Part shown: positions 1 through 64,000 of the stretch, piece by piece
How the letters are laid out: each line of letters opens with the position of its first letter
How positions within the stretch are numbered: the first letter of the stretch is position 1
From: a virus
Reading direction: 5' to 3' (one strand)
Virus record (IMG/VR): IMGVR_UViG_3300032236_001100
Coordinates: 1-64,000 of that record
Length of the DNA: 64,000 nucleotides
The notes under the pieces: model-generated
Databases searched by the model: none
Told to the model about the DNA's origin: nothing
What the model saw: the letters and a program-made list of their open reading frames with translations, nothing else
Translations under genes and position numbers: made by a program

Positions 1-95
1 AGGGACTGGCCAGTAAGCCAGGGACTGGCCAGTAAGCCAGGGACTGGCCAGTAAGCCAGGGACTGGCCAGTAAGCCAGGGACTGGCCAGTAAGCC
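1..95. repeat. Tandem array of a 19-bp repeat
   Basis: Five identical head-to-tail copies of AGGGACTGGCCAGTAAGCC fill the left edge, followed by the first three or four bases of a sixth. Each unit contains the palindrome ACTGGCCAGT. There is no spacer variation, so it is not a CRISPR array. The array may extend beyond the window. It could be an iteron-like binding array, a terminal repeat, or an assembly artefact at a contig end; the sequence alone cannot decide. Confidence 0.9.
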
Positions 96-394
96 AGGAA
101 TTTTGGTATAGTGAACGAATGTTTAGTATGAAGTCCGCACTGGGAGCCTGGCCCCTATGGCCTCAATAGGGGTTGGCGGTAGGAAAAAAGCCGCGCCGGA
201 GCGCGCGCCCCCCCCTATGATTTTTGGAAACCAAAAACGATACCTCCCCGTAGATTTTTGGGAATATCCAACCAGCCCCCCGTATGATTTTTGGGAAGAA
301 AATAGGAAATTTCTGCGTCGATTTTGCTTGGGGTTCAATTAATCACTAGAATAGATTGCTTAACCCCTCATCGTCCCGCCACAGAGGAAATACA
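96..394. other. Non-coding left-end region
   Basis: No convincing gene is seen; the two short open frames here lack ribosome sites and mirror each other on opposite strands. The stretch carries three copies of a C-run followed by ATTTTTGG (about 208-230, 244-263 and 275-297), the same element that recurs in gaps between genes further right. The AGAGGAAA at 384-391 is the ribosome site of the next gene. Confidence 0.5.
208..297 (+). repeat. Three copies of the C-run/ATTTTTGG intergenic motif
   Basis: Three closely spaced matches to C4-8, a short spacer, then GATTTTTGG or AGATTTTTGGGA. Unlike the single copies that precede genes at 5-12 kb, these are clustered. They lie upstream of the gene at 395 in the same orientation. 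Confidence 0.6.
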
Positions 395-760
395 ATGCCT
401 AAGCCCGAGTTGCCGATCATCAAATTGCCCCAAACAAACGCGCCAGACTATCGGTTCCTTGGCGAACCTATCATGCGTTACCCGGACGGTGACGCCACTG
501 AACCCGGTCAACCGGAACCAGAGGTGATATCCGAGTTGTTCATCACCCTGGATGGTACTTATGTGATATGGCTGAATATCAACGGCATGAAGAAAGCGCA
601 CCCGTTCCCGGACGCCAGGGCAGCGGCAAAGTATCTCGACGACTCGATCAGAGCGAAAGGGAAATTCATGCAAGAGCGAGTGCGCGGCATGGTCAGATAT
701 CTATACAACCAGATTCGTCGTGAAGTTCGTGATGCTCGGGATAAGCAGCGACTTCAATAA
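395..760 (+). CDS. Small hypothetical phage protein (121 aa)
   Basis: No family is recognised. The ATG at 395 is chosen over an upstream TTG because AGAGGAAA lies a few bases before it, as for most genes here. The protein has a Pro-rich N-terminus, a central part with 'SELFITLDGTYVIWLNI', and a basic C-terminal helix rich in Arg (RRE, RDARDKQR). It is soluble, with no signal or membrane segment. Its last 68 bases overlap, tail to tail, the 3' end of the terminase gene on the other strand. It is the only rightward gene left of that gene. Confidence 0.7.
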   Translation: MPKPELPIIKLPQTNAPDYRFLGEPIMRYPDGDATEPGQPEPEVISELFITLDGTYVIWLNINGMKKAHPFPDARAAAKYLDDSIRAKGKFMQERVRGMVRYLYNQIRREVRDARDKQRLQ

Positions 761-1418
761 CCTGAGCTTCGCTATCGGGTTCCCAAGTCGTCCGGTAGCT
801 CACGTCAAGGGCTGTCTGTTCGATTGCTTCCGACTGGCTGGATACCGGCTTGCCGGAAGCAATCGCCCTTAACTGGGCCTCGCTGAGTTTTGATAGGTCA
901 AAGTTATTGACCTGAACGTCAGGCTTATCATCCCACAATCCGTGATATTTACCGAGTGTTTCGAGCGCACGAATACGGTCATAGAATTCGACCGAATCAC
1001 CTTGTTTAGTCGGCGTCACTTTCTTAACGAACGCCGCCGCGCCACACTCGAAAGCGCGTTGCCAGTCCCACGTTTTATACCCGCCATCGTGGATGATAAA
1101 GCACGATTGAATTGCTTCCATATCAGGGAATGCTTGATCGGTAATTGCCGCTAATACCTCACCCGGATTACCCGCGAAACACGAAGATAATTGATCAACC
1201 GCCTTAACTACGTGTGGTCGAGATAGCATATCGGCGGCAATCTGCCTCAACTCAGCGCGAGAGAGGCTTTCATCGGTAATTTTTGCCGCTGCCTTGATAG
1301 CCCCGGACGGTCCAGGTGTGGAAGCGTAGGCAACCACAAAGTCGGCTTCAAGCGGGTCAAGTTGCCTCAGTCTCGCCTTAGCAGACTCTGGCAAACTGGT
1401 GTTTTTTGTTCGTGCCAT
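693..1418 (-). CDS. Phage terminase small subunit (Terminase_2-like)
   Basis: Probably the DNA-recognition subunit of the packaging motor. The N-terminal third (about residues 18-80) reads like the terminase HTH domain: 'LDPLEADFVVAYASTPGPSGAIKAA', then 'ML.RPHVVKAVDQL'. The middle (about 135-165) has the typical 'FYDRIRALETLGKYHGLW' helix of small terminases of this class. The length of 241 aa is normal for the family. No large subunit follows within the window: the gene reads toward the left edge and ends in a convergent overlap with the gene at 395. The large terminase would be expected leftward, beyond position 1, or across a circular junction. The family call is from motifs only. Confidence 0.72.
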   Translation of the reverse strand: MARTKNTSLPESAKARLRQLDPLEADFVVAYASTPGPSGAIKAAAKITDESLSRAELRQIAADMLSRPHVVKAVDQLSSCFAGNPGEVLAAITDQAFPDMEAIQSCFIIHDGGYKTWDWQRAFECGAAAFVKKVTPTKQGDSVEFYDRIRALETLGKYHGLWDDKPDVQVNNFDLSKLSEAQLRAIASGKPVSSQSEAIEQTALDVSYRTTWEPDSEAQVIEVAAYPEHHELHDESGCIDI

Positions 1419-1463
1419 TTTCGGTACGTACTCCGATAAACAAGTAATTATTAGTACAGACTA

Positions 1464-1494
1464 AATATAACCATAACGCCGGGCTGACCTGCAA
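1464..1494 (-). promoter_or_regulatory. Possible leftward promoter for the terminase gene
   Basis: On the minus strand TTGCAG (1489-1494) and TATATT (1464-1469) are separated by 19 bp, longer than ideal. A GTACGTAC palindrome lies between this and the start codon, near 1424, and also occurs inside two rightward promoters (2470 and 4362). Confidence 0.35.
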
Positions 1495-1532
1495 CCAATT
1501 ATCAAGTTGCAAAAAAACTTTCTGGCAACCTA

Positions 1533-1561
1533 TTGACATTTATTGTCTTACTTGTTAAATT
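1533..1561 (+). promoter_or_regulatory. Sigma-70-type promoter, TTGACA-17-TAAATT
   Basis: A perfect -35 at 1533-1538, a 17-bp spacer, and TAAATT at 1556-1561. It sits about 55 bp upstream of the gene at 1616. GGCAACC directly before the -35 is identical to the bases before the promoter at 4353 and resembles half of the repressor operator. Confidence 0.8.
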
Positions 1562-1615
1562 AGACTTGTCGATTGATGAACGGCAAGTTGAAACCAACAC
1601 GAGAGGAACTAGTCG

Positions 1616-2038
1616 ATGCCTTACATTTACCTGGCTGATCTTTACTGTGACAAGTGCGGTGAAGCAATCCTTGACGATATCCACACTAACCGTCCACTGT
1701 CCGTTCCACCTAACCCTAGCGACGAATCAAGCTATGACTCGGACGAATACCCTAAGTACGCTTCTGGCGACGATGAAGCCGATTGTCCTCAGCACTGTGC
1801 TTGTGGTTCTGGTTGCCTTGCCGCTGAGGTGACTCCATCGGGGCGCAACGTGGGCTACTTCTTTATGAACGCCCTTACCAGTGAGGGTGAAGACTACGTA
1901 GTCCAGAGGTACCTCGAAGACCCGGCAAACGAAGTTGCACTTATGTGGTTCGATCACTATGCAAGCCAGGGCTACTCCAAAGTTGAGGAAGTCAAGAAAA
2001 TGAGTGACGATCTTCTAGAATTCCTCCTGGCCGACTGA
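1616..2038 (+). CDS. Cys-rich acidic hypothetical protein (140 aa)
   Basis: First gene of the rightward block. It starts at ATG 1616 behind CGAGAGGAAC. The N-terminus has CDKC (residues 11-14), followed after an acidic Asp/Ser stretch by C-x3-C-x-C-x3-C around residue 60, a pattern that could bind zinc. The C-terminal half is a predicted helical, acidic region ('VVQRYLEDPANEVALMWFDHYASQGYSKVEEVKK'). No family is recognised. It is driven by the strong promoter at 1533, so it is probably expressed early after infection. Confidence 0.75.
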   Translation: MPYIYLADLYCDKCGEAILDDIHTNRPLSVPPNPSDESSYDSDEYPKYASGDDEADCPQHCACGSGCLAAEVTPSGRNVGYFFMNALTSEGEDYVVQRYLEDPANEVALMWFDHYASQGYSKVEEVKKMSDDLLEFLLAD

Positions 2039-2097
2039 CCGTTACCACTCCCCTACCCTTACCGCTGACCCGGTCCAACACGAGAGGATAGATAGTG

Positions 2098-2433
2098 ATG
2101 CCATTCATGACGCCCAAATACGATCACGGTGGTTACTATGCGGTCGAGACTACCCACGGCACCGAATGTGTCCCAGCAAGCCTAGTAGGGCTTCACGCGA
2201 CGATTGAAGACCTGATCGACTACACTGAGGGCAACCCTCACGAAGATCAGGATATTGAATTCAAGGCCGGTGTAGGCGTTCGACTGTCCGCACCTGGCTA
2301 TATGGATTGCACTGACTGGTCTTTCTTCGCCACTGAAGATGAGGCCCGCGAGTACGTCAAGGATACCTATGAAGTTGACCCCGATAGCGGTGAAGACCTC
2401 ACTGGCGACGATGAAACTGGCGACAATCAATAA
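2098..2433 (+). CDS. Small acidic hypothetical protein (111 aa)
   Basis: Begins at ATG 2098 after CGAGAGGATAGATAGTG; a GTG three bases earlier is possible. The protein is very acidic, with an Asp/Glu/Gly C-terminal tail (EVDPDSGEDLTGDDETGD), a feature seen in DNA-mimic or inhibitor proteins but not diagnostic. It contains 'WSFFATEDEAREYVKDTYE', an amphipathic helix after an aromatic strand; a similar 'RYFATEGK' stretch occurs in the gene at 3893. No family recognised. Confidence 0.75.
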   Translation: MPFMTPKYDHGGYYAVETTHGTECVPASLVGLHATIEDLIDYTEGNPHEDQDIEFKAGVGVRLSAPGYMDCTDWSFFATEDEAREYVKDTYEVDPDSGEDLTGDDETGDNQ

Positions 2434-2460
2434 AGTTGCCAAAAAGTTGCAACAAAGTTA

Positions 2461-2489
2461 TTGACAATAGTACGTACCGATATTACATT
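2461..2489 (+). promoter_or_regulatory. Sigma-70-type promoter, TTGACA-17-TACATT
   Basis: TTGACA at 2461-2466, exactly 17 bp, then TACATT at 2484-2489. The spacer holds GTACGTAC. Repressor-like half sites (GTTGCC, GTTGCAAC) lie just upstream at 2436-2452. It drives the gene at 2544. Confidence 0.85.
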
Positions 2490-2543
2490 GTATAAGTCGA
2501 GTGAATGAACGCTCGACTTGACCCAACCCGAGAGGATAGAACG

Positions 2544-2846
2544 ATGGACTTTTTCCGACGATACGAGAACGAACCGGTTTCTACGCTCCTGGCCTTGCCC
2601 TGGAATACGGTCCAGATCGTCATTCCTAAGAACGATGGTAGCAAAATCTGCTACGGTGAAGAGCTTGCACCCGCTGATGCAACCAAAGAAGTCCTGGCTT
2701 ATTGGGTTGCCTATGCGAAAGAAAGAAACCTTGATATCGAGCTTTACTTCAACGCCTGTAAATGTCTTCTGTCAGACGGGCTGACGGTCAAGATCAACGA
2801 AGACCTGATCGTGACCCGTTGCGTAGAAGCGTGTCTGGGCGGTTAA
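2544..2846 (+). CDS. Small hypothetical protein (100 aa)
   Basis: The start at ATG 2544 is set by CCGAGAGGATAGAACG, the same leader used at 3893; an upstream in-frame ATG at 2505 has no ribosome site. The protein begins 'MDFFRRYENEPVSTLLALPW' and contains a hydrophobic-polar pattern fitting a small alpha/beta fold. There are three Cys in the C-terminal half. No known family is recognised. It is bracketed by two strong promoters, so it is probably a monocistronic early gene. Confidence 0.7.
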   Translation: MDFFRRYENEPVSTLLALPWNTVQIVIPKNDGSKICYGEELAPADATKEVLAYWVAYAKERNLDIELYFNACKCLLSDGLTVKINEDLIVTRCVEACLGG

Positions 2847-2864
2847 TTTTCAAACTGCAACCCG

Positions 2865-2893
2865 TTGACAATTACTGTCCTACTTGTTAGAAT
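2865..2893 (+). promoter_or_regulatory. Sigma-70-type promoter, TTGACA-17-TAGAAT
   Basis: TTGACA at 2865-2870, 17-bp spacer, TAGAAT at 2888-2893. A TGCAAC half-site precedes the -35. It drives the amidotransferase-like gene at 2969. The spacer ('ATTACTGTCCTACTTGT') closely resembles that of the promoter at 1533, so the two are probably copies of one element. Confidence 0.85.
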
Positions 2894-2968
2894 GTAATTC
2901 TAATCAACGTGGTAGCAAGTTCTGACCGGCTTGCTATCACCTTATTCTCAACCGAGAGGAATATGCTT

Positions 2969-3811
2969 ATGTGTGTGATCATCGACCGTCCCGCTGGTGT
3001 AGTTGTTACCAAGTCTATGGTTGAAGCCGCGACTACCCGCAATAGTGATGGCTGGGGTATTGCCATCACCCGCAAAGATGGCGTTATTGAGGTCGTTCGC
3101 GGTTTCGGTAGCAAAAAAGCGTTCAAGGCCGTTAAGAACGCTGGTGAATGCCCGTTCGTTTTTCACGCTCGACTGGCAACACACGGTGTTATCAACGTCG
3201 ATAACTGTCACCCGTTCACGATTCTTGACGGCCAGTATGTGGTGATTCACAACGGCATCGTTGATGCTGTCCCAGAAGTCTGGACAGAGTACAGTGATAC
3301 CGCCCACCTTGCCTACGGCATCATTGAGCCTATGCTCAACATGCACCCCGAGTGGTTCGACGATGGAACACTTGCCAAGTTCGTTGATGCCCTGGCTGGC
3401 TACTCCAAGATCGTGATTATCCGCGCTTCTGACGGCAAGCACTGCTGGGTTAACCGTCACTTGGGTGAAGACTATGACGGCCTCTGGATTTCTAACCGCA
3501 CTTGCGTTCCGGTAGTCGCCACGGTCGCCAGGATTGTTGACAAAGTACCCTCTGGCAAGAAAGCGACTAAGGGAACCGCTAAGAAGTCCGTTTCCTCTTC
3601 GTCACTTTGGGGCGACTGGGACTTCATGACTGAAGCCGAAAACGATGATCGTTGGTCCCCTGAACCAGTCGGAGACTACACCACGGTCAACCAGCGCGGA
3701 CTCTGGCAGATGAACGATCTTGCATATTGCACATATCACGATATTGTCGATCTGTGCAAGAATGATCCCGAGGGTATGGCGTCACTGATTCACGACTATC
3801 TCGATAACTGA
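2969..3811 (+). CDS. Class-II glutamine amidotransferase-like protein (Ntn fold)
   Basis: Expected to release ammonia from glutamine at an N-terminal Cys. With the start at ATG 2969, which has the better spacing to CGAGAGGA than ATG 2963, residue 2 is Cys, as class-II enzymes require. Other family landmarks follow in order: NSDGWG (25-30), HARLATHG (66-73), CHPF (80-83), HNG (94-96) and SDT (109-111). At 280 aa it holds one glutaminase domain plus a Lys/Ser-rich linker near 205-225 and a C-terminal segment of unknown type. No synthetase or QueC-like partner domain is seen. It sits among small early genes behind its own promoter. The acceptor substrate is unknown; DNA-base, nucleotide or host-metabolite modification are options. 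Confidence 0.8.
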   Translation: MCVIIDRPAGVVVTKSMVEAATTRNSDGWGIAITRKDGVIEVVRGFGSKKAFKAVKNAGECPFVFHARLATHGVINVDNCHPFTILDGQYVVIHNGIVDAVPEVWTEYSDTAHLAYGIIEPMLNMHPEWFDDGTLAKFVDALAGYSKIVIIRASDGKHCWVNRHLGEDYDGLWISNRTCVPVVATVARIVDKVPSGKKATKGTAKKSVSSSSLWGDWDFMTEAENDDRWSPEPVGDYTTVNQRGLWQMNDLAYCTYHDIVDLCKNDPEGMASLIHDYLDN

Positions 3812-3892
3812 GGAACGCTGGCGGCTTAACTTTCGTCACGAGTCAGTCTGACCGCTGATTCGTGGCCTTTACCTAACCGAGAGGATAGAACG

Positions 3893-4342
3893 ATGGCTGA
3901 TTGCAAGATCATTGCACGGGGCATGCTTGGAGACCATCAGATTGAAGCCCCTGTGGTCAATCCAGGTGGGTGGTTCGGCCAAACGTGGCTGATTGAAATC
4001 GGTGGTTCATACTGGCCTAGCTACTTCTGTGTTGAGGCCGATACGCTTAGTGATGCCATTGATGAGTTTAGTGATTCACAGTATGGCCACCTGATTCATA
4101 TCAATGAATCGGACCTTGCAGACTACGGCATCGACACGGACGAACCTACGTGTTACTTCGCTGGCAACGATGGCAAGCCGTCTGACCTTACTAACATGGC
4201 TATCCACGGCATTGAGGGACGTAGGGGACGCAAGCCCTGGAATTGTCGCTACTTCGCCACTGAGGGTAAGCGTTGGCCACGATCTGGGGTTGACCCCTTG
4301 CGGGTTGACGTAGTGGTTGCCTTGACTGAGGAAAAAAGTTGA
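3893..4342 (+). CDS. Hypothetical phage protein (149 aa)
   Basis: Starts at ATG 3893 after CCGAGAGGATAGAACG. It has an aromatic-rich N-terminal half ('PGGWFGQTWLIEIGGSYWPSYFCVEAD'), then an acidic helix ('LSDAIDEFSDSQYGH'), and a basic stretch with Trp near the C-terminus. Small proteins of this look are common in phage early regions, but no named family is recognised. No signal peptide or membrane segment. Its last codons overlap the operator at 4338. Confidence 0.72.
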   Translation: MADCKIIARGMLGDHQIEAPVVNPGGWFGQTWLIEIGGSYWPSYFCVEADTLSDAIDEFSDSQYGHLIHINESDLADYGIDTDEPTCYFAGNDGKPSDLTNMAIHGIEGRRGRKPWNCRYFATEGKRWPRSGVDPLRVDVVVALTEEKS

Positions 4343-4349
4343 CGGCAAC
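4338..4349. promoter_or_regulatory. Operator-like palindrome GTTGACGGCAAC
   Basis: A GTTG-N4-CAAC dyad three bases upstream of the -35 of the promoter at 4353. An identical 12-mer occurs at 24560-24571 and close relatives lie at 30752, 31644 and 38609. It is proposed as a binding site of the XRE repressor encoded at 30833. Confidence 0.6.
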
Positions 4350-4352
4350 CTA

Positions 4353-4381
4353 TTGACAACAATACGTACCCGTGGTACATT
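4353..4381 (+). promoter_or_regulatory. Sigma-70-type promoter, TTGACA-17-TACATT
   Basis: TTGACA at 4353-4358 and TACATT at 4376-4381, spaced 17 bp. Spacer and downstream bases (TACGTACC; AAGTCGAGTGAAT) are nearly the same as in the promoter at 2461, showing a duplicated promoter cassette. It drives the gene at 4430. Confidence 0.85.
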
Positions 4382-4429
4382 ATGTAAGTCGAGTGAATAA
4401 ACGACCTGAAACACGAGAGGATATCAAGG

Positions 4430-5125
4430 ATGCCCAAGTCAATCGAGATTAAGGTTTACACGCTGGCCGAACTGAAGTCGATGGCTGACGCCAAAGATGC
4501 AAGCAAGGCCCAGCGCAAGGCTTACGAGAAAGCACTTGAATGGGTGCGAGAGGGTCAAGCCGATGGCAATTACTGGCACGAAGAAATCATTGCAGACTGG
4601 ACTTACAACCTGAAGCGAATCGGCTTCACCGCCCCCAGAATTTTCTTCAGTGGTTTCGGTAGCCAGGGTGACGGGGCTTGCTTCACTTGCAACTCCATCG
4701 ACTTCGAGAAACTGGCCGTTGCCATCGCGGAAGCAAAAAGCAACCTGATGCCTGATCGTAGTGACGTGACTGAGTTTCTCTTGACCATTCGCAACTATAA
4801 GCCGTTCGTGTCCCGGCTTGCCAAATTGTGTGACGGTGGCTTCATTGAGATGGCAATCGAGCGCGGCACGTCACGTTACTGTCACGAGAAAACGGTAGAA
4901 TTGACCGTTGACGCTCATGAGTCGAGCAATACCCGCAAGACCGCCTTCAAGACTCGCCTTGAAGAGTTCAAGCAAGACCTTGACTGGTTTCGCGTCAGAC
5001 TGTGCCGCGCAATCTACCGTGACCTTGAAAGTTCCTACGACTACCTCATGAGCGACGAAGCATGCATTGGTATGGCTGAGGCCAACGATTACACGTTCAC
5101 CGAGTACGGTATGAGACTAGGCTAA
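4430..5125 (+). CDS. Phage protein with a SGFGSQGDGACF motif (231 aa)
   Basis: Starts at ATG 4430 behind CGAGAGGATATCAAGG. The most telling segment is 'FFSGFGSQGDGACFT' (about residues 71-85), preceded by a helix ending 'WTYNLKRIGF'. This motif recurs in a widespread phage family of unknown function. The C-terminal half is helical with many charged residues ('FKTRLEEFKQDLDWFRVRLCRAIYRDLESSYDYL'). No signal peptide. Expression is probably under the operator at 4338, so it may be shut off in lysogens. Confidence 0.75.
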   Translation: MPKSIEIKVYTLAELKSMADAKDASKAQRKAYEKALEWVREGQADGNYWHEEIIADWTYNLKRIGFTAPRIFFSGFGSQGDGACFTCNSIDFEKLAVAIAEAKSNLMPDRSDVTEFLLTIRNYKPFVSRLAKLCDGGFIEMAIERGTSRYCHEKTVELTVDAHESSNTRKTAFKTRLEEFKQDLDWFRVRLCRAIYRDLESSYDYLMSDEACIGMAEANDYTFTEYGMRLG

Positions 5126-5151
5126 CGCCCATACCGCACCCGCAACCACTT

Positions 5152-5174
5152 ACCCCGCTTCGTGATTTTTTGAG
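5152..5174 (+). promoter_or_regulatory. C-run/ATTTTTTG leader motif
   Basis: ACCCCGCTTCGTGATTTTTT followed by GAG, then CTGACCGGC and CCGAGAGGAT before the ATG at 5220. This is a full copy of the composite leader seen between many early genes. Confidence 0.55.
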
Positions 5175-5219
5175 TTTCTTTACACTGCTCTGACCGGCAT
5201 TACCCGAGAGGATTGACCG

Positions 5220-5936
5220 ATGATGAATCTGCCTAAGATCGAAGACTTGTCTGGCGACACGATTGATAGCAAGCCCGTTGAATTCGATTTCAGCACGGGC
5301 TACGGTGAAACGTGGGATATCGTCCAAGAATACCCGGAAGACTGGACCGCTGAGGATTGCAAGCGGTTCCTTGACGATAATGGCCGCGACTATGACAGTG
5401 AGCTGACCCGCTACTTCCACGACCTTGAAGCCCTCATGCCTGATGATGCTACTGAGGAACTTGAATCGTCCGACACGCCTGAAGGTCTTATCAAGGCCCT
5501 TGACGCCAGGCTGATCGACCATACTGACGAAGATAGCAAGCACTGCACCGAGCTTCGCTACCTGGCTTCAGAAGTGCTGTCTAACAGCGACTACAACTTC
5601 CCAGTCATGAACTATATCTACCCGCTGCCAAGCGGTGACGCCGATAGGATTAGGGGCAAAGTCAACAATCTTGTTAGTACGACCTTGATTCACCGCCTGG
5701 ATACCGATACTTACGGACTGGCCTTAACTGGCGGCGGGATGGACTTCTCAATCGAAATCTGCAAGTCGTTCATCGCCCTTGGCTATATGCCGCCAGTCCA
5801 CTTCTGTGACCTGCCCCGTATGTCCGGGTTCCCGTCAAGCCGTTTCGACCGCTTGGTGATTGAGGCGTGCAAGGAATCGTGCCGTATCGCTATCAAGCGT
5901 ATCGGCTTCACTATCTACCGCCTAGAATCGTTCTGA
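5220..5936 (+). CDS. Acidic hypothetical protein (238 aa)
   Basis: The ATG at 5220 keeps the usual spacing to CCGAGAGGATTGACCG; the next codon is also ATG. The N-terminal half is rich in Asp/Glu ('YPEDWTAEDCKRFLDDNGRDYDSELTRYFHDLEALMPDD'). The C-terminal half is more hydrophobic, with 'LALTGGGMDFSIEICKSFIALGYMPP', a pattern common to an uncharacterised phage protein group. No catalytic signature was identified. It is one of the larger early proteins and stands in a gap-separated single-gene unit with its own leader. Confidence 0.75.
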   Translation: MMNLPKIEDLSGDTIDSKPVEFDFSTGYGETWDIVQEYPEDWTAEDCKRFLDDNGRDYDSELTRYFHDLEALMPDDATEELESSDTPEGLIKALDARLIDHTDEDSKHCTELRYLASEVLSNSDYNFPVMNYIYPLPSGDADRIRGKVNNLVSTTLIHRLDTDTYGLALTGGGMDFSIEICKSFIALGYMPPVHFCDLPRMSGFPSSRFDRLVIEACKESCRIAIKRIGFTIYRLESF

Positions 5937-5955
5937 CCTAACCCTCTTATGTATC

Positions 5956-5980
5956 ACCCCCCAGCCATAGATTTTTGGGA
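5956..5980 (+). promoter_or_regulatory. C-run/ATTTTTGGGA leader motif
   Basis: CACCCCCCAGCCATAGATTT continues to ATTTTTGGGAG. The trailing GGGAG also lies at ribosome-site distance from the ATG at 5990, so in this copy one sequence may serve both roles. Confidence 0.55.
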
Positions 5981-5989
5981 GCCAATACG

Positions 5990-6262
5990 ATGGATGCCAG
6001 CAAGCTACTGAATTCGGCCACTGCCGCCGCTGATGGCACGTATGTTCTGTATGCACCTCGCGCTAATCGCGCGGTCCTCATGGTGGCCAAAAACAACCGA
6101 GTCGCTATGGTGGCCGTTGTCGATGAAAGTTCCTATTACGGTTGGGCCGTTACTCGCGTTACTGGTTCCGAAGCGGAGCTAGTAGCTTCGACGGTCTTCT
6201 GTCAGCCATCTGGCCAACCAAGCGGAGTCGATCTTGCCAAAGTTGACGTGTTCAAGTTCTGA
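5990..6262 (+). CDS. Small hypothetical protein (90 aa)
   Basis: The start at ATG 5990 sits 8 bases after GGGAG; an in-frame TTG at 5975 lies inside the leader motif and is less likely. The sequence alternates hydrophobic strands ('GTYVLYAP', 'RAVLMVAKNNRVAMVAVVDE', 'YYGWAVTRV'), fitting a small beta-barrel or beta-sheet domain. No family recognised. Confidence 0.7.
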   Translation: MDASKLLNSATAAADGTYVLYAPRANRAVLMVAKNNRVAMVAVVDESSYYGWAVTRVTGSEAELVASTVFCQPSGQPSGVDLAKVDVFKF

Positions 6263-6311
6263 GTTAATTTCGGCAAGCAAACTGATTCTAAACCCGGCGT
6301 TTCCGGTACTG

Positions 6312-6333
6312 ACCCCCGGACACGATTTTTGAG
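6312..6333 (+). promoter_or_regulatory. C-run/ATTTTTGAG leader motif
   Basis: ACCCCCGGACACGATTTTTG; nine of its core bases are shared with the copy at 6855. It is followed within 10 bp by the 16-bp palindrome and then by the ribosome site for 6381. Confidence 0.6.
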
Positions 6334-6341
6334 ACTGAGCT

Positions 6342-6357
6342 GTCTCCGCGCGGAGAC
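6342..6357. repeat. 16-bp perfect palindrome GTCTCCGCGCGGAGAC, copy 1
   Basis: Exact inverted repeat in the gap before the gene at 6381, flanked as T...A. Four more exact copies lie at 19343, 33130, 40780 and 55686, with a degenerate one at 27986. A repeat this long and exact across unrelated regions is not expected by chance. Confidence 0.9.
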
Positions 6358-6380
6358 AAACAACCGAGAGGATATTGATC

Positions 6381-6836
6381 ATGCCTATCACTCGCAACGG
6401 CTTAGAACTTCACTGTTACGCGCCAGGTGACGGTGCCCTATCTTTTAGCTGGGTTGACATTAGAGAGGGAAACGTAGTCCCTGGAAAGGTAACGCCATCA
6501 CTTGCGCGTAGATTCCTGAAAAGTCGTGACGGACTGGGACGCCGCGACTATCACGTTGTGACAGTCAACGGTGAAGTCAGACTTGCACCACCTGTTAGGC
6601 GTGTCTGTGACGACGTGGTTCGTGTTAAATGGCATATGTCAACGCTATGCAAAAATTACGCAGACGTTCGTATCGAAGTCACTGGTGGGCCTGGCCCAGT
6701 CACGTTCTACCAGCTTAAAGCATGGACTATTGACGAGGATGGAACCAAAGTCGATTTCAAGCATATCTCTAGTTTGATGGCCATCGTTTTCTTTCTGAAC
6801 CACCAGCAACTCTACAAGGAACTGGGCCTGGCATAA
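6381..6836 (+). CDS. Hypothetical protein (151 aa)
   Basis: Starts at ATG 6381 after CCGAGAGGATATTGATC; a TTG six bases earlier is not needed. It contains 'SFSWVDIREGNVVPGKVTPSLARRFLKSRDG' and ends with 'LMAIVFFLNHQQLYKELGLA', a helix at the C-terminus. Basic residues are frequent in the centre. No known domain is recognised, and there is no signal peptide. Confidence 0.72.
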   Translation: MPITRNGLELHCYAPGDGALSFSWVDIREGNVVPGKVTPSLARRFLKSRDGLGRRDYHVVTVNGEVRLAPPVRRVCDDVVRVKWHMSTLCKNYADVRIEVTGGPGPVTFYQLKAWTIDEDGTKVDFKHISSLMAIVFFLNHQQLYKELGLA

Positions 6837-6854
6837 AGCTCTAGCTACGCGAAA

Positions 6855-6878
6855 CACCCCCGGACACGATTTTTCGAG
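6855..6878 (+). promoter_or_regulatory. C-run/ATTTTTCGAG leader motif
   Basis: CACCCCCGGACACGATTTTT then CGAG, followed by GCTGACCCGGC and ACGAGAGGA before the ATG at 6928. A complete composite leader. Confidence 0.6.
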
Positions 6879-6927
6879 ATTGACTAAGCCGCTGACCCGG
6901 CCATTCCCAAACGAGAGGACCACGATC

Positions 6928-7338
6928 ATGACAGACACGATTCTTGAAGCGGTACTTGATTCCTATATCGAGTGCGCATTATGGACTACCACCGACGAAT
7001 CAGACGAACGTGGCGGCAACCCGCTTGACGATAACTATGGGCCGTCTGATCTTTCCCCAGAAGCCCTGGAAGCGATGCGCAAGGATTGTGCCAGGTTCCT
7101 CAGAGACAATAAGGTGATCCTTGAGACTTTTGACGAACTTTACCCTAACTGGTTCACCAAGTACTCGACTGAAGAAATGATCGGCCACGACTTCTGGCTG
7201 ACCCGCAACGGTCACGGAGCTGGCTTCTGGGACGGCGGCTGGCCCGGTATTACCGGCGATATTCTCACCCGGTCGTGCAAGGCGTTTGGCGAGTGCAACC
7301 TGTACGTGGGTGACGATAGCAAGATTTATGTTTGCTAA
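6928..7338 (+). CDS. Hypothetical protein, WDGGWPG-type (136 aa)
   Basis: The ATG at 6928 follows ACGAGAGGACCACGATC. The C-terminal half contains 'GHDFWLTRNGHGAGFWDGGWPG' (about residues 88-109), a motif recurring in small phage proteins of unknown function. The N-terminal half is acidic and helical. No catalytic residues can be assigned with confidence. The size and the conserved aromatic/Gly core suggest a compact single-domain protein. Confidence 0.78.
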   Translation: MTDTILEAVLDSYIECALWTTTDESDERGGNPLDDNYGPSDLSPEALEAMRKDCARFLRDNKVILETFDELYPNWFTKYSTEEMIGHDFWLTRNGHGAGFWDGGWPGITGDILTRSCKAFGECNLYVGDDSKIYVC

Positions 7339-7356
7339 TATCGGCAGCGACTCAAT

Positions 7357-7380
7357 AACCCCACCGCAAGATTTTTTAAT
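7357..7380 (+). promoter_or_regulatory. C-run/ATTTTTTAA leader motif
   Basis: AACCCCACCGCAAGATTTTT then TAAT; a weaker copy without the CTGACCGGC part. The gene at 7412 follows with ACGAAAGGAT as ribosome site. Confidence 0.5.
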
Positions 7381-7411
7381 CCGGGTTCACACAATACGAA
7401 AGGATACGACG

Positions 7412-7714
7412 ATGGCAAGAGTTAAGAAAGTCAAGCCGCTGAAAATGCCGGTAGCACTCAAAAACGCATTGTACAATGCGTCCAAAAATTGCACTGGAAG
7501 CATTGCGAGTGGCTGCAAGCATAGCATCGAAAGAAACCAAGCATACGGTCGAGGCATCATCGTTGGTTGCGTTAGCGCGTTAATGGCAACCGGCATGACG
7601 TTTGATGAAGCCTGGCTGTTCATTGGCGGCAATATCCCTACCGACTATGACGAGGCATGCGTCCCCGATACATGGCCGCTTCGCCAGCTTTCAAAGTCTC
7701 AACCCTCTCAGTGA
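7412..7714 (+). CDS. Basic hypothetical protein (100 aa)
   Basis: Starts at ATG 7412 after ACGAAAGGATACGACG. A Lys/Arg-rich N-terminus (MARVKKVKPLKM) leads into a helical core with a hydrophobic stretch 'GIIVGCVSALMATGMTFDEAWLFIGG', probably a buried helix pair rather than a membrane span. No family recognised. The stop codon lies inside the next leader motif. Confidence 0.7.
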   Translation: MARVKKVKPLKMPVALKNALYNASKNCTGSIASGCKHSIERNQAYGRGIIVGCVSALMATGMTFDEAWLFIGGNIPTDYDEACVPDTWPLRQLSKSQPSQ

Positions 7715-7730
7715 TTTTTGGGAATCACTG
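7702..7730 (+). promoter_or_regulatory. ATTTTTGGGA leader motif with hairpin
   Basis: CCCTCTCAGTGATTTTTGGG. The flanks CAGTGATT (7709-7716) and AATCACTG (7723-7730) form a perfect 8-bp stem with loop TTTGGG. It overlaps the stop codon of the preceding gene, so it could act as a terminator or RNA-processing site. Confidence 0.5.
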
Positions 7731-7774
7731 TCGCCCGTTCCTGAACCGTTCGCCAGCAATCAAGGAAAATCACA

Positions 7775-8197
7775 ATGGCCTTCAAGTCGCCACGACTCAA
7801 AGATCGTAACGCATCCATTCCAGAAATTCTCGACCGCCTCTTTTCCGGCAAGCGAGTCGATGAAGTCACACTCCGAAACGCTAAAGCCGAGTACGACAAG
7901 CTCAAATTGATCAAGTCGGCTAAGACCACCAAGCCACTGACCGGTGAGGAACGCCAGCGTAGGGCGCGAGGCCGTCCAAAAAACTCCGAGCCAATGGCAC
8001 GCTTCAACATGAAGCTAACGCAATCCGAGCTGACGGCCTGGAATGATGCGTGCGATATATTGAAATACGAGTCGCTTTCCGCTATGGTCCGGTTCGCGGT
8101 GAACGGCCTCGTGAATAACGTGATCGAAACCAAGCATAATGTAATGCCACTCAATCAAGAAAACACCGGCCAGCAACCAACCACCCCCGCCCCATGA
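7775..8197 (+). CDS. Ribbon-helix-helix-type DNA-binding protein with AT-hook-like segment
   Basis: Probably a DNA-binding regulator. Residues about 63-72 read 'RARGRPKNSE', like an AT-hook (RGRP core). They are followed by 'ARFNMKLTQSELTAWNDACDILKYESLSAMVRFAVNGLV' in pieces typical of an RHH or CopG-like fold: a beta strand with alternating residues, then two helices. The gene at 8475 has the same architecture and nearly the same SAMVR(F/H)A-NGLV helix, so the two are paralogs. The stop codon overlaps the ATG of the SWIM gene (ATGA), implying coupled translation of the three genes. Confidence 0.75.
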   Translation: MAFKSPRLKDRNASIPEILDRLFSGKRVDEVTLRNAKAEYDKLKLIKSAKTTKPLTGEERQRRARGRPKNSEPMARFNMKLTQSELTAWNDACDILKYESLSAMVRFAVNGLVNNVIETKHNVMPLNQENTGQQPTTPAP

Positions 8198-8478
8198 TTT
8201 CCCAGATTAAAATTCGAGGTCGAACCTACCGCTTGGAAAAGATCAGCAGTAGGTTTATCCTCTCTTACGGCGAACGGTCCCACCGGGTTGATCAAGACGA
8301 CAACCAATGGTGCGGTTGGATATGCGATTGCGAGGACTTCGCCTACCGCCGCGAGGGCAATAAAGCTGACCCCTGCAAGCATATCTTAGCTTTGCACAAT
8401 CAGGGCTTCACAGTTCTGTCAGACAGATATCTCTTTCAGCCAGCCGATTCACAAGACACGAAAGGGCCGATAAAATGA
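8194..8478 (+). CDS. SWIM zinc-finger protein (94 aa)
   Basis: The CxC...CxH signature of SWIM zinc fingers is present: C44-D-C46 and C61-K-H63, with a 14-residue gap. The N-terminal 40 residues form strands ('IKIRGRTYRLEKISSRFILSY'). SWIM domains bind DNA or protein partners in recombinases, transposases and bacterial ATPase complexes. Here the domain stands almost alone. It overlaps its neighbours by ATGA on both sides, between two RHH-like proteins, so the three probably act together. Confidence 0.82.
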   Translation: MISQIKIRGRTYRLEKISSRFILSYGERSHRVDQDDNQWCGWICDCEDFAYRREGNKADPCKHILALHNQGFTVLSDRYLFQPADSQDTKGPIK

Positions 8479-9179
8479 CCGTTGCATCCATCGCACCGGA
8501 ACCATTGCTGAAAACGACCACAACCGCCATGACGCCGATCACCCAAGTGATAGAGCGTGTCCTCATGCGAGACACGCCAACCGATCACGAAGTCGAATCT
8601 GCCTGCAAAGAATTCAAGGCAATCGCACCGTTCGCTGTCCCAGACGGCAAGCTGGAAAAGCTGATCTCTTCATTGTCCAACGAAGATGAGTTCCCCAGCG
8701 ACTCGTTGGCCTCGCAAGCCCTACGCGAGTACGAGCAAGCCGTGATCCAGCGATACCTCGTAACGACCGGCAAGTCGTTCAAGCCGCCCCGCAAGGCCAA
8801 AGAAGCCGACCATAAGCCCAAACGGCCACGAGGCCGTCCCAGGCTTGACAAAGATATGAAAAATCTGCACTTTCGAGTCGAGACAAAACGCCTCGAAGCC
8901 TGGAAAGAAGTCAGTCGCAAGCTCGGTTTCAATAGCGTTTCCGCGATGGTTCGTCACGCTATGAACGGCTTAGTCGAATCTGGTCTGGTGATCTCAGAAG
9001 ACGAGCTTCACGAGGAACGTCAGCACCATGAAGACGTTATGACAGGCGCGTCTGTCAGGATCACCATAGGCGAATTAAAGTCATGGGAAGATTACTGTCA
9101 ACAATACGGCAACCGAATAGTTGCGGCTATCATCAGGATTGCCGCCGAACGCCTTACTCGGCCATTCGGAGATATGTAA
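8475..9179 (+). CDS. Tandem RHH-like DNA-binding protein with AT-hook-like segment (234 aa)
   Basis: Paralog of the protein at 7775. An N-terminal helical domain of about 100 residues is followed by 'KRPRGRPRLDKD' (AT-hook-like) and 'LHFRVETKRLEAWKEVSRKLGFNSVSAMVRHAMNGLV' in the same order as the 7775 protein. A second similar unit near the C-terminus ('ASVRITIGELKSWEDYCQQYGNRIVAAIIRIAAERL') suggests two ribbon-helix-helix folds in one chain. It starts at ATG 8475, overlapping the SWIM gene by four bases. A role in transcriptional control or DNA organisation is an inference. Confidence 0.75.
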   Translation: MTVASIAPEPLLKTTTTAMTPITQVIERVLMRDTPTDHEVESACKEFKAIAPFAVPDGKLEKLISSLSNEDEFPSDSLASQALREYEQAVIQRYLVTTGKSFKPPRKAKEADHKPKRPRGRPRLDKDMKNLHFRVETKRLEAWKEVSRKLGFNSVSAMVRHAMNGLVESGLVISEDELHEERQHHEDVMTGASVRITIGELKSWEDYCQQYGNRIVAAIIRIAAERLTRPFGDM

Positions 9180-9223
9180 AATCCAGAGAAAAAATGCAAT
9201 CAGAAAATAATTCCGGTTGCCAA

Positions 9224-9252
9224 TTGATTTTGTGTGCTACGTTTCGTATATT
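9224..9252 (+). promoter_or_regulatory. Promoter TTGATT-17-TATATT for the serine recombinase
   Basis: -35 TTGATT at 9224-9229, 17-bp spacer, -10 TATATT at 9247-9252, about 65 bp before the recombinase start. GGTTGCCA just upstream resembles the repressor half-site. Confidence 0.75.
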
Positions 9253-9316
9253 AGATCTTGTCGAGAGCAAACACTGACCTGAACGCCTTCGACTCTAAAC
9301 CCGAGAGGAACATGAG

Positions 9317-10051
9317 ATGCAGAAATATGTGCCCTACGTCCGTGTGAGCAGCAAACGCCAGGGTGACAGCGGCCTGGGCCTGGAAGCTCAGGTCGAGGCC
9401 GTTAAGAAGTACGCTGAATCCAAGTCTGGTGAGATTGTCCGTGACCCGTTTGTCGAGGTCGAGACAGGCACCAAAGATCGTGTCGTGCTTCGTACTGCCC
9501 TGGCTTATGCACGTCGAACCAAGTCTACACTTGTGGTCGCCAAGCTCGACCGTATCGCCCGTGATATGAAGCTGTTCTGTGAGATCCGCGACTCTGGCAC
9601 CAACGTGGTCTTTCTTGACCTGCCAGACGTGCCGCCAGGCCCCGTTGGTCAGATCATGCTCACGATGCTTGCTGCATTCGCTGAGTTTGAAGCTAAGGTG
9701 ATTCAGGAGCGAACCAGAGCTGCGCTCGGAGTCCTCAAGAAACGTGGTGTTAAGCTCGGTGCCGCCCGTGAGGGTGCGCCTCGTCTCACTGACTCTGATC
9801 GTGCCGCTGGTCGCAAGGCCGCATCTGAGGCCATCTCTAATAAGGCTGTCAAGCGCAACGCTGACATTCTGCCGGTTGTCCTCGGTCTGCGTGAGGACGG
9901 CATGCCACTGAGTGAGATCGGTGAGTTCCTGGCTGAAAACTACGGTTCCCTCACTGCAAGCGGCCAGCCATTCGACGCTAGCCGTGTAGCCAAGCTGGTG
10001 CGAATGGCTAAGAAGGCGGGCGTCAAGCCAGCCATGCCGGTGCTTGCCTAA
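9317..10051 (+). CDS. Small serine recombinase (resolvase/invertase family)
   Basis: Site-specific DNA recombinase using a serine nucleophile. 'YVRVSSKRQ' puts the catalytic Ser at residue 11. Later landmarks are 'VAKLDRIARD' (74-83) and the E-helix 'AEFEAKVIQERTRAAL' (122-137). The C-terminal 100 residues hold a small DNA-binding part ending in an HTH-like 'MPLSEIGEFLAENYGSLTASGQPFDASRVAKLVR'. The length of 244 aa fits small resolvases and lacks the long C-terminal domains of large integrases. It starts at ATG 9317 behind CCGAGAGGAACATGAG. A tyrosine integrase is also present (31858), so this protein may resolve multimers or invert DNA. Confidence 0.92.
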   Translation: MQKYVPYVRVSSKRQGDSGLGLEAQVEAVKKYAESKSGEIVRDPFVEVETGTKDRVVLRTALAYARRTKSTLVVAKLDRIARDMKLFCEIRDSGTNVVFLDLPDVPPGPVGQIMLTMLAAFAEFEAKVIQERTRAALGVLKKRGVKLGAAREGAPRLTDSDRAAGRKAASEAISNKAVKRNADILPVVLGLREDGMPLSEIGEFLAENYGSLTASGQPFDASRVAKLVRMAKKAGVKPAMPVLA

Positions 10052-10062
10052 TACGGAATGCA

Positions 10063-10094
10063 AGCCGCCTCAAATTATGTGGCGGCTCACTTTT
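10063..10094 (+). terminator. Hairpin with T-run after the serine recombinase
   Basis: AGCCGCC (10063-10069) pairs with GGCGGCT (10081-10087), loop 11, followed by CACTTTT. A short Rho-independent-like terminator. Confidence 0.5.
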
Positions 10095-10095
10095 A

Positions 10096-10117
10096 ACCCC
10101 GCTCAAGATTTTTTGAA
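10096..10117 (+). promoter_or_regulatory. C-run/ATTTTTTGAA leader motif
   Basis: AACCCCGCTCAAGATTTTTT then GAA, followed by CTGACCGGC and ACCGAGAGGAT before the ATG at 10158. A complete composite leader. Confidence 0.6.
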
Positions 10118-10157
10118 TCGCCCTGCCCTGACCGGCAGCAACCGAGAGGATAATATC

Positions 10158-10583
10158 ATGACTCTGAAAGAATGGTCCGAGCTATCGCAGATTCACGCTA
10201 CGTCACCGAACGAACGTGGCAACGTATCTTTGACGATTAGCCCTACTCACTTTCACCATCGGTCGCTGTATCACCTGGATGACTACTACGTCGATTTCAT
10301 GAACGGGCCAGTTGTATGGATGAAACCCAAACTAAAAGCCGAGATCACTGTGTGGGCACCGCTTGATCACGCCACAATGCAAACGCCTCTGATCGGTCGT
10401 TGGGAAATCATGGTTGCTGGCCCATGCGATGCCGAGGCCGTAGCCAGAACGCTCATGCGAGATAAAGGTGGACATTCTGCATACTATGTCATGCCGGATC
10501 ACTGGAACCAAAACATCCGATCCAACTGGCTAACAAGCAACGGCTGGCTTTCTGGCCTTCGCGCCATACCACCCACCCAGTGA
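10158..10583 (+). CDS. Hypothetical protein (141 aa)
   Basis: The ATG at 10158 follows ACCGAGAGGATAATATC. It contains many His and Trp residues ('SPTHFHHRSLYHLDDYYVDFMNGPVVWMKPKLKAEITVWAP') and strands in the first half, with a shorter helix ('PCDAEAVARTLMRDKGG') in the second. No known family is recognised; there is no signal peptide or transmembrane segment. Confidence 0.7.
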   Translation: MTLKEWSELSQIHATSPNERGNVSLTISPTHFHHRSLYHLDDYYVDFMNGPVVWMKPKLKAEITVWAPLDHATMQTPLIGRWEIMVAGPCDAEAVARTLMRDKGGHSAYYVMPDHWNQNIRSNWLTSNGWLSGLRAIPPTQ

Positions 10584-10612
10584 TTTTCCCAACCCACAAC
10601 GAGGCCCAACCC

Positions 10613-11056
10613 ATGATTGCTCAGACCCGAATCCTGCCCGACTTCAACGCAATACGATCCATAGCCGAGGAGATCGGCTCAGACCTCGCTCACGAGATTC
10701 TGGAGCGTGACCTGTACGTTTCCTGGCCGGGACTCGACCAGGCCAACAGCGAGCCTCTGACGGCCCTGGGGCTCAAGCCCACCGATCCTGAGTGGTTCGA
10801 GGCCGAGAGGCTTGCCGCCAGGATGTTCACGGCTGGCCTGCTGATCTTGGATATCCAGGCTGAACTAGACAGGCTGGGTTGGAGCAGGACCACCGGCAAC
10901 CCCGATGGTCTGGCGGTTGTGCCACTCAGTCACGGCAAGGTGCAGGTTCTTGGCCTGCAAGACCAGGCGACACAAGACGCCAGGATCTTGCTCTCCAGGC
11001 TCAAGGCCGTCCGTACCGGCGTGCCCTACTCAATCACGTTCATCACCGGACTCTAA
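10613..11056 (+). CDS. Hypothetical protein carrying the 'LDRLGWSR' shared domain (147 aa)
   Basis: Starts at ATG 10613 after ACGAGGCCC; an upstream GTG at 10580 overlaps the previous stop and is less likely. Residues 1-80 are helical and unlike neighbours. From about residue 82 the sequence 'ILDIQAELDRLGWSRTTGNPDGLAVV' and a later 'ARILLSRLKAV' match the N-terminal part of the proteins at 11111 and 11966. The function of the shared domain is unknown. Confidence 0.7.
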   Translation: MIAQTRILPDFNAIRSIAEEIGSDLAHEILERDLYVSWPGLDQANSEPLTALGLKPTDPEWFEAERLAARMFTAGLLILDIQAELDRLGWSRTTGNPDGLAVVPLSHGKVQVLGLQDQATQDARILLSRLKAVRTGVPYSITFITGL

Positions 11057-11059
11057 CAA

Positions 11060-11085
11060 GACCCCCCCCGACGTAATTTTTTGAA
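11060..11085 (+). promoter_or_regulatory. C-run/ATTTTTTGAA leader motif
   Basis: ACCCCCCCCGACGTAATTTT then TTGAAG, located 27 bp before the ATG at 11111. Here the usual GAGAGG ribosome site is replaced by AAGGAG. Confidence 0.55.
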
Positions 11086-11110
11086 GTCGATTTACCAAGG
11101 AGATTTGACA

Positions 11111-11881
11111 ATGGCCAGCAGCAAGATGATCAAAGCAATCGAAGCGGAACTTGAGCGGCTTGACTGGAACGGGTCCGAGACCAACGTGTCCGGGTTCGTT
11201 ATCACCGACTACGAAGAAATGGTAGGCACATTGCCACCAAACTTCGTCGTGCTGTACGACGATCACATCCGGTTCGTTGATGATGCTGACAAGATCCTGA
11301 ACGCACTCAAGGCAGCATCGCCCGACGACGAATATGGGACCGGCCTGGACGATATCCAGCAGGATTCGGACTACCTAGCCGCTCGTCGCCAGGAACTCGT
11401 GCAGATCCTGGGGGTTATCACAACGAAGGACCATGCCGGTGTTCACTTCACCACGAACTACACCAGAGACGTACTGGAGAGCCTGGAGTGGGTTGGATGG
11501 ATCAAGATTCATAAGCCAGTCCACGAGGCCACTGGCCTGGAGTACAGCGAGGAGAACTGGTCCCTGGAAGTCACGCCCGAAGGCCAGAAGGTCGTGGACG
11601 ATGAGTACCAGGAACCCAAAGAAGAGGACGAGCGTATCTCGCTTTGCATCGACAACGGCCCTGGCGGTTACGTTGTGTCGAATCCCGACAGCATTCCGCG
11701 CCAGATCATTCACGTCATGTCACCCGATGGGCCTATGATCACGGGAAGTACCGACAGCCACTCGGTCGTGGCCGAATGTTGGGAAGCTATTAACGGACTC
11801 ACGGGCTGGAAGAGCGAAGACGAAGTCACGGTCGATCATGATCGCCAGACGATCTTCGTGTCCGGTCGCAAGCTGTCCTGA
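11111..11881 (+). CDS. Hypothetical protein with N-terminal 'LDRLGW' domain (256 aa)
   Basis: The ATG at 11111 lies behind AAGGAGATTTGACA. The first 65 residues ('IEAELERLDWNGSETNVSGFVITDYEEM ... RFVDDADKILNALKAA') match the shared domain in 10613 and 11966. The middle ('YTRDVLESLEWVGWIKIHKPVHE', 'WSLEVTPEGQKVVDDE') looks like a small winged or beta-rich module, and the C-terminal 75 residues form another alpha/beta part. The protein is acidic. No known family; the repeated domain suggests local gene duplication followed by fusion to different partners. Confidence 0.72.
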   Translation: MASSKMIKAIEAELERLDWNGSETNVSGFVITDYEEMVGTLPPNFVVLYDDHIRFVDDADKILNALKAASPDDEYGTGLDDIQQDSDYLAARRQELVQILGVITTKDHAGVHFTTNYTRDVLESLEWVGWIKIHKPVHEATGLEYSEENWSLEVTPEGQKVVDDEYQEPKEEDERISLCIDNGPGGYVVSNPDSIPRQIIHVMSPDGPMITGSTDSHSVVAECWEAINGLTGWKSEDEVTVDHDRQTIFVSGRKLS

Positions 11882-11890
11882 GCTAACACG

Positions 11891-11913
11891 GGAGCCTGGT
11901 CTGAACAGGCTCC
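11891..11913 (+). terminator. Hairpin after the gene ending at 11881
   Basis: GGAGCCTG (11891-11898) and CAGGCTCC (11906-11913) form a perfect 8-bp stem with a 7-base loop. The T-run comes only about 18 bases later, inside the next leader motif, so terminator activity is uncertain. Confidence 0.45.
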
Positions 11914-11915
11914 AT

Positions 11916-11941
11916 ACCCCCCCCTTCGGGATTTTTTGGGA
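11916..11941 (+). promoter_or_regulatory. C-run/ATTTTTTGGGA leader motif
   Basis: ACCCCCCCCTTCGGGATTTT then TTGGGA. In this copy CCC-TTC-GGG could itself form a tiny stem before the T-run. The TTG start at 11966 follows behind CGGAG. Confidence 0.55.
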
Positions 11942-11965
11942 TCAAAACAGCACGGAGAATTTACG

Positions 11966-12472
11966 TTGAACGCATGTCTTGCAGCGATCAAGTCTGAACT
12001 CGACCGCTTAGGTTGGTCTCGCTCTGAGTCCAACCCCTCTGGATTCGTTGTGACCGACGAGGTTGACCTTGGGGCCACGGCTAACGGTATCACCTATAGC
12101 CACCCAGGAGACCTTCGATGGGTCCACGTTTACAACGACAGAATGGACAGATACGGCCACGCAGAACATATTCTGAGGATCTTGAAAGAACTTTCCGAAT
12201 ATGAGCATGTATTCGATTTCATCTCAGCGACAGCACCCCAAAGCCCAGCCAGGATTGGCAAGGCTTTGGGCTTCACGCTGGCAGAAATCAGGATGCGAAG
12301 CCTCATCAAGAACCGGCCAACCTTGGATCAAATGCTTCACGACTGCGAATGCAAGCATTTGATTCGCTTTGGGCTCAAGCCGGGAACACGAGCCTGGGAA
12401 GTCTTTGAGTCTTCAGCAAGACAAGCATTCGAGACAAGTGTGGCTCAACAAAATGAGGAGCAACGCCAATGA
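11966..12472 (+). CDS. Hypothetical protein with N-terminal 'LDRLGWSR' domain (168 aa)
   Basis: TTG at 11966 is preferred because CACGGAGAATTTACG precedes it; no in-frame ATG lies near. Residues about 5-75 ('AAIKSELDRLGWSRSESNPSGFVVTDEVDLG', later 'AEHILRILKEL') are the clearest version of the domain shared with 10613 and 11111. The C-terminal part ('GKALGFTLAEIRMRSLIKNRPTLDQMLHDCECKHLIRFGLKPGTRAWEVFE') is helical and unrelated to the others. Function unknown. Its stop overlaps the next ATG by four bases. Confidence 0.68.
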   Translation: MNACLAAIKSELDRLGWSRSESNPSGFVVTDEVDLGATANGITYSHPGDLRWVHVYNDRMDRYGHAEHILRILKELSEYEHVFDFISATAPQSPARIGKALGFTLAEIRMRSLIKNRPTLDQMLHDCECKHLIRFGLKPGTRAWEVFESSARQAFETSVAQQNEEQRQ

Positions 12473-12714
12473 TATGGACTCCAGCTTCGCAGCCGCCTCC
12501 ACTGCACAAAGATGAGAACCTGCTTGATACGCTGACATCGGACGATGTTTTGGCTGTAGACAAGTGGGGAAAAATTTTTGTCGCCTACATGCAGTCGGAC
12601 GAATATTACGGGACTCGCTGGCGAACAACATGCTCCGAAGGATGGATTCTGAATGAAGGAACTGTCACACACTGGATGCCACTACCACCCTTGCCAGAAA
12701 AGGACAAACCATGA
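12469..12714 (+). CDS. DUF551-like small protein (81 aa)
   Basis: The pattern fits the phage-borne DUF551 family: 'MIWTPASQPPP' at the start, an acidic 'DDVLAVDKWGKIFVAYM' strand pair, and the hallmark 'VTHWMPLPPLP' near the C-terminus (about residues 66-76). Family function is unknown. It is coupled by ATGA to genes on both sides, and the following gene is a longer relative. Confidence 0.78.
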   Translation: MIWTPASQPPPLHKDENLLDTLTSDDVLAVDKWGKIFVAYMQSDEYYGTRWRTTCSEGWILNEGTVTHWMPLPPLPEKDKP

Positions 12715-13160
12715 ACTGGACCCCAGCCCTGATCTTGCCATCACTAAGCGAAGCCATAGGCCACCCTCGCGTGCTGGTCTCGGACGATGTGCTTGCAATC
12801 AACAATCAGCGAGAACAGTTCGTCGCATTTGTTGAGAAGAGAGAGGGCTTGGACCCACGGTGGATGTCAGGCAGGCGCGAGCTTGGCGACATCGAATACT
12901 GGATGCCCTTGCCTGCGGCACCAGACGCAGAGAAGCAAGAGCCGATGGGCAGCGTATACGTCGAACACGTTCACGTTACACAGGAGCAATTCAGCAAAGA
13001 GCCAGCTGTCTACTTTGACAAGATCGGCATCGACGGATCGACCGTGACCGTCCACAACGAAGATGGCGTCATCGGCCACCTCATTCCAGACTGGATGCTT
13101 CGCCAGATCGTGCGAGAAAATCTGGGCTTGCCTCGCAAGAACTCCGATATGTTAGTGTAA
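12711..13160 (+). CDS. DUF551-like protein with C-terminal extension (149 aa)
   Basis: Residues 1-70 repeat the DUF551 plan of the gene before it: 'MNWTPALILPS', 'LVSDDVLAINNQREQFVAFVE', and 'IEYWMPLPAAP' at 61-71. The remaining 75 residues ('VYVEHVHVTQEQF', 'VYFDKIGIDGSTVTVHNEDGVIGHLIPDWMLRQIV') form a second alpha/beta part not seen in the shorter relative. It arose probably by tandem duplication. Role unknown. Confidence 0.75.
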   Translation: MNWTPALILPSLSEAIGHPRVLVSDDVLAINNQREQFVAFVEKREGLDPRWMSGRRELGDIEYWMPLPAAPDAEKQEPMGSVYVEHVHVTQEQFSKEPAVYFDKIGIDGSTVTVHNEDGVIGHLIPDWMLRQIVRENLGLPRKNSDMLV

Positions 13161-13211
13161 GGTTGACATCAACTATGCCGCTGACCCGGCACTAACCGAG
13201 AGGATTGCAGG

Positions 13212-13421
13212 ATGCACGCGACACAAGGCCACAGTAGGCTTACCCTGGCGTTTCTGACTCTGGCTGCATGTTTTACCGCTGGATGTCAGACGGCCCCGCA
13301 GAGGCCACGCTGGGAGACGACAGTGGCCATCCGGTACGAAGGCCACCCAGACGCTGAAGACAAGGTAGTTGCCGAACTCTCGATGAAAACCTCGAACCCA
13401 GTGACCGATGCCAAGAAATGA
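13212..13421 (+). CDS. Small predicted lipoprotein (69 aa)
   Basis: Starts at ATG 13212 behind ACCGAGAGGATTGCAGG. A short basic N-terminus, a hydrophobic core ('LTLAFLTLAACF') and the lipobox 'FTAGC' place the lipidated Cys at residue 25. The mature part is only about 45 residues, polar and Lys/Glu/Asp-rich. Small phage lipoproteins can be outer-membrane spanins or superinfection-exclusion proteins; no partner inner spanin is evident. A hairpin terminator follows directly. Confidence 0.75.
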   Translation: MHATQGHSRLTLAFLTLAACFTAGCQTAPQRPRWETTVAIRYEGHPDAEDKVVAELSMKTSNPVTDAKK

Positions 13422-13428
13422 TGAACAG

Positions 13429-13470
13429 GTTGCCACCAGGAGCTAAAATACTTGGTGGCAACTTTGTTTT
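13429..13470 (+). terminator. Rho-independent-type terminator after the lipoprotein gene
   Basis: GTTGCCACCA (13429-13438) pairs perfectly with TGGTGGCAAC (13453-13462), loop 14, followed by TTTGTTTT. The arms also contain GTTGCC half-sites like those at repressor-type operators, so protein binding is a second possibility. Confidence 0.7.
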
Positions 13471-13487
13471 GGCATGGGAGGATTGAG

Positions 13488-13904
13488 ATGGAGTGGATCG
13501 AGGTCAAGCGGAAGTTACTCGGATTCAATATCCGCAAAGGTGAGAACAGCAGGGACAAAGGCGGCATCTACGCTGTTTTTTCGATTGCCGAACACTGCGA
13601 GGAAACCGGCGAATACCGGAACGCGATCCGCAACGGACCCACCGTGCGCTATCACGATCACGGCTGGGATGCCTTCGTGGCCCTGGCTGGCCCCTATATC
13701 GCACTGGCCGAGAATCCAGGCATGTTGGCCGATGAACGGCCTGTGGTTGCACCGTCGCCACACTCGTTCTGGAAGAAGCGACCAGGCAGACGGCCCAAGG
13801 CGATGATCGGCACCGACCAGGCTGAAGAGGGCACGGAGTCAGAAGAAGGCCAATATCGTTTTAGCTCATCGGGTATTGACTTGGGGCTCCCAAGATTGCC
13901 GTGA
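13488..13904 (+). CDS. Hypothetical protein (138 aa)
   Basis: The ATG at 13488 follows GGGAGGATTGAG; the upstream in-frame start would lie inside the terminator hairpin. The N-terminus is basic ('MEWIEVKRKLLGFNIRKGENSRDKGG') and is followed by 'YAVFSIAEHCEETGEYRNAIRNGPTVRYHDHGWDAFVALAGPYI'. The C-terminal 45 residues are low-complexity, with a basic patch 'KKRPGRRPK' and an acidic tail. No family recognised. Confidence 0.65.
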   Translation: MEWIEVKRKLLGFNIRKGENSRDKGGIYAVFSIAEHCEETGEYRNAIRNGPTVRYHDHGWDAFVALAGPYIALAENPGMLADERPVVAPSPHSFWKKRPGRRPKAMIGTDQAEEGTESEEGQYRFSSSGIDLGLPRLP

Positions 13905-13916
13905 GCGCATAAAAGT

Positions 13917-13944
13917 GCCCGGCAGGTCTGACCACCTGCCGGGC
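13917..13944. terminator. Strong GC hairpin without T-run
   Basis: GCCCGGCAGGT and ACCTGCCGGGC form a perfect 11-bp stem around CTGACC. No poly-T follows, so it may be an RNA-stability or processing hairpin rather than a true terminator. It lies between the genes ending at 13904 and starting at 13993. Confidence 0.55.
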
Positions 13945-13992
13945 GGCACAACCCCAGGCTACGAGCCTGAAACCGAGAGGAGAGATGTGCAG

Positions 13993-14283
13993 ATGTATTC
14001 TACACCCTCAGATAAACCAAGTCAACGAGCAGGAAGCCATGACGTGAAGTGTAATGACCCGTATTGCCCTGAATGCCGGTCCCTGGCGGTATCGAACCTG
14101 ATCGACCGGATCGCCAACCTGATGTTGACCGACGAAGAAGCCGAAGAATTCTGGAAAGCTGGGCTCAACGCCATTACGCAAACCAGGGTCAAGGCACCGG
14201 CTGTCCTTGGCACCCAGGCCAAAGCGCAACCCAAGGCACCCAGACCCTGGTTCAAAGACAATCCCATGTGGCGTAACGGTTAA
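13993..14283 (+). CDS. Small protein with putative zinc knuckle (96 aa)
   Basis: Last gene of the rightward block. ATG 13993 lies 8 bases after AGGAGAG; an in-frame GTG at 13987 is the alternative. Residues about 18-26 read 'CNDPYCPEC', a candidate metal knuckle. A helical segment ('NLIDRIANLMLTDEEAEEFWKAGLNAI') and an Ala/Pro/Lys-rich C-terminus follow. Its 3' end overlaps the convergent gene at 14280 by four bases. Confidence 0.65.
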   Translation: MYSTPSDKPSQRAGSHDVKCNDPYCPECRSLAVSNLIDRIANLMLTDEEAEEFWKAGLNAITQTRVKAPAVLGTQAKAQPKAPRPWFKDNPMWRNG

Positions 14284-14735
14284 TGCGAGCTGAATTCAGC
14301 CGAGACGACGTTGCCGTCTTTGCCCAGTGTTAGCCTCGCCTGTTTGTCGCCCGAAAATTCCTGGCTCTCGCCAATGATCCGGTAATCCATGTCGATCAGC
14401 ACCTGGATCGCATCGTGGTAGCTCAGGCCCTGGAGCCAGTAACCAGGCTCAACAGGCTGGGCAGCATTCGAGATGCTCTGGCGAGCTTCCTCGATGATCT
14501 TCTCGGCTTGATCTTGAAGCGAACCGTCTTCGTCCTGCTCTTCGCTTTCCTGTGGTTGCAGCGACTCGTGCAGCAGGCAAGCCATCAACACAGGTGGATC
14601 AAATACATTCGTTCGCCAGACAACAACTTGCTCGCCATCATGGTCCGCGCAGTAGGCTCGGGTTCCATCATCGTTGGTGATAACAAAGATTCGCCTGCCG
14701 TCCGTCAGATCAAAATAATCGACACTATTGGGCAT
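14280..14735 (-). CDS. Hypothetical acidic protein (151 aa)
   Basis: ATG at 14735 is chosen because the longer frame from 14765 would start inside a terminator hairpin. The protein starts with beta strands ('VDYFDLTDGRRIFVITNDDGTRAYCADHDGEQVVVWR'). A long acidic, Gln/Glu-rich helical stretch follows around residues 60-95, then a C-terminal 'YWLQGLSYHDAIQVLIDMDYRIIG'. No family recognised. It ends the leftward block that began near 19 kb. Confidence 0.68.
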   Translation of the reverse strand: MPNSVDYFDLTDGRRIFVITNDDGTRAYCADHDGEQVVVWRTNVFDPPVLMACLLHESLQPQESEEQDEDGSLQDQAEKIIEEARQSISNAAQPVEPGYWLQGLSYHDAIQVLIDMDYRIIGESQEFSGDKQARLTLGKDGNVVSAEFSSH

Positions 14736-14746
14736 GAGCTTGGGTC

Positions 14747-14775
14747 CAAAAAAAAGAAGGCCCATCCTTGGGCCT
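14747..14775 (-). terminator. Rho-independent terminator (leftward)
   Basis: On the minus strand AGGCCCA-AGGA-TGGGCCT is followed by TC and at least nine T residues. It lies just downstream of the gene 14787-14990. Confidence 0.85.
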
Positions 14776-14786
14776 GAGAGGGCATA

Positions 14787-14990
14787 TCAGGCAGTAGGTT
14801 CGGCAGGTGGCGCGACAGCCGCCGAGAGCTGGCTCACAATCGAGTCGATTGCGGCAATCTCGTCAGCCGTGGGCTCAACTCCCACCTTGGACTGCAACTC
14901 GGTGTTCTTCGCTCGCAGATCGCTAATCAAAGCGATAGCGGCACTGACCACGGTTGCCAACTGAGCTTCTTTTTCAGAAAGAACAGACAT
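14787..14990 (-). CDS. Small coiled-coil protein (67 aa)
   Basis: The ATG at 14990 follows AAGGAGTTCTCG. The sequence is helical throughout ('EKEAQLATVVSAAIALISDLRAKNTELQSKV') with an Ala/Pro-rich tail. Short proteins like this occur near phage structural genes. A role as virion decoration or scaffold is only a guess. It stops just before a strong terminator. Confidence 0.7.
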   Translation of the reverse strand: MSVLSEKEAQLATVVSAAIALISDLRAKNTELQSKVGVEPTADEIAAIDSIVSQLSAAVAPPAEPTA

Positions 14991-15005
14991 CGAGAACTCC
15001 TTCGG

Positions 15006-15236
15006 TTACTTGCAGCAACCCTTGATATCAGCGAACAGACGGCCCTTACCCTTGCCACTTCGGCAACATGGGCCAGCCGCCACAGGCTTACCTGCGGTAC
15101 AAGCCACAACAGGCTGACAGGCCGGTGCATTAACGACGACCACATGAACCGGAGCTACCGGCTTCTCAGGTGCCTTGGCAGCAGAAGCACGGCCACACTG
15201 CGACACGAGAGCCGTACAGACGACGAAAGAAAACAT
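15006..15236 (-). CDS. Small secreted Cys-rich protein (76 aa)
   Basis: ATG 15236 sits five bases after AAGGAG; a GTG at 15242 is less likely. The N-terminus is a signal-peptide-like 'MFSFVVCTALVSQCGRASA'. The mature part has a Val/Pro-rich segment, then repeated 'ACxPVVACTAGKPVAAGPCC' style Cys, ending 'GCCK', so disulfides or metal binding are likely. Similar Cys/Pro secreted peptides occur in planctomycetes (family resemblance only). Confidence 0.68.
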   Translation of the reverse strand: MFSFVVCTALVSQCGRASAAKAPEKPVAPVHVVVVNAPACQPVVACTAGKPVAAGPCCRSGKGKGRLFADIKGCCK

Positions 15237-15305
15237 AAGCACTCCTTCAAGTGAAAAGATACCGCTGAAGCTCCGCCTTCAGCGGCACGAAAGTATCGAC
15301 CAATA

Positions 15306-15692
15306 TTACTTGGCCACGATGTATTGGCGAATGAAGTTGTAGAACGCCGGTGCATACTTCCTGAGTGTGGCCACAATGCGAACAATGATGATCACATCAG
15401 TGATCGGATCGCCCACAACATGGTCGGCCAGCTTCAGTTCGTCTTCAGTGAACGGGACAGCCGCATCCACTTCAGACTCATGAATCACAACCGGAGCCAC
15501 GGCAAACTCGGTCGTATCATCGTCAAGCGAAGCACCGGCAACAGCCGGTGCAGGCTCGCCCAGAATCCTGCCGAATAGGAAGCCCTGAACGTGATACTCG
15601 GCCTTGGCCTTGGTGGGAACATCGCCCTTGATCAAGTCGTTCAAGGCCGAGAAGTCAAGACTATCGGGGTATTTGTCGGAACGGTAAGACAC
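15306..15692 (-). CDS. Hypothetical protein (128 aa)
   Basis: GTG 15692 lies behind AGGAGTTAGC. The first 55 residues are polar, the middle is acidic, and the last 40 ('GDPITDVIIIVRIVATLRKYAPAFYNFIRQYIVAK') form a long amphipathic or membrane-associated helix with basic residues. Such a tail can bind membranes. Its placement beside exported proteins fits a surface-related role, but no family is recognised. Confidence 0.68.
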   Translation of the reverse strand: MSYRSDKYPDSLDFSALNDLIKGDVPTKAKAEYHVQGFLFGRILGEPAPAVAGASLDDDTTEFAVAPVVIHESEVDAAVPFTEDELKLADHVVGDPITDVIIIVRIVATLRKYAPAFYNFIRQYIVAK

Positions 15693-15703
15693 GCTAACTC
15701 CTA

Positions 15704-16609
15704 TCAGAAAAGAGGAAAGTTGAAATTGTCTGCTGGTGCCGGAAGGCCAACAGCATGAGCAAATGCAAATGTGTCGCCTTGACCGGCCATCCGGTCAAAC
15801 ACCTCGGCGTCAACAAAAAACATGTTGTCAGGGATGTTGAACTGGCCTTTGGGCGAGCCCTGAAGATACGTGTTCCACGAGTTGCAGATTAGCACGCCAG
15901 GCCGTTTAGGATCATCACAAACGCCAAGCACGGCCATCTGGTGCCCCCATCGGCCACTTGGGGTAGAGAAGCCATCCTTATCCCGCTTGTATGTAAACCC
16001 TTGATTCGAGGCGACGGAAATCGGATACCCAGAAGCTAAGGCATCCCTGGCCTCGGTATAACCACCGATCTTTGTGAACGCCTTGACCGGGTATTGCTTG
16101 ATCGTCGTCTCCAGGTCGTCGGGAACCCCGTGACGGCCCCAGTCCTTGGAAATCGGGATCGAATACTGCGAGAGATCGTAATTGCCATACTTGCCACGCT
16201 GAATGTTGCCCCATTCAGTCAGCCACTGCGCAGCCCAGGCTCCTACGCTTCCATCGCCCCACAGCCTGCCACCACCGACCTCCACGCGAGAGCCACCGTA
16301 GATCGGCTCAGTAGCCGACTCGGCATCCCAGCGAATATTTTCATTGCCCATGATAATCTGAACGCCGATCAGGCAGTCCATCGCAGCCGCCGCACCCTGG
16401 CTGACGCATGTCCCAGCCTTGCCTTGATCGCGCACGGGGAACGGCTTGCCGGTGGCTTTCTCCAGGCACTGGTAAAGTAAAACCGTCTTACCTTTGCCGT
16501 AGTCCTTCAGCCAGGTCACATCGGCCATGCTCGGAATCGGCTGGGCAGCAGCGATTCGCTCCGACTCATCGGGCATCGGCACCCAGCCGAAAAACTGATC
16601 AACGCTCAT
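15704..16609 (-). CDS. Papain-like (C1-type) cysteine peptidase
   Basis: Predicted protease. 'VRDQGKAGTCVSQGAAAAMDCL' gives the oxyanion Gln62 and nucleophile Cys68. 'GRWGHQMAVLGV' supplies His223 and 'LICNSWNTY' supplies Asn243, the full C1 order. The chain from ATG 16609 is 301 aa with a short N-terminal extension and no propeptide or obvious signal peptide. The start overlaps the stop of the upstream gene (ATGA), so it is made together with the secreted Pro-rich protein. The target is unknown: host surface proteins, virion maturation and lysis are all possible. C1 peptidases are uncommon in phages. Confidence 0.85.
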   Translation of the reverse strand: MSVDQFFGWVPMPDESERIAAAQPIPSMADVTWLKDYGKGKTVLLYQCLEKATGKPFPVRDQGKAGTCVSQGAAAAMDCLIGVQIIMGNENIRWDAESATEPIYGGSRVEVGGGRLWGDGSVGAWAAQWLTEWGNIQRGKYGNYDLSQYSIPISKDWGRHGVPDDLETTIKQYPVKAFTKIGGYTEARDALASGYPISVASNQGFTYKRDKDGFSTPSGRWGHQMAVLGVCDDPKRPGVLICNSWNTYLQGSPKGQFNIPDNMFFVDAEVFDRMAGQGDTFAFAHAVGLPAPADNFNFPLF

Positions 16610-17355
16610 GGATGGATTCCCTCCGCGAGTTCCAGCCACCACTCCCCAAAGATTTTCGGGTCTTGGTTCGCCTTGGTCTTCCACAGCTCGGAGATCCGAG
16701 GCTGGATGGCATTCATCACGTTCTTGGCGAACTTGTCCCAGTCAGGGATCTGATGGAGCGCAGCGGCATGCGCATCCATGAATTCCTTGACCGATCCGTA
16801 CTGGCCTGCCACGCCATTGTCGCCCAACGCTTTCAAGCACTCGCCCAAAGCCATGCGCTGGTCAGTGGTCAGGTTGTTATCCAGAACAGCCTGGGCAGCG
16901 ATCTCACGGAACCCCCACTTGGATGGAGCCGGTGGAACAACCGGCGTAGGAGGCGTTGGCGTAGGGGCAGGATTGGGGTTCGGTGCCGGTGGGTTCGGGT
17001 TCGGTGCCGGTGGAGGAGTCGGTGGAACCGGGAACGCATCCTCACGCACCGCCACGAGCTTCATGGCGCGACTGAGCTTGGTCCCAGCCACAATCCATGC
17101 CGTCACACGATACTGGCCAGGAGGGGCAGTCCAGACCGCTTCAGACCCGGTCGCATTGAGTTCCTGCACATCCACGGCAAACGCCGGGTTTGTCAGGCTG
17201 ATAATCTCCCACTCCGTATCGGTTGCCTCCATGCCAGACACGCTGGACCGGATCAGCCGGTAAGGCGGCGAGGCCGACGCCCCCTCGATGGTGGCATCTG
17301 CCAGGGCAGCAACGGATAGGAAAAGGCCAAAGGTCAGGCCCAGGAAACGACCCAT
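16606..17355 (-). CDS. Secreted protein with Pro-rich linker (249 aa)
   Basis: Signal peptide 'MGRFLGLTFGLFLSVAALADA' (cleavage near residue 21). An Ig/PKD-like strand domain (about 25-105, including 'GQYRVTAWIVAG') follows, then a linker of Pro-Asn-Pro and Pro-Thr-Pro repeats (about 108-145). A helical C-terminal domain starts at 'WGFREIAAQAVL' and contains 'LGECLKALGDNG'. This layout matches planctomycete exported proteins. It is coupled to the peptidase gene by ATGA, so the C-terminal domain may be its partner or substrate (inference). Confidence 0.75.
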   Translation of the reverse strand: MGRFLGLTFGLFLSVAALADATIEGASASPPYRLIRSSVSGMEATDTEWEIISLTNPAFAVDVQELNATGSEAVWTAPPGQYRVTAWIVAGTKLSRAMKLVAVREDAFPVPPTPPPAPNPNPPAPNPNPAPTPTPPTPVVPPAPSKWGFREIAAQAVLDNNLTTDQRMALGECLKALGDNGVAGQYGSVKEFMDAHAAALHQIPDWDKFAKNVMNAIQPRISELWKTKANQDPKIFGEWWLELAEGIHP

Positions 17356-17705
17356 GTGAGCTGGTCCCCGTTAAGGTATTCGTCGGTCACGTCGAAACAG
17401 CCGGTTTCTGTATCAAGGAGCAGGCCCCGCAGAGCATGAAGATCCTTGCTGCTCATGTCGAACAGATACTTCATGGCATCGACCATGATGCGAGTCTTTG
17501 TCTTCTGGGCAGCAACACTGGCAAAGACCTGGCCCATCACGTAGTAGTAGGGGCCATTGTTAGAGCGAGAAGCAAACTCTTTGGCGACCTTGCGAGCCTC
17601 AAAGGCATCAAGCGGAATCACGAAGCAATGAGGTTCCGGCTTGCGGTGTTCCGCTGGCATGCAGGCGTTCAAGCAATTCCGCATCGTCAGGTCGAGCGCA
17701 CTCAT
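17334..17705 (-). CDS. Hypothetical protein (123 aa)
   Basis: ATG 17705 overlaps the upstream stop (ATGA), and the 3' end overlaps the next gene by 22 bases. Mixed alpha/beta, with 'PHCFVIPLDAFEARKVAKEFASRSNNGPYYYVMGQV' and 'LRGLLLDTETGCFDVTDEYL'. No signal peptide. No family is recognised, but tight overlaps on both sides tie it to the exported-protein operon. Confidence 0.7.
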   Translation of the reverse strand: MSALDLTMRNCLNACMPAEHRKPEPHCFVIPLDAFEARKVAKEFASRSNNGPYYYVMGQVFASVAAQKTKTRIMVDAMKYLFDMSSKDLHALRGLLLDTETGCFDVTDEYLNGDQLTWVVSWA

Positions 17706-18178
17706 TGGCCTTGCTCCACAGCGTAACCTAGTTCGGCCATCTTCACGCTTACATCAAATGCAGTACCGTCCTGCTGCCTCACATAAACACGCCCGACATA
17801 TCGAGCAAACGTCATGTCGCCGGTCGTTTTAACCCAGACTTCTCCACCGGCCAGCAGGTCGGTGAAAGCCTGGGTGGCCTTGGCGGCAAGATCTTTATTG
17901 GGGCCGTGAAGCTCGGGTGAATTGAATCCTTCCAGGCGAATCCAGGTTTCCACGCTCACGCCAGCTTCGAGGTCCAAACGAAAGAGAGCCGTGTCGCCAT
18001 CATGTACGCGAACTACCGTGGCCCGGTGAGCCGGGTGCAGGTCGAACACGGGCATGGGGCGAATCACGGGCGGTGCCGCAGCTTGTATCGGAACAATGTC
18101 GCGAGCAAAGATAATCGCCCCGTTGGGGGTAGGGTCTTGACCGGCGAGCAGTAAAAAGAATGCAAGGAAGTTAATCAT
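17702..18178 (-). CDS. Exported staphylococcal-nuclease-like protein (158 aa)
   Basis: Predicted Ca-dependent nuclease of the SNase fold. After an N-terminal hydrophobic leader ('INFLAFFLLLAG') the domain runs from about 52 to 156: 'VVRVHDGDTALFRLDLEAG' (acidic D60/D62), 'RLEGFNSPEL' (R81 and E89, counterparts of catalytic Arg/Glu), and 'FARYVGRVYV' with a second Arg. 'MAELGYA' near the C-terminus is also typical. Export suggests degradation of extracellular DNA or of rival phage DNA at the envelope; this is inference. Confidence 0.88.
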   Translation of the reverse strand: MINFLAFFLLLAGQDPTPNGAIIFARDIVPIQAAAPPVIRPMPVFDLHPAHRATVVRVHDGDTALFRLDLEAGVSVETWIRLEGFNSPELHGPNKDLAAKATQAFTDLLAGGEVWVKTTGDMTFARYVGRVYVRQQDGTAFDVSVKMAELGYAVEQGQ

Positions 18179-18347
18179 GAAGCTCTCTCAGCAGTATTTC
18201 TTCGTCCCTGAGATGCGTTTCTGATTGACTTCGCTGCCCCGTCATCCAGACCGACACTGAGCAGATTAGCATCAACACCAGCCAGACGACCGGCATCATG
18301 ATGGCGATCAAAATCAAATAGAGAATAAACTTGATGGAATCTACCAT
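18171..18347 (-). CDS. Small single-span membrane protein (58 aa)
   Basis: A hydrophobic span 'FILYLILIAIMMPVVWLVLMLICSVSVWM' (about residues 7-35) is followed by a charged tail. The longer open frame to 18749 is a shadow of the gene at 18418. The ATG at 18347 overlaps the stop of the 27-residue frame upstream, and its own stop overlaps the nuclease start by 8 bases. Possible holin-like or envelope role, unproven. Confidence 0.6.
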   Translation of the reverse strand: MVDSIKFILYLILIAIMMPVVWLVLMLICSVSVWMTGQRSQSETHLRDEEILLRELHD

Positions 18348-18424
18348 TGAGATCGGTCTTTGATTCGTGCGTCTATCGACCAGGCGAGGCAATACACCGC
18401 AAAAACAATCAAGACATCTAACAT
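18341..18424 (-). CDS. 27-residue membrane micropeptide
   Basis: A short frame that exactly bridges its neighbours: its ATG overlaps the TGTTAG end of the gene at 18418, and its TAG overlaps the next ATG (ATGGTAG). The product is MLDVLIVFAVYCLAWSIDAR plus a basic tail, a single hydrophobic helix. The double overlap is the main evidence; no ribosome site is obvious. Confidence 0.5.
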   Translation of the reverse strand: MLDVLIVFAVYCLAWSIDARIKDRSQW

Positions 18425-18819
18425 GCCGCCTCGCGGTTAATCCGCTCAACCAGATCCTCGTCGGTCTTACCAGCGACCTTGGCAACCAGACGGCCTGGGC
18501 GTTTCGCGTTGGGAGCGTAGATCGCACCCTTGTGCTGTTTGGCATATCGCTTGGGAGTCCGCATGCAAGACGCGCACACGCTGATCTGGGTATCGGCATC
18601 AAACAGCGGATCGTCTCCACTGCCCTCGGCCTTCTGGCCCCCGCAAATCTTGCAGGATCGAGCGATCTTGGGTAGCCCCTGGTTACTGCCTGGCACCGGC
18701 GACTTCGTGTGTCGCTCCCTTTCAGGAGTCCACGCTGGGTCCACACCAAAGTACGCGAACGATGTCCGTGGCCTTCGCATGCAGTCCTTGAGTCGATCTA
18801 TGTCAGACAGTCTCGACAT
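18418..18819 (-). CDS. Putative zinc-ribbon protein (133 aa)
   Basis: ATG 18819 is used, since the upstream part of the frame overlaps the HTH gene. A 'CKICGG' pair and a 'CASCMR' pair about 25 residues later form a four-Cys ribbon. A basic C-terminus with 'KRPGRLVAKVAGKTDEDLVERI' follows. This would fit nucleic-acid or protein binding. It may be an HNH-like remnant, but no HNH histidines are seen. Confidence 0.65.
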   Translation of the reverse strand: MSRLSDIDRLKDCMRRPRTSFAYFGVDPAWTPERERHTKSPVPGSNQGLPKIARSCKICGGQKAEGSGDDPLFDADTQISVCASCMRTPKRYAKQHKGAIYAPNAKRPGRLVAKVAGKTDEDLVERINREAAC

Positions 18820-19075
18820 GCTTGGACTCCTTGATGATCTCGCGGAACATGGAGAACTTGCGGCATACCGTTCCAGGGTGAAGACCAAGGGCTATCGCCA
18901 CCTTCTGGTAGCTCCAGCCCTGCCTCCAGAGAATCGCTATCGCCTCATGCCTAGCGAATCGTTTCTCGGTTGCGCTGGTGATCTTACATGGGACATGAGA
19001 CGGAATGGAACTCAGTCCAGTCGCCTCGATGTCCCACAGCCCATCGTCACCATGAACCCGCTTGCCTGTGATCAC
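18803..19075 (-). CDS. HTH protein (90 aa), likely regulator of the 14-19 kb operon
   Basis: The C-terminal half holds a homeodomain/transposase-type HTH: 'RHEAIAILWRQGWSYQKVAIALGLHPGTVCRKFSMF' (about residues 42-78). The recognition helix would be 'HPGTVCRKF'. It is read from GTG 19075, directly downstream of a promoter at 19111-19139, and is the first gene of the leftward exported-protein block, so it may control that block. A degraded transposase fragment is the alternative, though the frame is intact. Confidence 0.65.
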   Translation of the reverse strand: MITGKRVHGDDGLWDIEATGLSSIPSHVPCKITSATEKRFARHEAIAILWRQGWSYQKVAIALGLHPGTVCRKFSMFREIIKESKHVETV

Positions 19076-19110
19076 AAGGTGCCCTTGTAATAAACAAGTG
19101 TAACCAATAT

Positions 19111-19139
19111 ATCATAACGCAAAACAGGCTCAAACGCAA
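19111..19139 (-). promoter_or_regulatory. Leftward promoter TTGCGT-17-TATGAT
   Basis: Minus strand -35 TTGCGT (19134-19139), 17-bp spacer, -10 TATGAT (19111-19116), 36 bp before the GTG at 19075. Confidence 0.6.
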
Positions 19140-19142
19140 TCC

Positions 19143-19319
19143 CTACCAAGCATCCACAAGCCGCACGGCTGCATGGCAAATGGACTTTCTGGCGATAACA
19201 CACATGCGGCAAACCCAAAAGCACAGGGAATGAAGCTCAAAGAAAACAAACTCTCCAAGCAGCAGTGGGGCAATAAAAATCGCCACGGCCACAATCAGAA
19301 GCATGTCCTTGATTCTCAT
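19143..19319 (-). CDS. Small membrane protein coupled to dUTPase (58 aa)
   Basis: ATG 19319 overlaps the dUTPase stop codon (AAATGA), and the frame stays open for 58 codons to TAG at 19143. The product begins MRIKDMLLIVAVAIFIAPLL, one transmembrane helix, followed by a Cys/Phe-rich stretch and a basic tail. It lies directly upstream of the promoter for the 19075 gene. Function unknown. Confidence 0.55.
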   Translation of the reverse strand: MRIKDMLLIVAVAIFIAPLLLGEFVFFELHSLCFWVCRMCVIARKSICHAAVRLVDAW

Positions 19320-19738
19320 TTGCCGCTGCTCCCAAACCCTTTGTCTCCGCGCGGAGACTCGTCCAGTTCTTCGGCTTCCATGATGACTACGTCGATGACC
19401 CTGGTCATGATGCCCTGCGCGATCTTGTCGCCAACATTCACCACGTAGGCTGACTTGCTGGTGTTTGCCAATATCACCTTAATCTCACCCCTGTAGCCAG
19501 GATCGACCACGCCTCCACGTACATCCAAGCCTCCGACAGCCATGCCAGATCGTGTCTTGAGAACAAGGCCATAGTTCTCGGGAGTTTGAATCGCAATACC
19601 CGTCTTGATCGGCGTGACATCGCCTGGACTCAAGACAACGTACTGATTGGAGTAAATGTCGATTCCCAAGTCATCGCTGTTCGCCTTGGTGGGAGCCTTG
19701 GCATCAGGAGTGAGTTTCCGAAAGTTAAAAGTAAGCAT
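19316..19738 (-). CDS. dut: dUTP diphosphatase (trimeric dUTPase)
   Basis: Hydrolyses dUTP to dUMP and PPi, keeping uracil out of phage DNA and feeding ThyX. All five trimeric dUTPase motifs are present: DDLGIDIYS (22-30), RSGM (63-66), GVVDPGYRGEI (76-86), GDKIAQGIM (about 103-111) and RGDKGFGSSG (130-139). At 140 aa it has normal family length. It overlaps the dNMP kinase-like gene upstream by 14 bases. One copy of the 16-bp palindrome lies within its last codons, coding the ES-P-R-GD part of motif V. Confidence 0.96.
   Translation of the reverse strand: MLTFNFRKLTPDAKAPTKANSDDLGIDIYSNQYVVLSPGDVTPIKTGIAIQTPENYGLVLKTRSGMAVGGLDVRGGVVDPGYRGEIKVILANTSKSAYVVNVGDKIAQGIMTRVIDVVIMEAEELDESPRGDKGFGSSGK
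19343..19358. repeat. 16-bp palindrome GTCTCCGCGCGGAGAC, copy 2
   Basis: Exact copy inside the 3' end of the dUTPase gene, where it encodes part of the conserved motif V (SPRGD). The site is therefore either selected within coding DNA or partly a by-product of codon choice here. Confidence 0.9.
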
Positions 19739-20366
19739 CTATGTCCTCGGTTTGGATGACGATCTCTTCGATCAGCTTGTGAGACTTGGAGTGAAACTCG
19801 GACAGTGTTGGCGTGTCGTTCAGTAGTATTATATGTGGATTTAGCTCGCCCGTTCTCTGCTCGCTGGAATGCTGGCTGTCCGACAGCGAGAACGACTTCT
19901 CAGCCGGGTCATCCTTCTTGAGCATCCGCTTGACGTGGATCAAGCGGAACACCCAGCCCCGTTCCGCTGCCCACTGCTGGACAATCTCTTGCTCGAACCC
20001 GAACCGGAAATCAGGGATGATGAACCGGGACCGTGGAACCGGGTGATACTTGGCGAGGTAATTGATTTTGATCAGCGTGATCTGGACCCAGGCGGGATTG
20101 AATCCGGCATCTTCCCTGGCTTCCGTACCAAAGATCTGCCAGCCTTTGCGTTTCGACCAGGAATTCTCGTCCAGTTCTTTGGACAGGAACCGCTCGCGGC
20201 CATCCATGTCATCGAAACAGGACTTGAGCGTGTCGCCTAGTCCCAGTGCCGTGAACCCGAAGTGCGTCGAGGCGATCCTGGCGACCTCGTCTTTGCCGGT
20301 CCTCTTGCTTCCCAGGCGTTTGAGTGTGCAGTCATAGGTTGAACCGCACACTCCCAAGATTGTCAC
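19725..20366 (-). CDS. Deoxynucleoside monophosphate kinase-like protein (213 aa)
   Basis: Predicted to phosphorylate dNMPs for phage DNA synthesis. A loop 'GSKRTGKDEVA' (about 19-29) resembles the P-loop of phage dNMP kinases. 'LGLGDTLKSCFDDM' and 'KRKGWQIFGTEARED' match the dNMP-binding regions, and 'RFIIPDFRFGFEQEIV' the later core. GTG 20366 overlaps the upstream TGA (GTGA) and has GGGAGA at fitting distance; the GTG at 20384 is upstream of that site. Confidence 0.75.
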   Translation of the reverse strand: MTILGVCGSTYDCTLKRLGSKRTGKDEVARIASTHFGFTALGLGDTLKSCFDDMDGRERFLSKELDENSWSKRKGWQIFGTEAREDAGFNPAWVQITLIKINYLAKYHPVPRSRFIIPDFRFGFEQEIVQQWAAERGWVFRLIHVKRMLKKDDPAEKSFSLSDSQHSSEQRTGELNPHIILLNDTPTLSEFHSKSHKLIEEIVIQTEDIDAYF

Positions 20367-20950
20367 CAAGGAACTTTCTCCCACTTGTTGTTGGTGAGCC
20401 GGTCAAACATGTTCCACCACATCTCACGAGCCAGGTAGCGGTTCTCGGCGTAGTGCCACAGGTTGTCGGGAAGGTCGAACTCTGTAGCGTAGACCTTGTA
20501 TTTCTTCCACCAGGGTCCGAGTGGCCGTGGCATGAAAGCCGATGCCTCGTGGTACAGCATGGCCTTGTCGGCCTTATGGACAATCTCTGGGATCTCGACA
20601 TGGCATCCGAACTTGCGAGCGATCACGCCCCACAGGTTTTCCTCGGCGGCACGATACTGCCCAAAGATCGGGGTGGCTTTCAGCGGCGATGGTACGTCAC
20701 CCAGGTAGGCTTCAGTGGCATCGTGCATCAGGGCTGTCAGCTTGAACTCATCGGGCACCAGTTTGGCAACCCAGTACGAATGGGCCAGCACCGTGAACGA
20801 GATCCTGCCATGCCCCAGGTAACGCGATGTGCGATTCAACGAGGTAACGATATCCTCGATCTGGATCGTTTCAGGATCAGGATCGAACGGAAACACCGTC
20901 TGGCCGGTGGTCGTCTCGATGAAGGCATCTTCTGCACGGATGGGCTTCAC
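20363..20950 (-). CDS. HD-domain phosphohydrolase (195 aa), likely nucleotidase
   Basis: HD-superfamily metal-dependent hydrolase, related to YfbR-type 5'-deoxynucleotidases. 'LNRTSRYLGHGRISFTVLAHSYWVA' supplies the first His (57), 'LMHDATEAYLGDVPSPL' the HD pair (76-77) with E80 and D85. Its position between the dNMP kinase-like gene and ThyX fits dNTP pool control, possibly dCMP or dUMP turnover. It overlaps ThyX by four bases. Confidence 0.88.
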   Translation of the reverse strand: MKPIRAEDAFIETTTGQTVFPFDPDPETIQIEDIVTSLNRTSRYLGHGRISFTVLAHSYWVAKLVPDEFKLTALMHDATEAYLGDVPSPLKATPIFGQYRAAEENLWGVIARKFGCHVEIPEIVHKADKAMLYHEASAFMPRPLGPWWKKYKVYATEFDLPDNLWHYAENRYLAREMWWNMFDRLTNNKWEKVPW

Positions 20951-21924
20951 TTGGATGTTCCCCCATCGGACTTGAGCGTGATACTCTTGGGCAGGATTCG
21001 CTGGAGTTTCTCAAGAAGCTCGTTCAATTCACGCCGGTTGTAGTATGACGTGTGGCTGTACTCACCGACGACCAGGCTATCGCAGAATCCCTGAATGGCC
21101 TTAACGCCTTCATCTTGGATTGGAAAAGACATGCAAACGCACTCCAGCATGGACCGGATCGCGTTGACTTCCATGCGAGACAGCGTCACACCATGCAGCA
21201 CATAGTCTTCAAATGCACTATATGTCATCGGGAACAGCGGACGAACGAACGATTCGTAGATCGCTTTTGCATACTGGGCGATCTCCAGCTGGGCAGACAG
21301 TCGCTTGCGTGTGAACCCAAGCAGGTTATGCAAATCAATCTTCCAGATGGCTGTTGTGTACTGGCTCAGAGGCAGGTCTTTGCGTGCCTGCTCCCTGGCA
21401 ACACCCAACCTCAATCTGGCCTGATAGACATTCTTGATGGAGTCGTGAAGCCGAAACTCCTGGTAGCTGAGATACTCCCCTGGCGTATCAAATCCCATAT
21501 GCTCGACAGCATAGTCAATGTCTCCAGGCCATTCCGTCAAATATCCTTGACTACCCTGCCTGTTTGACTTGGACTGCAAACGCCATTCGTTTGGATTGGT
21601 CTCAGCCATGTCGTCACAGGCTTCGCTGTAACGAGTGCTAATCTCGTTCACATTTGCCGTTCTATGCCTGATCCACTGCCGCCACGCATCCATCGGGATG
21701 TGGATCTTGAATTTGAGTTCAGCCATCTCGAATGGACTGGTATGGCCGTGCCGCATCATGTACCGCAACAGCGTCTCGTCGTTCGATACTGTCTTGGTGC
21801 CCTTGCCGTAGCTGACACGGGCAGCATCGCAGATGTCTGAATCCGAACCCATGACATCAATCAGCTGGACATAGCCCTTGTCCAGCACGGGCACCTTCTT
21901 GCCGATCAGTTCTTGCTTGTTCAA
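20947..21924 (-). CDS. thyX: Flavin-dependent thymidylate synthase
   Basis: Makes dTMP from dUMP using FAD and methylene-tetrahydrofolate. The ThyX signature RHR-x7-S is at residues 86-96 (RHRTANVNEIS), followed by 'RYS'. 'YARVSYG'-like 'AARVSYG' at 34-40 and 'MRHGHTSPFEMAELKFKI' near 58 are also typical. At 325 aa it is somewhat longer than usual, with a C-terminal extension after about 285. The start is TTG 21924, since no suitable ATG occurs before the conserved core. First gene of the nucleotide cluster dut-kinase-HD-thyX. Confidence 0.95.
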   Translation of the reverse strand: MNKQELIGKKVPVLDKGYVQLIDVMGSDSDICDAARVSYGKGTKTVSNDETLLRYMMRHGHTSPFEMAELKFKIHIPMDAWRQWIRHRTANVNEISTRYSEACDDMAETNPNEWRLQSKSNRQGSQGYLTEWPGDIDYAVEHMGFDTPGEYLSYQEFRLHDSIKNVYQARLRLGVAREQARKDLPLSQYTTAIWKIDLHNLLGFTRKRLSAQLEIAQYAKAIYESFVRPLFPMTYSAFEDYVLHGVTLSRMEVNAIRSMLECVCMSFPIQDEGVKAIQGFCDSLVVGEYSHTSYYNRRELNELLEKLQRILPKSITLKSDGGTSK

Positions 21925-21992
21925 TGCGTCTTCTCGTTTGGTTGAGAGATGTTGCTGGTGTATTCTAGAAAGAAACCGAGGTTAGCCTCGTC

Positions 21993-22193
21993 CTATGATT
22001 GTCCTACCTTGTGTTCGCCTACCTTGCTGATGTTGCTTGCCAGTTCTTCCTGGCGGTTCCTAACGTCCGTCTCTTCTCCTCTGGCTACGGATCGCACCAT
22101 CGTGATCACGTCTTCTTTTCGCAGATAGACAGCGTCACGCCAGACAATAAAACGAAAATCGGTCTTTTCTGGCTGTTCTTCCATGTCATTCAC
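21993..22193 (-). CDS. Small hypothetical protein (66 aa)
   Basis: Reads from GTG 22193 overlapping the upstream stop (GTGA), or from ATG 22184. 'DFRFIVWRDAVYLRKEDVITMVRSVARGEETDVRNRQEELASNI' is compact: two strands and a helix. It could be a small DNA- or protein-binding factor. No family recognised. Confidence 0.62.
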   Translation of the reverse strand: MNDMEEQPEKTDFRFIVWRDAVYLRKEDVITMVRSVARGEETDVRNRQEELASNISKVGEHKVGQS

Positions 22194-22510
22194 GGTTGAT
22201 CTCCAGTGACCGATTGGTTCCGCATGACAATAGCATTCTCGATAGCATGAACTAGGCTTATCGCCATGTCATCGCCTCTGCGTTTGTCTTTGGCTATTCT
22301 TACAGCATTGGGCGAGACCGCCATGAAATCCTGAATGATGGCGTTAGCCTGGTCGGCACACGCACCACATAGGGGCTCAACGCCATCGGCATAAGTCAGC
22401 AGGTGCAAACCAGAGCAATCGTAAAGCCACTCGTCACAACGTCCGCAGAACTTGAACGTCTGGTGCTGCTCAAGATTAGCAAGCGGAACCATCTCAAACT
22501 TGAAAGCCAT
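22190..22510 (-). CDS. Four-Cys zinc-ribbon-like protein (106 aa)
   Basis: ATG 22510 follows AAAAGGATAGACG. 'FCGRCDEWLYDC' and 'CGAC' about 27 residues later make a CxxC...CxxC pair. The C-terminal half is helical and basic ('RIAKDKRRGDDMAISLVHAIENAIVM'). Probably a small nucleic-acid-associated protein. It lies between the winged-helix-like gene and ThyX. Confidence 0.68.
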   Translation of the reverse strand: MAFKFEMVPLANLEQHQTFKFCGRCDEWLYDCSGLHLLTYADGVEPLCGACADQANAIIQDFMAVSPNAVRIAKDKRRGDDMAISLVHAIENAIVMRNQSVTGDQP

Positions 22511-22595
22511 CGTCTATCCTTTTGCGTGTATGGACGTGGGAAGTCCGTGCCCTGCTGGTCGCGCAGGGCACGCTGAATTTTGAGTTTGCTTACGA

Positions 22596-23087
22596 TCACA
22601 GAATCGCTGGCGTTTCGTACTTACAGGCTATCTGCCGTGGCTTGATCCAGATCCAGATTCGACGCTGGCCCAGCGACTCGACTGCTTCCTTGAACTGGTC
22701 CCACGGAACCCGGCTCTTGCCCTGGATCTCTTCGTACTTGATCCTGCCACCCCACGGGGCCAAGGAGCGAGCAGCATCAAACACGGTCTGCTCGACCTTG
22801 CTGAGATCGCCTGGAATCCTCAGCACCGGCAGCTTCGGCGGGTTGAAGATGATCACGCCGCAGGAAATCTTGCCACCATCCTCCATGTATCTTGGCAGAT
22901 AGACACGGCTATCGTCGATGATCCCGACAGTCCTCATATAGTCCAGATGCATGTCGGCTACGTCAAACTTGACAGAAGCCCTGCTGGCCACGCCCCTGGT
23001 AGATGGGTAGTCGCTGGGCCTGGACTCGTACATGTACTTGAACGCCCGGTAAACCCGATACTGCTCGGCATCCAATGTGTACTTCAT
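22596..23087 (-). CDS. Winged-helix-like hypothetical protein (163 aa)
   Basis: ATG 23087 overlaps the stop of the sigma-factor gene (ATGA). The N-terminal half ('YRVYRAFKYMYESRPSDYPSTRGVASRASVKFDVADMHLDYMRTVGIIDD') resembles a LexA-type winged helix: a helix, an HTH with a Ser/Thr/Arg start, then a wing. The C-terminal part repeats a helix-strand plan. Coupling to the sigma factor suggests a transcriptional role, perhaps as modifier of its activity (inference). Confidence 0.65.
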   Translation of the reverse strand: MKYTLDAEQYRVYRAFKYMYESRPSDYPSTRGVASRASVKFDVADMHLDYMRTVGIIDDSRVYLPRYMEDGGKISCGVIIFNPPKLPVLRIPGDLSKVEQTVFDAARSLAPWGGRIKYEEIQGKSRVPWDQFKEAVESLGQRRIWIWIKPRQIACKYETPAIL

Positions 23088-23725
23088 GCTACACCCCTTT
23101 CACGACGGTCCATCGCAATCTTGAGAGCGTGCAGGCAACGAGAACAAACCTGATCCGCTCGCTGACGACTGAAGCCGAAGATCTGGGCGATCTCAGGTAA
23201 GCTGTGAATTGGCCGTCCCATCAGGCCCCATCGCATCTCAGCAATTTCCCGATCACGGCCATCCAGCACAGCCAGGAGCGACTCCACTTCCTCCCTGCGC
23301 TTCTGAGACTGCTTATCTGTTTCAGTTTGTTGCGATGCGTAATAATCCATCGAAGTAAACTCACCCTCCTGGTGAACCGAGATCTCAACATCGGAACTCT
23401 CAGGGATATGAATGATCCCCTCAGCATAGTTATGCTTGATCTCGCCACGCACCTTCCAGTACACGTAGGTGCTGACCAATGTCTTGCGTGAGAAGTCGAA
23501 GTCACGCATCGCCTTCCACAAGCCTGTCTCGCCGTCCGTCAGCATGCAGTTCCGCATGTACGGCCCCTCGTACCAGGCCGCATGCTTCTTGCAGATCGTC
23601 ATCACCAGAGCGCGATTCAGCTGGACAAACTCCGTCACAGCTTCCTGGTCGCCCGTCTCCTGGTACTTCCTAATCAACTCGCGGTTTCGTTCTTCGCGAG
23701 TAACCTTTCTTACTCTCGTCGCCAT
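23084..23725 (-). CDS. Phage sigma-70 family factor A (213 aa)
   Basis: Likely redirects host RNA polymerase to phage promoters. Region 2 is seen in 'LTDGETGLWKAMRDFDFSRKTLVSTYVYWKVRGEIKHNYAEG' (GLWKA..FDFSR..-ST-YWK). Region 4 is in 'RDREIAEMRWGLMGRPIHSLPEIAQIFGFSRQRADQVCSRCLHALK', the standard HTH ('LPEIAQIFGFSRQRADQV'). ATG 23725 follows CCGAGAGGACCACGAGG; the longer frame is not needed. A second sigma factor lies at 40795. Confidence 0.88.
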   Translation of the reverse strand: MATRVRKVTREERNRELIRKYQETGDQEAVTEFVQLNRALVMTICKKHAAWYEGPYMRNCMLTDGETGLWKAMRDFDFSRKTLVSTYVYWKVRGEIKHNYAEGIIHIPESSDVEISVHQEGEFTSMDYYASQQTETDKQSQKRREEVESLLAVLDGRDREIAEMRWGLMGRPIHSLPEIAQIFGFSRQRADQVCSRCLHALKIAMDRRERGVA

Positions 23726-24182
23726 CCTCGTGGTCCTCTCGGTGAATGTGCTTGAAGCCGTTGGGTACAGCCTCAAACCTCTTGATATCGAACGAAGGGT
23801 TCTTCTTTTTCTTGTTGCACCGGCGAGGGGTGGCAATCACCCAGGCGTGGCCTGAGTAAATCTCAGCCGCCCAGTACGTTTTGACAAGGCCAGGGCTTGA
23901 TGGCCGCACCTTGCATTCGTGATACTCAACCTCGCCGTTCGGCAGAAACACAACAAAATCAGGCTTGTAGGCCACATTGAACTTGCGGGACAGCACAAGG
24001 ACATGGGCCTCATATTGAAATGACTTGATCTCTCCTCTCTTCTTCCTGGCTTCCAAGATCAGCGCGTACCGCGAACTTTGCTCGTCCATTGACTGGTCGA
24101 ACACAATCCTCGAAACGCCTGCCGGATCTTGTCCTGCGATCAACCGATCCGCTTCTTTGCGACTCAGACGAGATCGACCCAA
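23670..24182 (-). CDS. DUF1064-like nuclease (about 170 aa)
   Basis: Probable endonuclease of the restriction-enzyme fold. 'RYALILEARKKRGEIKSFQYEAHVLVL' gives the helix with E before the strand. 'YKPDFVVFLPNGEVEYHECKV' gives the D...ExK catalytic pattern (D, E, K). This is the usual plan of DUF1064 phage proteins tied to recombination. The start is uncertain: TTG 24182 after GAGGCCAAC is favoured, TTG 24239 would overlap the upstream gene. It overlaps the sigma gene start by 56 bases. Confidence 0.7.
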   Translation of the reverse strand: MGRSRLSRKEADRLIAGQDPAGVSRIVFDQSMDEQSSRYALILEARKKRGEIKSFQYEAHVLVLSRKFNVAYKPDFVVFLPNGEVEYHECKVRPSSPGLVKTYWAAEIYSGHAWVIATPRRCNKKKKNPSFDIKRFEAVPNGFKHIHREDHEDGDESKKGYSRRTKPRVD

Positions 24183-24195
24183 GTTGGCCTCAAAG

Positions 24196-24474
24196 TCAAC
24201 TGGACGTGTTCCTGAAGTCAGGAAACAGATCGTTGGCAATCAAAGCCATTGCAGAATGCGATAGTTCCTGAAACCCATCGTCCGCTTTGCCAGCAAAGCC
24301 GTGCATCGCGATCTTTGTTACCGATTGAATCTCATCGAACTCGAATCCTTGAGACTGCAAGTCCTCGATCATGTCCGCAAAATCAAACCAGGCAATCGCT
24401 ACTTGACGGCCAAAATGATCCCCAAACCTGAACCTGATATCGTCGAGCGTCAGTTTAGGTCGGGGTTGTGCCAT
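24196..24474 (-). CDS. Hypothetical protein (92 aa)
   Basis: ATG 24474 is favoured although its ribosome site is weak; TTG 24501 is an alternative. It is an acidic, helical protein with 'LDDIRFRFGDHFGRQVAIAWFDFADMIEDLQSQGFEFDEIQ'. No family recognised. It is the first gene after the terminator of the sliding clamp and lies under the operator at 24560, so it heads the run toward ThyX. Confidence 0.65.
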   Translation of the reverse strand: MAQPRPKLTLDDIRFRFGDHFGRQVAIAWFDFADMIEDLQSQGFEFDEIQSVTKIAMHGFAGKADDGFQELSHSAMALIANDLFPDFRNTSS

Positions 24475-24521
24475 CGGTGGTGCTGCGAGGTGCAATTCCA
24501 ACAGTCACGGTCAGGATGGAA

Positions 24522-24553
24522 AGACGATAGCACAAGGTTGGTGATAAAGTCAA
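24522..24553 (-). promoter_or_regulatory. Leftward promoter TTGACT with TATCGT
   Basis: Minus strand TTGACT (24548-24553) and TATCGT about 18 bp on. The operator palindrome at 24560 lies just upstream. It would drive the genes from 24474 to 19143. Confidence 0.5.
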
Positions 24554-24559
24554 CAGAAA

Positions 24560-24571
24560 GTTGACGGCAAC
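24560..24571. promoter_or_regulatory. Operator-like palindrome GTTGACGGCAAC
   Basis: Identical 12-mer to that at 4338. An extra GTCAAC half-site lies 11 bp to the left at 24549, overlapping the -35 of the leftward promoter, a good position for repression. Confidence 0.6.
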
Positions 24572-24573
24572 AT

Positions 24574-24612
24574 AAATAAAAAAAGCGGACCTCCCCGCAA
24601 GGAAGTCCGCTT
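24574..24612 (-). terminator. Rho-independent terminator after the sliding clamp gene
   Basis: On the minus strand AAGCGGACTTCC...GGAGGTCCGCTT (12-bp stem, one mismatch; plus coordinates 24583-24612) runs into seven T residues. It separates the replication genes from the promoter at 24.5 kb. Confidence 0.88.
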
Positions 24613-24641
24613 GTAGCGGCATCGACATTTCGAGCAAGCAA

Positions 24642-25754
24642 TTAGATGTCCCTGGTTAACGGGCAAACAACACCCAGAAAGCCATCGTCCGTGACCAGCT
24701 TGATGTGACCCTTTGGCCCTCGCAACTGGACTTCGATCTGCTTTCCTGGCATCGAACCCAGAACATCACGCATGATGCAGGGATCAAACGTCACGGTGGT
24801 TGCTGTGTCAATCTGCCTGGAGACCAGATCCACTTCCACGACCGAATTCCCGGTCTCGCTCCGGTTGCCCACCATCACCGTCTCGTCTGCGTCCATGTCC
24901 ACGCCCGATGAGTCATGGCTGGCCGTGACAGCCGAAGCATCCAGTGCTGCCTTGAAGGCGTCTGTTTCAACGATGAACGTGCCTACCGGCTGATCGTCAG
25001 GGATAGCGTCTTCCCAGCGCGGAAATCGTCCCTGAGTCAAGGCTGTGACCAGTTCCACATCGCCAAACCGAAAGGCCACTCGGTTGGGACTGGTGCCAAT
25101 CGAGATCATGTCGGTTTCGCCCAGTCCAGCCGAGATTCGCTCGACAATCTTCAGCGTACTGGCTGGCACCATCACTGGGGCAAAAGTTGGAACCTCACCC
25201 TTGGCCAGCTTCAGCTTTTGCAGCGACAGCCGCCTGCCGTCCGTGCCAAGACAGGTCAGGATCTCGCCTTGGAAGATATGGGCAATGGCCGAGAGAGCAT
25301 ACGTTGTCGAACCCGGATCAGCGGCATAGCTTGTCCGCTTGATTGCCGCTCGATACTCAGATGCGTTCACCCATGCCTGGCCTTCAACTTCACTCCAGGC
25401 ATCAGGGAACGTGTGGGGATCTTCGGTAGCGAAGCTCCACTTAGCCTTGCCGCATTGCACCTTGAGCTTGCCGTCTTCTGGCTCGTACTGGATCGTCACA
25501 TCCGAGTCCGACTTGGTTGATTTGATCGCCGCAGCAAATCGCTCGTGAGGGATCAGCATCACGCCATCGTCGGCCTTGGCCGCGACTCGCTTCCTGATCA
25601 GGATCTCGTTGTTCGTGCCCACAAACTCCACCACTCCATCGGTCGCTCGCATAAACACGCATTGAAGCGAGACCTTGGGCGAGTTTTTGTTGATGGCATG
25701 GCCAACCGCCATGAGTGCGTCTTCCAGACTCTTCCGACTGATCACGATCTTCAC
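24642..25754 (-). CDS. dnaN: DNA polymerase III beta sliding clamp
   Basis: Ring-shaped processivity clamp, three-domain DnaN fold. N-terminal 'MKIVISRKSLEDALMAVGHAINKNS' matches domain I; 'TCLGTDGRRLSLQKLKL' (about 170) and 'RFPRWEDAIPDDQP' (about 245) are classical DnaN motifs; the chain ends 'VVCPLTRD', the counterpart of the usual M-P-(M/L)-R tail. At 370 aa it has full bacterial length. No polymerase gene is in the window, so a host or out-of-window phage polymerase must use it. Phage-encoded DnaN is uncommon. Its start overlaps the helicase stop by four bases. Confidence 0.95.
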   Translation of the reverse strand: MKIVISRKSLEDALMAVGHAINKNSPKVSLQCVFMRATDGVVEFVGTNNEILIRKRVAAKADDGVMLIPHERFAAAIKSTKSDSDVTIQYEPEDGKLKVQCGKAKWSFATEDPHTFPDAWSEVEGQAWVNASEYRAAIKRTSYAADPGSTTYALSAIAHIFQGEILTCLGTDGRRLSLQKLKLAKGEVPTFAPVMVPASTLKIVERISAGLGETDMISIGTSPNRVAFRFGDVELVTALTQGRFPRWEDAIPDDQPVGTFIVETDAFKAALDASAVTASHDSSGVDMDADETVMVGNRSETGNSVVEVDLVSRQIDTATTVTFDPCIMRDVLGSMPGKQIEVQLRGPKGHIKLVTDDGFLGVVCPLTRDI

Positions 25755-27454
25755 TTGGATTTGAACTCCCTGAACTTGGCGAACCTGTCATTGGTTGCAT
25801 GCCTTGCCTCTTCCCTGCTTAGACTCAACGCGCGTTCCTCACTCCATCCCTGACCCATGAGGAATTTCACCTGGCTATAGCTGGACCTCTTGCGGAAGTC
25901 CCTGTCGGCCCAGAACTCCACAGCCTTCAAAGCCTGGTCGGGCGTCAGGCTGCGTGTGTCATGGATGCCGTAGCTCTTGAGAACATTCTTGATGTTCTCA
26001 CCCACTTCATTATGGGAATAATTGTGGACAGGCTGCTGAATGGGCGAGGCTAGGGCAACGCCCAACGGGTCCAGCTCACGCCGACGATACGATACGGCAC
26101 GCTCCCTGGCGGCAATCTGAAGCCGCATGACCGTGTCGGCCTTCTTCTTTTCTCTGGCTTCCCTGGCACGTTCACGCCGCTCTTCGTCTTCCTTCTCACG
26201 CTCACGCTGTCTCTTCGCCATTTCCAGAATGGTTAGCGGATCAAAGTCCTGCCCCTTCATGCCTCTGGCGATCTCACGACCAATCTGGCACAGGCGAGGA
26301 TCGGGCTCGTCCTCAAAGAACAGATCCAAGGTGGATACTGGTCCTTCGTCGTCGCACTCCCAGGCGAAGCCGATGACCCACCCCACGGTTTTCCCGGTCT
26401 CCGGTGAAATGCGTGTGATCCGTCCAATCTGTTGCATGGCAAGGCCGTGCGACTTGGTTGGCCTACCCATGATCGCGCAGTCGCAGCTGGGGAAGTCTAC
26501 GCCCACGTTCAACAACTGGCACGAGATAATCACGTCCAGTTCGTCCTCGTCGAACTGCCGGGTGATTCCGTCTCTGTCCGGGTTCTCGCCATGCACGGCC
26601 CTGGCTCGTAGGCCCATCGCACTGTATGCCGACTCAAACGCATAAGCCGTTTTGACATCGGGCGTGAAGTGGATCGCCTTGCGAACGCCCAGGCGTTTCA
26701 TTTCCATCCTGGCACCGTTGGCCATCTTGTCCACGGAACCAGAGATCCGGTCTTCCAGTTCCTGCTGGCTGTAATCCTTGCCGTACTTCGTGATTGTCTT
26801 CTTGAGGCCACGCAGGTCGATACCCACGTTGCACTCCACCATCCGCACCGGCACGAGGTGGCCGTTACTGATCGCGCCCGGTCTCCCATCCGGGTAGTCC
26901 TTGAGCGGATAGTGGTAGGCAATACTCTCGAAGATGTCAGGCACCAGCGGCTTGCCATCCGCTCGATACGGGGTAGCCGACAAGCCCACCCAGTATTTGA
27001 TGCCACTGAAGTAGCTCATGAGCATCTTGATCGTCGAGCCCTGAGCCGACTGGCATTCGTCAATAATGCCATAGACAAACTCGTCTGGCCTCCAGAGCGA
27101 GAGCCTCTTGGGTGAGCCTAGTGTCTGCCTGGTGGCGATCACGCAGTCGTAGCCGCCCATCAGGGCCATCGAGTCCTTGGCTCGCCTGTCGCCCATCTCC
27201 ACGGCTGTGGCGATGCCCCAGCGGTGGAACTTATCCTCGGTCTGCTCGACAAGGCGTCTCATGTCTGCAATAAACAAGCACTTGCCATTGTCCCTGATCT
27301 TATCGACCAACTTTGCAGCAGTCACCGTCTTCCCGGTGCCAGTCGCTGCGTGAATGATGGTCTTGCTTCGGCCTTCCTGCCATTCCTTGAGAACGGCTTC
27401 AATCATCTCGGCTTGGACATCATCTCTTGTGGGGGTGGATCGCATGGCAATCAA
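25751..27454 (-). CDS. SF2 DNA/RNA helicase (DEAH-like, 567 aa)
   Basis: ATP-dependent unwinding enzyme for replication or recombination. Walker A AATGTGKT (36-43), motif II DECQ (132-135, a DExH variant), motif III SATP (159-162), and motif VI QQIGRITRI (341-349) are in order. A highly charged coiled coil (about 405-445) separates the core from a C-terminal domain with 'LTPDQALKAVEFWADRDFRKR' and 'LMGQGWSEERALSLSREEA'. TTG 27454, directly after the upstream stop and five bases behind AGGAG, is preferred over ATG 27445. Confidence 0.93.
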   Translation of the reverse strand: MIAMRSTPTRDDVQAEMIEAVLKEWQEGRSKTIIHAATGTGKTVTAAKLVDKIRDNGKCLFIADMRRLVEQTEDKFHRWGIATAVEMGDRRAKDSMALMGGYDCVIATRQTLGSPKRLSLWRPDEFVYGIIDECQSAQGSTIKMLMSYFSGIKYWVGLSATPYRADGKPLVPDIFESIAYHYPLKDYPDGRPGAISNGHLVPVRMVECNVGIDLRGLKKTITKYGKDYSQQELEDRISGSVDKMANGARMEMKRLGVRKAIHFTPDVKTAYAFESAYSAMGLRARAVHGENPDRDGITRQFDEDELDVIISCQLLNVGVDFPSCDCAIMGRPTKSHGLAMQQIGRITRISPETGKTVGWVIGFAWECDDEGPVSTLDLFFEDEPDPRLCQIGREIARGMKGQDFDPLTILEMAKRQREREKEDEERRERAREAREKKKADTVMRLQIAARERAVSYRRRELDPLGVALASPIQQPVHNYSHNEVGENIKNVLKSYGIHDTRSLTPDQALKAVEFWADRDFRKRSSYSQVKFLMGQGWSEERALSLSREEARHATNDRFAKFREFKSK

Positions 27455-28435
27455 TCAAGCTCCTGGGATGGTATAGCCTCTTCCACGGCAGCTGGGGCAG
27501 TTGGTTTTCGTTCCCCGGATGTACCCGGTAGATCCACCTTCCTGCTGGTTGAAACAGTCGATGCAGGCCAGCCAGCCGCTCTCTCGGTTGCCGCTCACGT
27601 TATTGCCGCCCCGTGGGTGGGGGATACGGTGAAACGTGAATAGCCGCGAGACAAACGCGCCTAACGGGGCACCAATTGGACGAGTCCGATCAGCTTCGAG
27701 ATAAGCCCGTCGAAGCTCTGGCATGTACGTGTCCATTGCACGCCGGTAAGCCAGAACGTCGTGGTCAAACCCCACTCGGCATCGTGGCGTCAGTTTGTCA
27801 CGCACTTTGAGCGTGGCCAGGAACGCCTGGTCGTCGGCTTCAGGGTCGTCAGGATCGCCTTCGACCTGAGACTCGACCGGATCGGAAACCGATCCTTCGC
27901 CAGCGATTGCCGCTCGCTCGTCGTCACCGCCAGGAATCAGAACTTCAATCTCATCGGGCGCAACAATGATCGGCTCGTCTAGACTGTCTCCGCGCGAAAA
28001 CTCCTGCTGTAACCCGTGGGCAGCTTTCTTGACGATAGCTGCGCTCGGTTGCTCGCCTCCAGCAAGTTCGACGGCCTTGTCCCATGCCTTGATCTTCTCT
28101 TCCTGTGGCAGAGAGACCAGAGGCCGGATCTGGGTCTCACTCGTGGGAGTGACGCTGTGCCCGGCCAGTTCCTCGACGGTCCTGCTCGCCTGGATCAGCC
28201 GGTAAGCATGAGCCTTGTGGAAGTTGAACCGATCCCGCATGTACTCCGCAAAGGATGGATGCGACTCTCGATACAATCGACGCTCATTGATCTCACGAAT
28301 CGCATCGCAGATCCTGAGCCACGACTCGAAGTTCCTATCGACCAGCGACTCCAGGCGTTGCAGATCATCTCGCTCCTTGTCGTCCAAGGGCAGTTCAGAC
28401 ATCAATTCGTTCACATCAACGTGGGACAGACTCAT
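27455..28435 (-). CDS. HTH/ParB-like protein with C-terminal zinc finger (326 aa)
   Basis: N-terminal 120 residues contain 'RICDAIREINERRLYRESHPSFAEYMRDRFNFHKAHAYRLIQAS', like DNA-binding HTH regions in plasmid and phage replication or partition proteins. The middle is acidic and disordered-looking (about 165-210). The C-terminus has 'HRIPHPRGGNN' followed by C-x2-C (ACIDC) and C-x2-C-x-GRG (CPSCRGRG), a DnaJ-like zinc finger. Located between primase and helicase genes, so an initiator or loader role is plausible. The degenerate 16-bp palindrome lies in this gene at 27986. Confidence 0.72.
   Translation of the reverse strand: MSLSHVDVNELMSELPLDDKERDDLQRLESLVDRNFESWLRICDAIREINERRLYRESHPSFAEYMRDRFNFHKAHAYRLIQASRTVEELAGHSVTPTSETQIRPLVSLPQEEKIKAWDKAVELAGGEQPSAAIVKKAAHGLQQEFSRGDSLDEPIIVAPDEIEVLIPGGDDERAAIAGEGSVSDPVESQVEGDPDDPEADDQAFLATLKVRDKLTPRCRVGFDHDVLAYRRAMDTYMPELRRAYLEADRTRPIGAPLGAFVSRLFTFHRIPHPRGGNNVSGNRESGWLACIDCFNQQEGGSTGYIRGTKTNCPSCRGRGYTIPGA
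27986..28001. repeat. Degenerate copy of the 16-bp palindrome
   Basis: GTCTCCGCGCGAAAAC, two mismatches to the consensus, within coding sequence for the SRGD part of the protein. The left arm and centre are exact. Confidence 0.6.
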
Positions 28436-29382
28436 AAAGCAGACTCCTCGGGTGCGTTGTACTTACGGCCCAGGTCGTTCACGGCATCCTTCCAGCTCGC
28501 ATAAACGCCCAGTGCCGCGCCAAGGTCGAACAGGCTTAACTTCTCGCCTCGGCCAAGATCAGAGTAATACCCGCTCGCCACACTGAACGATGCGCTCGGG
28601 TTGCGATCCTCAGTACGGATCGACTTGCACTTCACGAAGCTCGAAGCGTTCGGGCTATGTGTCACAACTCGCAGGCCCCACGCTTCAGCCAAAGCCAATT
28701 TATCGAGATCTGGGATCGACTGTATGACGGTACGGTGATTGTAAAATCCACCGCTCTGCACCTTCGGTCCTTCGTACTGCACAATCGGCTTGAATTCCGA
28801 CTGGACAGGCGGAACCGAGAAGACCTTGTGTTGCAGCCAGATCGGCATTGCAGCCGCTTCAGCCTGGTCGTCAGGACCAACGATCCAGCGGTAAGGTATG
28901 ATCTCGCCGTTCACTTCTTTTGTGCTTGGCGGTATCTTTGCCAACCGCCCGTCACCCAGCAGTTCGATCAACTCATGCTTGGCTGTCTCGTCCTTCCAGA
29001 TGATCCGGTACGGGGCATCCCACCACCACTGAAACCACCACTGCTGGCCACCGCGAGGCGTGGCAACCACCCAAGTTTTCAGGTTGGGCGTTCCCGCGAG
29101 GTCAAGCCAGCGATTCCAGATCTTGATGGCGGTTGGCCCATCGAGATCCAGAACGATGTGCGAGGCGACTCTACCCATCGGGATCTGGATATTCGTCTGC
29201 CTCTCGCCGCAAGGGCCTTCCCTTGCAGCGAGGCTGGCAAACTTGCTGGCCGACTGGTCGTTATCCCTGTCTTCCTTGAACGGATAGCAGGGATGACCGT
29301 GGACAGGGCACGAGGCCAGAGGATTGAATCCCAAGGCTCGAAATCGGTTGGCGGCATCAATCGCCGCTTGAGGCAGGTCCAT
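28432..29382 (-). CDS. PrimPol-type primase/polymerase-like protein (316 aa)
   Basis: Probable replication primase. N-terminal half follows the bifunctional primase-polymerase plan: 'FRALGFNPLASCPV', catalytic 'VLDLDGP' with D79/D81, 'VVATPRGGQQWWFQ' (about 106-119) and 'LLGDGRLAKIPPS' (about 147). The C-terminal 80 residues ('FVKCKSIRTEDRNPSASF ... SDLGRGEKLSLFDLGAALG') resemble a CHC2-type primase finger that has lost most Cys residues. No Walker A or helicase domain follows, so the helicase at 25751 may supply that role. Overlaps the next gene by four bases. Confidence 0.82.
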   Translation of the reverse strand: MDLPQAAIDAANRFRALGFNPLASCPVHGHPCYPFKEDRDNDQSASKFASLAAREGPCGERQTNIQIPMGRVASHIVLDLDGPTAIKIWNRWLDLAGTPNLKTWVVATPRGGQQWWFQWWWDAPYRIIWKDETAKHELIELLGDGRLAKIPPSTKEVNGEIIPYRWIVGPDDQAEAAAMPIWLQHKVFSVPPVQSEFKPIVQYEGPKVQSGGFYNHRTVIQSIPDLDKLALAEAWGLRVVTHSPNASSFVKCKSIRTEDRNPSASFSVASGYYSDLGRGEKLSLFDLGAALGVYASWKDAVNDLGRKYNAPEESAL

Positions 29383-29397
29383 TGCACTGCCCCCTGG

Positions 29398-30423
29398 TCA
29401 AAATGGGATCGTGCTTTCCTGGTGCAGAAGCTCTTCGGCCTTCTCGATGAAACGAGTCAGAAGTTCAGCGTTAGCTTCACGCTGGATATCGGGAATGCTC
29501 TGGCCAACCATCCTGCCGATCTCGTCCATCGTTTCCAGGCAGGCAGCGTTATCTAGAGGCTGGTTGCGAGTCTCGATGATTTTGGCCACGATCTTGCGAA
29601 CACGGTCTCGCTGCGCCTTAATTGCGAAGTCGCCAGCCGCAGCAACGACCGGCGTGGAGATCACAGCAGGAGCAGGCTGCTCCGCAGGCGAAGAATTGCC
29701 GGTGAACTCATCCAGCTTTTGAACGCAGATGGCGACCATCTCTGCGGTCTGGCCTTCGTCCCACTCTGACCACTTCGGGGGGAAACCCAAGATCTTGCCC
29801 TGCGTACCCACATACTTGAGCAGGTCGCAACCGAACTTGGCGTCCATTTCCTTGGCCCAGTAAAACAATGCGCCGCCCTTGGCAGGCAGGCGACCATACT
29901 GAGCATGAGGCCCTGAATTGGATGGAGTTGGGCCAGCAGGTCGAGGTTGAGCCTGGGGCTGTGCCTGGTAGCCACCGTTGGACTGCTGCTGAGGCTGACG
30001 AGGTGGTTCCTGGTGAGATGCACCGGGCGCATCAGTTCCAGCTTCATAGTCCACCACGCCAACATCATAGAGATGCCTGCCCATACCTGTGGCATGAGAA
30101 ACCGCTCGCTTGAAAGCGTCGGTCACGCCACCTTTGAATTCGGCTACCTGGGTATACTGGCCCGCGCCACTCTTGGTGATGATGCTGCCATCATCCATCT
30201 TCATGCTGAACTTGCAGATCACGCCATTGTTGTGGACCTCGTAGTCAGTCCACCAATTTTCAGGGCCAAGAACCAAATCCAGGCGATTCTCGTAGCACCT
30301 CGCATCGACGTATGCAGCATCACCTGCCCGTTGGCCCTTGCCGAACAAGGGCTTGTACTTGATCTGCTCTGCGGAAAATGGCTCGCTCAGTGCCTGAAAC
30401 AGTTTTTCGTACTTTGTGGCCAT
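29398..30423 (-). CDS. Rad52-like single-strand annealing protein with SSB-like C-terminal tip
   Basis: Predicted homologous-pairing protein. Residues about 5-130 match the Rad52/Rad22 core: 'LSEPFSAEQIKYKP', 'AAYVDARCYENRLDLVLGPENWW', 'VAEFKGGVTDAFKRAVSHATGMGRHLYD'. A Gln/Pro/Gly-rich linker (about 140-185) leads to helical C-terminal parts. The chain ends 'STIPF', close to the D-D-I-P-F tip by which bacterial SSB recruits partners. ATG 30423 sits after AGGAGCGAGC. It probably works with the DUF1064-like nuclease and the RuvC-like resolvase. Confidence 0.85.
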   Translation of the reverse strand: MATKYEKLFQALSEPFSAEQIKYKPLFGKGQRAGDAAYVDARCYENRLDLVLGPENWWTDYEVHNNGVICKFSMKMDDGSIITKSGAGQYTQVAEFKGGVTDAFKRAVSHATGMGRHLYDVGVVDYEAGTDAPGASHQEPPRQPQQQSNGGYQAQPQAQPRPAGPTPSNSGPHAQYGRLPAKGGALFYWAKEMDAKFGCDLLKYVGTQGKILGFPPKWSEWDEGQTAEMVAICVQKLDEFTGNSSPAEQPAPAVISTPVVAAAGDFAIKAQRDRVRKIVAKIIETRNQPLDNAACLETMDEIGRMVGQSIPDIQREANAELLTRFIEKAEELLHQESTIPF

Positions 30424-30498
30424 GCTCGCTCCTGTTGTGTTTGAGCAACTCATTATTCAAACGAACACTATTGCAACTATGAAAACGATGGCGTTAAC

Positions 30499-30729
30499 TT
30501 ACTGGTGAGTTGCCAGAGAGTTAACTGGCGATAGAGTTGAACTAGAGCGACTGGAAGGAGGTGCCAGCACGACTCTCAACTCTTCAATGGCGTCTTCCGC
30601 GAGGAACTTCACGGTTCCGTAGTCCTCGTGTGGAATCTGCCTGGAAAACACAAGAAGGCCGATCAGCCTTCGATCAACGCCAAGAACCTTGGCCACCTGA
30701 CCAAAAGTCCGTTTCTGATTGTCTCCCAT
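30499..30729 (-). CDS. Small HTH protein, excisionase/Cro-like (76 aa)
   Basis: Residues 7-45 ('RTFGQVAKVLGVDRRLIGLLVFSRQIPHEDYGTVKFLAEDAI') match the MerR/excisionase-type HTH with an 'IP' turn. ATG 30729 avoids the operator at 30752; the longer frame would run through it. It diverges from the XRE repressor gene at 30833 across a gap packed with operator-like sites, as Cro or Xis genes do in temperate phages. The C-terminal 25 residues are Ser/Pro-rich. Confidence 0.72.
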   Translation of the reverse strand: MGDNQKRTFGQVAKVLGVDRRLIGLLVFSRQIPHEDYGTVKFLAEDAIEELRVVLAPPSSRSSSTLSPVNSLATHQ

Positions 30730-30751
30730 GATATTGCCCCAGTGAGTGTCA

Positions 30752-30763
30752 GTTGCCGTTAAC
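30752..30763. promoter_or_regulatory. Operator-like palindrome GTTGCCGTTAAC in the repressor gap
   Basis: Lies between divergent regulator genes. It is followed at once by TTGACA (30764-30769) and more half-sites (ATCAAC, TGGCAAC) up to 30785. This is the expected place for the master operator. Confidence 0.65.
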
Positions 30764-30832
30764 TTGACATCAACATTGTGGCAACGATTTGGCATCGTGT
30801 CAAGCTGACCCACAAACTGAGAGGAGAGTCCG

Positions 30833-31303
30833 ATGGCATTCGGTGAAGAAAACGACTATATGACGGCTTATCGCAACCGAATCCGCGAGGTTGCTCGGGC
30901 CTATGTCGAAAACAAAAAAATGAAACAGGTAGACTTTGCGGATGTCACCGGCCTGGGCAAGGAACGGATCTCCGCGATCCTGGGCGACCGGCCAACCTTC
31001 ACGATCTCGATCTACGTGCTTGAGCATCTGGCCAAGGGCATGGGGACGACCATTGACTGGCTGATCAGTGGACGCTCAATCTACCCGCCACCGAAGACAT
31101 CAGATAAGGGTGGCGACTTGACTGAACAAGAAGCGGAACTGATCCTTTTGGCCAAAGCTGTCTCCAGTAACGATCCCGAACCGTCACGGTTAATGACGGC
31201 TCGGAATCGAATCCTGGGATTGACAAGTCCGGTTCTCGGCCAGGTGGCTCTTCAGGAACCTGAGAAGACACGCAACGGAGGAACTGGGCGAAAATCGTCC
31301 TGA
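30833..31303 (+). CDS. XRE-family repressor-like protein (156 aa)
   Basis: Likely lysogenic repressor. The HTH_3 domain spans about residues 12-78: 'YVENKKMKQVDFADVTGLGKERISAILGDRPTFTISIYVLEHLAKGMGTTIDWLI' with the recognition helix 'GKERISAIL'. The C-terminal part is short and shows no Ser-Lys peptidase signature, so RecA-triggered self-cleavage as in lambda CI is not evident. ATG 30833 follows CTGAGAGGAGAGTCCG. It diverges from the excisionase-like gene, with the integrase downstream. Confidence 0.85.
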   Translation: MAFGEENDYMTAYRNRIREVARAYVENKKMKQVDFADVTGLGKERISAILGDRPTFTISIYVLEHLAKGMGTTIDWLISGRSIYPPPKTSDKGGDLTEQEAELILLAKAVSSNDPEPSRLMTARNRILGLTSPVLGQVALQEPEKTRNGGTGRKSS

Positions 31304-31494
31304 CGAGGAACAACCGTCACGTTACTGATGGCGTACTTGCCATCTTCGGTGATCTTCCAGTTATTCTGATCGCCGGGATCGAAGAGCCGGGCATCCGAGA
31401 TCGTGAACTCCAGGCACGTCTCCGACGTGATTGGGATTCGGACTCGGTCCCGGCTTTCGTCTTTCTGTCCACACTGCACAAAGAAGGAGGGCAT
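31252..31494 (-). CDS. Small hypothetical protein (80 aa)
   Basis: ATG 31494 follows GAGAGGCGATTGCG. Beta-rich: 'SFFVQCGQKDE', 'RIPITSETCLEFTISDARLFDPGDQNNWKITEDGKYAISNVTVVP'. It converges on the repressor gene and overlaps its 3' end by 52 bases. No family recognised; the ribosome site is the main support. Confidence 0.55.
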   Translation of the reverse strand: MPSFFVQCGQKDESRDRVRIPITSETCLEFTISDARLFDPGDQNNWKITEDGKYAISNVTVVPRQDDFRPVPPLRVFSGS

Positions 31495-31643
31495 CGCAAT
31501 CGCCTCTCTCACACGCAAAAAGGTAAGGTTGAGCTTTCAGATTACCGATGTCGTTCTTAGTGTGCAATGGTATAGATGCGCGATTTATTTTTCTCACCGA
31601 TAGCAAAAATGGTAAGGGGTGGTAAGGCTAAAATTGGCACAAA

Positions 31644-31655
31644 GTTGACGTTAAC
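31644..31655. promoter_or_regulatory. Operator-like palindrome GTTGACGTTAAC
   Basis: 12-bp dyad about 135 bp upstream of the integrase promoter, related to 4338, 24560, 30752 and 38609. Confidence 0.6.
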
Positions 31656-31789
31656 ATTAATAGCAACTTACCACGTTAATACTGCCAATAAATAGGTGTA
31701 CGCAAGAACAATGAAATCCACAATCACTGGTAAATAAATGACTTAGGGATAATTGTGCTTTTAGAAACTACGATGCGTAGAAAGTGTGT

Positions 31790-31817
31790 TTGACTCTATA
31801 AAATAGATGTTTATGAT
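31790..31817 (+). promoter_or_regulatory. Integrase promoter TTGACT-16-TATGAT
   Basis: TTGACT at 31790-31795 and TATGAT at 31812-31817; transcription would start about 35 bp before ATG 31858. Confidence 0.65.
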
Positions 31818-31857
31818 AATTCTAAAAGTGGTAGGTACCATTTTTAGGAGAACATCA

Positions 31858-32949
31858 ATGCCTCGGCTTACTAAAGGGAAAGTTCCCCTCTTACGGCAGC
31901 ATTCGAGTGGCCAGTGGACCGTCAGGCTGTCAGGTTTCGACCATTACCTTGGGCACGACAAGGAAGCCGCTCAGACGAAGTACGGCGAACTGATCGGCCA
32001 GTGGGAGTCACGGGGACGCAAGCCAGTCTTTGAGACCAAGACTGACGGCAAGACCGTGTCCGAGGTCGCTGACCTCTACCTGGAGCATTGCCGGTCCTAT
32101 TACGTGAAGCGTGGCAAGGTCACGTCTCAGGTCAAGAACATTGAGCAGGCCCTGGCGGGAATGGTCGAACTGTACGGCAGTGCCCAGATCGACAGCTTTG
32201 GGCCACGCGACATGATTAACGTCATTAACCACTGGATCGAATCAGGAATCGTGCGCAGGTCAGTTAATGACAGGCATCGGATCATTGCCCAGTTCTTCCG
32301 CTGGTGCGGAGTCTGGGGCTACTTGCCGGTGGACGCATGGATGAGAGTCAAGGTCGTCGAGAGCCAGAAGGAGGGCCGCTCTAAGGCCCCCGACCTGCCG
32401 GAGCGCGAGCCGCCTCGGTTGGAGCATGTCCGTGCCGTCCAAGAGATCGTCTGCGACCGGGTCTCGGACATGATCGAACTCCAGATGATCACCGGCATGC
32501 GGTCCTGTGAGATCTGTGCCATGCGACCGCTGGACATCGACATGTCGGGTGAAATCTGGGTCTACACCGTCAGACCGGAATTCAACAAGACGACACACAA
32601 AAAAAAGAAACGGGTGGTGATGCTTGGCTCCAAATGCCAGGAGATACTGAAAAAGTACATCGCCATCCGCAAGCCCGACCAGGAGGTGTTTCGGACCCAG
32701 TACAATGGACCTTACACTCCACCGAATTATCGGGGCGTGATCCGGTTCTCGTGCATCAAGCTCGGGATACCCATCTGGTTTCCCCACCTGCTGCGTCATC
32801 ATGCCGCCACGGAGATTCGGGCCAAGTACGGCCTTGACGCTGCCAGGGCCATCCTGGGCCACTCAGACGTGTTCACCACCATGAACTATGCCAAGCCCAG
32901 CCCTGACGCTGAACTGACCAAGAGGGTGGTGAAAGACCGCGAAGGTTGA
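31858..32949 (+). CDS. Tyrosine-type site-specific integrase (363 aa)
   Basis: Integrates phage DNA into the host chromosome. The catalytic set is complete: Arg215 ('TGMRSCEI'), Lys in the 'HKKKKRV' turn (about 249-252), His310 and Arg313 ('HLLRHH'), His335 ('LGHSDV') and the nucleophile Tyr344 ('TTMNYAK'). The N-terminal part (1-60) looks like an arm-binding domain and 65-170 like a SAM-like core-binding domain. ATG 31858 follows AGGAGAACATCA; the upstream in-frame ATG at 31807 lies inside the promoter. Confidence 0.96.
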   Translation: MPRLTKGKVPLLRQHSSGQWTVRLSGFDHYLGHDKEAAQTKYGELIGQWESRGRKPVFETKTDGKTVSEVADLYLEHCRSYYVKRGKVTSQVKNIEQALAGMVELYGSAQIDSFGPRDMINVINHWIESGIVRRSVNDRHRIIAQFFRWCGVWGYLPVDAWMRVKVVESQKEGRSKAPDLPEREPPRLEHVRAVQEIVCDRVSDMIELQMITGMRSCEICAMRPLDIDMSGEIWVYTVRPEFNKTTHKKKKRVVMLGSKCQEILKKYIAIRKPDQEVFRTQYNGPYTPPNYRGVIRFSCIKLGIPIWFPHLLRHHAATEIRAKYGLDAARAILGHSDVFTTMNYAKPSPDAELTKRVVKDREG

Positions 32950-32979
32950 CGGTTCAGCCAGATGCTTCTATCATTGATG

Positions 32980-33013
32980 TGAAGCGATTGCTCTTGATCG
33001 GAAGAGTCAATCG
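32980..33013. repeat. Imperfect hairpin downstream of the integrase
   Basis: CGATTGCTCTT pairs with AAGAGTCAATCG with one bulge. No T-run; an integrase-linked site such as an attachment arm or an RNA hairpin are both possible. Confidence 0.4.
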
Positions 33014-33060
33014 CACCGAAGCATGGCTCTCGCGTGCGTCGTCCTCTTGTGGGTTTGGGT

Positions 33061-33103
33061 CAATAAGAGCCATCTGGTGAAAACCGGGTGGCTCTTATTG
33101 TTT
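33061..33103 (+). terminator. Terminator hairpin after the integrase
   Basis: CAATAAGAGCCA and TGGCTCTTATTG form a 12-bp perfect stem around an 18-base interior, followed by TTTG. It separates the integrase unit from the gene at 33168. Confidence 0.65.
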
Positions 33104-33129
33104 GATGGCCAGGCAATGCTAGAATCAAT

Positions 33130-33145
33130 GTCTCCGCGCGGAGAC
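33130..33145. repeat. 16-bp palindrome GTCTCCGCGCGGAGAC, copy 3
   Basis: Exact copy 23 bp upstream of the ATG at 33168, in a non-coding gap, flanked as T...T like the copies at 19343 and 40780. Confidence 0.9.
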
Positions 33146-33167
33146 TGATCCATACTGGAGCCAAACC

Positions 33168-33668
33168 ATGTACTGCCGACCTTGGATTGACTTGAAGCAC
33201 AAAAAGAATGGCTACTTCGTGATCCGCGAGGACAACAACGAAGGCGGCAAGAACGAGGTCATTGCCAAGTACGGACTGGACGAGTACCAGGCTGCACGCG
33301 AACGGGCAATTCATGAGACCGAGGAACACAAGAGCCAGTTGACAGAGACTCGCCGTGATGGCGAAGGCGAGGTCATCTATACCAGCTCGCACGTCAACCA
33401 GATGCTTCAGATTGGCAAAGATATCGCAGCCGATTTCTGTCAGCTGTTACTGGACGAGAATCGGCTGCCGGTGAAGAAGTGGATTCCTGTGTTCGACGAG
33501 GCTTGGAAGGGCATTCCTGAATGCTACAGGCCACACTTGCATCTGCTCGGCCTGGAGGAAGGGACTCAGGACTGGCATCACATCGAGTACGGTGGTGCCG
33601 CTCATGCGATCACGATCTTGAGTCCGATCATGCGTAACCGGCGACCACAGGATTATCGCGAGCAGTGA
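33168..33668 (+). CDS. Hypothetical protein (166 aa)
   Basis: ATG 33168 follows TGGAGCCAAACC. Helical and charged N-terminal half ('LDEYQAARERAIHETEEHKSQL'), followed by 'VNQMLQIGKDIAADFCQLLLDENRLPVKKWIPVFDEAWKGIPECYRPHLHLLGL'. No signal peptide or catalytic motif. No family recognised. It is alone in its rightward unit between a terminator and convergent genes. Confidence 0.72.
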   Translation: MYCRPWIDLKHKKNGYFVIREDNNEGGKNEVIAKYGLDEYQAARERAIHETEEHKSQLTETRRDGEGEVIYTSSHVNQMLQIGKDIAADFCQLLLDENRLPVKKWIPVFDEAWKGIPECYRPHLHLLGLEEGTQDWHHIEYGGAAHAITILSPIMRNRRPQDYREQ

Positions 33669-33686
33669 CTGGTCGCTGACCGCCAG

Positions 33687-33989
33687 TCAAAACTCTTCTC
33701 TTGACTCGACCTTGCATCTTGGCTCAAGCGATAAGCTGACCTTGCGAACGCCAACGATCTTGTCGCCCACCCACAAGGTGAAAGTCAGAGGCCACTCACG
33801 CAATAATGTGGTCGGGCGGCTTGACCTGTAGAAATCAGCAGCGATCTCTTCTGCTGCGTAGTCGATGCTCTGGGGATCGTTGATGTCGATGCCGCTCAGG
33901 CAAACATAGCGTCTTGCTGAGATGTTCCTATCCAGCTCCTTGACCCCGTAGATCACAGGGCATGGAAGCATCTCCTTGGGTATATCCAC
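33687..33989 (-). CDS. Hypothetical protein (100 aa)
   Basis: GTG 33989 lies one base past the upstream stop with GAAGGA as ribosome site. Beta-rich with 'REWPLTFTLWVGDKIVGVRKVSLSLEPRCKV' at the C-terminus and a helix 'PQSIDYAAEEIAADFY' before it. Function unknown. It is last in a leftward run that begins at 38597. Confidence 0.66.
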   Translation of the reverse strand: MDIPKEMLPCPVIYGVKELDRNISARRYVCLSGIDINDPQSIDYAAEEIAADFYRSSRPTTLLREWPLTFTLWVGDKIVGVRKVSLSLEPRCKVESREEF

Positions 33990-33992
33990 GAG

Positions 33993-34514
33993 TCATTCCT
34001 TCTCTGGTTGTTCAGTCAGCCGGTCGTAAGCTGATTTCCACATGCGAACCCTGGCGACAGCCTCAAGCAGATCGGTCGTACCGAGAGCTTCTTCGATCTC
34101 CTGAGCGAACCGCACACGAGATGGCCGATGGTCAGCCATCTCATCAGTGGGTGCCACTTCAATGCGTGGCTCTTGGCTTTGAATAAAAGGATCGTCAAAC
34201 GAACGTCCTGAACCACCTTCAGGATGGTCCGTGTAGCACAGTACTTGTCTTGTTGCCTGATGCATGTCCCAGGCCACCCAGGCGTGAGAATGCATTTTGG
34301 TATGGCTGTTGTGTCCAGCTAACTCGGAGAACCTTCTACCAATCGCTCGCAACTCTTCATTCATCTGATGCTTAGCATCGCCCTTGATCTGAGTGTTGTC
34401 GATAGCATCTTCGAGAGCGATGGCGAACTGACCCATGTGCGAACGAGCCAACGTGTGCAAGGCCGCGCTGATCACGCCTAGCTGAGTTTTGTTGCAGATG
34501 ATCTTGTAGTTCAC
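33993..34514 (-). CDS. Helical hypothetical protein (173 aa)
   Basis: Starts at GTG 34514 behind AAGGCATAAAC. 'NYKIICNKTQLGVISAALHTLARSHMGQFAIALEDAID' and 'MNEELRAIGRRFSELAGH' resemble the start of a common phage protein group of unknown role. His residues are frequent in the centre. Mostly alpha-helical, soluble. Confidence 0.68.
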   Translation of the reverse strand: MNYKIICNKTQLGVISAALHTLARSHMGQFAIALEDAIDNTQIKGDAKHQMNEELRAIGRRFSELAGHNSHTKMHSHAWVAWDMHQATRQVLCYTDHPEGGSGRSFDDPFIQSQEPRIEVAPTDEMADHRPSRVRFAQEIEEALGTTDLLEAVARVRMWKSAYDRLTEQPEKE

Positions 34515-34523
34515 GTTTATGCC

Positions 34524-34736
34524 TTATAGCCAGGGGCCATTATGATGCACCACAGGATCTCGCCCGTAATGGTCTTCCAAGCCTGGTTCATAGTCGTAAT
34601 GCGTGGGCTTGCCCATCTCACTGGCACTACGAGCAAGCAACCAGCCAAGGCCGATCAAGCCCAAGCCAGAGACTAACGCAAGCAAAGCTGTTAACGCCGA
34701 GATCTGAGTATCGCTCAATCCAATGTAGCCTGGCAT
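34524..34736 (-). CDS. Single-span membrane protein (70 aa)
   Basis: ATG 34736 behind AAGGAGACAGC, overlapping the upstream stop region. One transmembrane helix, 'ISALTALLALVSGLGLIGLGWLLA' (about residues 12-35), then a polar tail with His/Tyr. It could be a holin or envelope protein, but no lysin neighbours it. Confidence 0.7.
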   Translation of the reverse strand: MPGYIGLSDTQISALTALLALVSGLGLIGLGWLLARSASEMGKPTHYDYEPGLEDHYGRDPVVHHNGPWL

Positions 34737-35023
34737 GCTGTCTCCTTGTTAATGGCTTCGCTCAACTTGGACACTACGCTTGCTGGTAGTCTGGGGCCTT
34801 CAAATTTGATGATGTGCTGCACCGCTTCTTGAAGCTGATTGAGTTCAGCGCGGAGTCGCGTAACCTCTTCATGCCGGTCAATGGCGGCATCGGCCACTTT
34901 GGAGCGACCTGCGTCGATAGAAACAATGCCTTGCAGCAAGCTAAGAAAGCTCTCGCGGTCTAAAGAAAAGTTCGTGCCTTTTGGTGTTTCTTGAACTGTT
35001 GCAATCGTGTCTTGGAGATTCAC
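34715..35023 (-). CDS. Coiled-coil hypothetical protein (102 aa)
   Basis: GTG 35023 follows AAGGAGCGAGAGA. A heptad-like helix, 'HEEVTRLRAELNQLQEAVQHIIKF' (about 50-73), suggests oligomerisation. The rest is helical and acidic. It overlaps the membrane protein gene by 22 bases, so the two may form a complex. Confidence 0.67.
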   Translation of the reverse strand: MNLQDTIATVQETPKGTNFSLDRESFLSLLQGIVSIDAGRSKVADAAIDRHEEVTRLRAELNQLQEAVQHIIKFEGPRLPASVVSKLSEAINKETACQATLD

Positions 35024-35079
35024 TCTCTCGCTCCTTGCGGGGGCGGTTGCAGTCCCGCCCGTCCGAGGTTTTAGTTAAC

Positions 35080-35589
35080 TCAGGCTGTCGGCTGATGAGG
35101 GTTAATACTCACCGACACGTTGCTGCCACTGCCAGAGATGCCCAGGTAGCCCGTGCCGTTAATGGAAGCAAATTCGTTTGTCCCGCCCGTTGTGTTGTAA
35201 TGCCATCCTGAAGATTCTGTCCATTCAGGCGCATAAGCCGCTTTACCAAAAATCCATCCGGCGTCGGTCTGGATCGAAAACGTCGCACTCTTGCCGGTGA
35301 CGTTCAAGTAAATGGTGGAGTCGGGATGCGAGGCACCAAACACAGTGACTGTGCCCTTCGCCGTGATCAGGGTGGAGTCGCCGTCCACAAATGACGTGCC
35401 AGACATCGAGCCTTTGACGATGTCGCCGGTCCCCCAAAACTTTGTCCACTGATGTGGAGGAGTCTGGACAGCACTATGATGCACATGAGCAGCAACCGGC
35501 TTGTGATGGGCCACCGGACCATGTCCCAGTGCGCTCAAGCTGACGATTGAATCAAGACTCTCGACTGCGGGAGAAAAAGAACGTCGCAT
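35080..35589 (-). CDS. Secreted beta protein with planctomycete-type N-terminus (169 aa)
   Basis: ATG 35589 follows CGAGAGGAATTTACCA. It opens 'MRRSFSPAVESLDSIVSLSAL', a version of the R-R-x-F-x-P-x-L-E-x-L-E-x-R-x-x-L-S-A leader on many planctomycete exported proteins. The His/Pro-rich linker and a Gly/Ser/Thr beta domain ('FVDGDSTLITAKGTVTVFGASHPDSTIYLNVTG') follow. It is probably displayed on or released from the host. This is the strongest host clue in the window. Confidence 0.75.
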   Translation of the reverse strand: MRRSFSPAVESLDSIVSLSALGHGPVAHHKPVAAHVHHSAVQTPPHQWTKFWGTGDIVKGSMSGTSFVDGDSTLITAKGTVTVFGASHPDSTIYLNVTGKSATFSIQTDAGWIFGKAAYAPEWTESSGWHYNTTGGTNEFASINGTGYLGISGSGSNVSVSINPHQPTA

Positions 35590-35686
35590 TGGTAAATTCC
35601 TCTCGATAGGGTGATTGGTCAGAATCATCAGATTTGCATGGATGCAGGCGGCTTCGTCTGCCGCCGCATTAAAGATCAGCTAGCGA

Positions 35687-35959
35687 TCACTCAGCATCGT
35701 CTGCGTCATACGCAAACAGATCGTCAGTGATTGCCACGGAAGCATCAGGCCGAACGATAGCGGACACATCAGCGAAGTTGATGAGGCCGCTCTTCGTTTC
35801 AAGCCACTTGCAGACTTGACCGTCTTCAGCTGACACGATGATCGAGCCCTGCTCGTCAACGCGAAGTTCCTCGGCAATCGTAACTCCAGATTGCATGATA
35901 AACAGGAACTTTTCCAGCTTGTACTCGGTCTCAGTCTTCTTCTCTTCGTCTTGTGCCAT
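35687..35959 (-). CDS. Acidic small protein (90 aa)
   Basis: ATG 35959 behind a strong AGGAGGTGCTAA. Charged N-terminus, a strand-rich core ('KLEKFLFIMQSGVTIAEELRVDEQGSIIVSAEDGQVCKWLETKSG') and an acidic C-terminus. No family recognised. The strong ribosome site suggests high expression. Confidence 0.7.
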   Translation of the reverse strand: MAQDEEKKTETEYKLEKFLFIMQSGVTIAEELRVDEQGSIIVSAEDGQVCKWLETKSGLINFADVSAIVRPDASVAITDDLFAYDADDAE

Positions 35960-35992
35960 TTAGCACCTCCTGCACTGATATAGCGAGGATTC

Positions 35993-36487
35993 TCAGCGGA
36001 TGATTAGTGAACGCGATCTCACTACTTCAAAACGCTGGTCAGTCAGGATGTTGTTCTTCCACGACTGATAAGCCGCATCGCCATCCAACTCGATCTTGGT
36101 GCGACGATACTCGGATGGGATGTCTTCGACGACTCCCGTCCATTTGATGGACGGCCTGCTGGCCTGCTGGATGCGAGCCGAAAACCGAGGCGTCTTGATG
36201 CGGTCCAATTCCATCGCCTGGAGGCTTTTTGACATGTACGCCTTGAGACTGGCAGCGCGATTTTCAGCCACCTTCTTCCTGGCCTGAAGACGTTTGATTT
36301 CGGTCGCGAACGATTCGGCCTCCGACTCGGCTTCGCGTACCAGGCAGCACATCGAGTCGATCTTCGTCTCCAGGTTCTCTTGCAAGCCGTCAAACGACTG
36401 CTCAACTTCCGGCGAGAGTTCGCCATCGGATTCTTCGATCTGTTGCATCAGAATACGGTACGCATTGGGGATTTCGTACAGTTTCAC
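35993..36487 (-). CDS. Gp157-like protein (Siphovirus Gp157 family, 164 aa)
   Basis: GTG 36487 overlaps the stop of the 32-residue frame upstream. The pattern fits the Gp157 family: 'KLYEIPNAYRILMQQIEESDGELSPEVEQSFDGL', then a long coiled coil with 'EIKRLQARKKVAENRAASLKAYM' (about 78-100), and a C-terminal beta part 'FSARIQQASRPSIKWTGVVEDIPSEYRRTKIELD'. Some family members have been linked to phage resistance phenotypes, but the mechanism is unknown. Confidence 0.83.
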   Translation of the reverse strand: MKLYEIPNAYRILMQQIEESDGELSPEVEQSFDGLQENLETKIDSMCCLVREAESEAESFATEIKRLQARKKVAENRAASLKAYMSKSLQAMELDRIKTPRFSARIQQASRPSIKWTGVVEDIPSEYRRTKIELDGDAAYQSWKNNILTDQRFEVVRSRSLIIR

Positions 36488-36582
36488 GGGTTGCCCTCTT
36501 CGATCCAGTGGACTAGGTAAAAGAACAGAAACATCAAGCCGACTAAACCAGCGGCTAATCCGACATTCACAAGTACGCCCAT
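36484..36582 (-). CDS. 32-residue membrane micropeptide
   Basis: ATG 36582 overlaps the stop of the gene at 36582-37103 (TGATG) and its TGA overlaps the GTG of the Gp157-like gene. The peptide MGVLVNVGLAAGLVGLMFLF continues as FYLVHWIEEGNP, one transmembrane helix. Exact overlap with both neighbours supports translation. Confidence 0.55.
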   Translation of the reverse strand: MGVLVNVGLAAGLVGLMFLFFYLVHWIEEGNP

Positions 36583-37103
36583 CAGGGAACACCTGCTAAA
36601 CCACGCACTTGCGATGGGTCTTGCTTCTTCTTGGCCAAAGAAGTCTTTCTGATCAGAACGTCACCCTTGCGGATAGCATCCCAGGCTTGCCAACCCTCAC
36701 CGCACACGAGAACAACAGGATCGGCCTTCTCTTCGTTCTCGGTACGCCCATCCTTGATTTCCACCATGTGGCCAGATTTGGTCAGGCCCCAGTTCGGGCG
36801 ATTGATACGCTCAACAACCAATGCTTTGGGTTGCTTGCGAGTTGCCACATAACCTGGATCATGAGGCTTATCTTGCAGCTCCATCCAAGCCTGGGTGAAC
36901 GCATACTCCAAGTCCTTGAGTCGGTCAGGCTGGGCCTCGAAGATGTCCCAGGCTCGGTCATTGAATCGCAGCCAGGAAGCCTCCAGGCCGTTCATGAGCA
37001 ACGCCCGGCCCCACTCAGCCCAGGGCGCATCGCACGGACCTTCCATCGCCTCGATGGTGGACTCAATGACATCGTCGTCCAAGAGATCGAATGGATCAGG
37101 CAC
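36582..37103 (-). CDS. Hypothetical protein (173 aa)
   Basis: GTG 37103 sits after GGGGAGATCGAAA and overlaps the upstream stop region. Acidic helical N-terminus ('DPFDLLDDDVIESTIEAMEG'), 'WGRALLMNGLEASWLRFNDRAWDIFEAQPDRLKDLEYAFTQAWMEL', then a charged C-terminus. No family recognised. Part of a tightly overlapping four-gene run with 37096, 37773 and the Gp157-like gene. Confidence 0.65.
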   Translation of the reverse strand: MPDPFDLLDDDVIESTIEAMEGPCDAPWAEWGRALLMNGLEASWLRFNDRAWDIFEAQPDRLKDLEYAFTQAWMELQDKPHDPGYVATRKQPKALVVERINRPNWGLTKSGHMVEIKDGRTENEEKADPVVLVCGEGWQAWDAIRKGDVLIRKTSLAKKKQDPSQVRGLAGVP

Positions 37104-37776
37104 TTTCGATCTCCCCTGGCTTGAGTTCACCTTTACTCCAGGGAACCATGATCCCGAAGTGGTTGTCGGACGAACCAATTTCGATCCACCCGGACATCAC
37201 GGCTGATTCGTTCCAGAGCGACTCACGACAAATGATCCGCAGACATGTATCAGCCTGCTGAACGCATAACGCTTGACCCACAAGAGCCTGGTCAACCAGG
37301 AACACCTTGTCCGCAAACCTGGGATGCGTGAAGTAGACGATGTCCTGTTCCAGAACCGTCTTCTGCTGACTGGCCTTCTGGAGTTCGCTGGACTCTTCGG
37401 CGTTATCGAAGAAGTCACGAGGCAGCAGGATGCAATCGGCGTTACCAAATGACTTACGCCCCAGCATGTCCTCCACGATATCCCAGAAGCTCCAGGTCGC
37501 ATCAGGACGAGCATGACCAAGGTACGAGTCCAGGTCGCACAAGCACTTGTTCTCGAAGAGATAGTGCAGCGAAATGATGGACTTGATGTGACCGGGCATG
37601 AGCGATTCAAAGGTAACGGGATCGTCGGCAGGCTCCCCTTCGGGATTGGGCCATGCAACCACCTCTTGCTGCGTGGTCTCAGGCGACTTGTCAGGCGAGT
37701 CCTCACGGTGGCATCGAGCCACCAGTGGGAACCTGTTCGCCGTCATCGTGATGGCAAGCTCGGACACGTTTTTCAT
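37096..37776 (-). CDS. Hypothetical protein (226 aa)
   Basis: ATG 37776 overlaps the upstream stop (ATGA). Contains 'HIKSIISLHYLFENKCLCDLDSYLGHARPDATWSFWDIVEDMLGRKSFGNADCILLPRDFF' and a C-terminal strand pair 'SGWIEIGSSDNHFGIMVPW'. No known domain is identified. Being coupled to the SLOG/MoCo-carrier-like gene, it is a candidate partner or effector. Confidence 0.66.
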   Translation of the reverse strand: MKNVSELAITMTANRFPLVARCHREDSPDKSPETTQQEVVAWPNPEGEPADDPVTFESLMPGHIKSIISLHYLFENKCLCDLDSYLGHARPDATWSFWDIVEDMLGRKSFGNADCILLPRDFFDNAEESSELQKASQQKTVLEQDIVYFTHPRFADKVFLVDQALVGQALCVQQADTCLRIICRESLWNESAVMSGWIEIGSSDNHFGIMVPWSKGELKPGEIESA

Positions 37777-38597
37777 TGGTCTAACCACCGTATTGCTTGA
37801 ATTGCCCTGAACTTGTCAATAACACCCCAGTAGCGTAAAAATGGTCGCAATGGCCACTCGAGAACCTCGCTTCTGGAAACACGGTCCCTGATACTCTTCC
37901 TGCTGTGCGTGCTACCGAATGCTCCCATCTTTTTCAGCAGTAGAAACTCATCGAGATCCACGGTTGAAAACACTTGGCAAAGGTGAGTTTGCTTGTTTGG
38001 GATGCCTGGTATTTTCAGGTCCGGCGCGCCGTCAAACTGGCTGCACCAACAGTTCTTTCTGGAGTGGCGAGGTGATCCGATGTCAAAGTATTCATAGCGA
38101 CTCGTGAAACCAAGTCTTCTGAGCAGGTGAACGACAAGACGCCTTGTGAATTCAATGTGCGTCCGAGCCATGTTTCCGGTCGCACAAACATTCAGCACCT
38201 CGATCTGATGCTTGTTGATCCACTCGGCAATCTTTGCAGACTTGTCCGAGATCGGCCTTTCTATTGGGCACAAGTAAGAAAGTCTTCGGTAGTCATGAAC
38301 ATACGTGCGAACCACCAAAGCACCAGACGCATGCATCGGCCCAATCCACAGTGTTGCGTCCGAATCTCTCACTGTTCGTCGAGTGACTTCTTTCTTTGCA
38401 GACCAAGAAGCATCCTTGTGTGTTTCAATCTCTTTGACTCCGTAGGGCACCAGCCATGTGTCGTGCCATTCTCCTTGACGGAAAAACGGCAGGCACCAGC
38501 CTCCTGTCTCTAGGCCGTACCGCCTGGCGGCAATCAGAGCCTCTTGGCAAGCACCAGGCTTGCAGTTCGTGACAATCTTTGTGAGTGTGGTAGTCAT
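37773..38597 (-). CDS. MoCo-carrier/SLOG-like Rossmann protein (274 aa)
   Basis: The N-terminal 155 residues follow the putative molybdenum-carrier (YpsA/SLOG-related) plan: 'LTKIVTNCKPGACQEALIAARRYGLETGGWCLPFFR', 'TRRTVRDSDATLWIG', 'DYRRLSYLCPIE', and 'INKHQIEVLNVCATGN'. The usual Gly-rich start (TGGQTGVD) is replaced by TNCKPGAC, so ligand binding may differ. The C-terminal 110 residues, with 'RRLVVHLLRRLGFTSRYEYFDIG' and Cys pairs, are a different domain. SLOG-type proteins sense or process nucleotide ligands in several conflict systems. It lies next to an operator and heads its operon. Confidence 0.7.
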   Translation of the reverse strand: MTTTLTKIVTNCKPGACQEALIAARRYGLETGGWCLPFFRQGEWHDTWLVPYGVKEIETHKDASWSAKKEVTRRTVRDSDATLWIGPMHASGALVVRTYVHDYRRLSYLCPIERPISDKSAKIAEWINKHQIEVLNVCATGNMARTHIEFTRRLVVHLLRRLGFTSRYEYFDIGSPRHSRKNCWCSQFDGAPDLKIPGIPNKQTHLCQVFSTVDLDEFLLLKKMGAFGSTHSRKSIRDRVSRSEVLEWPLRPFLRYWGVIDKFRAIQAIRWLDQ

Positions 38598-38608
38598 GTT
38601 GCAATAAA

Positions 38609-38620
38609 GTTAACGTCAAC
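38609..38620. promoter_or_regulatory. Operator-like palindrome GTTAACGTCAAC
   Basis: Sits between divergent genes, 12 bp upstream of the ATG at 38597 and abutting the -35 of the rightward promoter at 38621. A bound repressor could block both. Confidence 0.62.
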
Positions 38621-38649
38621 TTGCCTGATCCGTCAAGCCTCGTTATATT
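38621..38649 (+). promoter_or_regulatory. Rightward promoter TTGCCT-17-TATATT
   Basis: TTGCCT at 38621-38626, 17-bp spacer, TATATT at 38644-38649, driving the pentapeptide-repeat gene. Confidence 0.7.
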
Positions 38650-38686
38650 CATTGGGCGAAAATTTTTCTCTGGTGCCAAAATCCCA

Positions 38687-39490
38687 ATGCCATACACAAT
38701 TCGGAACCGCATGGGCGGCGAGATCTGCACGATTGCAGAAGCCGATACCGTTCGGCAGGCCGTGGAGATCGCATCTCTCCGCGAGATCAGCCTGTCCTAC
38801 GCCAATCTGCATGGAGCCACGCTCTGCGCTCTGGACGCACCCAACGTGGACCTGTGCCACGCCGACCTGACCGGGTGCAACCTGAGTTACTCCAACCTGA
38901 GAGACGCCAAGCTCTTATTCGCAGACTTCGGTGGATCGACCCTGAAGTCCGCAAACCTGTTTGGCGCAAATGCCATCTACGCCAATTTTCATGAGTGCAA
39001 CCTCACAGGGTCCAACATGAAGCACATGGATCTGACGGGAGCCAACCTGTCAGACGCTGACCTTACGAGCTGCAATCTGTTCAAGGCCGATCTTGATGGT
39101 GCCGTGGTCAGTAGGGCAACGGGACTTGATACAGCAGAAGGAGCATCGCTCGCATTAGCCAAGCAGCGAATTGTTCCAGATACAGGTCCGTTCCGTGGCT
39201 ACAAGGCGTTCCGCGATGGCGTGGTCGCTCTCGTGGTGATCCAAAAGACTGTCAACAGGACAAATGGCCCGAATCGCTGGTGCCGCGCGGAATCAGTCAC
39301 AGTTATCAGAATCTACAACGGCGACAACGCCGTCACGCTCAAGCAAGGCAGAATCTATGGCGTAACGGGCGTCATAAGGGCCGATGGATTTGACAGCTCG
39401 CCCACGGACGAAGGTCAGGGAATCTCGTTCTTCATGACACGCGAAGAGGCCGAGGCGTTCGACTGGTCCCCAGAGGATGACAACTCATGA
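38687..39490 (+). CDS. Pentapeptide-repeat protein with DUF5758-like C-terminus (267 aa)
   Basis: Residues about 35-140 form a right-handed pentapeptide helix: 'SYANLHGATL', 'CHADLTGCNLSYSNLRDAKLLFADF', 'LTGANLSDADLTSCNLFKADLDGA', with A-(D/N)-L every five residues. The C-terminal half ('GPFRGYKAFRDGVVALVVIQ', 'RIYNGDNAVTLKQGR') looks like the DUF5758 domain found on other phage pentapeptide proteins. ATG 38687 is the first after the predicted transcript start. Pentapeptide proteins can mimic DNA, for instance against gyrase; no such activity can be shown here. Confidence 0.88.
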   Translation: MPYTIRNRMGGEICTIAEADTVRQAVEIASLREISLSYANLHGATLCALDAPNVDLCHADLTGCNLSYSNLRDAKLLFADFGGSTLKSANLFGANAIYANFHECNLTGSNMKHMDLTGANLSDADLTSCNLFKADLDGAVVSRATGLDTAEGASLALAKQRIVPDTGPFRGYKAFRDGVVALVVIQKTVNRTNGPNRWCRAESVTVIRIYNGDNAVTLKQGRIYGVTGVIRADGFDSSPTDEGQGISFFMTREEAEAFDWSPEDDNS

Positions 39491-39996
39491 AGCTGATCGT
39501 AGGAATTGACCCTGGTATCTCAGGGGGTGTTGCCATCATGGATACTGAAGGCAATGCCAAGTCGTGGTATCCCATGCCCGTGACCAATGGCAAGAAGAAC
39601 ACGATTGACCCGGTGGGCCTGAGCGGCCTGCTCATGTACAAAGACGATGTCTTGATTGCCGACATCATTAAGCTGTGCGTGATCGAGGATGTTCATGCCA
39701 TGCCCAAGCAGGGCGTCTCATCCATGTTTTCGTTTGGCAGGTCACTGGGCATCATCCAGGGGGTGGTCGCTACGCTGGGCATTCCCTACCAGTTTGTCAC
39801 GCCCCAGAAGTGGAAGAAAACCGTACTGGACGGGTTCCCCAACAAAGACAAGAACGATGCTGCCACGTTCTGTAACCGGCGATGGCCCTATGCTGACTTC
39901 CGTGCTTCCACGCGAAGCAAGAAGCCACACGAAGGCATTGTCGAAGCCATGTGCATGGCCGAATACGGCAGGAGGGTGCTATGCCCGAACGTGTGA
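39487..39996 (+). CDS. RuvC-like Holliday-junction resolvase (169 aa)
   Basis: RNase-H-fold nuclease for recombination intermediates. 'VGIDPGISGGVAIMD' carries the first acidic residue (D8), 'CVIEDVHAMPKQGVSSMFSFGRSLG' the Glu (E67) and the family signature, and 'HEGIVEAMCMAEYG' the last acidic helix. The final position is Glu (E149 or E153) where many relatives have Asp. Its ATG overlaps the pentapeptide stop. Works plausibly with the Rad52-like and DUF1064-like proteins. Confidence 0.9.
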   Translation: MKLIVGIDPGISGGVAIMDTEGNAKSWYPMPVTNGKKNTIDPVGLSGLLMYKDDVLIADIIKLCVIEDVHAMPKQGVSSMFSFGRSLGIIQGVVATLGIPYQFVTPQKWKKTVLDGFPNKDKNDAATFCNRRWPYADFRASTRSKKPHEGIVEAMCMAEYGRRVLCPNV

Positions 39997-40235
39997 GCGC
40001 GAGAGCCATCTACGACCTGTTGATCGAACACAAGCGACCAGGCGATGGTTTGCCCGATCCACTTGATGCCACGCTTCTGGCGAACGCCAAGCGTCTTTAT
40101 GACGCTGTCGTCAAGTTCGAGAAAGTGGCAGGCAAGTACAGGGATAGCTCGGAAGTTCTGGATAACCTTGACTGCTGGGGCGAAGTGACAGAAGCAATCG
40201 AGAGGATCGACGGGAGTATCTATGACAACAATTGA
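39981..40235 (+). CDS. Small hypothetical protein (84 aa)
   Basis: ATG 39981 behind GGAGGGTGCT and inside the resolvase's 3' end. Helical: 'SARAIYDLLIEHKRPGDGLPDPLDATLLANAKRLYDAVVKFEKVAGKY'. Acidic C-terminus. No family recognised. Confidence 0.7.
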   Translation: MPERVSARAIYDLLIEHKRPGDGLPDPLDATLLANAKRLYDAVVKFEKVAGKYRDSSEVLDNLDCWGEVTEAIERIDGSIYDNN

Positions 40236-40722
40236 CGACAAAGCCTGGATAGCAGAGTGCGAGGAGCAGAACTACAAGCTGGCGTTGATCGAAGTCGAGA
40301 TGGCTCTTTCATCATTGATCAATGCTTGGGGTAGCCGCAAACCGATCAAGCCCCATCTGGATCAGGGCAAGTATGCCCTCAAAGAGCTTCAACGATTGCG
40401 GATCGACGGATACTACTCAATTGTTTGCCGTGAGGCACCAAGCAAACTGGAGCCTGCCAGGGAAGCAATCAGTGAGCAGATCTCGCTCACGGCAACCGAG
40501 AAGAAGGAAGACAATCACTCGGTCCTACATTACGATCTGGAAAATTCCACCGTAACGATCAGCACGGAGGAACACGAATACCTGCCAAGATTGCTGGCTG
40601 TCTACGTGCCGCCATTCCATCCACCCAGTGACGGTGGATTGATCAAGGTGGTTGCCCACCTTTACAGCGTCGTCAACGGAATGGCGTTCTACTCGCTTGA
40701 AATCGACCGCAGCGATTCTTGA
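40222..40722 (+). CDS. Hypothetical protein (166 aa)
   Basis: Overlaps the previous gene by 14 bases. N-terminal helices ('ECEEQNYKLALIEVEMALSSLINAWGSRKPIKPHLDQGKYALKELQRLRI'), a charged middle and a beta-rich C-terminus. Soluble. Ends 6 bases before a strong bidirectional terminator. No family recognised. Confidence 0.7.
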   Translation: MTTIDDKAWIAECEEQNYKLALIEVEMALSSLINAWGSRKPIKPHLDQGKYALKELQRLRIDGYYSIVCREAPSKLEPAREAISEQISLTATEKKEDNHSVLHYDLENSTVTISTEEHEYLPRLLAVYVPPFHPPSDGGLIKVVAHLYSVVNGMAFYSLEIDRSDS

Positions 40723-40729
40723 TCCCACG

Positions 40730-40770
40730 AAAAAACCCGCCTGACCATTTGGCCGGGCGGGTTCTATTTT
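40730..40770. terminator. Bidirectional Rho-independent terminator
   Basis: ACCCGCC and GGCGGGT flank an 11-14 base loop, with AAAAAA on the left and TTCTATTTT on the right, between convergent genes. It can terminate both. Confidence 0.88.
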
Positions 40771-40779
40771 ATGTTGGTT

Positions 40780-40795
40780 GTCTCCGCGCGGAGAC
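40780..40795. repeat. 16-bp palindrome GTCTCCGCGCGGAGAC, copy 4
   Basis: Exact copy between the terminator and the 3' end of sigma factor B; its last base belongs to the stop codon of that gene. It is thus downstream of both flanking genes, which argues against a promoter role for this copy. Confidence 0.9.
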
Positions 40796-41466
40796 TAATC
40801 TTCGAGGATCGCCTTGAGTTCGTCTTTGGCCAGATGATAGAGAACCCTGGCCCAGCTGCCCGTCACGCCAAACTCGGCTCCAATGTCCGAGAACAGCATC
40901 GGGTTGCCATCGTCCCAACCGTGCCGCATCTTGATGATCTCGCGGCTCACGATGGGTAGCATGTCAAGCATATCGGTCAGATATTCGCGTTCATCCAGAT
41001 TGTCGATCTGGTGGAAGTCGCCATCGTCCTGCAATCCTTCGCAATGCTCCACCCATGTCTCAATCTGGCTCACATCCGTGGCACCCACAGCTTCCAGAGC
41101 AAACGCAGCGATCCTCTGGTCATGATACGTGTCTGACTTCACATCGCCAGGCAGTGGCACAATCAGCATGCCTCGCAGCTTGCGGATCATCCTGCGCAGG
41201 ATCGACCGCTTGGCATACACATAGAATATCGTGCCTGATGCCAGGTCAAAGTGACGTGATGCCAGCAAGAGAGCAATCGAGCCTTCCTGAACCATGTCAG
41301 GGGCCAGCGATTGCCGCCTGGGTTTCGACCAGCCGTGCATCACCTGTTTCGCGCAATGCTTGATCAGAGGGATATTGATACGAATAAGTTCGTCTGTCGC
41401 CTCAGTATCGCCCTGCTGGACGAGAGTGACGAGACGCCGGTTAATGACATCATCTATTTCACACAC
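40795..41466 (-). CDS. Phage sigma-70 family factor B (223 aa)
   Basis: Region 2: 'LAPDMVQEGSIALLLASRHFDLASGTIFYVYAKRSILRRMIRKLRG' (about 54-99). Region 4: 'LPIVSREIIKMRHGWDDGNPMLFSDIGAEFGVTGSWARVLYHLAKDELK' (about 168-217), where the HTH is 'FSDIGAEFGVTGSWARVL'. GTG 41466 overlaps the glycosyltransferase stop and has AGGAAA before it. It is distinct in sequence from factor A at 23084. Located at the end of the late leftward block, it may drive late promoters. Confidence 0.87.
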   Translation of the reverse strand: MCEIDDVINRRLVTLVQQGDTEATDELIRINIPLIKHCAKQVMHGWSKPRRQSLAPDMVQEGSIALLLASRHFDLASGTIFYVYAKRSILRRMIRKLRGMLIVPLPGDVKSDTYHDQRIAAFALEAVGATDVSQIETWVEHCEGLQDDGDFHQIDNLDEREYLTDMLDMLPIVSREIIKMRHGWDDGNPMLFSDIGAEFGVTGSWARVLYHLAKDELKAILED

Positions 41467-42649
41467 TGGCTTTTCCTGGCTTTAAGTTGAGATCCTTGAG
41501 GATTCCTGTGGCTTCGAGTGCTGCAATCAGTTTGTCCCCGGTGTTTGACCATGAGAAACGTCTAGCCTGCTCTGCCGACTTTGGTGCCATCTCTGCAATC
41601 AGTTCTCGGTTGCGATGGGAAAACTGAAACTTGTTGACCATGTCCTCGTAAACCGGGACCATCCAGTCGCCTTTTGCCTCGTAAGTATCACGAGCGGTAT
41701 CCCAGTCGTAATCCACAGGCACGCATGTACCGGGCGCATAATAGTCAGCCATTGCCGTACCAAGGCAGGTGATCGGCGGTCGGCCTAACGCCATGAACTG
41801 GTGAATGTGCAGGCCCCAGCCCTCGCCACGCGAGCAGAACGCTCCTACGGTCGCCTGACGGCACCAGTCCACTAGCTCCTCGGTAGACATCGTGTGATCG
41901 TAGATCTTGATCCGGCGATCTCGTGGGAGCCTGGATAAGTACGTCGCACAGTCGGTGAAGCACTTGATACGGAACTCGACTGGCTCATCGCCTTTGGGGA
42001 ACGCCTCGCAGAACGCCCTGGCCATGTCCACCGTATTCTTGCGGATGCCGCCATGCGAGTGCCGTGCTGCCGTGGCAAAGATCGTCGGGCCGTCTACCGG
42101 AGGTGGTCCCAGGTATTGCCATTCGGTGGGATCAATTCCCAAAGGCACCACATAGATCGGCTTCGTCACGCCTTGTTGCTGGAAGCAGTGCCTGTTGAAC
42201 GTGCAAGGCACAATCACAGACTCAGACTGATTGAACACGCCCACGGCATGATCAGCCATGTGGGTAGACTCCCACATGGTGAAGAAGATCGACTTCTTGG
42301 TTTCACGTAGGGGCGTGGACGGCACCGATAGCAGCAGTTCCCAGCGGTCCACCGGCAGCGAGACCAGCCGATCCCTGATGAACGGCTGGACTGGAGCAAA
42401 CTCCTCGACCACTGAAATCGGATCATACGCGACCGGAATTCCTCGGGCTTCCAGCTCCATTCCCAGCCGCTCGGCCAGCTGGCCGTATCCCCCGTGAGCG
42501 TAGAGATGGCAGCGGATTACAATGCGCTGGTTCGGCGTCTGATAGCGAGAAACCACGCCACCGACCGGCACCGGGTTATCTCGCCGGTCAGCACACTGGT
42601 TCAGGCTTTGCAGCCAGGCGATCCGATTGGGACTGGTATTCTGGGACAT
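41459..42649 (-). CDS. GT-B glycosyltransferase (396 aa)
   Basis: Probably transfers a sugar to phage DNA, virion or host surface. The C-terminal half has the GT4-type pattern: 'IYVVPLGIDPTEWQYLGP', 'ATAARHSHGGIRKNTVDMARAFCEAFP', 'RIKIYDHTMSTEELVDWCRQATVGAFCSRGEGWGLHIHQFMALGRPPI' with the E-G-W-G-L-x3-Q-x-M-A-x-G acceptor of nucleotide sugar. N-terminal 'GGYGQLAERLGMELEARGIPV' fits the acceptor domain. It starts at ATG 42649 downstream of the TATAATAA box at 42689. Confidence 0.88.
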   Translation of the reverse strand: MSQNTSPNRIAWLQSLNQCADRRDNPVPVGGVVSRYQTPNQRIVIRCHLYAHGGYGQLAERLGMELEARGIPVAYDPISVVEEFAPVQPFIRDRLVSLPVDRWELLLSVPSTPLRETKKSIFFTMWESTHMADHAVGVFNQSESVIVPCTFNRHCFQQQGVTKPIYVVPLGIDPTEWQYLGPPPVDGPTIFATAARHSHGGIRKNTVDMARAFCEAFPKGDEPVEFRIKCFTDCATYLSRLPRDRRIKIYDHTMSTEELVDWCRQATVGAFCSRGEGWGLHIHQFMALGRPPITCLGTAMADYYAPGTCVPVDYDWDTARDTYEAKGDWMVPVYEDMVNKFQFSHRNRELIAEMAPKSAEQARRFSWSNTGDKLIAALEATGILKDLNLKPGKASV

Positions 42650-42688
42650 GCAATCAACCTACGAAAACACCGAAAAGAATCCACCGTA

Positions 42689-42713
42689 TTATTATAGCCA
42701 GAAAGTACACATG
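42689..42713 (-). promoter_or_regulatory. Putative phage promoter box 1 (CATG...GCTATAATAA)
   Basis: On the minus strand a consensus TATAAT is preceded by a conserved 17-base stretch that lacks a TTGACA -35. The 25-base element matches the copy at 49283-49307 at 21 of 25 positions. It sits 40 bp before the glycosyltransferase gene. Confidence 0.65.
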
Positions 42714-42732
42714 TATATCTAGTGATGCGAAG

Positions 42733-43290
42733 TCAATCCACGATGGGCAGGTCTGGGCAAACGTGGCAGTCGTGCCTGTAGACGATCACATGGTCTTTCT
42801 TGACGCACCGGGCAGCACCGCAGCATAGTTCCAGCCGCTTGGGGCAAGTCCGTATTCGCCTGCCGATGGCATCGCCCATGCCCAGCACCGGCACCGGCGG
42901 TTCGATGATGCTTTCCACGGAAGGACACAGGACCGGCCTGCAAGCCATCCTGGCGATCTCGTGAGCCAGGTCGATGTTTGACTCAACGTACAGCGGCAAG
43001 CCGCTCAGACGGTAAGCCTCGGCCTTCCAGCGAGCCATCTGCTCGAAGCCTGGGTATTCGTCGGTGGGCCGCATGACCAGGCGGTAGACCACGAGTTCGT
43101 GTTTGGCGAACCAGTCCAGGGTGAGGTCGCGGTAGGAATCGCTTCGGCCCGTGATCACCAACTGGATCGGGTGCGTGGGCACGTACAGGGGCCGGGCATT
43201 CGCCGGATCGAAGATCCCGCCAGTCGGGTCCTCGCAAAGAATGCCGTCGAGGTCGAAAGCGGCCTGTGCTGTGTCGTGCGCAAAGATCAT
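42733..43290 (-). CDS. HAD-superfamily phosphatase with Cys-rich tail (185 aa)
   Basis: HAD motif I is 'FDLDGILCE' (D13 nucleophile, D15 acid/base) and motif II 'VITGRSD' (T47). Central 'DWFAKHELVVYRLVMRP' and 'WKAEAYRLSGLPLYVESN' fit small phage HAD phosphatases. The C-terminal 45 residues hold eight Cys and two His in pairs ('CPKRLELCCGAARC', 'RHDCHVC'), probably a zinc cluster. ATG 43290 overlaps the tail gene's stop (ATGA). Confidence 0.85.
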   Translation of the reverse strand: MIFAHDTAQAAFDLDGILCEDPTGGIFDPANARPLYVPTHPIQLVITGRSDSYRDLTLDWFAKHELVVYRLVMRPTDEYPGFEQMARWKAEAYRLSGLPLYVESNIDLAHEIARMACRPVLCPSVESIIEPPVPVLGMGDAIGRRIRTCPKRLELCCGAARCVKKDHVIVYRHDCHVCPDLPIVD

Positions 43291-45932
43291 TTGTAGAAGA
43301 TCGTGTAGGTAACATCGTCGAAGCTGACGTAGGTATCGCTTGTGTCACCGCCAGCCGCTACGCCATTCAGGATCAGCTTGATGTTGGAGTTGGATGCCTG
43401 CATCCCGGTAGGGACCAGGGTGTTCGAGCAAACCACCTGTCGCCAGGTATTGGGAAAGGCTGGCTGGATCTGCTCGGACATCCGCATGGTGCCCACAGTA
43501 TTACCATTGCTGTCGGCAAGAACGTGCGGTCCATAGGTACTGGAAACGACACCGCCCCGTCCGTTTTCTTTGAGGTTCAAGCCAATCGACTGGACTTGGG
43601 CACCAGCAGGCACCCCCAGGCTCTGCCATGTGCCTGAGTAAACGAACGAGAATGGAACATCGGCAGCATGCGTACTGCTGGCAAACCCAGACAGGCACCC
43701 GTTGGTGGCTCCATGCGAGCTATCCCAAATCGTGCCGATCGTACCATCGTAAGTGGGGTAGCCAGTCCAACCTTCGCTGTTGGACGTGAAAGTAAATTGC
43801 TTTTGCTTGATCGAGTAGTCACTTCGCTTGCCATGCGAAATCGAGACTGAGGTGATACCGAGTATGGTCGATGCATCACCAGTGACAGCATAAGTATCGG
43901 TTTCGGTGGTCGAATTGTAAGTAGGAGAGGAAAGACCTACTTGTATTTTAGTGTTATATCCACTGGCTGTCTGTCTTCCCAATATCGTTCCGCTGGGTAA
44001 TGTGTTGCCATTAAGAGAGGCACACTGCGGATGATTTCCGATCATCCAGTAAAATAAGTCCAGATGAGGTCCATAGTAACCTCCTGCATTCTTTGTTGAA
44101 GAACTAAAATTGTCGTAATAGTAGACAGGATAACCCTGGACAATCTCAAATCTGTCTTTTTCGACATTGTATGATGCACAATCCTGAAGAATAGTGCTTG
44201 TAAATAAACACCTCTCTGGAATCAATTCGGGCGGACCAGCTAGACCATAGTTACTGTTGCCAACCGCATGCATCGAAGCCAGGGAAGCCTTGTTTGATTG
44301 ATTGTTGTCCGAAATTGAAACGGGGTCCATCAGGATCGGCAGCGTGTTCAATGTAGTCGTATCAAAGTTAGATGCCGTAATAGTAACACCAGAGACTCCA
44401 AGATCACTGGCAAGCGAGCCTGTAAATAAAAACTCATACGACTGTCCATAGCCAGTGCTTACATACGATGAAGCTGACTCCGTGACGATATCCTGGTCGC
44501 GTCCTGCGTAACTTCCCGTGTAATATCCGTTAAACTTATAGGCTGCAATCGTCAACGTAGGTCGGTAGTTGTAATAGTCCATATTAAAGTAATACCAGTA
44601 CACAATATTTGTCTGCGTGGAGTTCGTCTTGTATCCAGACGCAACAGTAAAATAAAGAGTCGTATGCGTTGCCTGCGTGTAAGCTAGATCGCTGTGCTTA
44701 TGCAAAAGCGAGCCATCGGAAGGATAACCAACACTTGTGTCTTTGGTTAAACTAGGATCAAACGAAACGCAAGCGTTTACAAGATTATTGCCTATATTAC
44801 TGTCAGAAATCTGAACGTAATTTCCAGGCCCATAAGCAAACTCATCAAGAGAAACTGAGTACTTATAATAGTTGGAAAAATTATCCTGGCACCCAACGTC
44901 TTCCAGTGTCACATAGCTCAACCCAGTGACTGCCGGTAGGCCCGTGGCAGAAAAATCGAATTTAACTTGAATTGGATTATTGGTCGCGGATGAGGTGGCC
45001 ACATATTCTTTGAGGCCAGTGCCTGTCTCTGTCCCATAGGCAACAGGTCGCTCAACCGAACTTCGCACTATGGTCGATACCGTCGCGGTCAATGTCGTGG
45101 ATTCAATGTTGCTCTGGGTTGTTCCTGCCGTCCTGCTCATTCGCCACGAAATAGCATATGTACCACTTACGGTTGCAGTTCCTGAGTACACTGTACCAGT
45201 GCGTAGCGACCATCCAGCCCCGGAGTAGTCTAACTGAGTCGCACCGCCATTGTTATCCGAGACTTTAAGGGATCGCAACGCTCGTGGCCGAGAACGATAC
45301 ACTAGAGATGAGGCCAAAGGATAGCTGCTAAGATAAAATTGACTTGGCGTGTTCACTGCCGAAAGTGGACTCAGTGTACCAGAAAAGTAAATCCGATAGG
45401 TCAGAGAAGACAAATAGTCATTAAAGACTGAGGTTTTGTCGCTCAGGATTTGAGCGTAATAGCCAGGAACCACAACAACACTGCTTGTCTGACTCGGGTC
45501 AATCACCCAGAAGCCATCGGCATTGCGTTTGAAATGATAGGACGCACCTGTAGAGATATCGGCAGGATATCCATCACGGTCGATCCAGATGGGGTAAGGC
45601 ACCTTGAATCCAACGTACCCACTGCGATCCGTTCTGCCGACAAACCGTGGGTGTTCACTTTCGTAGAAATTGATGCCCGATGGAATGCTAGTCACAGGCT
45701 GGAAACCAATACCAATAGCCACGTATTGATTTTCTAACGGCAAGCCGTTGCAACCAAACAGACGGATCAGGAAGTTGATGCTCTTGCCTTTGCCGTTCTG
45801 TTGGCCATTGGATGTCATCATGACATCCTGCGCGAACTGGCCAACCTTGTCAGCCAGACTGTTTGTGGATCGGGCAAGACGATCAGACCTCTGTTCCAGA
45901 AATCGCAAGCGTGCTTCGATCTCACTAATCAT
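43287..45932 (-). CDS. Large tail-tip or fibre protein (881 aa)
   Basis: N-terminal coiled coil 'ISEIEARLRFLEQRSDRLARSTNSLADKV' shared with the 49-residue protein just upstream. The following 840 residues are Ser/Thr/Gly/Tyr-rich beta sequence, typical of receptor-binding fibres. A C-terminal jelly-roll-like domain ('GGVVSSTYGPHVLADSNGNTVGTMRM', 'SNIKLILNGVAAGGDTSDTYVSFDDVTYTIFY') may bind glycans. Last gene of the tail operon, where host-recognition proteins usually lie. Confidence 0.8.
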   Translation of the reverse strand: MISEIEARLRFLEQRSDRLARSTNSLADKVGQFAQDVMMTSNGQQNGKGKSINFLIRLFGCNGLPLENQYVAIGIGFQPVTSIPSGINFYESEHPRFVGRTDRSGYVGFKVPYPIWIDRDGYPADISTGASYHFKRNADGFWVIDPSQTSSVVVVPGYYAQILSDKTSVFNDYLSSLTYRIYFSGTLSPLSAVNTPSQFYLSSYPLASSLVYRSRPRALRSLKVSDNNGGATQLDYSGAGWSLRTGTVYSGTATVSGTYAISWRMSRTAGTTQSNIESTTLTATVSTIVRSSVERPVAYGTETGTGLKEYVATSSATNNPIQVKFDFSATGLPAVTGLSYVTLEDVGCQDNFSNYYKYSVSLDEFAYGPGNYVQISDSNIGNNLVNACVSFDPSLTKDTSVGYPSDGSLLHKHSDLAYTQATHTTLYFTVASGYKTNSTQTNIVYWYYFNMDYYNYRPTLTIAAYKFNGYYTGSYAGRDQDIVTESASSYVSTGYGQSYEFLFTGSLASDLGVSGVTITASNFDTTTLNTLPILMDPVSISDNNQSNKASLASMHAVGNSNYGLAGPPELIPERCLFTSTILQDCASYNVEKDRFEIVQGYPVYYYDNFSSSTKNAGGYYGPHLDLFYWMIGNHPQCASLNGNTLPSGTILGRQTASGYNTKIQVGLSSPTYNSTTETDTYAVTGDASTILGITSVSISHGKRSDYSIKQKQFTFTSNSEGWTGYPTYDGTIGTIWDSSHGATNGCLSGFASSTHAADVPFSFVYSGTWQSLGVPAGAQVQSIGLNLKENGRGGVVSSTYGPHVLADSNGNTVGTMRMSEQIQPAFPNTWRQVVCSNTLVPTGMQASNSNIKLILNGVAAGGDTSDTYVSFDDVTYTIFYK

Positions 45933-46078
45933 GATGCGCTGCTCTGCTGGACCGAAGTTGTCATCTGAAGTTGTGTATTGGCATTCTCGTACTGCTCCGT
46001 GATCCTGCGGAGCAATGCTTCCAGGCGAGCCACTTTCTTTTCAAGGAACCGAAGACGAGCTTCAATGTCGCCAACCAT
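45929..46078 (-). CDS. 49-residue coiled-coil protein
   Basis: ATG 46078 lies behind TGAGGATATAATT and its TGA overlaps the ATG of the fibre gene. The sequence MVGDIEARLRFLEKKVARLE is nearly the same as residues 3-14 of the fibre protein, so the coiled coil has been duplicated as a free peptide. It could be a trimerisation partner or chaperone of the fibre. Confidence 0.68.
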   Translation of the reverse strand: MVGDIEARLRFLEKKVARLEALLRRITEQYENANTQLQMTTSVQQSSAS

Positions 46079-46088
46079 AATTATATCC

Positions 46089-49000
46089 TCAGTCGTCAAT
46101 CAGGTTTGGGAACGCCCGCGAAACCCCTTGGGGCATGTCAGGGCCATCAAGCACATAGTCTGGCTTGAGTGTCTTGTCGAAATATTTCTTGGGCTTCTTG
46201 GGAAGAGTGGAGTCCACAGGCTTCTGTGCTTCCTGTTCGTTCCTTGACAAAGGACGTGGACCGGAAAGCACTCCTTCCAAGATAGATGTATCCTGGGGCG
46301 GTCCTTGTTCATTACCTGCAATCATCTTGCGTGCCGCCTTACGTCCCTTGTCGTTCCACTCACCGTCATCTGGCGACTCTTTTCTGGATCGCATCTTTTC
46401 AGCATAGCTTCGCTGGTCGTAAGGATCTCCTGTTGGAGAATCCGAGACGCGATTGGATGGTTCGGCTTGCTCATTCGACTTTCGGACTTGCAACTGCTGG
46501 GCATAGCTTCGCTGATCACGAGGGCCAACAAAGTTCGAGCTATCCTGAGACTTGCCGCCCGTTGGATACAGGGTTGGTTCCTGCGAAGCCTTTTTGTCAA
46601 TCATTTTCTGGGCGTAGCTGCGTGTATCCTTGGGGCCAATAAAGTCCTTACCAGCCGGTGCCCCTTCGGGATTGGCGGCTTTCTGCCTTTGGGCCACAAA
46701 AGACTCTGCGGCGTTTGGACGTTTGGGTCCACCCTCAATCGGAGCTGGAGGTCCGACAAACTGCGGGATAGACGGTGCCTTCAATGGAGGCGTTACCGCA
46801 TATTCGCCATTAGGACCTTTGCCAATCCTTGGTGGACCTACGAATTCGCTACTACCCTGTGGCTGGGACTGCGCTGCCTGCTGGGGATTTGCGGATGGCT
46901 GCCCCTGATTGCCACCAAGGCTTGCCAGGCCATTGACGGCTGTGCCTAGACCTGGGATTGCAGAAGCAGGGTTCGCAGCCTGAGCCTCGCCCAATCCAGC
47001 CAAGCCCTGAAGTGCCGTCCCTAGACCAGGGATAGCAGCAGCAGGATTAGCGGCTTCCAAAGGCTGGCCACGCTGCTGACCCCTCATGGGCAGGCCAGCA
47101 GCATCATTGGAAAAGATATCGTTGAGTATCCCGTTCTGTTCGGCTGTTGGGCCATCAAACCCATTAGGCATCCCAAACCCGAAGCCTAGCCCGCCCGATG
47201 GGCCACCAAAATTCATTCCTTCCACGCCAAGCCCTTCAAACTCGCCGTCCATGCCGAGAGTTGATCCATAACCGTTGTTGGAAGAAAGGGCCTGCTCAAT
47301 ACTGGTGGCCGTGAGCCCAGCCTGGACAGCAGCAAACGCCGGGTGGACGTAGTAACTTGTTCCTGTGGCTGGTTGCTTGACGTTATTAAAATCCATGATC
47401 GTCGTGAAGTTGTCGCTGTTTGGCGAGCTATTCCAAACGATTCGTGTAACGCGAACTGGGCAATTGATTGCCGTCAGGCCAAGATCCTGCGATGCTCCCG
47501 CAAATTCATTGACCGAAAAGTTCAAGCCAAGCCTCGGCTGAATAGCCGGGGTATAAAGGCCCATGTATGTCACGGAGCCATTATACTTCACGTCTTTGTA
47601 GCACTCTTGCAGCATCTGGCAAACGGCCTGATACTGACTTGCCTGGCGTGGGTCAACCCAGTTATCGTCATTAAATGTCAGCGTGCGAGCAATCCCGGTC
47701 GCCGTGTAGAACGTGCCAGAATAATTCTGTGTCCCAGACGTGTCAGCCGGGTACGAGGCCGTGAGCGAGCCCAGGCTATATGGCACCACCACACGCACGT
47801 CATACGGAGGCGTGACGTTCGATCCACCCTTGTTGAGATTGTCTTGTGTGTTGAATGGCTTGACGGTCGGCTCGCGGAACCTGATGATGCCGTTGACCTT
47901 GTCTACTTCAAACAAGGCGGGTCCGCATGCCGTGTTGTATTCCGAGTAGCCGCCAGTTGAACCGTTCGTCCAAAAGATCAGCGATGCAGGATATTTGATC
48001 AGCTGCATCGTGGTCGCCACAGCCCACGGGATTGGCTGGGGAAACGAGTTCATCAGGTGCGAGGCTACGTAGCTGTTCGCAATCGAGTATTCCCGCCACA
48101 CGTTGGCTGATGTGCCCTGCGTACCCACGATCTTGTAGCGATTGTAGCTGGAGCCGACGATTGGAATATCGCCGTTCCATGAGACCAATGCGCTACCACC
48201 TTTGCTTAATGCATTATTAGCATTCAGCCTGCGCGATTCAGCAAACGTGATTGATCCCGATCCGCTTCCGCTGGAGTATTGCAGGTAGATCCAGGCTTTA
48301 TTGGCGTTCCACTGATTGGCCGTCCATGATTCCTGGGTATTGTCAGACGTGCAAACGCAATCGACTGTAGACAGGCTGGAAACCGAACCTACCGAGACCA
48401 TGCCAGCCGGGTTGGCAAACTGGTCCCAGTTCCAGTTGTTCTGCTGGGTGGTTGTCCAGGTTGGGACCAAAGTCCCTTCCTTGACTGACAGGATTGCCGC
48501 CTCGGCCTTGGAGTATCCACGGTACTCCACGCGACCGTAACAATCAGAACTGTCTGGCTTGCACGTAAACTGAGCCGGGTCAATCGGGTCCACGCCAAAC
48601 GCCAGCGTGGTTACACCATAGTTAAACGCATTCTCGAACCGCAGGTAATTCCGGCCCGTAGTCGTGTCATATTGCACGCGAATGCAGTATCGGCATTGCC
48701 ACGAGCCCAGAACGCCCTGTAAAGCATCCAGTAAACGTGGCCCACCAATATTGATGACATCGGGCGGCACGATGGTCATGGCATCCAGGTCGGCCTGGAT
48801 GTATCCATAGATACCGGCAGCGTTCAGCTTCGACATGTGATTGTCAAGAACAATCTTGAACATCTGTCCAACTTGCAGGCCGGAAAACGATGGGTTGTAG
48901 TTTGGGTCGTCTGATCGCAAGTTAAACGTATAGTCTGGCGTATCATAACTGCTAATCACAGGTATAAGGTTGGCCCAGTATTTCAGGCCCATCGCCGTGT

Positions 49001-49262
49001 AACTTATCGTCCACTGAACATCTTCTGAGTAGTCATAGCTGATATCGACAATCTTTCCAACAAAACATGGATTAGATGCCGAGTCCAGTTTGATGGTGAC
49101 AGGCATACCAAAGGCATACGAACCAGGAGGGCAGATATGCGTCTCGCTGAACGTAAACGTATCGTTTTCATCGGTCGTGTATTCAAGCATGTTCGGCAGG
49201 AACGTGCTGTCGCCTGCCGAAAGATTGACTTGCTGGTTGTTGATGAAAATCGAAAATCGCAT
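46089..49262 (-). CDS. Tail-tip/baseplate hub-like protein with repeat tail (1057 aa)
   Basis: Follows the tape-measure gene, the usual place for a distal-tail or hub protein. N-terminal 600 residues are beta-rich ('RFSIFINNQQVNLSAGDSTFLPNMLEY', 'FVGKIVDISYDYSEDVQWTISYTAMGLKYW'), fitting a late-control D or hub-like fold. The C-terminal third is low-complexity: two 'NPA-AIPGLGTA-GLA-LG' units and three 'FVGP-D-RSYAQKM' units (about 46380-46640), rich in Lys/Gln/Pro. ATG 49262 follows AAGGAAAACC. The repeats are probably flexible and might contact DNA or other tip proteins. Confidence 0.78.
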   Translation of the reverse strand: MRFSIFINNQQVNLSAGDSTFLPNMLEYTTDENDTFTFSETHICPPGSYAFGMPVTIKLDSASNPCFVGKIVDISYDYSEDVQWTISYTAMGLKYWANLIPVISSYDTPDYTFNLRSDDPNYNPSFSGLQVGQMFKIVLDNHMSKLNAAGIYGYIQADLDAMTIVPPDVINIGGPRLLDALQGVLGSWQCRYCIRVQYDTTTGRNYLRFENAFNYGVTTLAFGVDPIDPAQFTCKPDSSDCYGRVEYRGYSKAEAAILSVKEGTLVPTWTTTQQNNWNWDQFANPAGMVSVGSVSSLSTVDCVCTSDNTQESWTANQWNANKAWIYLQYSSGSGSGSITFAESRRLNANNALSKGGSALVSWNGDIPIVGSSYNRYKIVGTQGTSANVWREYSIANSYVASHLMNSFPQPIPWAVATTMQLIKYPASLIFWTNGSTGGYSEYNTACGPALFEVDKVNGIIRFREPTVKPFNTQDNLNKGGSNVTPPYDVRVVVPYSLGSLTASYPADTSGTQNYSGTFYTATGIARTLTFNDDNWVDPRQASQYQAVCQMLQECYKDVKYNGSVTYMGLYTPAIQPRLGLNFSVNEFAGASQDLGLTAINCPVRVTRIVWNSSPNSDNFTTIMDFNNVKQPATGTSYYVHPAFAAVQAGLTATSIEQALSSNNGYGSTLGMDGEFEGLGVEGMNFGGPSGGLGFGFGMPNGFDGPTAEQNGILNDIFSNDAAGLPMRGQQRGQPLEAANPAAAIPGLGTALQGLAGLGEAQAANPASAIPGLGTAVNGLASLGGNQGQPSANPQQAAQSQPQGSSEFVGPPRIGKGPNGEYAVTPPLKAPSIPQFVGPPAPIEGGPKRPNAAESFVAQRQKAANPEGAPAGKDFIGPKDTRSYAQKMIDKKASQEPTLYPTGGKSQDSSNFVGPRDQRSYAQQLQVRKSNEQAEPSNRVSDSPTGDPYDQRSYAEKMRSRKESPDDGEWNDKGRKAARKMIAGNEQGPPQDTSILEGVLSGPRPLSRNEQEAQKPVDSTLPKKPKKYFDKTLKPDYVLDGPDMPQGVSRAFPNLIDD
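46385..46640 (-). repeat. Three RSYAQKM-type protein repeats
   Basis: Within the hub-like gene, 'DTRSYAQKM', 'DQRSYAQQL' and 'DQRSYAEKM' recur at about 110-base spacing, each after a (F)VGP or GDPY lead-in and followed by a Lys/Ser stretch. Confidence 0.7.
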
Positions 49263-49282
49263 GGTTTTCCTTTGGTATCAGT

Positions 49283-49307
49283 TTATTATAGCAAGAATAT
49301 ACGCATG
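49283..49307 (-). promoter_or_regulatory. Putative phage promoter box 2 (CATG...GCTATAATAA)
   Basis: Second copy of the 25-base box at 42689. It lies in the short gap between the tape-measure stop and the hub-like gene, with the TATAAT about 20 bp from the next ATG. Confidence 0.62.
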
Positions 49308-49314
49308 CGAAACA

Positions 49315-52300
49315 TCATTGATTTGTGGCGTTCATGCTGCGTTGCTGCATGATCGAGTTTCTTGCCATTCGGGCAGCTTCTTCCTGCTCTTTCTTGAGTT
49401 TTTGGGCTTGTATTGCACGCGCATTTCCGGCGCGAACAATGTTCTTCATGGTCGATGTTGATCTTGATATCGCGCCCATCCACTGGTCAGCAGCATTGCC
49501 ATCCGCGCCTTTGGCGGCGGCACCCATGAAGTTCTGCTGGATCGACCTTTGAAGCATGCGTCTCGCAAGCTCTGTAGCTTGATCCTCCGTGTAGCCAGCC
49601 TGCATCACGCGACCCGCTACCCCATTGCCCATCTGCCCCATGATCTCATCGGCACCCATCCCTTGGGCTCTCATTCCTGCAACGTAGGCATTTAATTCTG
49701 GCCCAAAGTGCTGCATCAGCTGGCCGGTATGATGCTCGAACTGAGCATTTGCCTGGTTGTACGCCTTCTGCTGCTTTGCGGTCAATTTCTTTTGAACGCC
49801 TTCAGCTTTACGCTCTTGAGCGACCGCTTCTCTAACCAGCGGCTGCTTGTTGTACGCTTCGTTCAATGCGCCCTGAACGTCGCCGCCACGGCCAGAGACA
49901 GAATCATTGGCATTCTTGATGCTCTCTTTAGCCACCCTGGAAGCAAGCTCGGCTATTTCTTTTTCGTCCGTTTTCCCAAGACCTTCCTTGAGGTGCTTGG
50001 TGATGATCGGAACTAAATACTCCTCAAGCTGCTTTTCATTGGCACCTTCGCTCATGGCCTTGAGCGTATTGACATCCAGACCGCGACGACCCATTGAGCT
50101 TTCGATTTGCTTGGCTTCAGCTTTTAGCTTGTTTTCTTTTTTGGTTTTGTCGCTTTCGGCTTCTTCTTTTGCCTTATCTGCCTTTTTATCAATTCGCTGC
50201 TTGGCATTCCCAGAGACTTGGTCCGTCTCAATTTGAAGCACCGCTTCGGGCACAACCCTGTCAATCACGTCTTGCTTGATATCGTCGCTAATAGACTTGA
50301 CGGAATTGACGATTGCCGCGATCTTTTCTTTGGCGGCTTCTTCGATCTTTTTGCGAGCCGTGTCCATACCGGCTTCGTCCAGGTCTCCCTTCCCTACGGC
50401 CATCTCTAGTTCTTCGGCCTTCTCATCCATTGCCTTTCTGACTTCTCTGTTCACGTTGCTCACGGCGCGGTCGATGCGGCGTTCTCTTTCTTTCATGGGT
50501 GCATTGGCCACCCTTTCGGCTTCAGCCTTGGCATCAGACTTCCGCTCGGCGACAACCTTCTTGAAATCGTCTAGGGCTTCCAGTGGTTCCTTGGCACCGT
50601 CAGCCACTTTCCTGGCTTCCTCCTGATCGGCCTTGTCGAACTTTCCAATAGCCTCTTTGACCTTTTCCTCTTCCTCGAACGCAAAATCATCGCCCGAATA
50701 GCGGTTCTTTTTGGCGTTCTCCGAGGTGATCTCGCCTGCAAATCCGCTCAACTTGGCAACGTCAACCCCAGTAGCCTCCAGTGGTTTACGATTTCGTTCC
50801 AGGGCTTTCGTGAATGTCTTCTCTGACCCCGGAACGGCAGCCAGGTAGTCAGACATGATTTTTGTGCCACGCTTTGACTGTTCTTCATTTATGCGATTAA
50901 CTTCGCCTTGGGCTCTTTCTAGCGCAATAGCAATCCCAGCGGCTTCTTCAAGCGTTGCGCTCTCAAGTGACTTTTCGTGTCGCTTCACGTCTTTCATTGC
51001 CTGCGACCGCTGGCTTTTCTCCTTATCTGTAAGAAGCGATTCGTCCTGTGTTAAAACGCGCTTGATATTTTCTGCGCCAGTAATTTGAACGTCTTCGCCA
51101 TTTGGACCCTTGACAGTCTGGGCTCCTCCATTAGATGCCAGCAGCTTCTTGGCTGACTCCTCTGCCTGCATCTCGTCTACAGTTTTTTCTTCGAGTGCTG
51201 CTTTCAGTAGCTTTTGTCGGTCTTCGAGGTCATTAAGCTGAACCTCAAGCTCATTTAGCTGACGCTTGTCTACATGAAAAACATAATTCATGGCGTTGAG
51301 AACCTTGATCTTGGTTTCAACGCTTTCAATCTGTCCTTCGAGCGTAGTGAGATCGACTTTCTTGAAGAATTTGGAGATCTGCGGTCCCCACATGGTCAAG
51401 GCCATGAACGCCGATGAAACCAAGCCGATGCCAGCGGCCCACTTCATGGCCTCTTCGTGATTGGCACCCCCAGCTTTGGCAAACTCTTCCGTCATACCCG
51501 GAAGGTTGTTCATGATCGCCAGGATGCCGTAGTTCAAGTCCTGTGCGGCCTGCGAAGAATAATAAATCGCTCGCGATAAGTGCTGAGAACGGGTCGAGGC
51601 TTCCTCCATGCCCTGCCCTGTCTTTATCAGACTATCGGCAAGTTCCTTGACGCCAGCACCAGACCTGCTAGATAGTTCAATTAAGCCCTGCTCTGTTTTT
51701 CCTAGATTGATATTAGCAGCAGACTGGCTTTTGGTCGCCGCCTCAAGGTTCGCTAGGTTTGCCGCAGAAGGCAGCTTGTTATATCTGTCTTGTGCTTCGA
51801 TCAGTTCGCTTTGGGTTTTAGCTGCCTGCTTTTGAGCGTTCAAATAATCACGAACCGTATCGGCAACCTCTTTGAACGTCACGCCAGAGGCAGAAAGTGC
51901 GGTTGCTAGATTCTTTTCAAGTGCGATGACTTTCTTATCGCTATCGGCAACATCATCAACAAACTTGTCCCGCATGTCCGCGAGTGATTTTAGCTTATTG
52001 ACATCTGCTGCGGCACCTTTGGCTGACTCTTGTGTAATTGCCCGAAGTGTATCGACGAGCTTCTTTTCTTTTTCGACACGATCTTCTTTTGCTGCTGTAA
52101 GTTCCGACTCTGCTCTCGCGACATTTCCGGCTGAAGCGGCTACTGCGGATTCGTTTTGTTGTCGTAGCCTGGACTGTTCTTCCAAAGATTCCTTGGCAAG
52201 CTCCAAGCCTTTCTTTTCAGCCTCTTCTTTTGTTTTTAGCCTTGCCTTTTCAGCAGCTTCCTCTTCACGAATTGCTTCTGAGCCAATCTGGGAAGCGGTC

Positions 52301-54075
52301 TTGACTTTGGTGGCCGTGTCGAGAGCAGACTTTGCCTGTGCGTCATCTGTAGCAATCGCGTTCTTTTCGAGTTTCTCTCGCTCTTCGGCTATCGAGTTAT
52401 ACTTTTCGACAGCTGTACCCAGTGCGCCAACAGCCAATGCGCGGTCATGAGCAGTTGCTGCCGTGTTGTGCTTGTCGTCTTCCTCAATAGCTTTTGCGGC
52501 GTCCAGGTACGCTCTTTTGACATCCTGTTCTGCTGCTGCCAGGTCGTGCGAATTTTTAATAACGTCGCGCACATTGACCGCAGCATTTGCCATCGCGTCA
52601 TTATTGTTTGTGGTGGCCTTCGTGTCGGCAATTACGGCAGCTGCATGCCTTGCTTTCGCCTCGGTCAATATTGGCTCAAGCTGGATCTTCTTTTCGATGT
52701 CTTGGAGCGACACCATGCTCAGGCTGTTATATGCTTTTTCTACTGCCGCAAGATGCAATGTCGATTCGGTTAGCTCCTTACGTGCAGAATCTAATTCTTT
52801 GGATGTGGCAGAAACGTCGCCACGGCTTGCCGAAGAAGCCATATTGGCATCATGAGCATCAGACTTGTTTTTAGCTAAGTCGGAGTCAATAGATTTTTTT
52901 GCCTCGTCCGCAAGGATGCGACTTGCTTCAGCCGACTTCTTCAATTCTTCCTTGCGGTCCAGATCGCGCTGGATTATCGCATTGCGAAACGCTTCAATCC
53001 TGCGCTCGTTTGATTCTTTTTCTTTCTTCTCTTCTTCATTTCGGATCTTTTCTTGCTCTTCGGCGGCACGCTTGGATTCAGCCGTAAGGATGCGGTTTGC
53101 TTCTGCTTCATTCTTGGCATCTTCCTTGCGGTCTAGATCGCGTTGGATTATCGCGTTCCTGAACGCTTCACGCTTACGCTTGAGCGATTCCTTTTCCTGC
53201 TTCTCTTGATCCTTGCGTATCTTTTCTTGTTCTTCGGCTGCACGCTTCTCCTCATCCGCGAGGATGCGGTTTGCTTCTGCTGCCCTCTTTAGTTCTTCTT
53301 TGCGATCCAGGTCGCGTTGGATTATTGCATTCCTGAACGCTTCCGCTCTGCGTTTAAGCGAGTCCTTCTCCTTCCTCTCCTCTTCCCTGCGTGCCTTTTC
53401 CTCTTCCTTGTGTATCTTTTCCTGTTCGTCTGCTGCACGCTTCGCTTCAGCCGCAAGGATGCGATTTGCTTCGGCCTCATTCTTTGCGTCTTCTTTGCGT
53501 TGAAGGTCTCTCTGTATTATCGCGTTGCGAAATGCTTCTGCCCTGCGTTTAAGCGATTCCTTTTCCTGCTTCTCTTGGTCCTTACGAATCTTTTCTTGAT
53601 CGGCGGCTGCACGTTTCTCCTCAGCCGCAAGGACTCGATTCGCTTCAGCCGCATTCTTGGCGTCTTCTTTCCGTTGAAGATCACGTTGGATTATTGCATT
53701 CTTGAATGCTTCTGCTCTGCGTTTAAGAGAGTCTCTCTCTTTCTTCTCCTCATCCTTGCGTATCTTTTCCTGCTCATCAGCGGCACGCTTCGCCTCCTCC
53801 GCAAGGATGCGATTTGCTTCGGCTCGCTCCTTCTCTGATTTGGCAATAGCCTTATTGCTCGTTTCAACAATCTTGGCGTATTTGGATACGTCGCCTGATA
53901 ATTCTTGGACCTTTTCGATCCAATCGTCAATATTTAACGCATTGTTCCTGAATTGATCTGTAGCTTTGTTTAGCTCCAGTACAAAGTTCTCGATCTTTTC
54001 TTTTGCAGCATCGACAATGCTTCCACCCTGAGCCTGGATGTCAAGAACGATCTGCTGATTAAACTGGTTGCTCAT
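49315..54075 (-). CDS. Tape-measure protein (1586 aa)
   Basis: Sets tail length and is ejected with DNA. Supported by size, the position between tail-tube-like and tip genes, and composition: almost entirely charged helix. Residues about 75-400 contain five copies of a 58-residue unit with 'NAIIQRDL' and 'ANRIL-E-KRAA-EQEKI'. A hydrophobic part ('GILAIMNNLPGM', 'WAAGIGLVSSAFMALTMW') near residue 855 is the only candidate membrane-inserting segment. With the usual 0.15 nm per residue a tail of about 240 nm would be expected. ATG 54075 overlaps the upstream stop (ATGA). Confidence 0.92.
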   Translation of the reverse strand: MSNQFNQQIVLDIQAQGGSIVDAAKEKIENFVLELNKATDQFRNNALNIDDWIEKVQELSGDVSKYAKIVETSNKAIAKSEKERAEANRILAEEAKRAADEQEKIRKDEEKKERDSLKRRAEAFKNAIIQRDLQRKEDAKNAAEANRVLAAEEKRAAADQEKIRKDQEKQEKESLKRRAEAFRNAIIQRDLQRKEDAKNEAEANRILAAEAKRAADEQEKIHKEEEKARREEERKEKDSLKRRAEAFRNAIIQRDLDRKEELKRAAEANRILADEEKRAAEEQEKIRKDQEKQEKESLKRKREAFRNAIIQRDLDRKEDAKNEAEANRILTAESKRAAEEQEKIRNEEEKKEKESNERRIEAFRNAIIQRDLDRKEELKKSAEASRILADEAKKSIDSDLAKNKSDAHDANMASSASRGDVSATSKELDSARKELTESTLHLAAVEKAYNSLSMVSLQDIEKKIQLEPILTEAKARHAAAVIADTKATTNNNDAMANAAVNVRDVIKNSHDLAAAEQDVKRAYLDAAKAIEEDDKHNTAATAHDRALAVGALGTAVEKYNSIAEEREKLEKNAIATDDAQAKSALDTATKVKTASQIGSEAIREEEAAEKARLKTKEEAEKKGLELAKESLEEQSRLRQQNESAVAASAGNVARAESELTAAKEDRVEKEKKLVDTLRAITQESAKGAAADVNKLKSLADMRDKFVDDVADSDKKVIALEKNLATALSASGVTFKEVADTVRDYLNAQKQAAKTQSELIEAQDRYNKLPSAANLANLEAATKSQSAANINLGKTEQGLIELSSRSGAGVKELADSLIKTGQGMEEASTRSQHLSRAIYYSSQAAQDLNYGILAIMNNLPGMTEEFAKAGGANHEEAMKWAAGIGLVSSAFMALTMWGPQISKFFKKVDLTTLEGQIESVETKIKVLNAMNYVFHVDKRQLNELEVQLNDLEDRQKLLKAALEEKTVDEMQAEESAKKLLASNGGAQTVKGPNGEDVQITGAENIKRVLTQDESLLTDKEKSQRSQAMKDVKRHEKSLESATLEEAAGIAIALERAQGEVNRINEEQSKRGTKIMSDYLAAVPGSEKTFTKALERNRKPLEATGVDVAKLSGFAGEITSENAKKNRYSGDDFAFEEEEKVKEAIGKFDKADQEEARKVADGAKEPLEALDDFKKVVAERKSDAKAEAERVANAPMKERERRIDRAVSNVNREVRKAMDEKAEELEMAVGKGDLDEAGMDTARKKIEEAAKEKIAAIVNSVKSISDDIKQDVIDRVVPEAVLQIETDQVSGNAKQRIDKKADKAKEEAESDKTKKENKLKAEAKQIESSMGRRGLDVNTLKAMSEGANEKQLEEYLVPIITKHLKEGLGKTDEKEIAELASRVAKESIKNANDSVSGRGGDVQGALNEAYNKQPLVREAVAQERKAEGVQKKLTAKQQKAYNQANAQFEHHTGQLMQHFGPELNAYVAGMRAQGMGADEIMGQMGNGVAGRVMQAGYTEDQATELARRMLQRSIQQNFMGAAAKGADGNAADQWMGAISRSTSTMKNIVRAGNARAIQAQKLKKEQEEAARMARNSIMQQRSMNATNQ
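52900..53860 (-). repeat. About 174-bp tandem coding repeats in the tape-measure gene
   Basis: The GGATTAT(C/T)GC-T sequence coding NAIIQ recurs at 52971, 53145, 53319, 53513 and 53688, mostly 174 bp apart; one unit is about 20 bp longer (an ARREEERK insertion). Confidence 0.9.
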
Positions 54076-54653
54076 ATTCCCAACATCCCCTCAAAGAACC
54101 CTGCTGGCTCGCCACCACCCCTGACGCCCACAACTGCGTCAACACCGAACATTCTTACGACTTCTTCTTCGACAGCCTTTTCGATCTCTTCCACCCACTC
54201 AGCGTGCATGCCCACCACGTCACGAATCGGTCGCTCGGCACCGCTCTTGAAGCGAACACCATTCCGTGAATTACAGACCGTGCGATGCGTGACCAGCCAG
54301 GGCTCGGTTGTAGGCCAGGAAAGGATAACCTGAGCGGAATCTGGACCTGTCATCCCGGCTGTCACCGAAGCATCCGCAATGAGGCGAGAACCCTCTCGGT
54401 CTGGAATCAGCGGTGGGCCGTCTCCTTTGCCTGCACGCCTACGTCTCTTGACTGTTGACTCAACGATTGGCTCAAGCTCTTTCCCGTACTTGTCAATCTT
54501 GGTCAGTCTGGCTTTTCTGTTTTCCTCAAACATCACGGTCACGAGACGTTCCAGAAGTGGCGTCATGTCGGGATCTTTCCATGCCGCCAGGATATGCAAG
54601 ATCGGAGACAGCGGAGTCGCTGCTTCGTCATAATGCAAGCTGACACTGAACAT
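54072..54653 (-). CDS. Tail-assembly or morphogenesis protein (193 aa)
   Basis: ATG 54653 sits 8 bases after AGGG; GTG 54662 is possible. 'VKRRRRAGKGDGPPLIPDREGSRLIADASVTAGMTG ... WLVTHRTV' resembles virion-morphogenesis or tail-completion proteins. Location just before the tape measure is also typical of tail assembly chaperones, but no -1 frameshift site was recognised. C-terminus Gly-rich. Confidence 0.6.
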   Translation of the reverse strand: MFSVSLHYDEAATPLSPILHILAAWKDPDMTPLLERLVTVMFEENRKARLTKIDKYGKELEPIVESTVKRRRRAGKGDGPPLIPDREGSRLIADASVTAGMTGPDSAQVILSWPTTEPWLVTHRTVCNSRNGVRFKSGAERPIRDVVGMHAEWVEEIEKAVEEEVVRMFGVDAVVGVRGGGEPAGFFEGMLGI

Positions 54654-54672
54654 GGAAGTCACCCTGAACTAA

Positions 54673-54720
54673 AAGAAAACGGGGGAGTCCGGGGCCTGGC
54701 CAACGCTCCCAAACTCCCCC
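54673..54720 (-). terminator. Terminator after the tail-tube-like gene
   Basis: GGGGGAGT (54681-54688) pairs with ACTCCCCC (54713-54720); on the minus strand it is followed by GTTTTCTTTT. It would limit transcripts so that the tube protein is made in excess. Confidence 0.8.
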
Positions 54721-54747
54721 GCGAATATAGACGGCAGTAGAGATTTA

Positions 54748-55665
54748 TCAGACCACGGTAACAGCCAGATCCGTGGCAGAAGTCGGGTCAAGGTAGCTGG
54801 TGAACGACAGGGTTTCGTACTGGTCGGTTTCCCAGCCGCGATCCACGCTGTAGCTGTCCAGGTAGTCAGCCGACTGAAGGTTGAACTGCAAGCTGTTGGA
54901 GCCGTTCACATACTTCAGCAAGCAGTTCGCCTGAGCGGTCTGATTGACGAATGCCTGGCGATAGGTGGTATTTTCCTTGGAAAGCACCACGCTCCAGTTC
55001 ACATTGCGTCCCACGAGGTTGGCACGATTGATCCACTGGCTTTCCAAGAAAGGCATGTGGAGCGTGTTGTCAACCGTGATCGAGATGCTCTTGTAACCAC
55101 TGATCACCGTACCACCGATGGTGATCTGGCCACTGGAGTGATAGTGCGTGTACGGAATCGTGGCTGGAAAGTCGGTCCCAGGATTGGGAGCCGCCAGCGA
55201 GCCAGGAGGCGTATCTTCCTTCTGGGCGATCAGACTGAAGTTACCCATGAGCATGTCGGACGAGTCATCCGACGTGAACGTGGCCTGATCGACCCGGACC
55301 CCGTTGAACCGACGAATTTCAAACCCGTCGAACATGTCCACGGTGTACGAAGGCAGCTGGTAGCGACCGTTGACCAGCTGAGGAGTACAGGCGAAATTCA
55401 CCAACGAACCGGCCAGACTGGGCCAGATCGGGATCTTGAGCGAACCGGCCACGCTCTTGCGGACGATAAACTTCCGCAACTTGCGCTGGAGCGAATTGCA
55501 TCCTGCGGTGCTGATAGTGAATGGGTTAGGCGTGGTGGTCATATCCATCGCGCCAGCTTCCATGAAGATGGTATAGAAGCCAGACACGCCAGTAGGGTAA
55601 GTACCCCAGTAGTTCTGGTTTTCAAGATACCACTTCGCATATACGCAACTGCCTGCTACGGCCAT
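54748..55665 (-). CDS. Putative major tail tube protein (305 aa)
   Basis: ATG 55665 lies behind a strong AAGGAGACGCCCG, and a terminator follows, both as expected of a highly expressed structural gene. Sequence is beta-rich throughout ('VAGSLKIPIWPSLAGSLVNFA', 'FNGVRVDQATFTSDDSSDMLMGNFSLIAQ', 'GGTVISGYKSISITVDNTLHMPF'), consistent with phage tube proteins. Position before the tape measure supports it. Motif-level homology is weak. Confidence 0.72.
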   Translation of the reverse strand: MAVAGSCVYAKWYLENQNYWGTYPTGVSGFYTIFMEAGAMDMTTTPNPFTISTAGCNSLQRKLRKFIVRKSVAGSLKIPIWPSLAGSLVNFACTPQLVNGRYQLPSYTVDMFDGFEIRRFNGVRVDQATFTSDDSSDMLMGNFSLIAQKEDTPPGSLAAPNPGTDFPATIPYTHYHSSGQITIGGTVISGYKSISITVDNTLHMPFLESQWINRANLVGRNVNWSVVLSKENTTYRQAFVNQTAQANCLLKYVNGSNSLQFNLQSADYLDSYSVDRGWETDQYETLSFTSYLDPTSATDLAVTVV

Positions 55666-55685
55666 CGGGCGTCTCCTTTAAAAGT

Positions 55686-55701
55686 GTCTCCGCGCGGAGA
55701 C
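55686..55701. repeat. 16-bp palindrome GTCTCCGCGCGGAGAC, copy 5
   Basis: Exact copy, 20 bp upstream of the start codon of the tail-tube-like gene and just before its ribosome site. Flanked as T...A like copy 1. Confidence 0.9.
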
Positions 55702-55707
55702 ATTGAA

Positions 55708-56199
55708 TTAAGCTGCGTTGACCTGGATCTTCATGCTGTAAGTCGCTACTGACCGGATCGCATAAAGACCCTGCCCGACAGCGACGATATCGTTGGTCCC
55801 ACCTTTGAACTCGGAACTCTGCACGATGTTGTTCTGGGGGTCCATGCGATCGCGCACACTATCAGAACCATAACGTGCTGCGGGCTTCAGGGCATGCCGT
55901 ACCGCATGAAATAGGCGTAACATGTCAGTTTCGTCGAGTCCTGCCGTGAATAACTCCAGGTTAATTGTCCATATACCGCGATGCATGTGTTCGGTCCATT
56001 GACCCATCGGATAGGGTCCGCACCGCACGCGAATGACCGGCATCAGGGCAGGATCGGGGATCTGCTGGACGACCGGCGTATACTCGGCACCATCAGCCAA
56101 CGTCCAGACCTTGACGTTCGCAGCCTGAAGGTTGGGATCTGACCGCAGGATTGCAACCAGGCCCAGGAACGGCACCTCTTCAGGTGCCTTTTCGAGCAT
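55708..56199 (-). CDS. Tail terminator/completion-like protein (163 aa)
   Basis: ATG 56199 lies three bases after the upstream stop; a TTG at 56214 would overlap it. 'VPFLGLVAILRSDPNLQAANVKVWTLADGAEYTPVV', 'LMPVIRVRCGPYPM', 'RGIWTINLELFTAGLDETDMLRLFHAVRHALKP' fits the small alpha/beta tail terminator class, which caps the tail tube. Location before the tube gene agrees. Confidence 0.65.
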   Translation of the reverse strand: MLEKAPEEVPFLGLVAILRSDPNLQAANVKVWTLADGAEYTPVVQQIPDPALMPVIRVRCGPYPMGQWTEHMHRGIWTINLELFTAGLDETDMLRLFHAVRHALKPAARYGSDSVRDRMDPQNNIVQSSEFKGGTNDIVAVGQGLYAIRSVATYSMKIQVNAA

Positions 56200-56201
56200 G
56201 T

Positions 56202-56822
56202 TCAGGGTTGCCAAGGTTCACGCTCCGATAATCCAGCGTTGGCGTAGTAGGTGTAAGCGAACTGGCCGGTCAGCCACCGCTGCCTGGTCGGGTTCTTGCG
56301 GCTCCCCATGTCGTTCCGTTCCAGCCGGATCGTCCAGGGATAAACAAAGCCGCCATAGCGTCGGTTGGTAGGATTGGTCAGGACGTTGATCGCTGACCCT
56401 TCGAGCTTGTCCAGTTCCTCGACCGAATTCTCGGGATCGCCCATGATCACTTCGAGGACCAGCGAGTACCGAACCGTCCTGGTAGCCACCTGCTGCGATC
56501 CGTCCTGCTGGTGAGCCGCCGGTAAAGGCACGATCATGGCCACGGAATATCCATCCATTGTGGACCGCGACAGTTCAGGCTTGGAGACCAGCAGCACCTC
56601 GTCGAACTTGCCAGTATTCTGGAGCAACTGAATAATGCCGAACCCCAGATTCGTCCCGTAGAAGGCATCGCGATCCGAATGTGCCCACTTCAGGTATCCA
56701 GGCTGACTACCTGTGAACCAGTAAGACTTCAAACCCCAGGCCATGTGTTGGCGCACCGGGTCAGGGGCCGGCTGGCGACCATAAGTCCAATACCGATACG
56801 CCGAACTCACGCCGAGTGCCAT
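56202..56822 (-). CDS. Virion module protein B2 (206 aa), duplicate of 59862-60392
   Basis: ATG 56822 behind GGAGGTCGC. The central part ('DRDAFYGTNLGFGIIQLLQNTGKFDEVLL', 'RTVRYSLVLEVIMGDPENSVEELDKLEGSAINVLTNPTNRRYGGFVYPWTIRLER', 'RQRWLTGQFAY') aligns along its length with the protein at 59862. Function unknown; position suggests a neck, connector or tail accessory part. The pair shows that a gene block was duplicated. Confidence 0.72.
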   Translation of the reverse strand: MALGVSSAYRYWTYGRQPAPDPVRQHMAWGLKSYWFTGSQPGYLKWAHSDRDAFYGTNLGFGIIQLLQNTGKFDEVLLVSKPELSRSTMDGYSVAMIVPLPAAHQQDGSQQVATRTVRYSLVLEVIMGDPENSVEELDKLEGSAINVLTNPTNRRYGGFVYPWTIRLERNDMGSRKNPTRQRWLTGQFAYTYYANAGLSEREPWQP

Positions 56823-56833
56823 GCGACCTCCAA

Positions 56834-57376
56834 TCAGGGCTGGTCAATCAGACCCACGATGGTGAACGAGTCGCCGGAAGTCGGCGTGGCTGGCCAGGGG
56901 CGAGCAAACGTGAAGGTGCGCGTCACACCCACGTAAGACGTGATACGTCGAGCCACTCCAGCCAGGGTGCCACTGGTGAACACAAGGCACATGCCGGTGT
57001 AAAACTGATCGACTGCCTGAAGTCCAGTATTGGCACCGAAGCTGAACGTCGTGATCGAGGTGGGAGCCACGCTGCCGGTGATCGGGCTGATCGGATCGGA
57101 CGTGTAATACCAGCCACCCTCAACAGTCACGCCCGACGTGGTGGAACTGGCGTACCAGTGCAGGATGTTGGCATTGGTTTCAGCCTGGGAAAGCGGGAAC
57201 ACGTAGAAGCCGCCACCGACCTCGGTGGGATGCACCGCGCTGGTCGCCACAGGCGTGGCCGCATCCTTCGACAGGTATCCCGTGATGTTGGCCGCATCAC
57301 CAGTCTTGGCCGTTCCCGTCGAATCGGTCGCATAAACCGAAACCACCTGACCGGCCACGTTCTTGTAAAAAGGCAT
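56834..57376 (-). CDS. Virion module protein A2 (180 aa), related to the C-terminus of 60389-62599
   Basis: ATG 57376 after CGGAGTAGTCAGAG. Beta-rich; the C-terminal 55 residues ('YTGMCLVFTSGTLAGVARRITSYVGVTRTFTFARPWPATPTSGDSFTIVG') closely match the end of the 736-aa protein at 60389 ('YVGSVLLFTSGALSGMARRISGYDGVTKVLTFATAWPTIPSLSDTFIIMG'). Possibly a virion decoration or fibre-base domain. Part of the duplicated module. Confidence 0.75.
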   Translation of the reverse strand: MPFYKNVAGQVVSVYATDSTGTAKTGDAANITGYLSKDAATPVATSAVHPTEVGGGFYVFPLSQAETNANILHWYASSTTSGVTVEGGWYYTSDPISPITGSVAPTSITTFSFGANTGLQAVDQFYTGMCLVFTSGTLAGVARRITSYVGVTRTFTFARPWPATPTSGDSFTIVGLIDQP

Positions 57377-57396
57377 CTCTGACTACTCCGATCAGG

Positions 57397-59847
57397 TTAA
57401 CCGAAAAATCGATTCTTGTTACGTGAAACGTTACGACGGCCCCCTTGCCTGCCTTGTGGTGCTGGCCGGTTGTCTGCGGCACCGTAGTGAGCCGTGCGAG
57501 CCGTTCCGATAGCAGGCACCGAGGCCAGCGTAGGTGTGTAGGCAGCAGCGAATGCCTGATAGCACTTGCTGGCATCGCTCCAGACGCCCCAGGAGCCTGC
57601 CTGACGAGCCCTGAGAGCCGAGTCGAGCGAACTTAGGCTTGAGCCCAGGCTGTTGTCCTGAGCCCAGCCAGCGAGCTTGTACGTGCCGCGACTGAATGCC
57701 GGTGTACTTGCCAGGGCAATGCCATTGGTATCACGGCCCTTGGCCTGCCATGCTGCAAAGCTCTTGGTCGAAACGTCAGGCCAGTAAAATGCCGAGTTCT
57801 GGGTGCTGATCTGGTAGGCGTTGTAGTTGACCTGAGCCTGGGTTGTCACATCGAACGAGCCGGAACTGAGTCGTGCCGAACGAAGCGGCGTGCCCTGGTA
57901 GTCCACACCCGTCCCTGGTCGGTTTACCACCAAATTGTGATCAATCAGGGCTTTCTGGTTCGGCAGCTTGTTGCCCAAACTGTAAGAGCCAGCATCAACT
58001 GCCGTGTTGTGCCGGATTGCGATCCAGTTGTGGGCATAAGCACTGGTGCTGTCCCAATGAACCCAGTTAACGCCATCGTAGTTTGTGATCGCTACGCGCT
58101 TTTCGTTTACACCGGAATTGCCTACGAAGATATTGTACGAAATCCTGGCTTCCGGCTTGTCGCTATCAGCCGCATCAAGCACCGAACTGTAAACACCTGC
58201 ATCTTGAAACACGCACTTCTTGAGTGAGACCGTGCTGCCACCACTGAAGTGCGAGGCATTTCCTGCGAATATCGAGTACCAGCAACCACCCCCGCCTCGC
58301 TGCTGGATACCACTCAAGCAACCATCGAACACCCAGCACCCATCCACGATCAAGTCATGAGACATCGTGGAAATGTAGCCATTGTGATTGTAGAAGTCGT
58401 TATTGCTGGGATCGGTCAAGTCTTTCCAGCCATTGTGGCTAAACAGCGTGTCTTTGAACGTCCAGTTGCCACAGTGCGCGATGAAAATGCCCGACACATG
58501 CTTCGAGCCAGGAGCAGCACTGGCCAGGGCCGTATGAATGATCGACTTGTGTATCATGCAGCCAATTGAGGCGATAAACTGGGCCGAACCATAGCCAGCC
58601 ACAAGACAAATGTTCTGGAACAAGCAATCGCTGATGATCACATAGTCTTGAGTCTTATTTGTGACCCATGTATCACCGTTGGCGATCAGGCTCGTGTCGC
58701 GCACGAACGCCAGTCCGCGAAAATACTGGTAAGGCCACGTTCCATAGGTGGCTCGGCCACCGTTGGTCGTGTCTCCCTGGCCAAACCAGAACCAACCGTT
58801 GGTGTTCATGCCAGGATCAGACGAGTCCTGAAGCACGGGACGAGTACCAGGGTCAGCACCGTAGGCTGGGTTCCAGTAGCTCTCGAACAGAGTCGGCGTG
58901 GTCAAGCCCGTGCCCCAGTGCGCCGTGACCCATTGGTCGGCAGGCCATGTATCGCCCCTCAGCCAGCAGAACCGTACATTCTTCTGACTGGAACTGACCT
59001 GCGAATCAGCGTAGTTCTTGGTTTTATAAGGCTTGGCCAGTGTGCCAGCATCACTGCTGTCTGTACCATGACTGTATGAGATATACACCGTCTTGGAGAA
59101 CGTGAACGATTCGACGGCCAGGAACCCGCTCGCGTTGACGACCGACTGGTTATCTGCCGTGGTTGAGACTGCTGCCGTGCCGTTGCCCAGGCCATCGACG
59201 ATCAGGTTGGCCGGTGCCGAAATCGTGACCGCAGACCCGCATGGCAGGGGCGAACTTGTCCGTACATTCACCTTGAGGCAGACCGACTGCGGTGCCCAGG
59301 TCGACCCGCTGCCATTGAAGCTGGTCAGAGTGTAGCTTGTCGCGCCCGTGCTGGAGTAAGTACCAACGAGGTGAAAGTTCGTGTATACCGGGCTTTGCGT
59401 GGCCGCATAGATTCGCAGAGTTTGACCGGCCTGCAAGGCTTTGCGCCAACCAAACGTCACGGAACCCGATGCTGGGACCACCACTCCCGACTCATTGGAG
59501 TACGAGTAGATTGGTGGCGAGGTATAGATCTCATTGCCACTGGCATCGGCAATCGTCACCAGAAATACATAGCTGCCAGCCGAGATGCTGCCGCCCGTGG
59601 TGGGAGGCAACACCCAGGCAAGCGGCATGTTGTAGTCTTCGCATCGAACTCCCATGATCTCGGCGGCAACGCCATTGACCTGAATCGTCAATCCTGCGTC
59701 GATTCCAGGGATCTCGTCGAAGAAACCACAGTCGGTGGATCGCACCAATGCCGACTGGCCGACCGCAACTCCAGCCTCGAACTGAAGGCGAACATTTTGC
59801 CCGTCGCCAAGGACGGTGGCCGATGTCAGCTGGAATTGCCGTGGCAT
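57397..59847 (-). CDS. Right-handed beta-helix virion protein (816 aa)
   Basis: ATG 59847 follows AAGGGAAACACAT. An N-terminal Ig/Fn-like part (about 90-200, 'YVFLVTIADASGNEIYTSPPIYSYSNE') leads into a parallel beta-helix of short turns: 'VIISDCLFQNICLVAG', 'WTFKDTLFSHNGWKDL', 'LIVDGCWVFDGCLSGIQQRGGGG', 'VSLKKCVFQDAGVYSS', 'ISYNIFVGNSGV'. Such proteins are tailspikes or surface-polysaccharide binders. The C-terminus is basic (GRRNVSRNKNRFF). It may degrade or bind planctomycete surface glycans. Confidence 0.8.
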   Translation of the reverse strand: MPRQFQLTSATVLGDGQNVRLQFEAGVAVGQSALVRSTDCGFFDEIPGIDAGLTIQVNGVAAEIMGVRCEDYNMPLAWVLPPTTGGSISAGSYVFLVTIADASGNEIYTSPPIYSYSNESGVVVPASGSVTFGWRKALQAGQTLRIYAATQSPVYTNFHLVGTYSSTGATSYTLTSFNGSGSTWAPQSVCLKVNVRTSSPLPCGSAVTISAPANLIVDGLGNGTAAVSTTADNQSVVNASGFLAVESFTFSKTVYISYSHGTDSSDAGTLAKPYKTKNYADSQVSSSQKNVRFCWLRGDTWPADQWVTAHWGTGLTTPTLFESYWNPAYGADPGTRPVLQDSSDPGMNTNGWFWFGQGDTTNGGRATYGTWPYQYFRGLAFVRDTSLIANGDTWVTNKTQDYVIISDCLFQNICLVAGYGSAQFIASIGCMIHKSIIHTALASAAPGSKHVSGIFIAHCGNWTFKDTLFSHNGWKDLTDPSNNDFYNHNGYISTMSHDLIVDGCWVFDGCLSGIQQRGGGGCWYSIFAGNASHFSGGSTVSLKKCVFQDAGVYSSVLDAADSDKPEARISYNIFVGNSGVNEKRVAITNYDGVNWVHWDSTSAYAHNWIAIRHNTAVDAGSYSLGNKLPNQKALIDHNLVVNRPGTGVDYQGTPLRSARLSSGSFDVTTQAQVNYNAYQISTQNSAFYWPDVSTKSFAAWQAKGRDTNGIALASTPAFSRGTYKLAGWAQDNSLGSSLSSLDSALRARQAGSWGVWSDASKCYQAFAAAYTPTLASVPAIGTARTAHYGAADNRPAPQGRQGGRRNVSRNKNRFFG

Positions 59848-59861
59848 ATGTGTTTCCCTTG

Positions 59862-60392
59862 TCAAACAGTCTGGAACGTGTCGTCGGACATGGTGCTTGG
59901 AACCCGATATCCAAACTGTCCAGAAAGTTGACGCCGCTTATCGGGCACGTTGTACGATTGATTTGCAGATCGGCTTAACCGCGAAAGCCAGGGCAAGCAA
60001 AAGCCACCATACTCCCGGCTGTCTTTACTCATAATCGCATTTAAAGCAATGGATTCGAGTTGATCTAGAAGATTATAGGCAGTTTCCTGCCATGTTTCAT
60101 GGACCTCGAAAATCAGCGAGTAGGGAACGATCCTGATTCGGGTGCCTGGAGTGCCGTCATTCTCGAACCGCACCCCTTGAACCTCGAAGATTGCCGCCAC
60201 GCGATGCTCGGACGACAGCCAGTTTTCATCGGCCTTGCGACCAACCGCAATCGAGTCGAATGCGCTGGTTTTGTCAAGCAACTGCGTCAGGCCAAGGCCA
60301 TAGTCGGTCCCGTAGAATGCATCAGCATCACGGAACGGGCCACGCATGGACCGTGCGAGGTTCCAGTAGTTTGGGTTTGAGGGACGAATCAT
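59862..60392 (-). CDS. Virion module protein B1 (176 aa), duplicate of 56202-56822
   Basis: ATG 60392 overlaps the upstream stop (ATGA). 'DADAFYGTDYGLGLTQLLDKTSAFDSIAV', 'RIRIVPYSLIFEVHETWQETAYNLLDQLESIALNAIMSKDSREYGGFCLPWLSRL', 'RRQLSGQFGYRV' match the 56202 protein in order. No known family named. Serves with its neighbours as a repeated module in the late operon. Confidence 0.72.
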   Translation of the reverse strand: MIRPSNPNYWNLARSMRGPFRDADAFYGTDYGLGLTQLLDKTSAFDSIAVGRKADENWLSSEHRVAAIFEVQGVRFENDGTPGTRIRIVPYSLIFEVHETWQETAYNLLDQLESIALNAIMSKDSREYGGFCLPWLSRLSRSANQSYNVPDKRRQLSGQFGYRVPSTMSDDTFQTV

Positions 60393-62599
60393 TCAATGCG
60401 TCCCATGATGATGAACGTGTCAGAAAGACTGGGAATGGTAGGCCATGCCGTGGCAAAGGTCAGCACCTTGGTAACGCCATCGTAGCCCGAGATCCGGCGA
60501 GCCATTCCCGAAAGAGCCCCACTGGTGAACAGCAGGACCGAACCCACGTAAAATCCACCCTGGCTGGAGAGGTACGAGTCGCCCGTGAACGAGGTGGTGC
60601 TGATCGAGCCGGATGCCACCGAAGACGATAGGTACGTCGAAACTTCGGTCGAGAGCAGGTGAAACACCGGCATGCAACCCGTGATCGAGAACGAAAGCCC
60701 AACAAGGTCGGCGTTCATGACGGCAGCAGGAACTTGGGACCAGACCCAGGTTTGCCCGGTGGCATCGTAAGTTGCTGATCCACTGACCGAACCGGATACA
60801 CCGTTCGCGTAATAGGTGGCCGAGACAGTACCCGAAGTCACTTCTTGGCCGGTGGCGATGCTTACGAATCGGCCAATCGGCAGGTTACTCAGATTGGCAT
60901 TGCGTGGAACCACCGGATTTGCTCCCAAGATGCGAGGGCGTGCCTCAGTGACGTAAAGGAAGTATTTGGATACCTGCCAGATCGTGGGCTGGCCGACCTG
61001 AAGCGAAGAAGCAACCCCTGCCGAAATCGTGATGGTGGACGTTAGATTGGCAGTTCCAACCACAAGGCTTGAGCCAATTCCTGCTGAAAGCGAAACAGCC
61101 GCCGATACCGCAGGAGTTCCTGTCCTGAGCGTCGATGCAATCCCTACCGACTGGAGCAGCGATGCCAGCGTGATCGGTTGCCCAACCGCCGATGTCGCGG
61201 CAATCCCAGCTGACACCTGAACAGTCGAAGTTCTGACCGGGCTCCCGACAACGGCAGTCGATGCGATTCCAGACTGAACTGTTACTGAAGCCGTTGCCGA
61301 TACGGTGCCAACCTGACCAGTGCTTGGGATTCCAGCTGAAGCCAACAACGAAGGGATCACGCTGGGCTGAATCGCACCAATCGAGAGGAATCCCTGCGAA
61401 ACTCCTAATCCTGTTCCCGGCTGCACGGCCCCAATCGACACGAAGCCAACCGAAGGCACTCTGGCTGCGACCGGCGATCCTGCGACCAGAACTGAAGAAA
61501 TGCCGCTTGAAGAAGAAACCTGAGTCCCAATGACCGGGTTTCCAACATTTAAACTGGACGCGCTTCCAATTTGGGAAACAACAGTTGTGTTAGACGTTAC
61601 GCCGCCAGAAACAAGCGAAGAAGCGATTCCCGACGAAGCGAAAATGGGCGTGTCAGTCTTTGGTGATCCAACGACTAATAGAGAAGCTATTCCGCTTGAT
61701 GTTACGGCCAGACCACTGATCGTTGCCTGTCCAACAATTAATGATGATTGTCCACCTATTGAAGACGAAACATTCGGAATGGTTGTTGTAGAACCAACAA
61801 CGCTTTGCGATGACACGCCAACGAAAGAGTTTTGTGTTAATGGTACAGATGGCTGCACAGCACCAATGCTGACATATCCCAGGCTTATGCCAGAAGATGT
61901 GCCGGGCTGAACTGCACCGATAGACAAATAGCTTGGCTTAGGAGGAACTAATATTGGATACCATATAGCGGACACTCTGAATCCGCTATATGCCGTTGCA
62001 GGCGAAACAGACCATGCTACGTTAAGAGTTGATCCCGTAGCGAAGGTGCCATAAGCTAGGCCGATCCCTGTGCTTTTTCCAGATACAAACGTGGAGGAAG
62101 CCAGCGAATAGCCAGTGGTATTGGTTGATAGCGATGTTGGCCCGACAAGATTCCCACCATAGTCAGTACCCCACATTCCATCAAGCAAAACTGCCAAGCA
62201 TTTGTCGGATGATGTGGGAATGCCAATCCCAAAACTATCAGTAAAATTTTGCGATGCGTCAGTTTTGAGCCCTGTACTTACCTGATAGAACGCACCAACG
62301 CCCGAAAATCCAACCGCAGCTATTGAGGGATACCCCGAAGCTGTGGAGCTTATTGTTGTTGCTGTGAACGTGTGGCCGGAACCTACCGTAGGATTTGCGC
62401 AAGAATAAAGATAAGCTCCGTTAGACGAATTTCCTACAAGGGAATAAGTGTTGCCAAAACTATCGGTAATAGAAACGGCAGCAGCTGTGGAAACACCCAG
62501 TACCAAAAACGTCGCGCCGGTAGTATTAACTGCCGACGTTGTGACGCTCTTGCTATTGTTGCTGCTGGCCGAAACGCTAAATACCGAAGCTATTGCCAC
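60389..62599 (-). CDS. Repeat-rich virion protein (736 aa)
   Basis: GTG 62599 lies behind GAGGTGTAA. Residues 1-215 are a beta domain ('TGATFLVLGVSTAAAVSITDSFGNTYSLVGN'). Residues about 225-555 contain a dozen degenerate 20-25-residue units like 'SSGIASSLVVGSP' and three 'LSIGAVQPG' units. The C-terminal 180 residues are related to the protein at 56834. The middle is probably a fibrous stalk between an attachment head and a virion-anchor domain. Confidence 0.75.
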   Translation of the reverse strand: MAIASVFSVSASSNNSKSVTTSAVNTTGATFLVLGVSTAAAVSITDSFGNTYSLVGNSSNGAYLYSCANPTVGSGHTFTATTISSTASGYPSIAAVGFSGVGAFYQVSTGLKTDASQNFTDSFGIGIPTSSDKCLAVLLDGMWGTDYGGNLVGPTSLSTNTTGYSLASSTFVSGKSTGIGLAYGTFATGSTLNVAWSVSPATAYSGFRVSAIWYPILVPPKPSYLSIGAVQPGTSSGISLGYVSIGAVQPSVPLTQNSFVGVSSQSVVGSTTTIPNVSSSIGGQSSLIVGQATISGLAVTSSGIASLLVVGSPKTDTPIFASSGIASSLVSGGVTSNTTVVSQIGSASSLNVGNPVIGTQVSSSSGISSVLVAGSPVAARVPSVGFVSIGAVQPGTGLGVSQGFLSIGAIQPSVIPSLLASAGIPSTGQVGTVSATASVTVQSGIASTAVVGSPVRTSTVQVSAGIAATSAVGQPITLASLLQSVGIASTLRTGTPAVSAAVSLSAGIGSSLVVGTANLTSTITISAGVASSLQVGQPTIWQVSKYFLYVTEARPRILGANPVVPRNANLSNLPIGRFVSIATGQEVTSGTVSATYYANGVSGSVSGSATYDATGQTWVWSQVPAAVMNADLVGLSFSITGCMPVFHLLSTEVSTYLSSSVASGSISTTSFTGDSYLSSQGGFYVGSVLLFTSGALSGMARRISGYDGVTKVLTFATAWPTIPSLSDTFIIMGRIE
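61000..61840 (-). repeat. Degenerate '(S/A)GIASsLvVGsP' coding repeats
   Basis: About twelve imperfect units within the 736-aa virion gene, each with an S/A-G-I-A-S core and a V-G-x-P or V-G-T turn. Divergence at DNA level suggests an old expansion. Confidence 0.75.
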
Positions 62600-62601
62600 A
62601 C

Positions 62602-63939
62602 TTACACCTCAAGTTGGCCGGGGAATCCGGCCTGGCGGGAAGCCGCACCAGAAACCAACGTGTAATCGTGACTTGCGCCAGGGCTAACAAACGGGGAACT
62701 GCTTTCGAGAGTCAATCCTCGCTGCGTGGACTCAAACACGCTGCTGACGTTGCCTGATGTGTTGCTATAGAAAGCGTTGTTATGCAACGCCAATTGCCAG
62801 GAATTGGTCATTGCATTGTTAATTCCGTAGCTTGTACAATTGGAAAAGATATTGTTGGCCACAAACTGATAGGATGAATTGTTTCCGGTTGTGATCCCAG
62901 TGCCGCAGTTATAAAACGTGTTATTGATAACGACAATGTTTGATGAGCCGCCAGAGTACAAGGCAAGACCAACTGTGCAACTATCAAATAGATTGAAAGC
63001 TACAAAATAATTTGTGAGAAGTGTGAGAGCAGGATTGCCACCACGAAACACATTTCCAATATACATTCCAAAGCTATTGGCTGCTCCATTACTTGCTGGG
63101 GCGAAAAGGCATCCAGTTGCGTGGACGAACCCGTAGATGCACGTCCCTCCAGTGAAACGACATCTATGAACGCGAAGAAACGTAGTGGGAGAAATGCCGG
63201 TAGTGTTAGTGGGGTTTGTGAACTCTAGATTTTCAAACCAGCTATAAGCACCTGAAGTAATATTGTTGCCGCTGGTGGTGGAAAATGTGATCTGAGGGCG
63301 TGTTGCTCCTGAAGGTGCCGCCGTAGCTCCGGCAGGTGCCGTGAGCGTGCCGTTGATATTGGCGCACTCGTCAATATCGCCAATCGTGCTGTAATAACCA
63401 CGATACCAGATCGGCTTTGCCGTTAATGCTGTGGGCAATGTGACGGCGGCAGCATAGGCGTATGTACCAGCCTTGATGTTGACTCGCAAACCGTTATAGG
63501 TTGCTGACGTCATCGCGCCCGACAAGCTAGGCACAGTGCCGTTCATGCACCCGTTGGTTCCGGTGATACCGAATCCAGCCCATGCACCGCCCACACGACA
63601 CAATACCGCACCGGCACCACCGCCGCTGGTCAGGCCCGTGGCAAGACCTAGTCCGGTCGTGCTGTAGCCTGTTCCGCTGGCATACAGCACGGTGATTGTC
63701 GTGTTATCGTTGGTTGCAACTTGACCGACAAATCGAGCGATGGTGTCGGCACTGTTATACAACGAGACCCACGCACCCACGGCCACGCCCGTGAACGCGC
63801 CACTGGCTCCGGTGAACGTGATCGTGCCGGTTGAGACTGTGCAAGTGACCGAAGGAATCGGCGTAGGATTTGATCCATTGTCCGTTCCCGCGTTCAGGTT
63901 GCTGCCAGTCGTCTGAATATACAGGTCAAGGAGAGCCAT
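62602..63939 (-). CDS. Right-handed beta-helix virion protein (445 aa)
   Basis: ATG 63939 after AGGTTGATAC. First 110 residues are a Gly/Thr beta domain; from about 235 the chain shows helix turns: 'SWFENLEFTNPTNTTG', 'LRVHRCRFTGGTCIYGFVHATGCLFAPASNG', 'FVAFNLFDSCTVGLALYSGGSSNIVVINNTFYNCGTGITTGNNSSYQFVANNIFSNC'. Fold matches pectate-lyase-like tailspikes, though no catalytic residues can be assigned. First fully visible gene of the module A-B-helix series. Confidence 0.78.
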   Translation of the reverse strand: MALLDLYIQTTGSNLNAGTDNGSNPTPIPSVTCTVSTGTITFTGASGAFTGVAVGAWVSLYNSADTIARFVGQVATNDNTTITVLYASGTGYSTTGLGLATGLTSGGGAGAVLCRVGGAWAGFGITGTNGCMNGTVPSLSGAMTSATYNGLRVNIKAGTYAYAAAVTLPTALTAKPIWYRGYYSTIGDIDECANINGTLTAPAGATAAPSGATRPQITFSTTSGNNITSGAYSWFENLEFTNPTNTTGISPTTFLRVHRCRFTGGTCIYGFVHATGCLFAPASNGAANSFGMYIGNVFRGGNPALTLLTNYFVAFNLFDSCTVGLALYSGGSSNIVVINNTFYNCGTGITTGNNSSYQFVANNIFSNCTSYGINNAMTNSWQLALHNNAFYSNTSGNVSSVFESTQRGLTLESSSPFVSPGASHDYTLVSGAASRQAGFPGQLEV

Positions 63940-63948
63940 GTATCAACC

Positions 63949-64000
63949 TCAGCGAGTGAGACCGTTGACTTGAATTGCCATTGCCTGCTGCACTGCCGTG
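63949..64000 (-). CDS. C-terminal end of a gene cut by the window edge
   Basis: On the minus strand an open frame enters from the right edge and ends TAVQQAMAIQVNGLTR then TGA at 63949-63951, 9 bases before the next start codon. Spacing and strand fit another late structural gene. Too short to name. Confidence 0.55.
   Translation of the reverse strand, partial: TAVQQAMAIQVNGLTR

Follow-up and report, generated by a model that had tools for sequence, protein, structure and literature searches.

What is the role of a short repeated element, a run of C's followed by a run of T's, that stands ahead of many early genes in the phage of IMG/VR record IMGVR_UViG_3300032236_001100? The window that we analyzed is positions 1 to 64,000 of this record, which has 84,755 bases (84.8 kb), and we refer to the phage as W. 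W is probably temperate, since it encodes an integrase and a CI-like repressor (gene at 30833).

Near-identity and protein comparison against a phage collection revealed no relative of W, and neither did scans of viral contigs with early gene 5220 or of bacterial genomes with the small terminase. The bacterial genomes did contain one distant terminase, located in an alphaproteobacterial MAG. When viral contigs were scanned with the portal, small terminase, and large terminase, a single relative was found. This 87-kb relative, here called B, has a portal 83% identical to that of W.

An oriented C/T element ahead of early genes

The C/T element has the pattern C3-8, 3 to 8 nt, (G)ATTTTT(T)G. W has 12 copies between 208 and 11940, all on the plus strand: three in tandem and nine single ones, one per gap, from 5.1 to 12 kb (Table 1). 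A search of the rest of the 84,755-base record found no further copies. In a strict count, which took in only CCCC-containing copies with G before the A, there were 24 overlapping matches versus 0.43 expected in shuffles. When each site in positions 1 to 14,300 was counted once, there were 11 copies on the plus strand and none on the minus strand (shuffle mean, 0.06; maximum, 2).

A sequence-only reading of this DNA had described the motif in nine gaps at 5 to 12 kb and in three clustered copies at 208 to 297, in the same orientation as the genes, and both statements were confirmed. Its pattern of C4-8 and GATTTTT(T)G describes most copies, but the one at 7703 has only CCC, the one at 11062 has A for G, and those at 6857 and 7359 lack the G after the T-run. 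Similarly, the distance of 10 to 65 bp that it gave to the start codon is right for the nine gaps (13 to 55 nt from the end of the T-run) but not for the triple (102 to 169 nt). The copies in W also differ from one another in sequence. The one at 7703 to 7722 overlaps the 3' end of gene 7412-7714, and the gene behind the last copy, 11966-12472, is a paralog of 11111-11881.

Table 1. Control elements and candidate regulators located in W
Feature	Position	Strand	Remarks
C/T copy 1 of tandem triple, CCCCCCCCTATGATTTTTGGA	208..228	+	Upstream of gene 395-760
C/T copy 2 of tandem triple, CCTCCCCGTAGATTTTTGGG	243..262	+	
C/T copy 3 of tandem triple, CCCCCCGTATGATTTTTGGG	276..295	+	
C/T element	5153..5174	+	Before gene 5220-5936; also before B ortholog 5638
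C/T element	5957..5979	+	Before gene 5990-6262; ATG 13 nt past T-run end
C/T element	6313..6333	+	Before gene 6381-6836
C/T element	6857..6877	+	Before gene 6928-7338; B ortholog 3032 without element
C/T element	7359..7380	+	Before gene 7412-7714; also before B ortholog 6363
C/T element, CCC only	7703..7722	+	Before gene 7775-8197; also before B ortholog 7353
C/T element	10097..10117	+	Before gene 10158-10583
C/T element, A replaces G before ATTTTTT	11062..11085	+	Before gene 11111-11881
C/T element	11917..11940	+	Before gene 11966-12472
Sigma70-type promoter, TTGACA-17-TAAATT	1533..1561	+	
Further sigma70-type promoters	2461-2489, 2865-2893, 4353-4381	+	
Sigma70-type promoter, weaker	9224-9252	+	
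CTGACC hairpin, ACCG-CTGACC-CGGT	2061..2074	+	Leader of gene 2098
CTGACC hairpin, 13-bp stem	2909..2940	+	Leader of sigma70-driven gene 2963; fold z -3.8
CTGACC hairpin, 13-bp stem	3835..3866	+	Leader of gene 3893
CTGACC hairpin, 4 bp	5186..5199	+	Leader of gene 5220, downstream of C/T; not the minimum-energy fold of the isolated leader
CTGACC hairpin, 4 bp	6888..6901	+	Leader of gene 6928, downstream of C/T
CTGACC hairpin, 5 bp	10123..10138	+	Leader of gene 10158, downstream of C/T
CTGACC hairpin, 5 bp	13176..13191	+	Leader of small lipoprotein-like gene, start 13212; same hairpin at B ortholog, loop 7 nt
CTGACC hairpin, 12-bp stem	13916..13945	+	Inside stretch 89% identical to B
CTGACC hairpin, 5 bp	35612..35627	-	Before minus-strand gene with GAGAGGA site; not predicted as minimum-energy fold
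Extended ribosome site, CCGAGAGGAT	5204..5214	+	
Other extended ribosome sites	1599, 2080, 2528, 2952, 3877, 4413, 6364, 6911, 9301, 10142, 13196, 13973	+	Start positions
Phage sigma factor, sigma70 regions 2 and 4, ECF-like	40795..41466	-	Ortholog in B
Small basic protein, RGRP stretch, ribbon-helix-helix-like C-terminal sequence	7775..8197	+	From alignment

Conservation of the element in a relative

The sequence-only reading had proposed looking for the motif in related phages, and B does carry it. The early region of B matches that of W and has nine near-identical C/T copies plus one variant, all in the same orientation. Two C's are at -17/-16 from the end of the T-run in 21/21 main copies of W and B, and this internal spacing is fixed despite differing T-run and spacer lengths. 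Conservation drops outside about -20 to +3, and the +1/+2 positions after the T-run are GA in 9/9 B copies. The consensus differs between W and B, and it is uniform within B.

Four genes with one-to-one orthologs (395, 5220, 7412, and 7775) have the element ahead of them in both phages, with a single copy in B for the first. A B unit at 11792-12531, holding the counterpart of W 11111, is also preceded by a copy. Moreover, the genes that lie upstream of 5220, 7412, and 7775 in W are not orthologs of those found there in B. Therefore, the element belongs to the gene downstream rather than forming the end of the one above. In addition, a gene family that has the element in W (6928) stands behind a sigma70-driven gene in B (3032) and has none, and W 3893 and B 4840 are the reverse case, which counts in favor of a start signal.

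Among the matches listed, at least two genomes carry the C/T system, W and B, which are related to each other. When viral contigs were scanned for arrays of two copies, similar tandem arrays turned up in L180, L019/L193, and L195, but these contigs have no candidate reader protein in common with W. Their clear protein matches to W are a helicase and ThyX, and we do not claim the arrays as homologues.

The element and sigma70-type promoters exclude each other

In neither phage does a gap with a C/T element also contain a clear sigma70-type promoter. The probability of this exclusion arising by chance is 0.0065 for W and 0.08 for B, two figures that are not independent, and the exclusion is owed in part to the two classes occupying different blocks. 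C/T copies mark exactly those units that have no sigma70 promoter, and their genes are arranged serially behind sigma70-driven genes. We looked for -35/-10 hexamers 16 to 18 nt apart at the C/T elements, but such sites were in other gaps. The only automatic match that lay over an element, at B 7353, was weak. Furthermore, the element can end 9 to 16 nt before the start codon, too close for another promoter to fit in between.

To our knowledge, the spacing between C block and T-run, about 14 bp center to center, matches no known sigma70-family promoter. We also considered other promoter types. A T7-type promoter with its own polymerase was rejected because no polymerase gene turned up in either phage: a search for T7-type RNA polymerase (PF00940) found none in the W and B records, which are possibly incomplete, whereas the same search finds that of T7. 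There was also no two-barrel-type DxDGD motif in the long frames of the scanned pieces. A sigma54 promoter was rejected because, although one B copy has GG-N10-GA, the -12 GC is missing and most copies lack the GG. An ECF promoter was rejected because the -35 TGAAC occurs in B but not W, with no -10 at a fixed distance.

Two proteins of W are of interest as regulators (Table 1). The ECF-like sigma factor is possibly the reader of the C/T element; its gene is at the end of the late block and not among the early genes. The 7775 protein is a paralog of the 8475-9179 protein, and from its sequence it is a possible DNA-binding regulator inside the C/T block. It had no match in Pfam, its structure model was of low confidence, and a fold search returned no significant match.

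A covarying hairpin and an extended ribosome site form separate modules

The sequence-only reading had also noted that CTGACC follows several copies of the motif, which is the case, but it missed that these 6 nt are the loop of a hairpin and never vary. Downstream of this hairpin is an extended ribosome site, (A)ACCGAGAGGAT. Covariation of the stem is complete, with 40/40 cells paired. Changes on both sides of the stem number 24, versus 6.3 in shuffles, and slid controls drop to 18 to 45%. The stem is present at 10/15 CTGACC sequences near a GAGAGGA site versus 2/106 elsewhere (p = 1.4e-9). Rfam covariance models had no match at the gathering score or at E<=1, and a search of viral contigs for hairpin plus ribosome site found hairpins in B only.

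These parts had been proposed to make up one composite leader cassette, which does not hold. The C/T element, CTGACC hairpin, and GAGAGGA site come together as a full composite in just three gaps, those before 5220, 6928, and 10158. The hairpin and ribosome site are also found in leaders that have no C/T element. Therefore, these are three independent modules. The C/T element is in no sigma70-driven leader, whereas the translation modules are in both leader classes. Because both the C/T element and the hairpin are kept in the distant relative B, they are real control elements, with putative roles as a phage-specific promoter and a leader hairpin.

What the element might do

The reading that we tentatively prefer, at a little under an even chance, is that the C/T element is a phage-specific transcription start signal and that the hairpin and ribosome site make up the 5' leader. 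The region would consist of modular gene leaders, each unit opening with either a host-like sigma70 promoter or a C/T element. The compact start signal would consist of a T5-6 run and a C block centered about 16 bp ahead of the run's end, and RNA would start at a purine, usually G, right after the T-run. Its reader would be host RNA polymerase with a factor from the phage, for which the ECF-like sigma of W is a candidate. A short hairpin with a CUGACC loop would often follow, then the extended ribosome site (A)ACCGAGAGGAU and the start codon. Near the 5' end of the message, this hairpin could be a protein-binding site or an mRNA stabilizer. The repeats with their orientation and fixed geometry, their conservation in B, the link to the downstream gene, the sigma70 exclusion, and the hairpin covariation are observed, and from these we infer promoter activity, start point, reading factor, and hairpin role. 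A phage-specific promoter or processing site was among the options raised earlier, and it fits best of these by spacing, position at unit starts, sigma70 exclusion, and association with the downstream gene.

The element might instead act in RNA. The U-run could be where long early sigma70 transcripts are cleaved or shielded, or it could aid ribosome binding, and each small gene would then have a separate message whose 5' end is defined. The serial arrangement behind sigma70-driven genes suits this, as do T-runs that adjoin the ribosome site (W 5990; B 4840 and 9693). U-runs bind ribosomal protein S1, and GAUUU fits the loose RNase E consensus, RN/WUU. However, the spacing between C block and T-run end that is fixed in 21 copies exceeds the needs of a U-run, and the distance to the start codon ranges from about 9 to 169 nt. 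The tandem triple is 100 to 170 nt ahead of the first gene, and no transcript is known to enter there. Sigma70-driven leaders never have the element even though they share the translation modules. We consider action in RNA unlikely. Less probable again is that a phage repressor, or another protein, binds the element in DNA and blocks initiation or elongation one way, as at a stoperator. Such a site would be asymmetric, in one orientation relative to transcription, and present in many copies in short gaps, as here. The phage is probably temperate (integrase and CI-like repressor), the consensus differs between relatives but is uniform inside B, and small DNA-binding-like proteins (7775 and 8475) are encoded in the C/T block. 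Even so, the stoperator likeness suggested earlier is weak. There are no copies at the CI-like repressor gene (30833), the sigma70-driven units, or the late genes, the places that would gain most from silencing, and the C/T units have no other known promoter to block.

That the element closes the upstream unit, as a terminator or pause site, is improbable. It has a T-run and is often 5 to 50 nt past a stop codon, and the copy at 11917 has a strong upstream hairpin, with CCC-TTC-GGG before the T-run. But in the remaining copies the T-run lacks a G+C-rich hairpin, and no intrinsic terminators (such a hairpin directly before a T-run) were reported when sought at the C/T elements. The element is also absent from gaps before sigma70-driven genes, where terminators are most expected, it is linked to the downstream gene, and no gene is known ahead of the tandem triple. 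Least probable of all is a recombination or cassette boundary for swapping small genes. In general support of it, three sites have different upstream-side neighbors in W and B, gene 8194 has a different place in the gene order, and a serine recombinase is encoded within the C/T block. However, neither identity nor recombination was seen at the motif: nucleotide identity between W and B nowhere extends beyond the element, the copies within W are not identical, gene moves occur without the element too, and the element lacks the palindromy of a crossover site.

Comparison with known systems

T7-type and T4 late promoters are compact start signals of 8 to 23 bp, with near-identical copies per genome and a purine start. 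The C/T element, in the preferred reading, would share these three features, but its sequence is unlike either. Closest in putative function are the repeat promoters of halovirus HF2 and the SAS/ESAS of cluster K, for which we claim a likeness and not membership. SAS and ESAS are also asymmetric repeats, mostly in one orientation just ahead of many gene starts, with a conserved ribosome-site-like block, an inverted-repeat element upstream of a subset, a consensus that varies between related subclusters, and a putative function. However, the SAS consensus is GGGATAGGAGCCC, and with up to two deviations allowed it was not found next to W start codons, where the leaders carry (A)ACCGAGAGGAT. In ESAS, the 17-bp inverted repeats are imperfect, and the arms are conserved while the spacer varies, whereas the W hairpins that we tested show the reverse pattern, an invariant loop and covarying arms. 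A C-run/T-run element is described in none of the SAS papers. Phage elements such as SAS and ESAS have been on record since 2011, and we know of no proven function for them.

The HF2 intergenic repeats have proven promoter activity (PMC8707807). They are two short classes before genes, with sequence and position conserved in the genus, but they differ from those of W in having an archaeal host, lengths of 58 and 29 bp, AT-rich motifs, and no C block (PMC8707807). Conservation of position among relatives is also found here (395, 5220, 7412, 7775, and the unit with the 11111 counterpart). Cluster A stoperators likewise are many asymmetric sites in short intergenic gaps with orientation tied to transcription, and they are 13-mers found genome-wide and bound by the immunity repressor (PMC9283540). 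In contrast, the C/T element is about 23 bp, with none at the repressor locus, and its oriented sites are confined to the early region, 0.2 to 11.9 kb, rather than spread across the genome.

W and B share a two-part system with a clean division between transcription-type and translation-type modules. Taken as a whole, an undescribed class of phage promoter plus a protein-read CUGACC hairpin, forming a two-layer regulon of small early genes in an unstudied lineage, is a possibility that we rate as somewhat unlikely. Even so, the covarying hairpin is a definite RNA target. The system would make the role of repeated start-associated elements a testable question, and it provides a candidate promoter class and a leader hairpin to seek in other unstudied phages.

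A one-way element precedes small early genes in two related phages

The window covers positions 1-64,000 of the IMG/VR virus record IMGVR_UViG_3300032236_001100, which is 84,755 bases long (here W). Among the encoded proteins are a small-terminase homolog, a CI-like repressor, a tyrosine integrase, a DNA polymerase clamp, a helicase, an Erf-like annealing protein, a thymidylate synthase, and a sigma factor. Judged by this gene set, W is a tailed phage and probably temperate. A search of an annotated phage collection found no close relatives of W; viral contigs yielded one relative (IMGVR_UViG_3300032242_002717, 87,401 bases; here B). Portal and terminase identities are 83% and 86%, and for most W genes B has a counterpart. 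In the early region the two are only patchily similar at the nucleotide level, so short elements conserved there are informative.

The sequence-only reading had described a one-way repeat in at least nine gaps plus a cluster near 208-297, and this was borne out. The repeat (the C/T element) is a C-run, a spacer, and (G)ATTTTT(T)G. W has 12 copies between 208 and 11,940, all on the + strand; three are in tandem, spaced 34 and 33 bp, and the other nine are single, each ahead of a gene. The count in W 1-14,300 was 11, versus a shuffle mean of 0.06 and a maximum of 2. No copies were found on the - strand of that interval or in the remainder of the record. The same reading had suggested looking in related genomes, and B's corresponding early region has nine copies, most of them matching a tighter pattern, C5-8 TGAACGATTTTTTGA. 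A tenth copy, ahead of gene 4840, is a variant (CCCCTGAAAGTTTTTTTGAG), and all ten point the same way. The element is known from at least two genomes, W and B, which are related. With the 21 main copies lined up by where the T-run ends, -17 and -16 were C in all of them despite varying T-run and spacer lengths. The two positions after the T-run are GA in 9/9 B copies; most W copies have GG or GA there. Conservation drops beyond about -20 to +3.

Promoters and other features of W, B, and further viral contigs (L180, L019, L193, L195)
Record	Position	Feature	Remark
W	ahead of 1616, 2544, 2963, 4430	sigma70-type promoters	
W	ahead of 9317	weaker sigma70-type promoter	recombinase gene
B	ahead of 1457, 2597, 3513, 7815	sigma70-type promoters (TTGACA-17-TACATT)	7815, recombinase gene
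W	9317-10051	small serine recombinase (DNA-invertase family)	mid C/T block; own sigma70-type promoter in W and B
W	7775-8197; 8475-9179	paralogous small proteins, RGRP stretch and ribbon-helix-helix-like sequence	single counterpart in B
W	2963-3811	early class II glutamine amidotransferase-like protein (Pfam GATase_4/6)	kept in B
W	13912-13989	leader: 12-bp CTGACC hairpin, second hairpin, GAGAGGA	DNA 89% identical to B, far above surrounding early region; may be a small RNA or leader peptide
W	1-97	short tandem array beside first C/T element	19-bp unit; may be assembly break point in circular map
B	L129, reverse complement 1-80	matching contig end, short tandem array of different sequence, also beside first C/T element	unit about 26 bp; may likewise be break point
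B	L129, reverse complement about 10425-10465; 10840-10885	similar hairpins in gaps, GGGGCTGCGAGTGCAGCCCC and GGGGCTGCGAGTGCAACCCC	possibly terminators
W	71593-74688 (L004:7593-10688, -)	large terminase frame, 1031 aa, beyond window	two apparent intein-like insertions, GRSAGK/LLSVETP...PTHN/TRSAAEW and DEL/CLTPDT...LTHN/CKWSK; B match starts within the second
L180; L019 (same in L193); L195	9795-9915; 4835-4895 (-); 12150-12226 (-)	TGACCCCCTGTGGCGGGATTTTTGGGC-like tandem arrays	2-3 copies, spacing mostly about 33-38 bp, last copy close to gene start

The element goes with the downstream gene

C/T elements are retained ahead of the B orthologs of W genes 395, 5220, 7412, and 7775, and the B unit containing the 11111 counterpart also has a copy ahead. 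Outside the element, the W and B gaps are scarcely alignable. The upstream neighbors of 5220, 7412, and 7775 are non-orthologous between W and B, but the genes below stay orthologous. On this comparison, the element goes with the gene below it. Gene 6928 has an element in W, and its B ortholog (3032) has none and lies behind a sigma70-driven gene; the reverse pattern is seen for W 3893, without an element, and B 4840, with the variant copy.

Sigma70-type promoters form a second class of unit start

Two of the B sigma70-type promoters have a common downstream stretch, ATATAAGTCGA. In neither W nor B does a clear sigma70 promoter lie in the same gap as a C/T element. The probability of zero overlap was 0.0065 for W and 0.08 for B, values to be read with the two start classes lying partly in separate blocks and the genomes being related. 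An automatic promoter match over the element before B 7353 was weak and was discounted.

A CTGACC hairpin is shared by different leaders

The CTGACC(C)GGC reported after some elements is present in leaders, but as part of a hairpin with a CTGACC loop. Across eleven leaders, which represent ten distinct sequences, the loop never departs from CTGACC, and all four flanking pairs are complementary. The stem covaries: 40/40 cells are paired (18-45% in slid controls), with 24 both-side changes versus 6.3 in shuffles. Over both genomes, this stem was found at 10 of the 15 CTGACC lying no more than 75 nt from a GAGAGGA site versus 2/106 elsewhere (p = 1.4e-9). At B 13684 the hairpin is retained and its loop has seven bases, and weak stems at 5190 and 35622 are not the best fold when folded alone. 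An Rfam search gave no match. The extended ribosome site lies ahead of thirteen + genes in W and in three leaders in B, as (A)ACCGAGAGGAT or in a closely similar form.

The proposed composite leader holds in part. The modules co-occur in some leaders, but the hairpin is also found below sigma70 promoters and in leaders with neither start signal. Where it follows a C/T element, it starts about 8-14 nt past the T-run, which would be near the expected 5' end if RNA starts at the T-run.

How the C/T element may act

At B 4840, B 9693, and W 5990 the T-run ends as little as 9-16 nt from the start codon, leaving no space below the element for a separate promoter. The element would then be either a core start signal or one that acts in RNA or on elongation. 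We tentatively favor a transcription start signal, with transcription beginning at the element, while giving it somewhat less than an even chance. The main rival is that a longer transcript is processed at the U-run. The only recognizable transcription-initiation protein encoded is the phage sigma factor; a search of W and B, whose records may be incomplete, found no T7-type polymerase, and the same search detected T7's own.

Comparison with known repeat systems

The arrays in the other viral contigs look like the W triple at 208-297. Their phages are unrelated to W, no candidate reader protein common to W and these contigs was found, and the arrays may be convergent with those of W.

By arrangement, the nearest known systems are the cluster K mycobacteriophage SAS/ESAS (PMC3203893, PMC12699233), stoperators (PMC9283540), and the halovirus HF2 intergenic-repeat promoters (PMC8707807). 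The W and B elements lack defining SAS/ESAS sequence features and differ from stoperators in one feature of placement. They resemble the HF2 repeats in conserved position and family structure, the W and B element being a putative promoter. We rate the W and B elements as a variant among the repeated leader elements of phages, a known kind.
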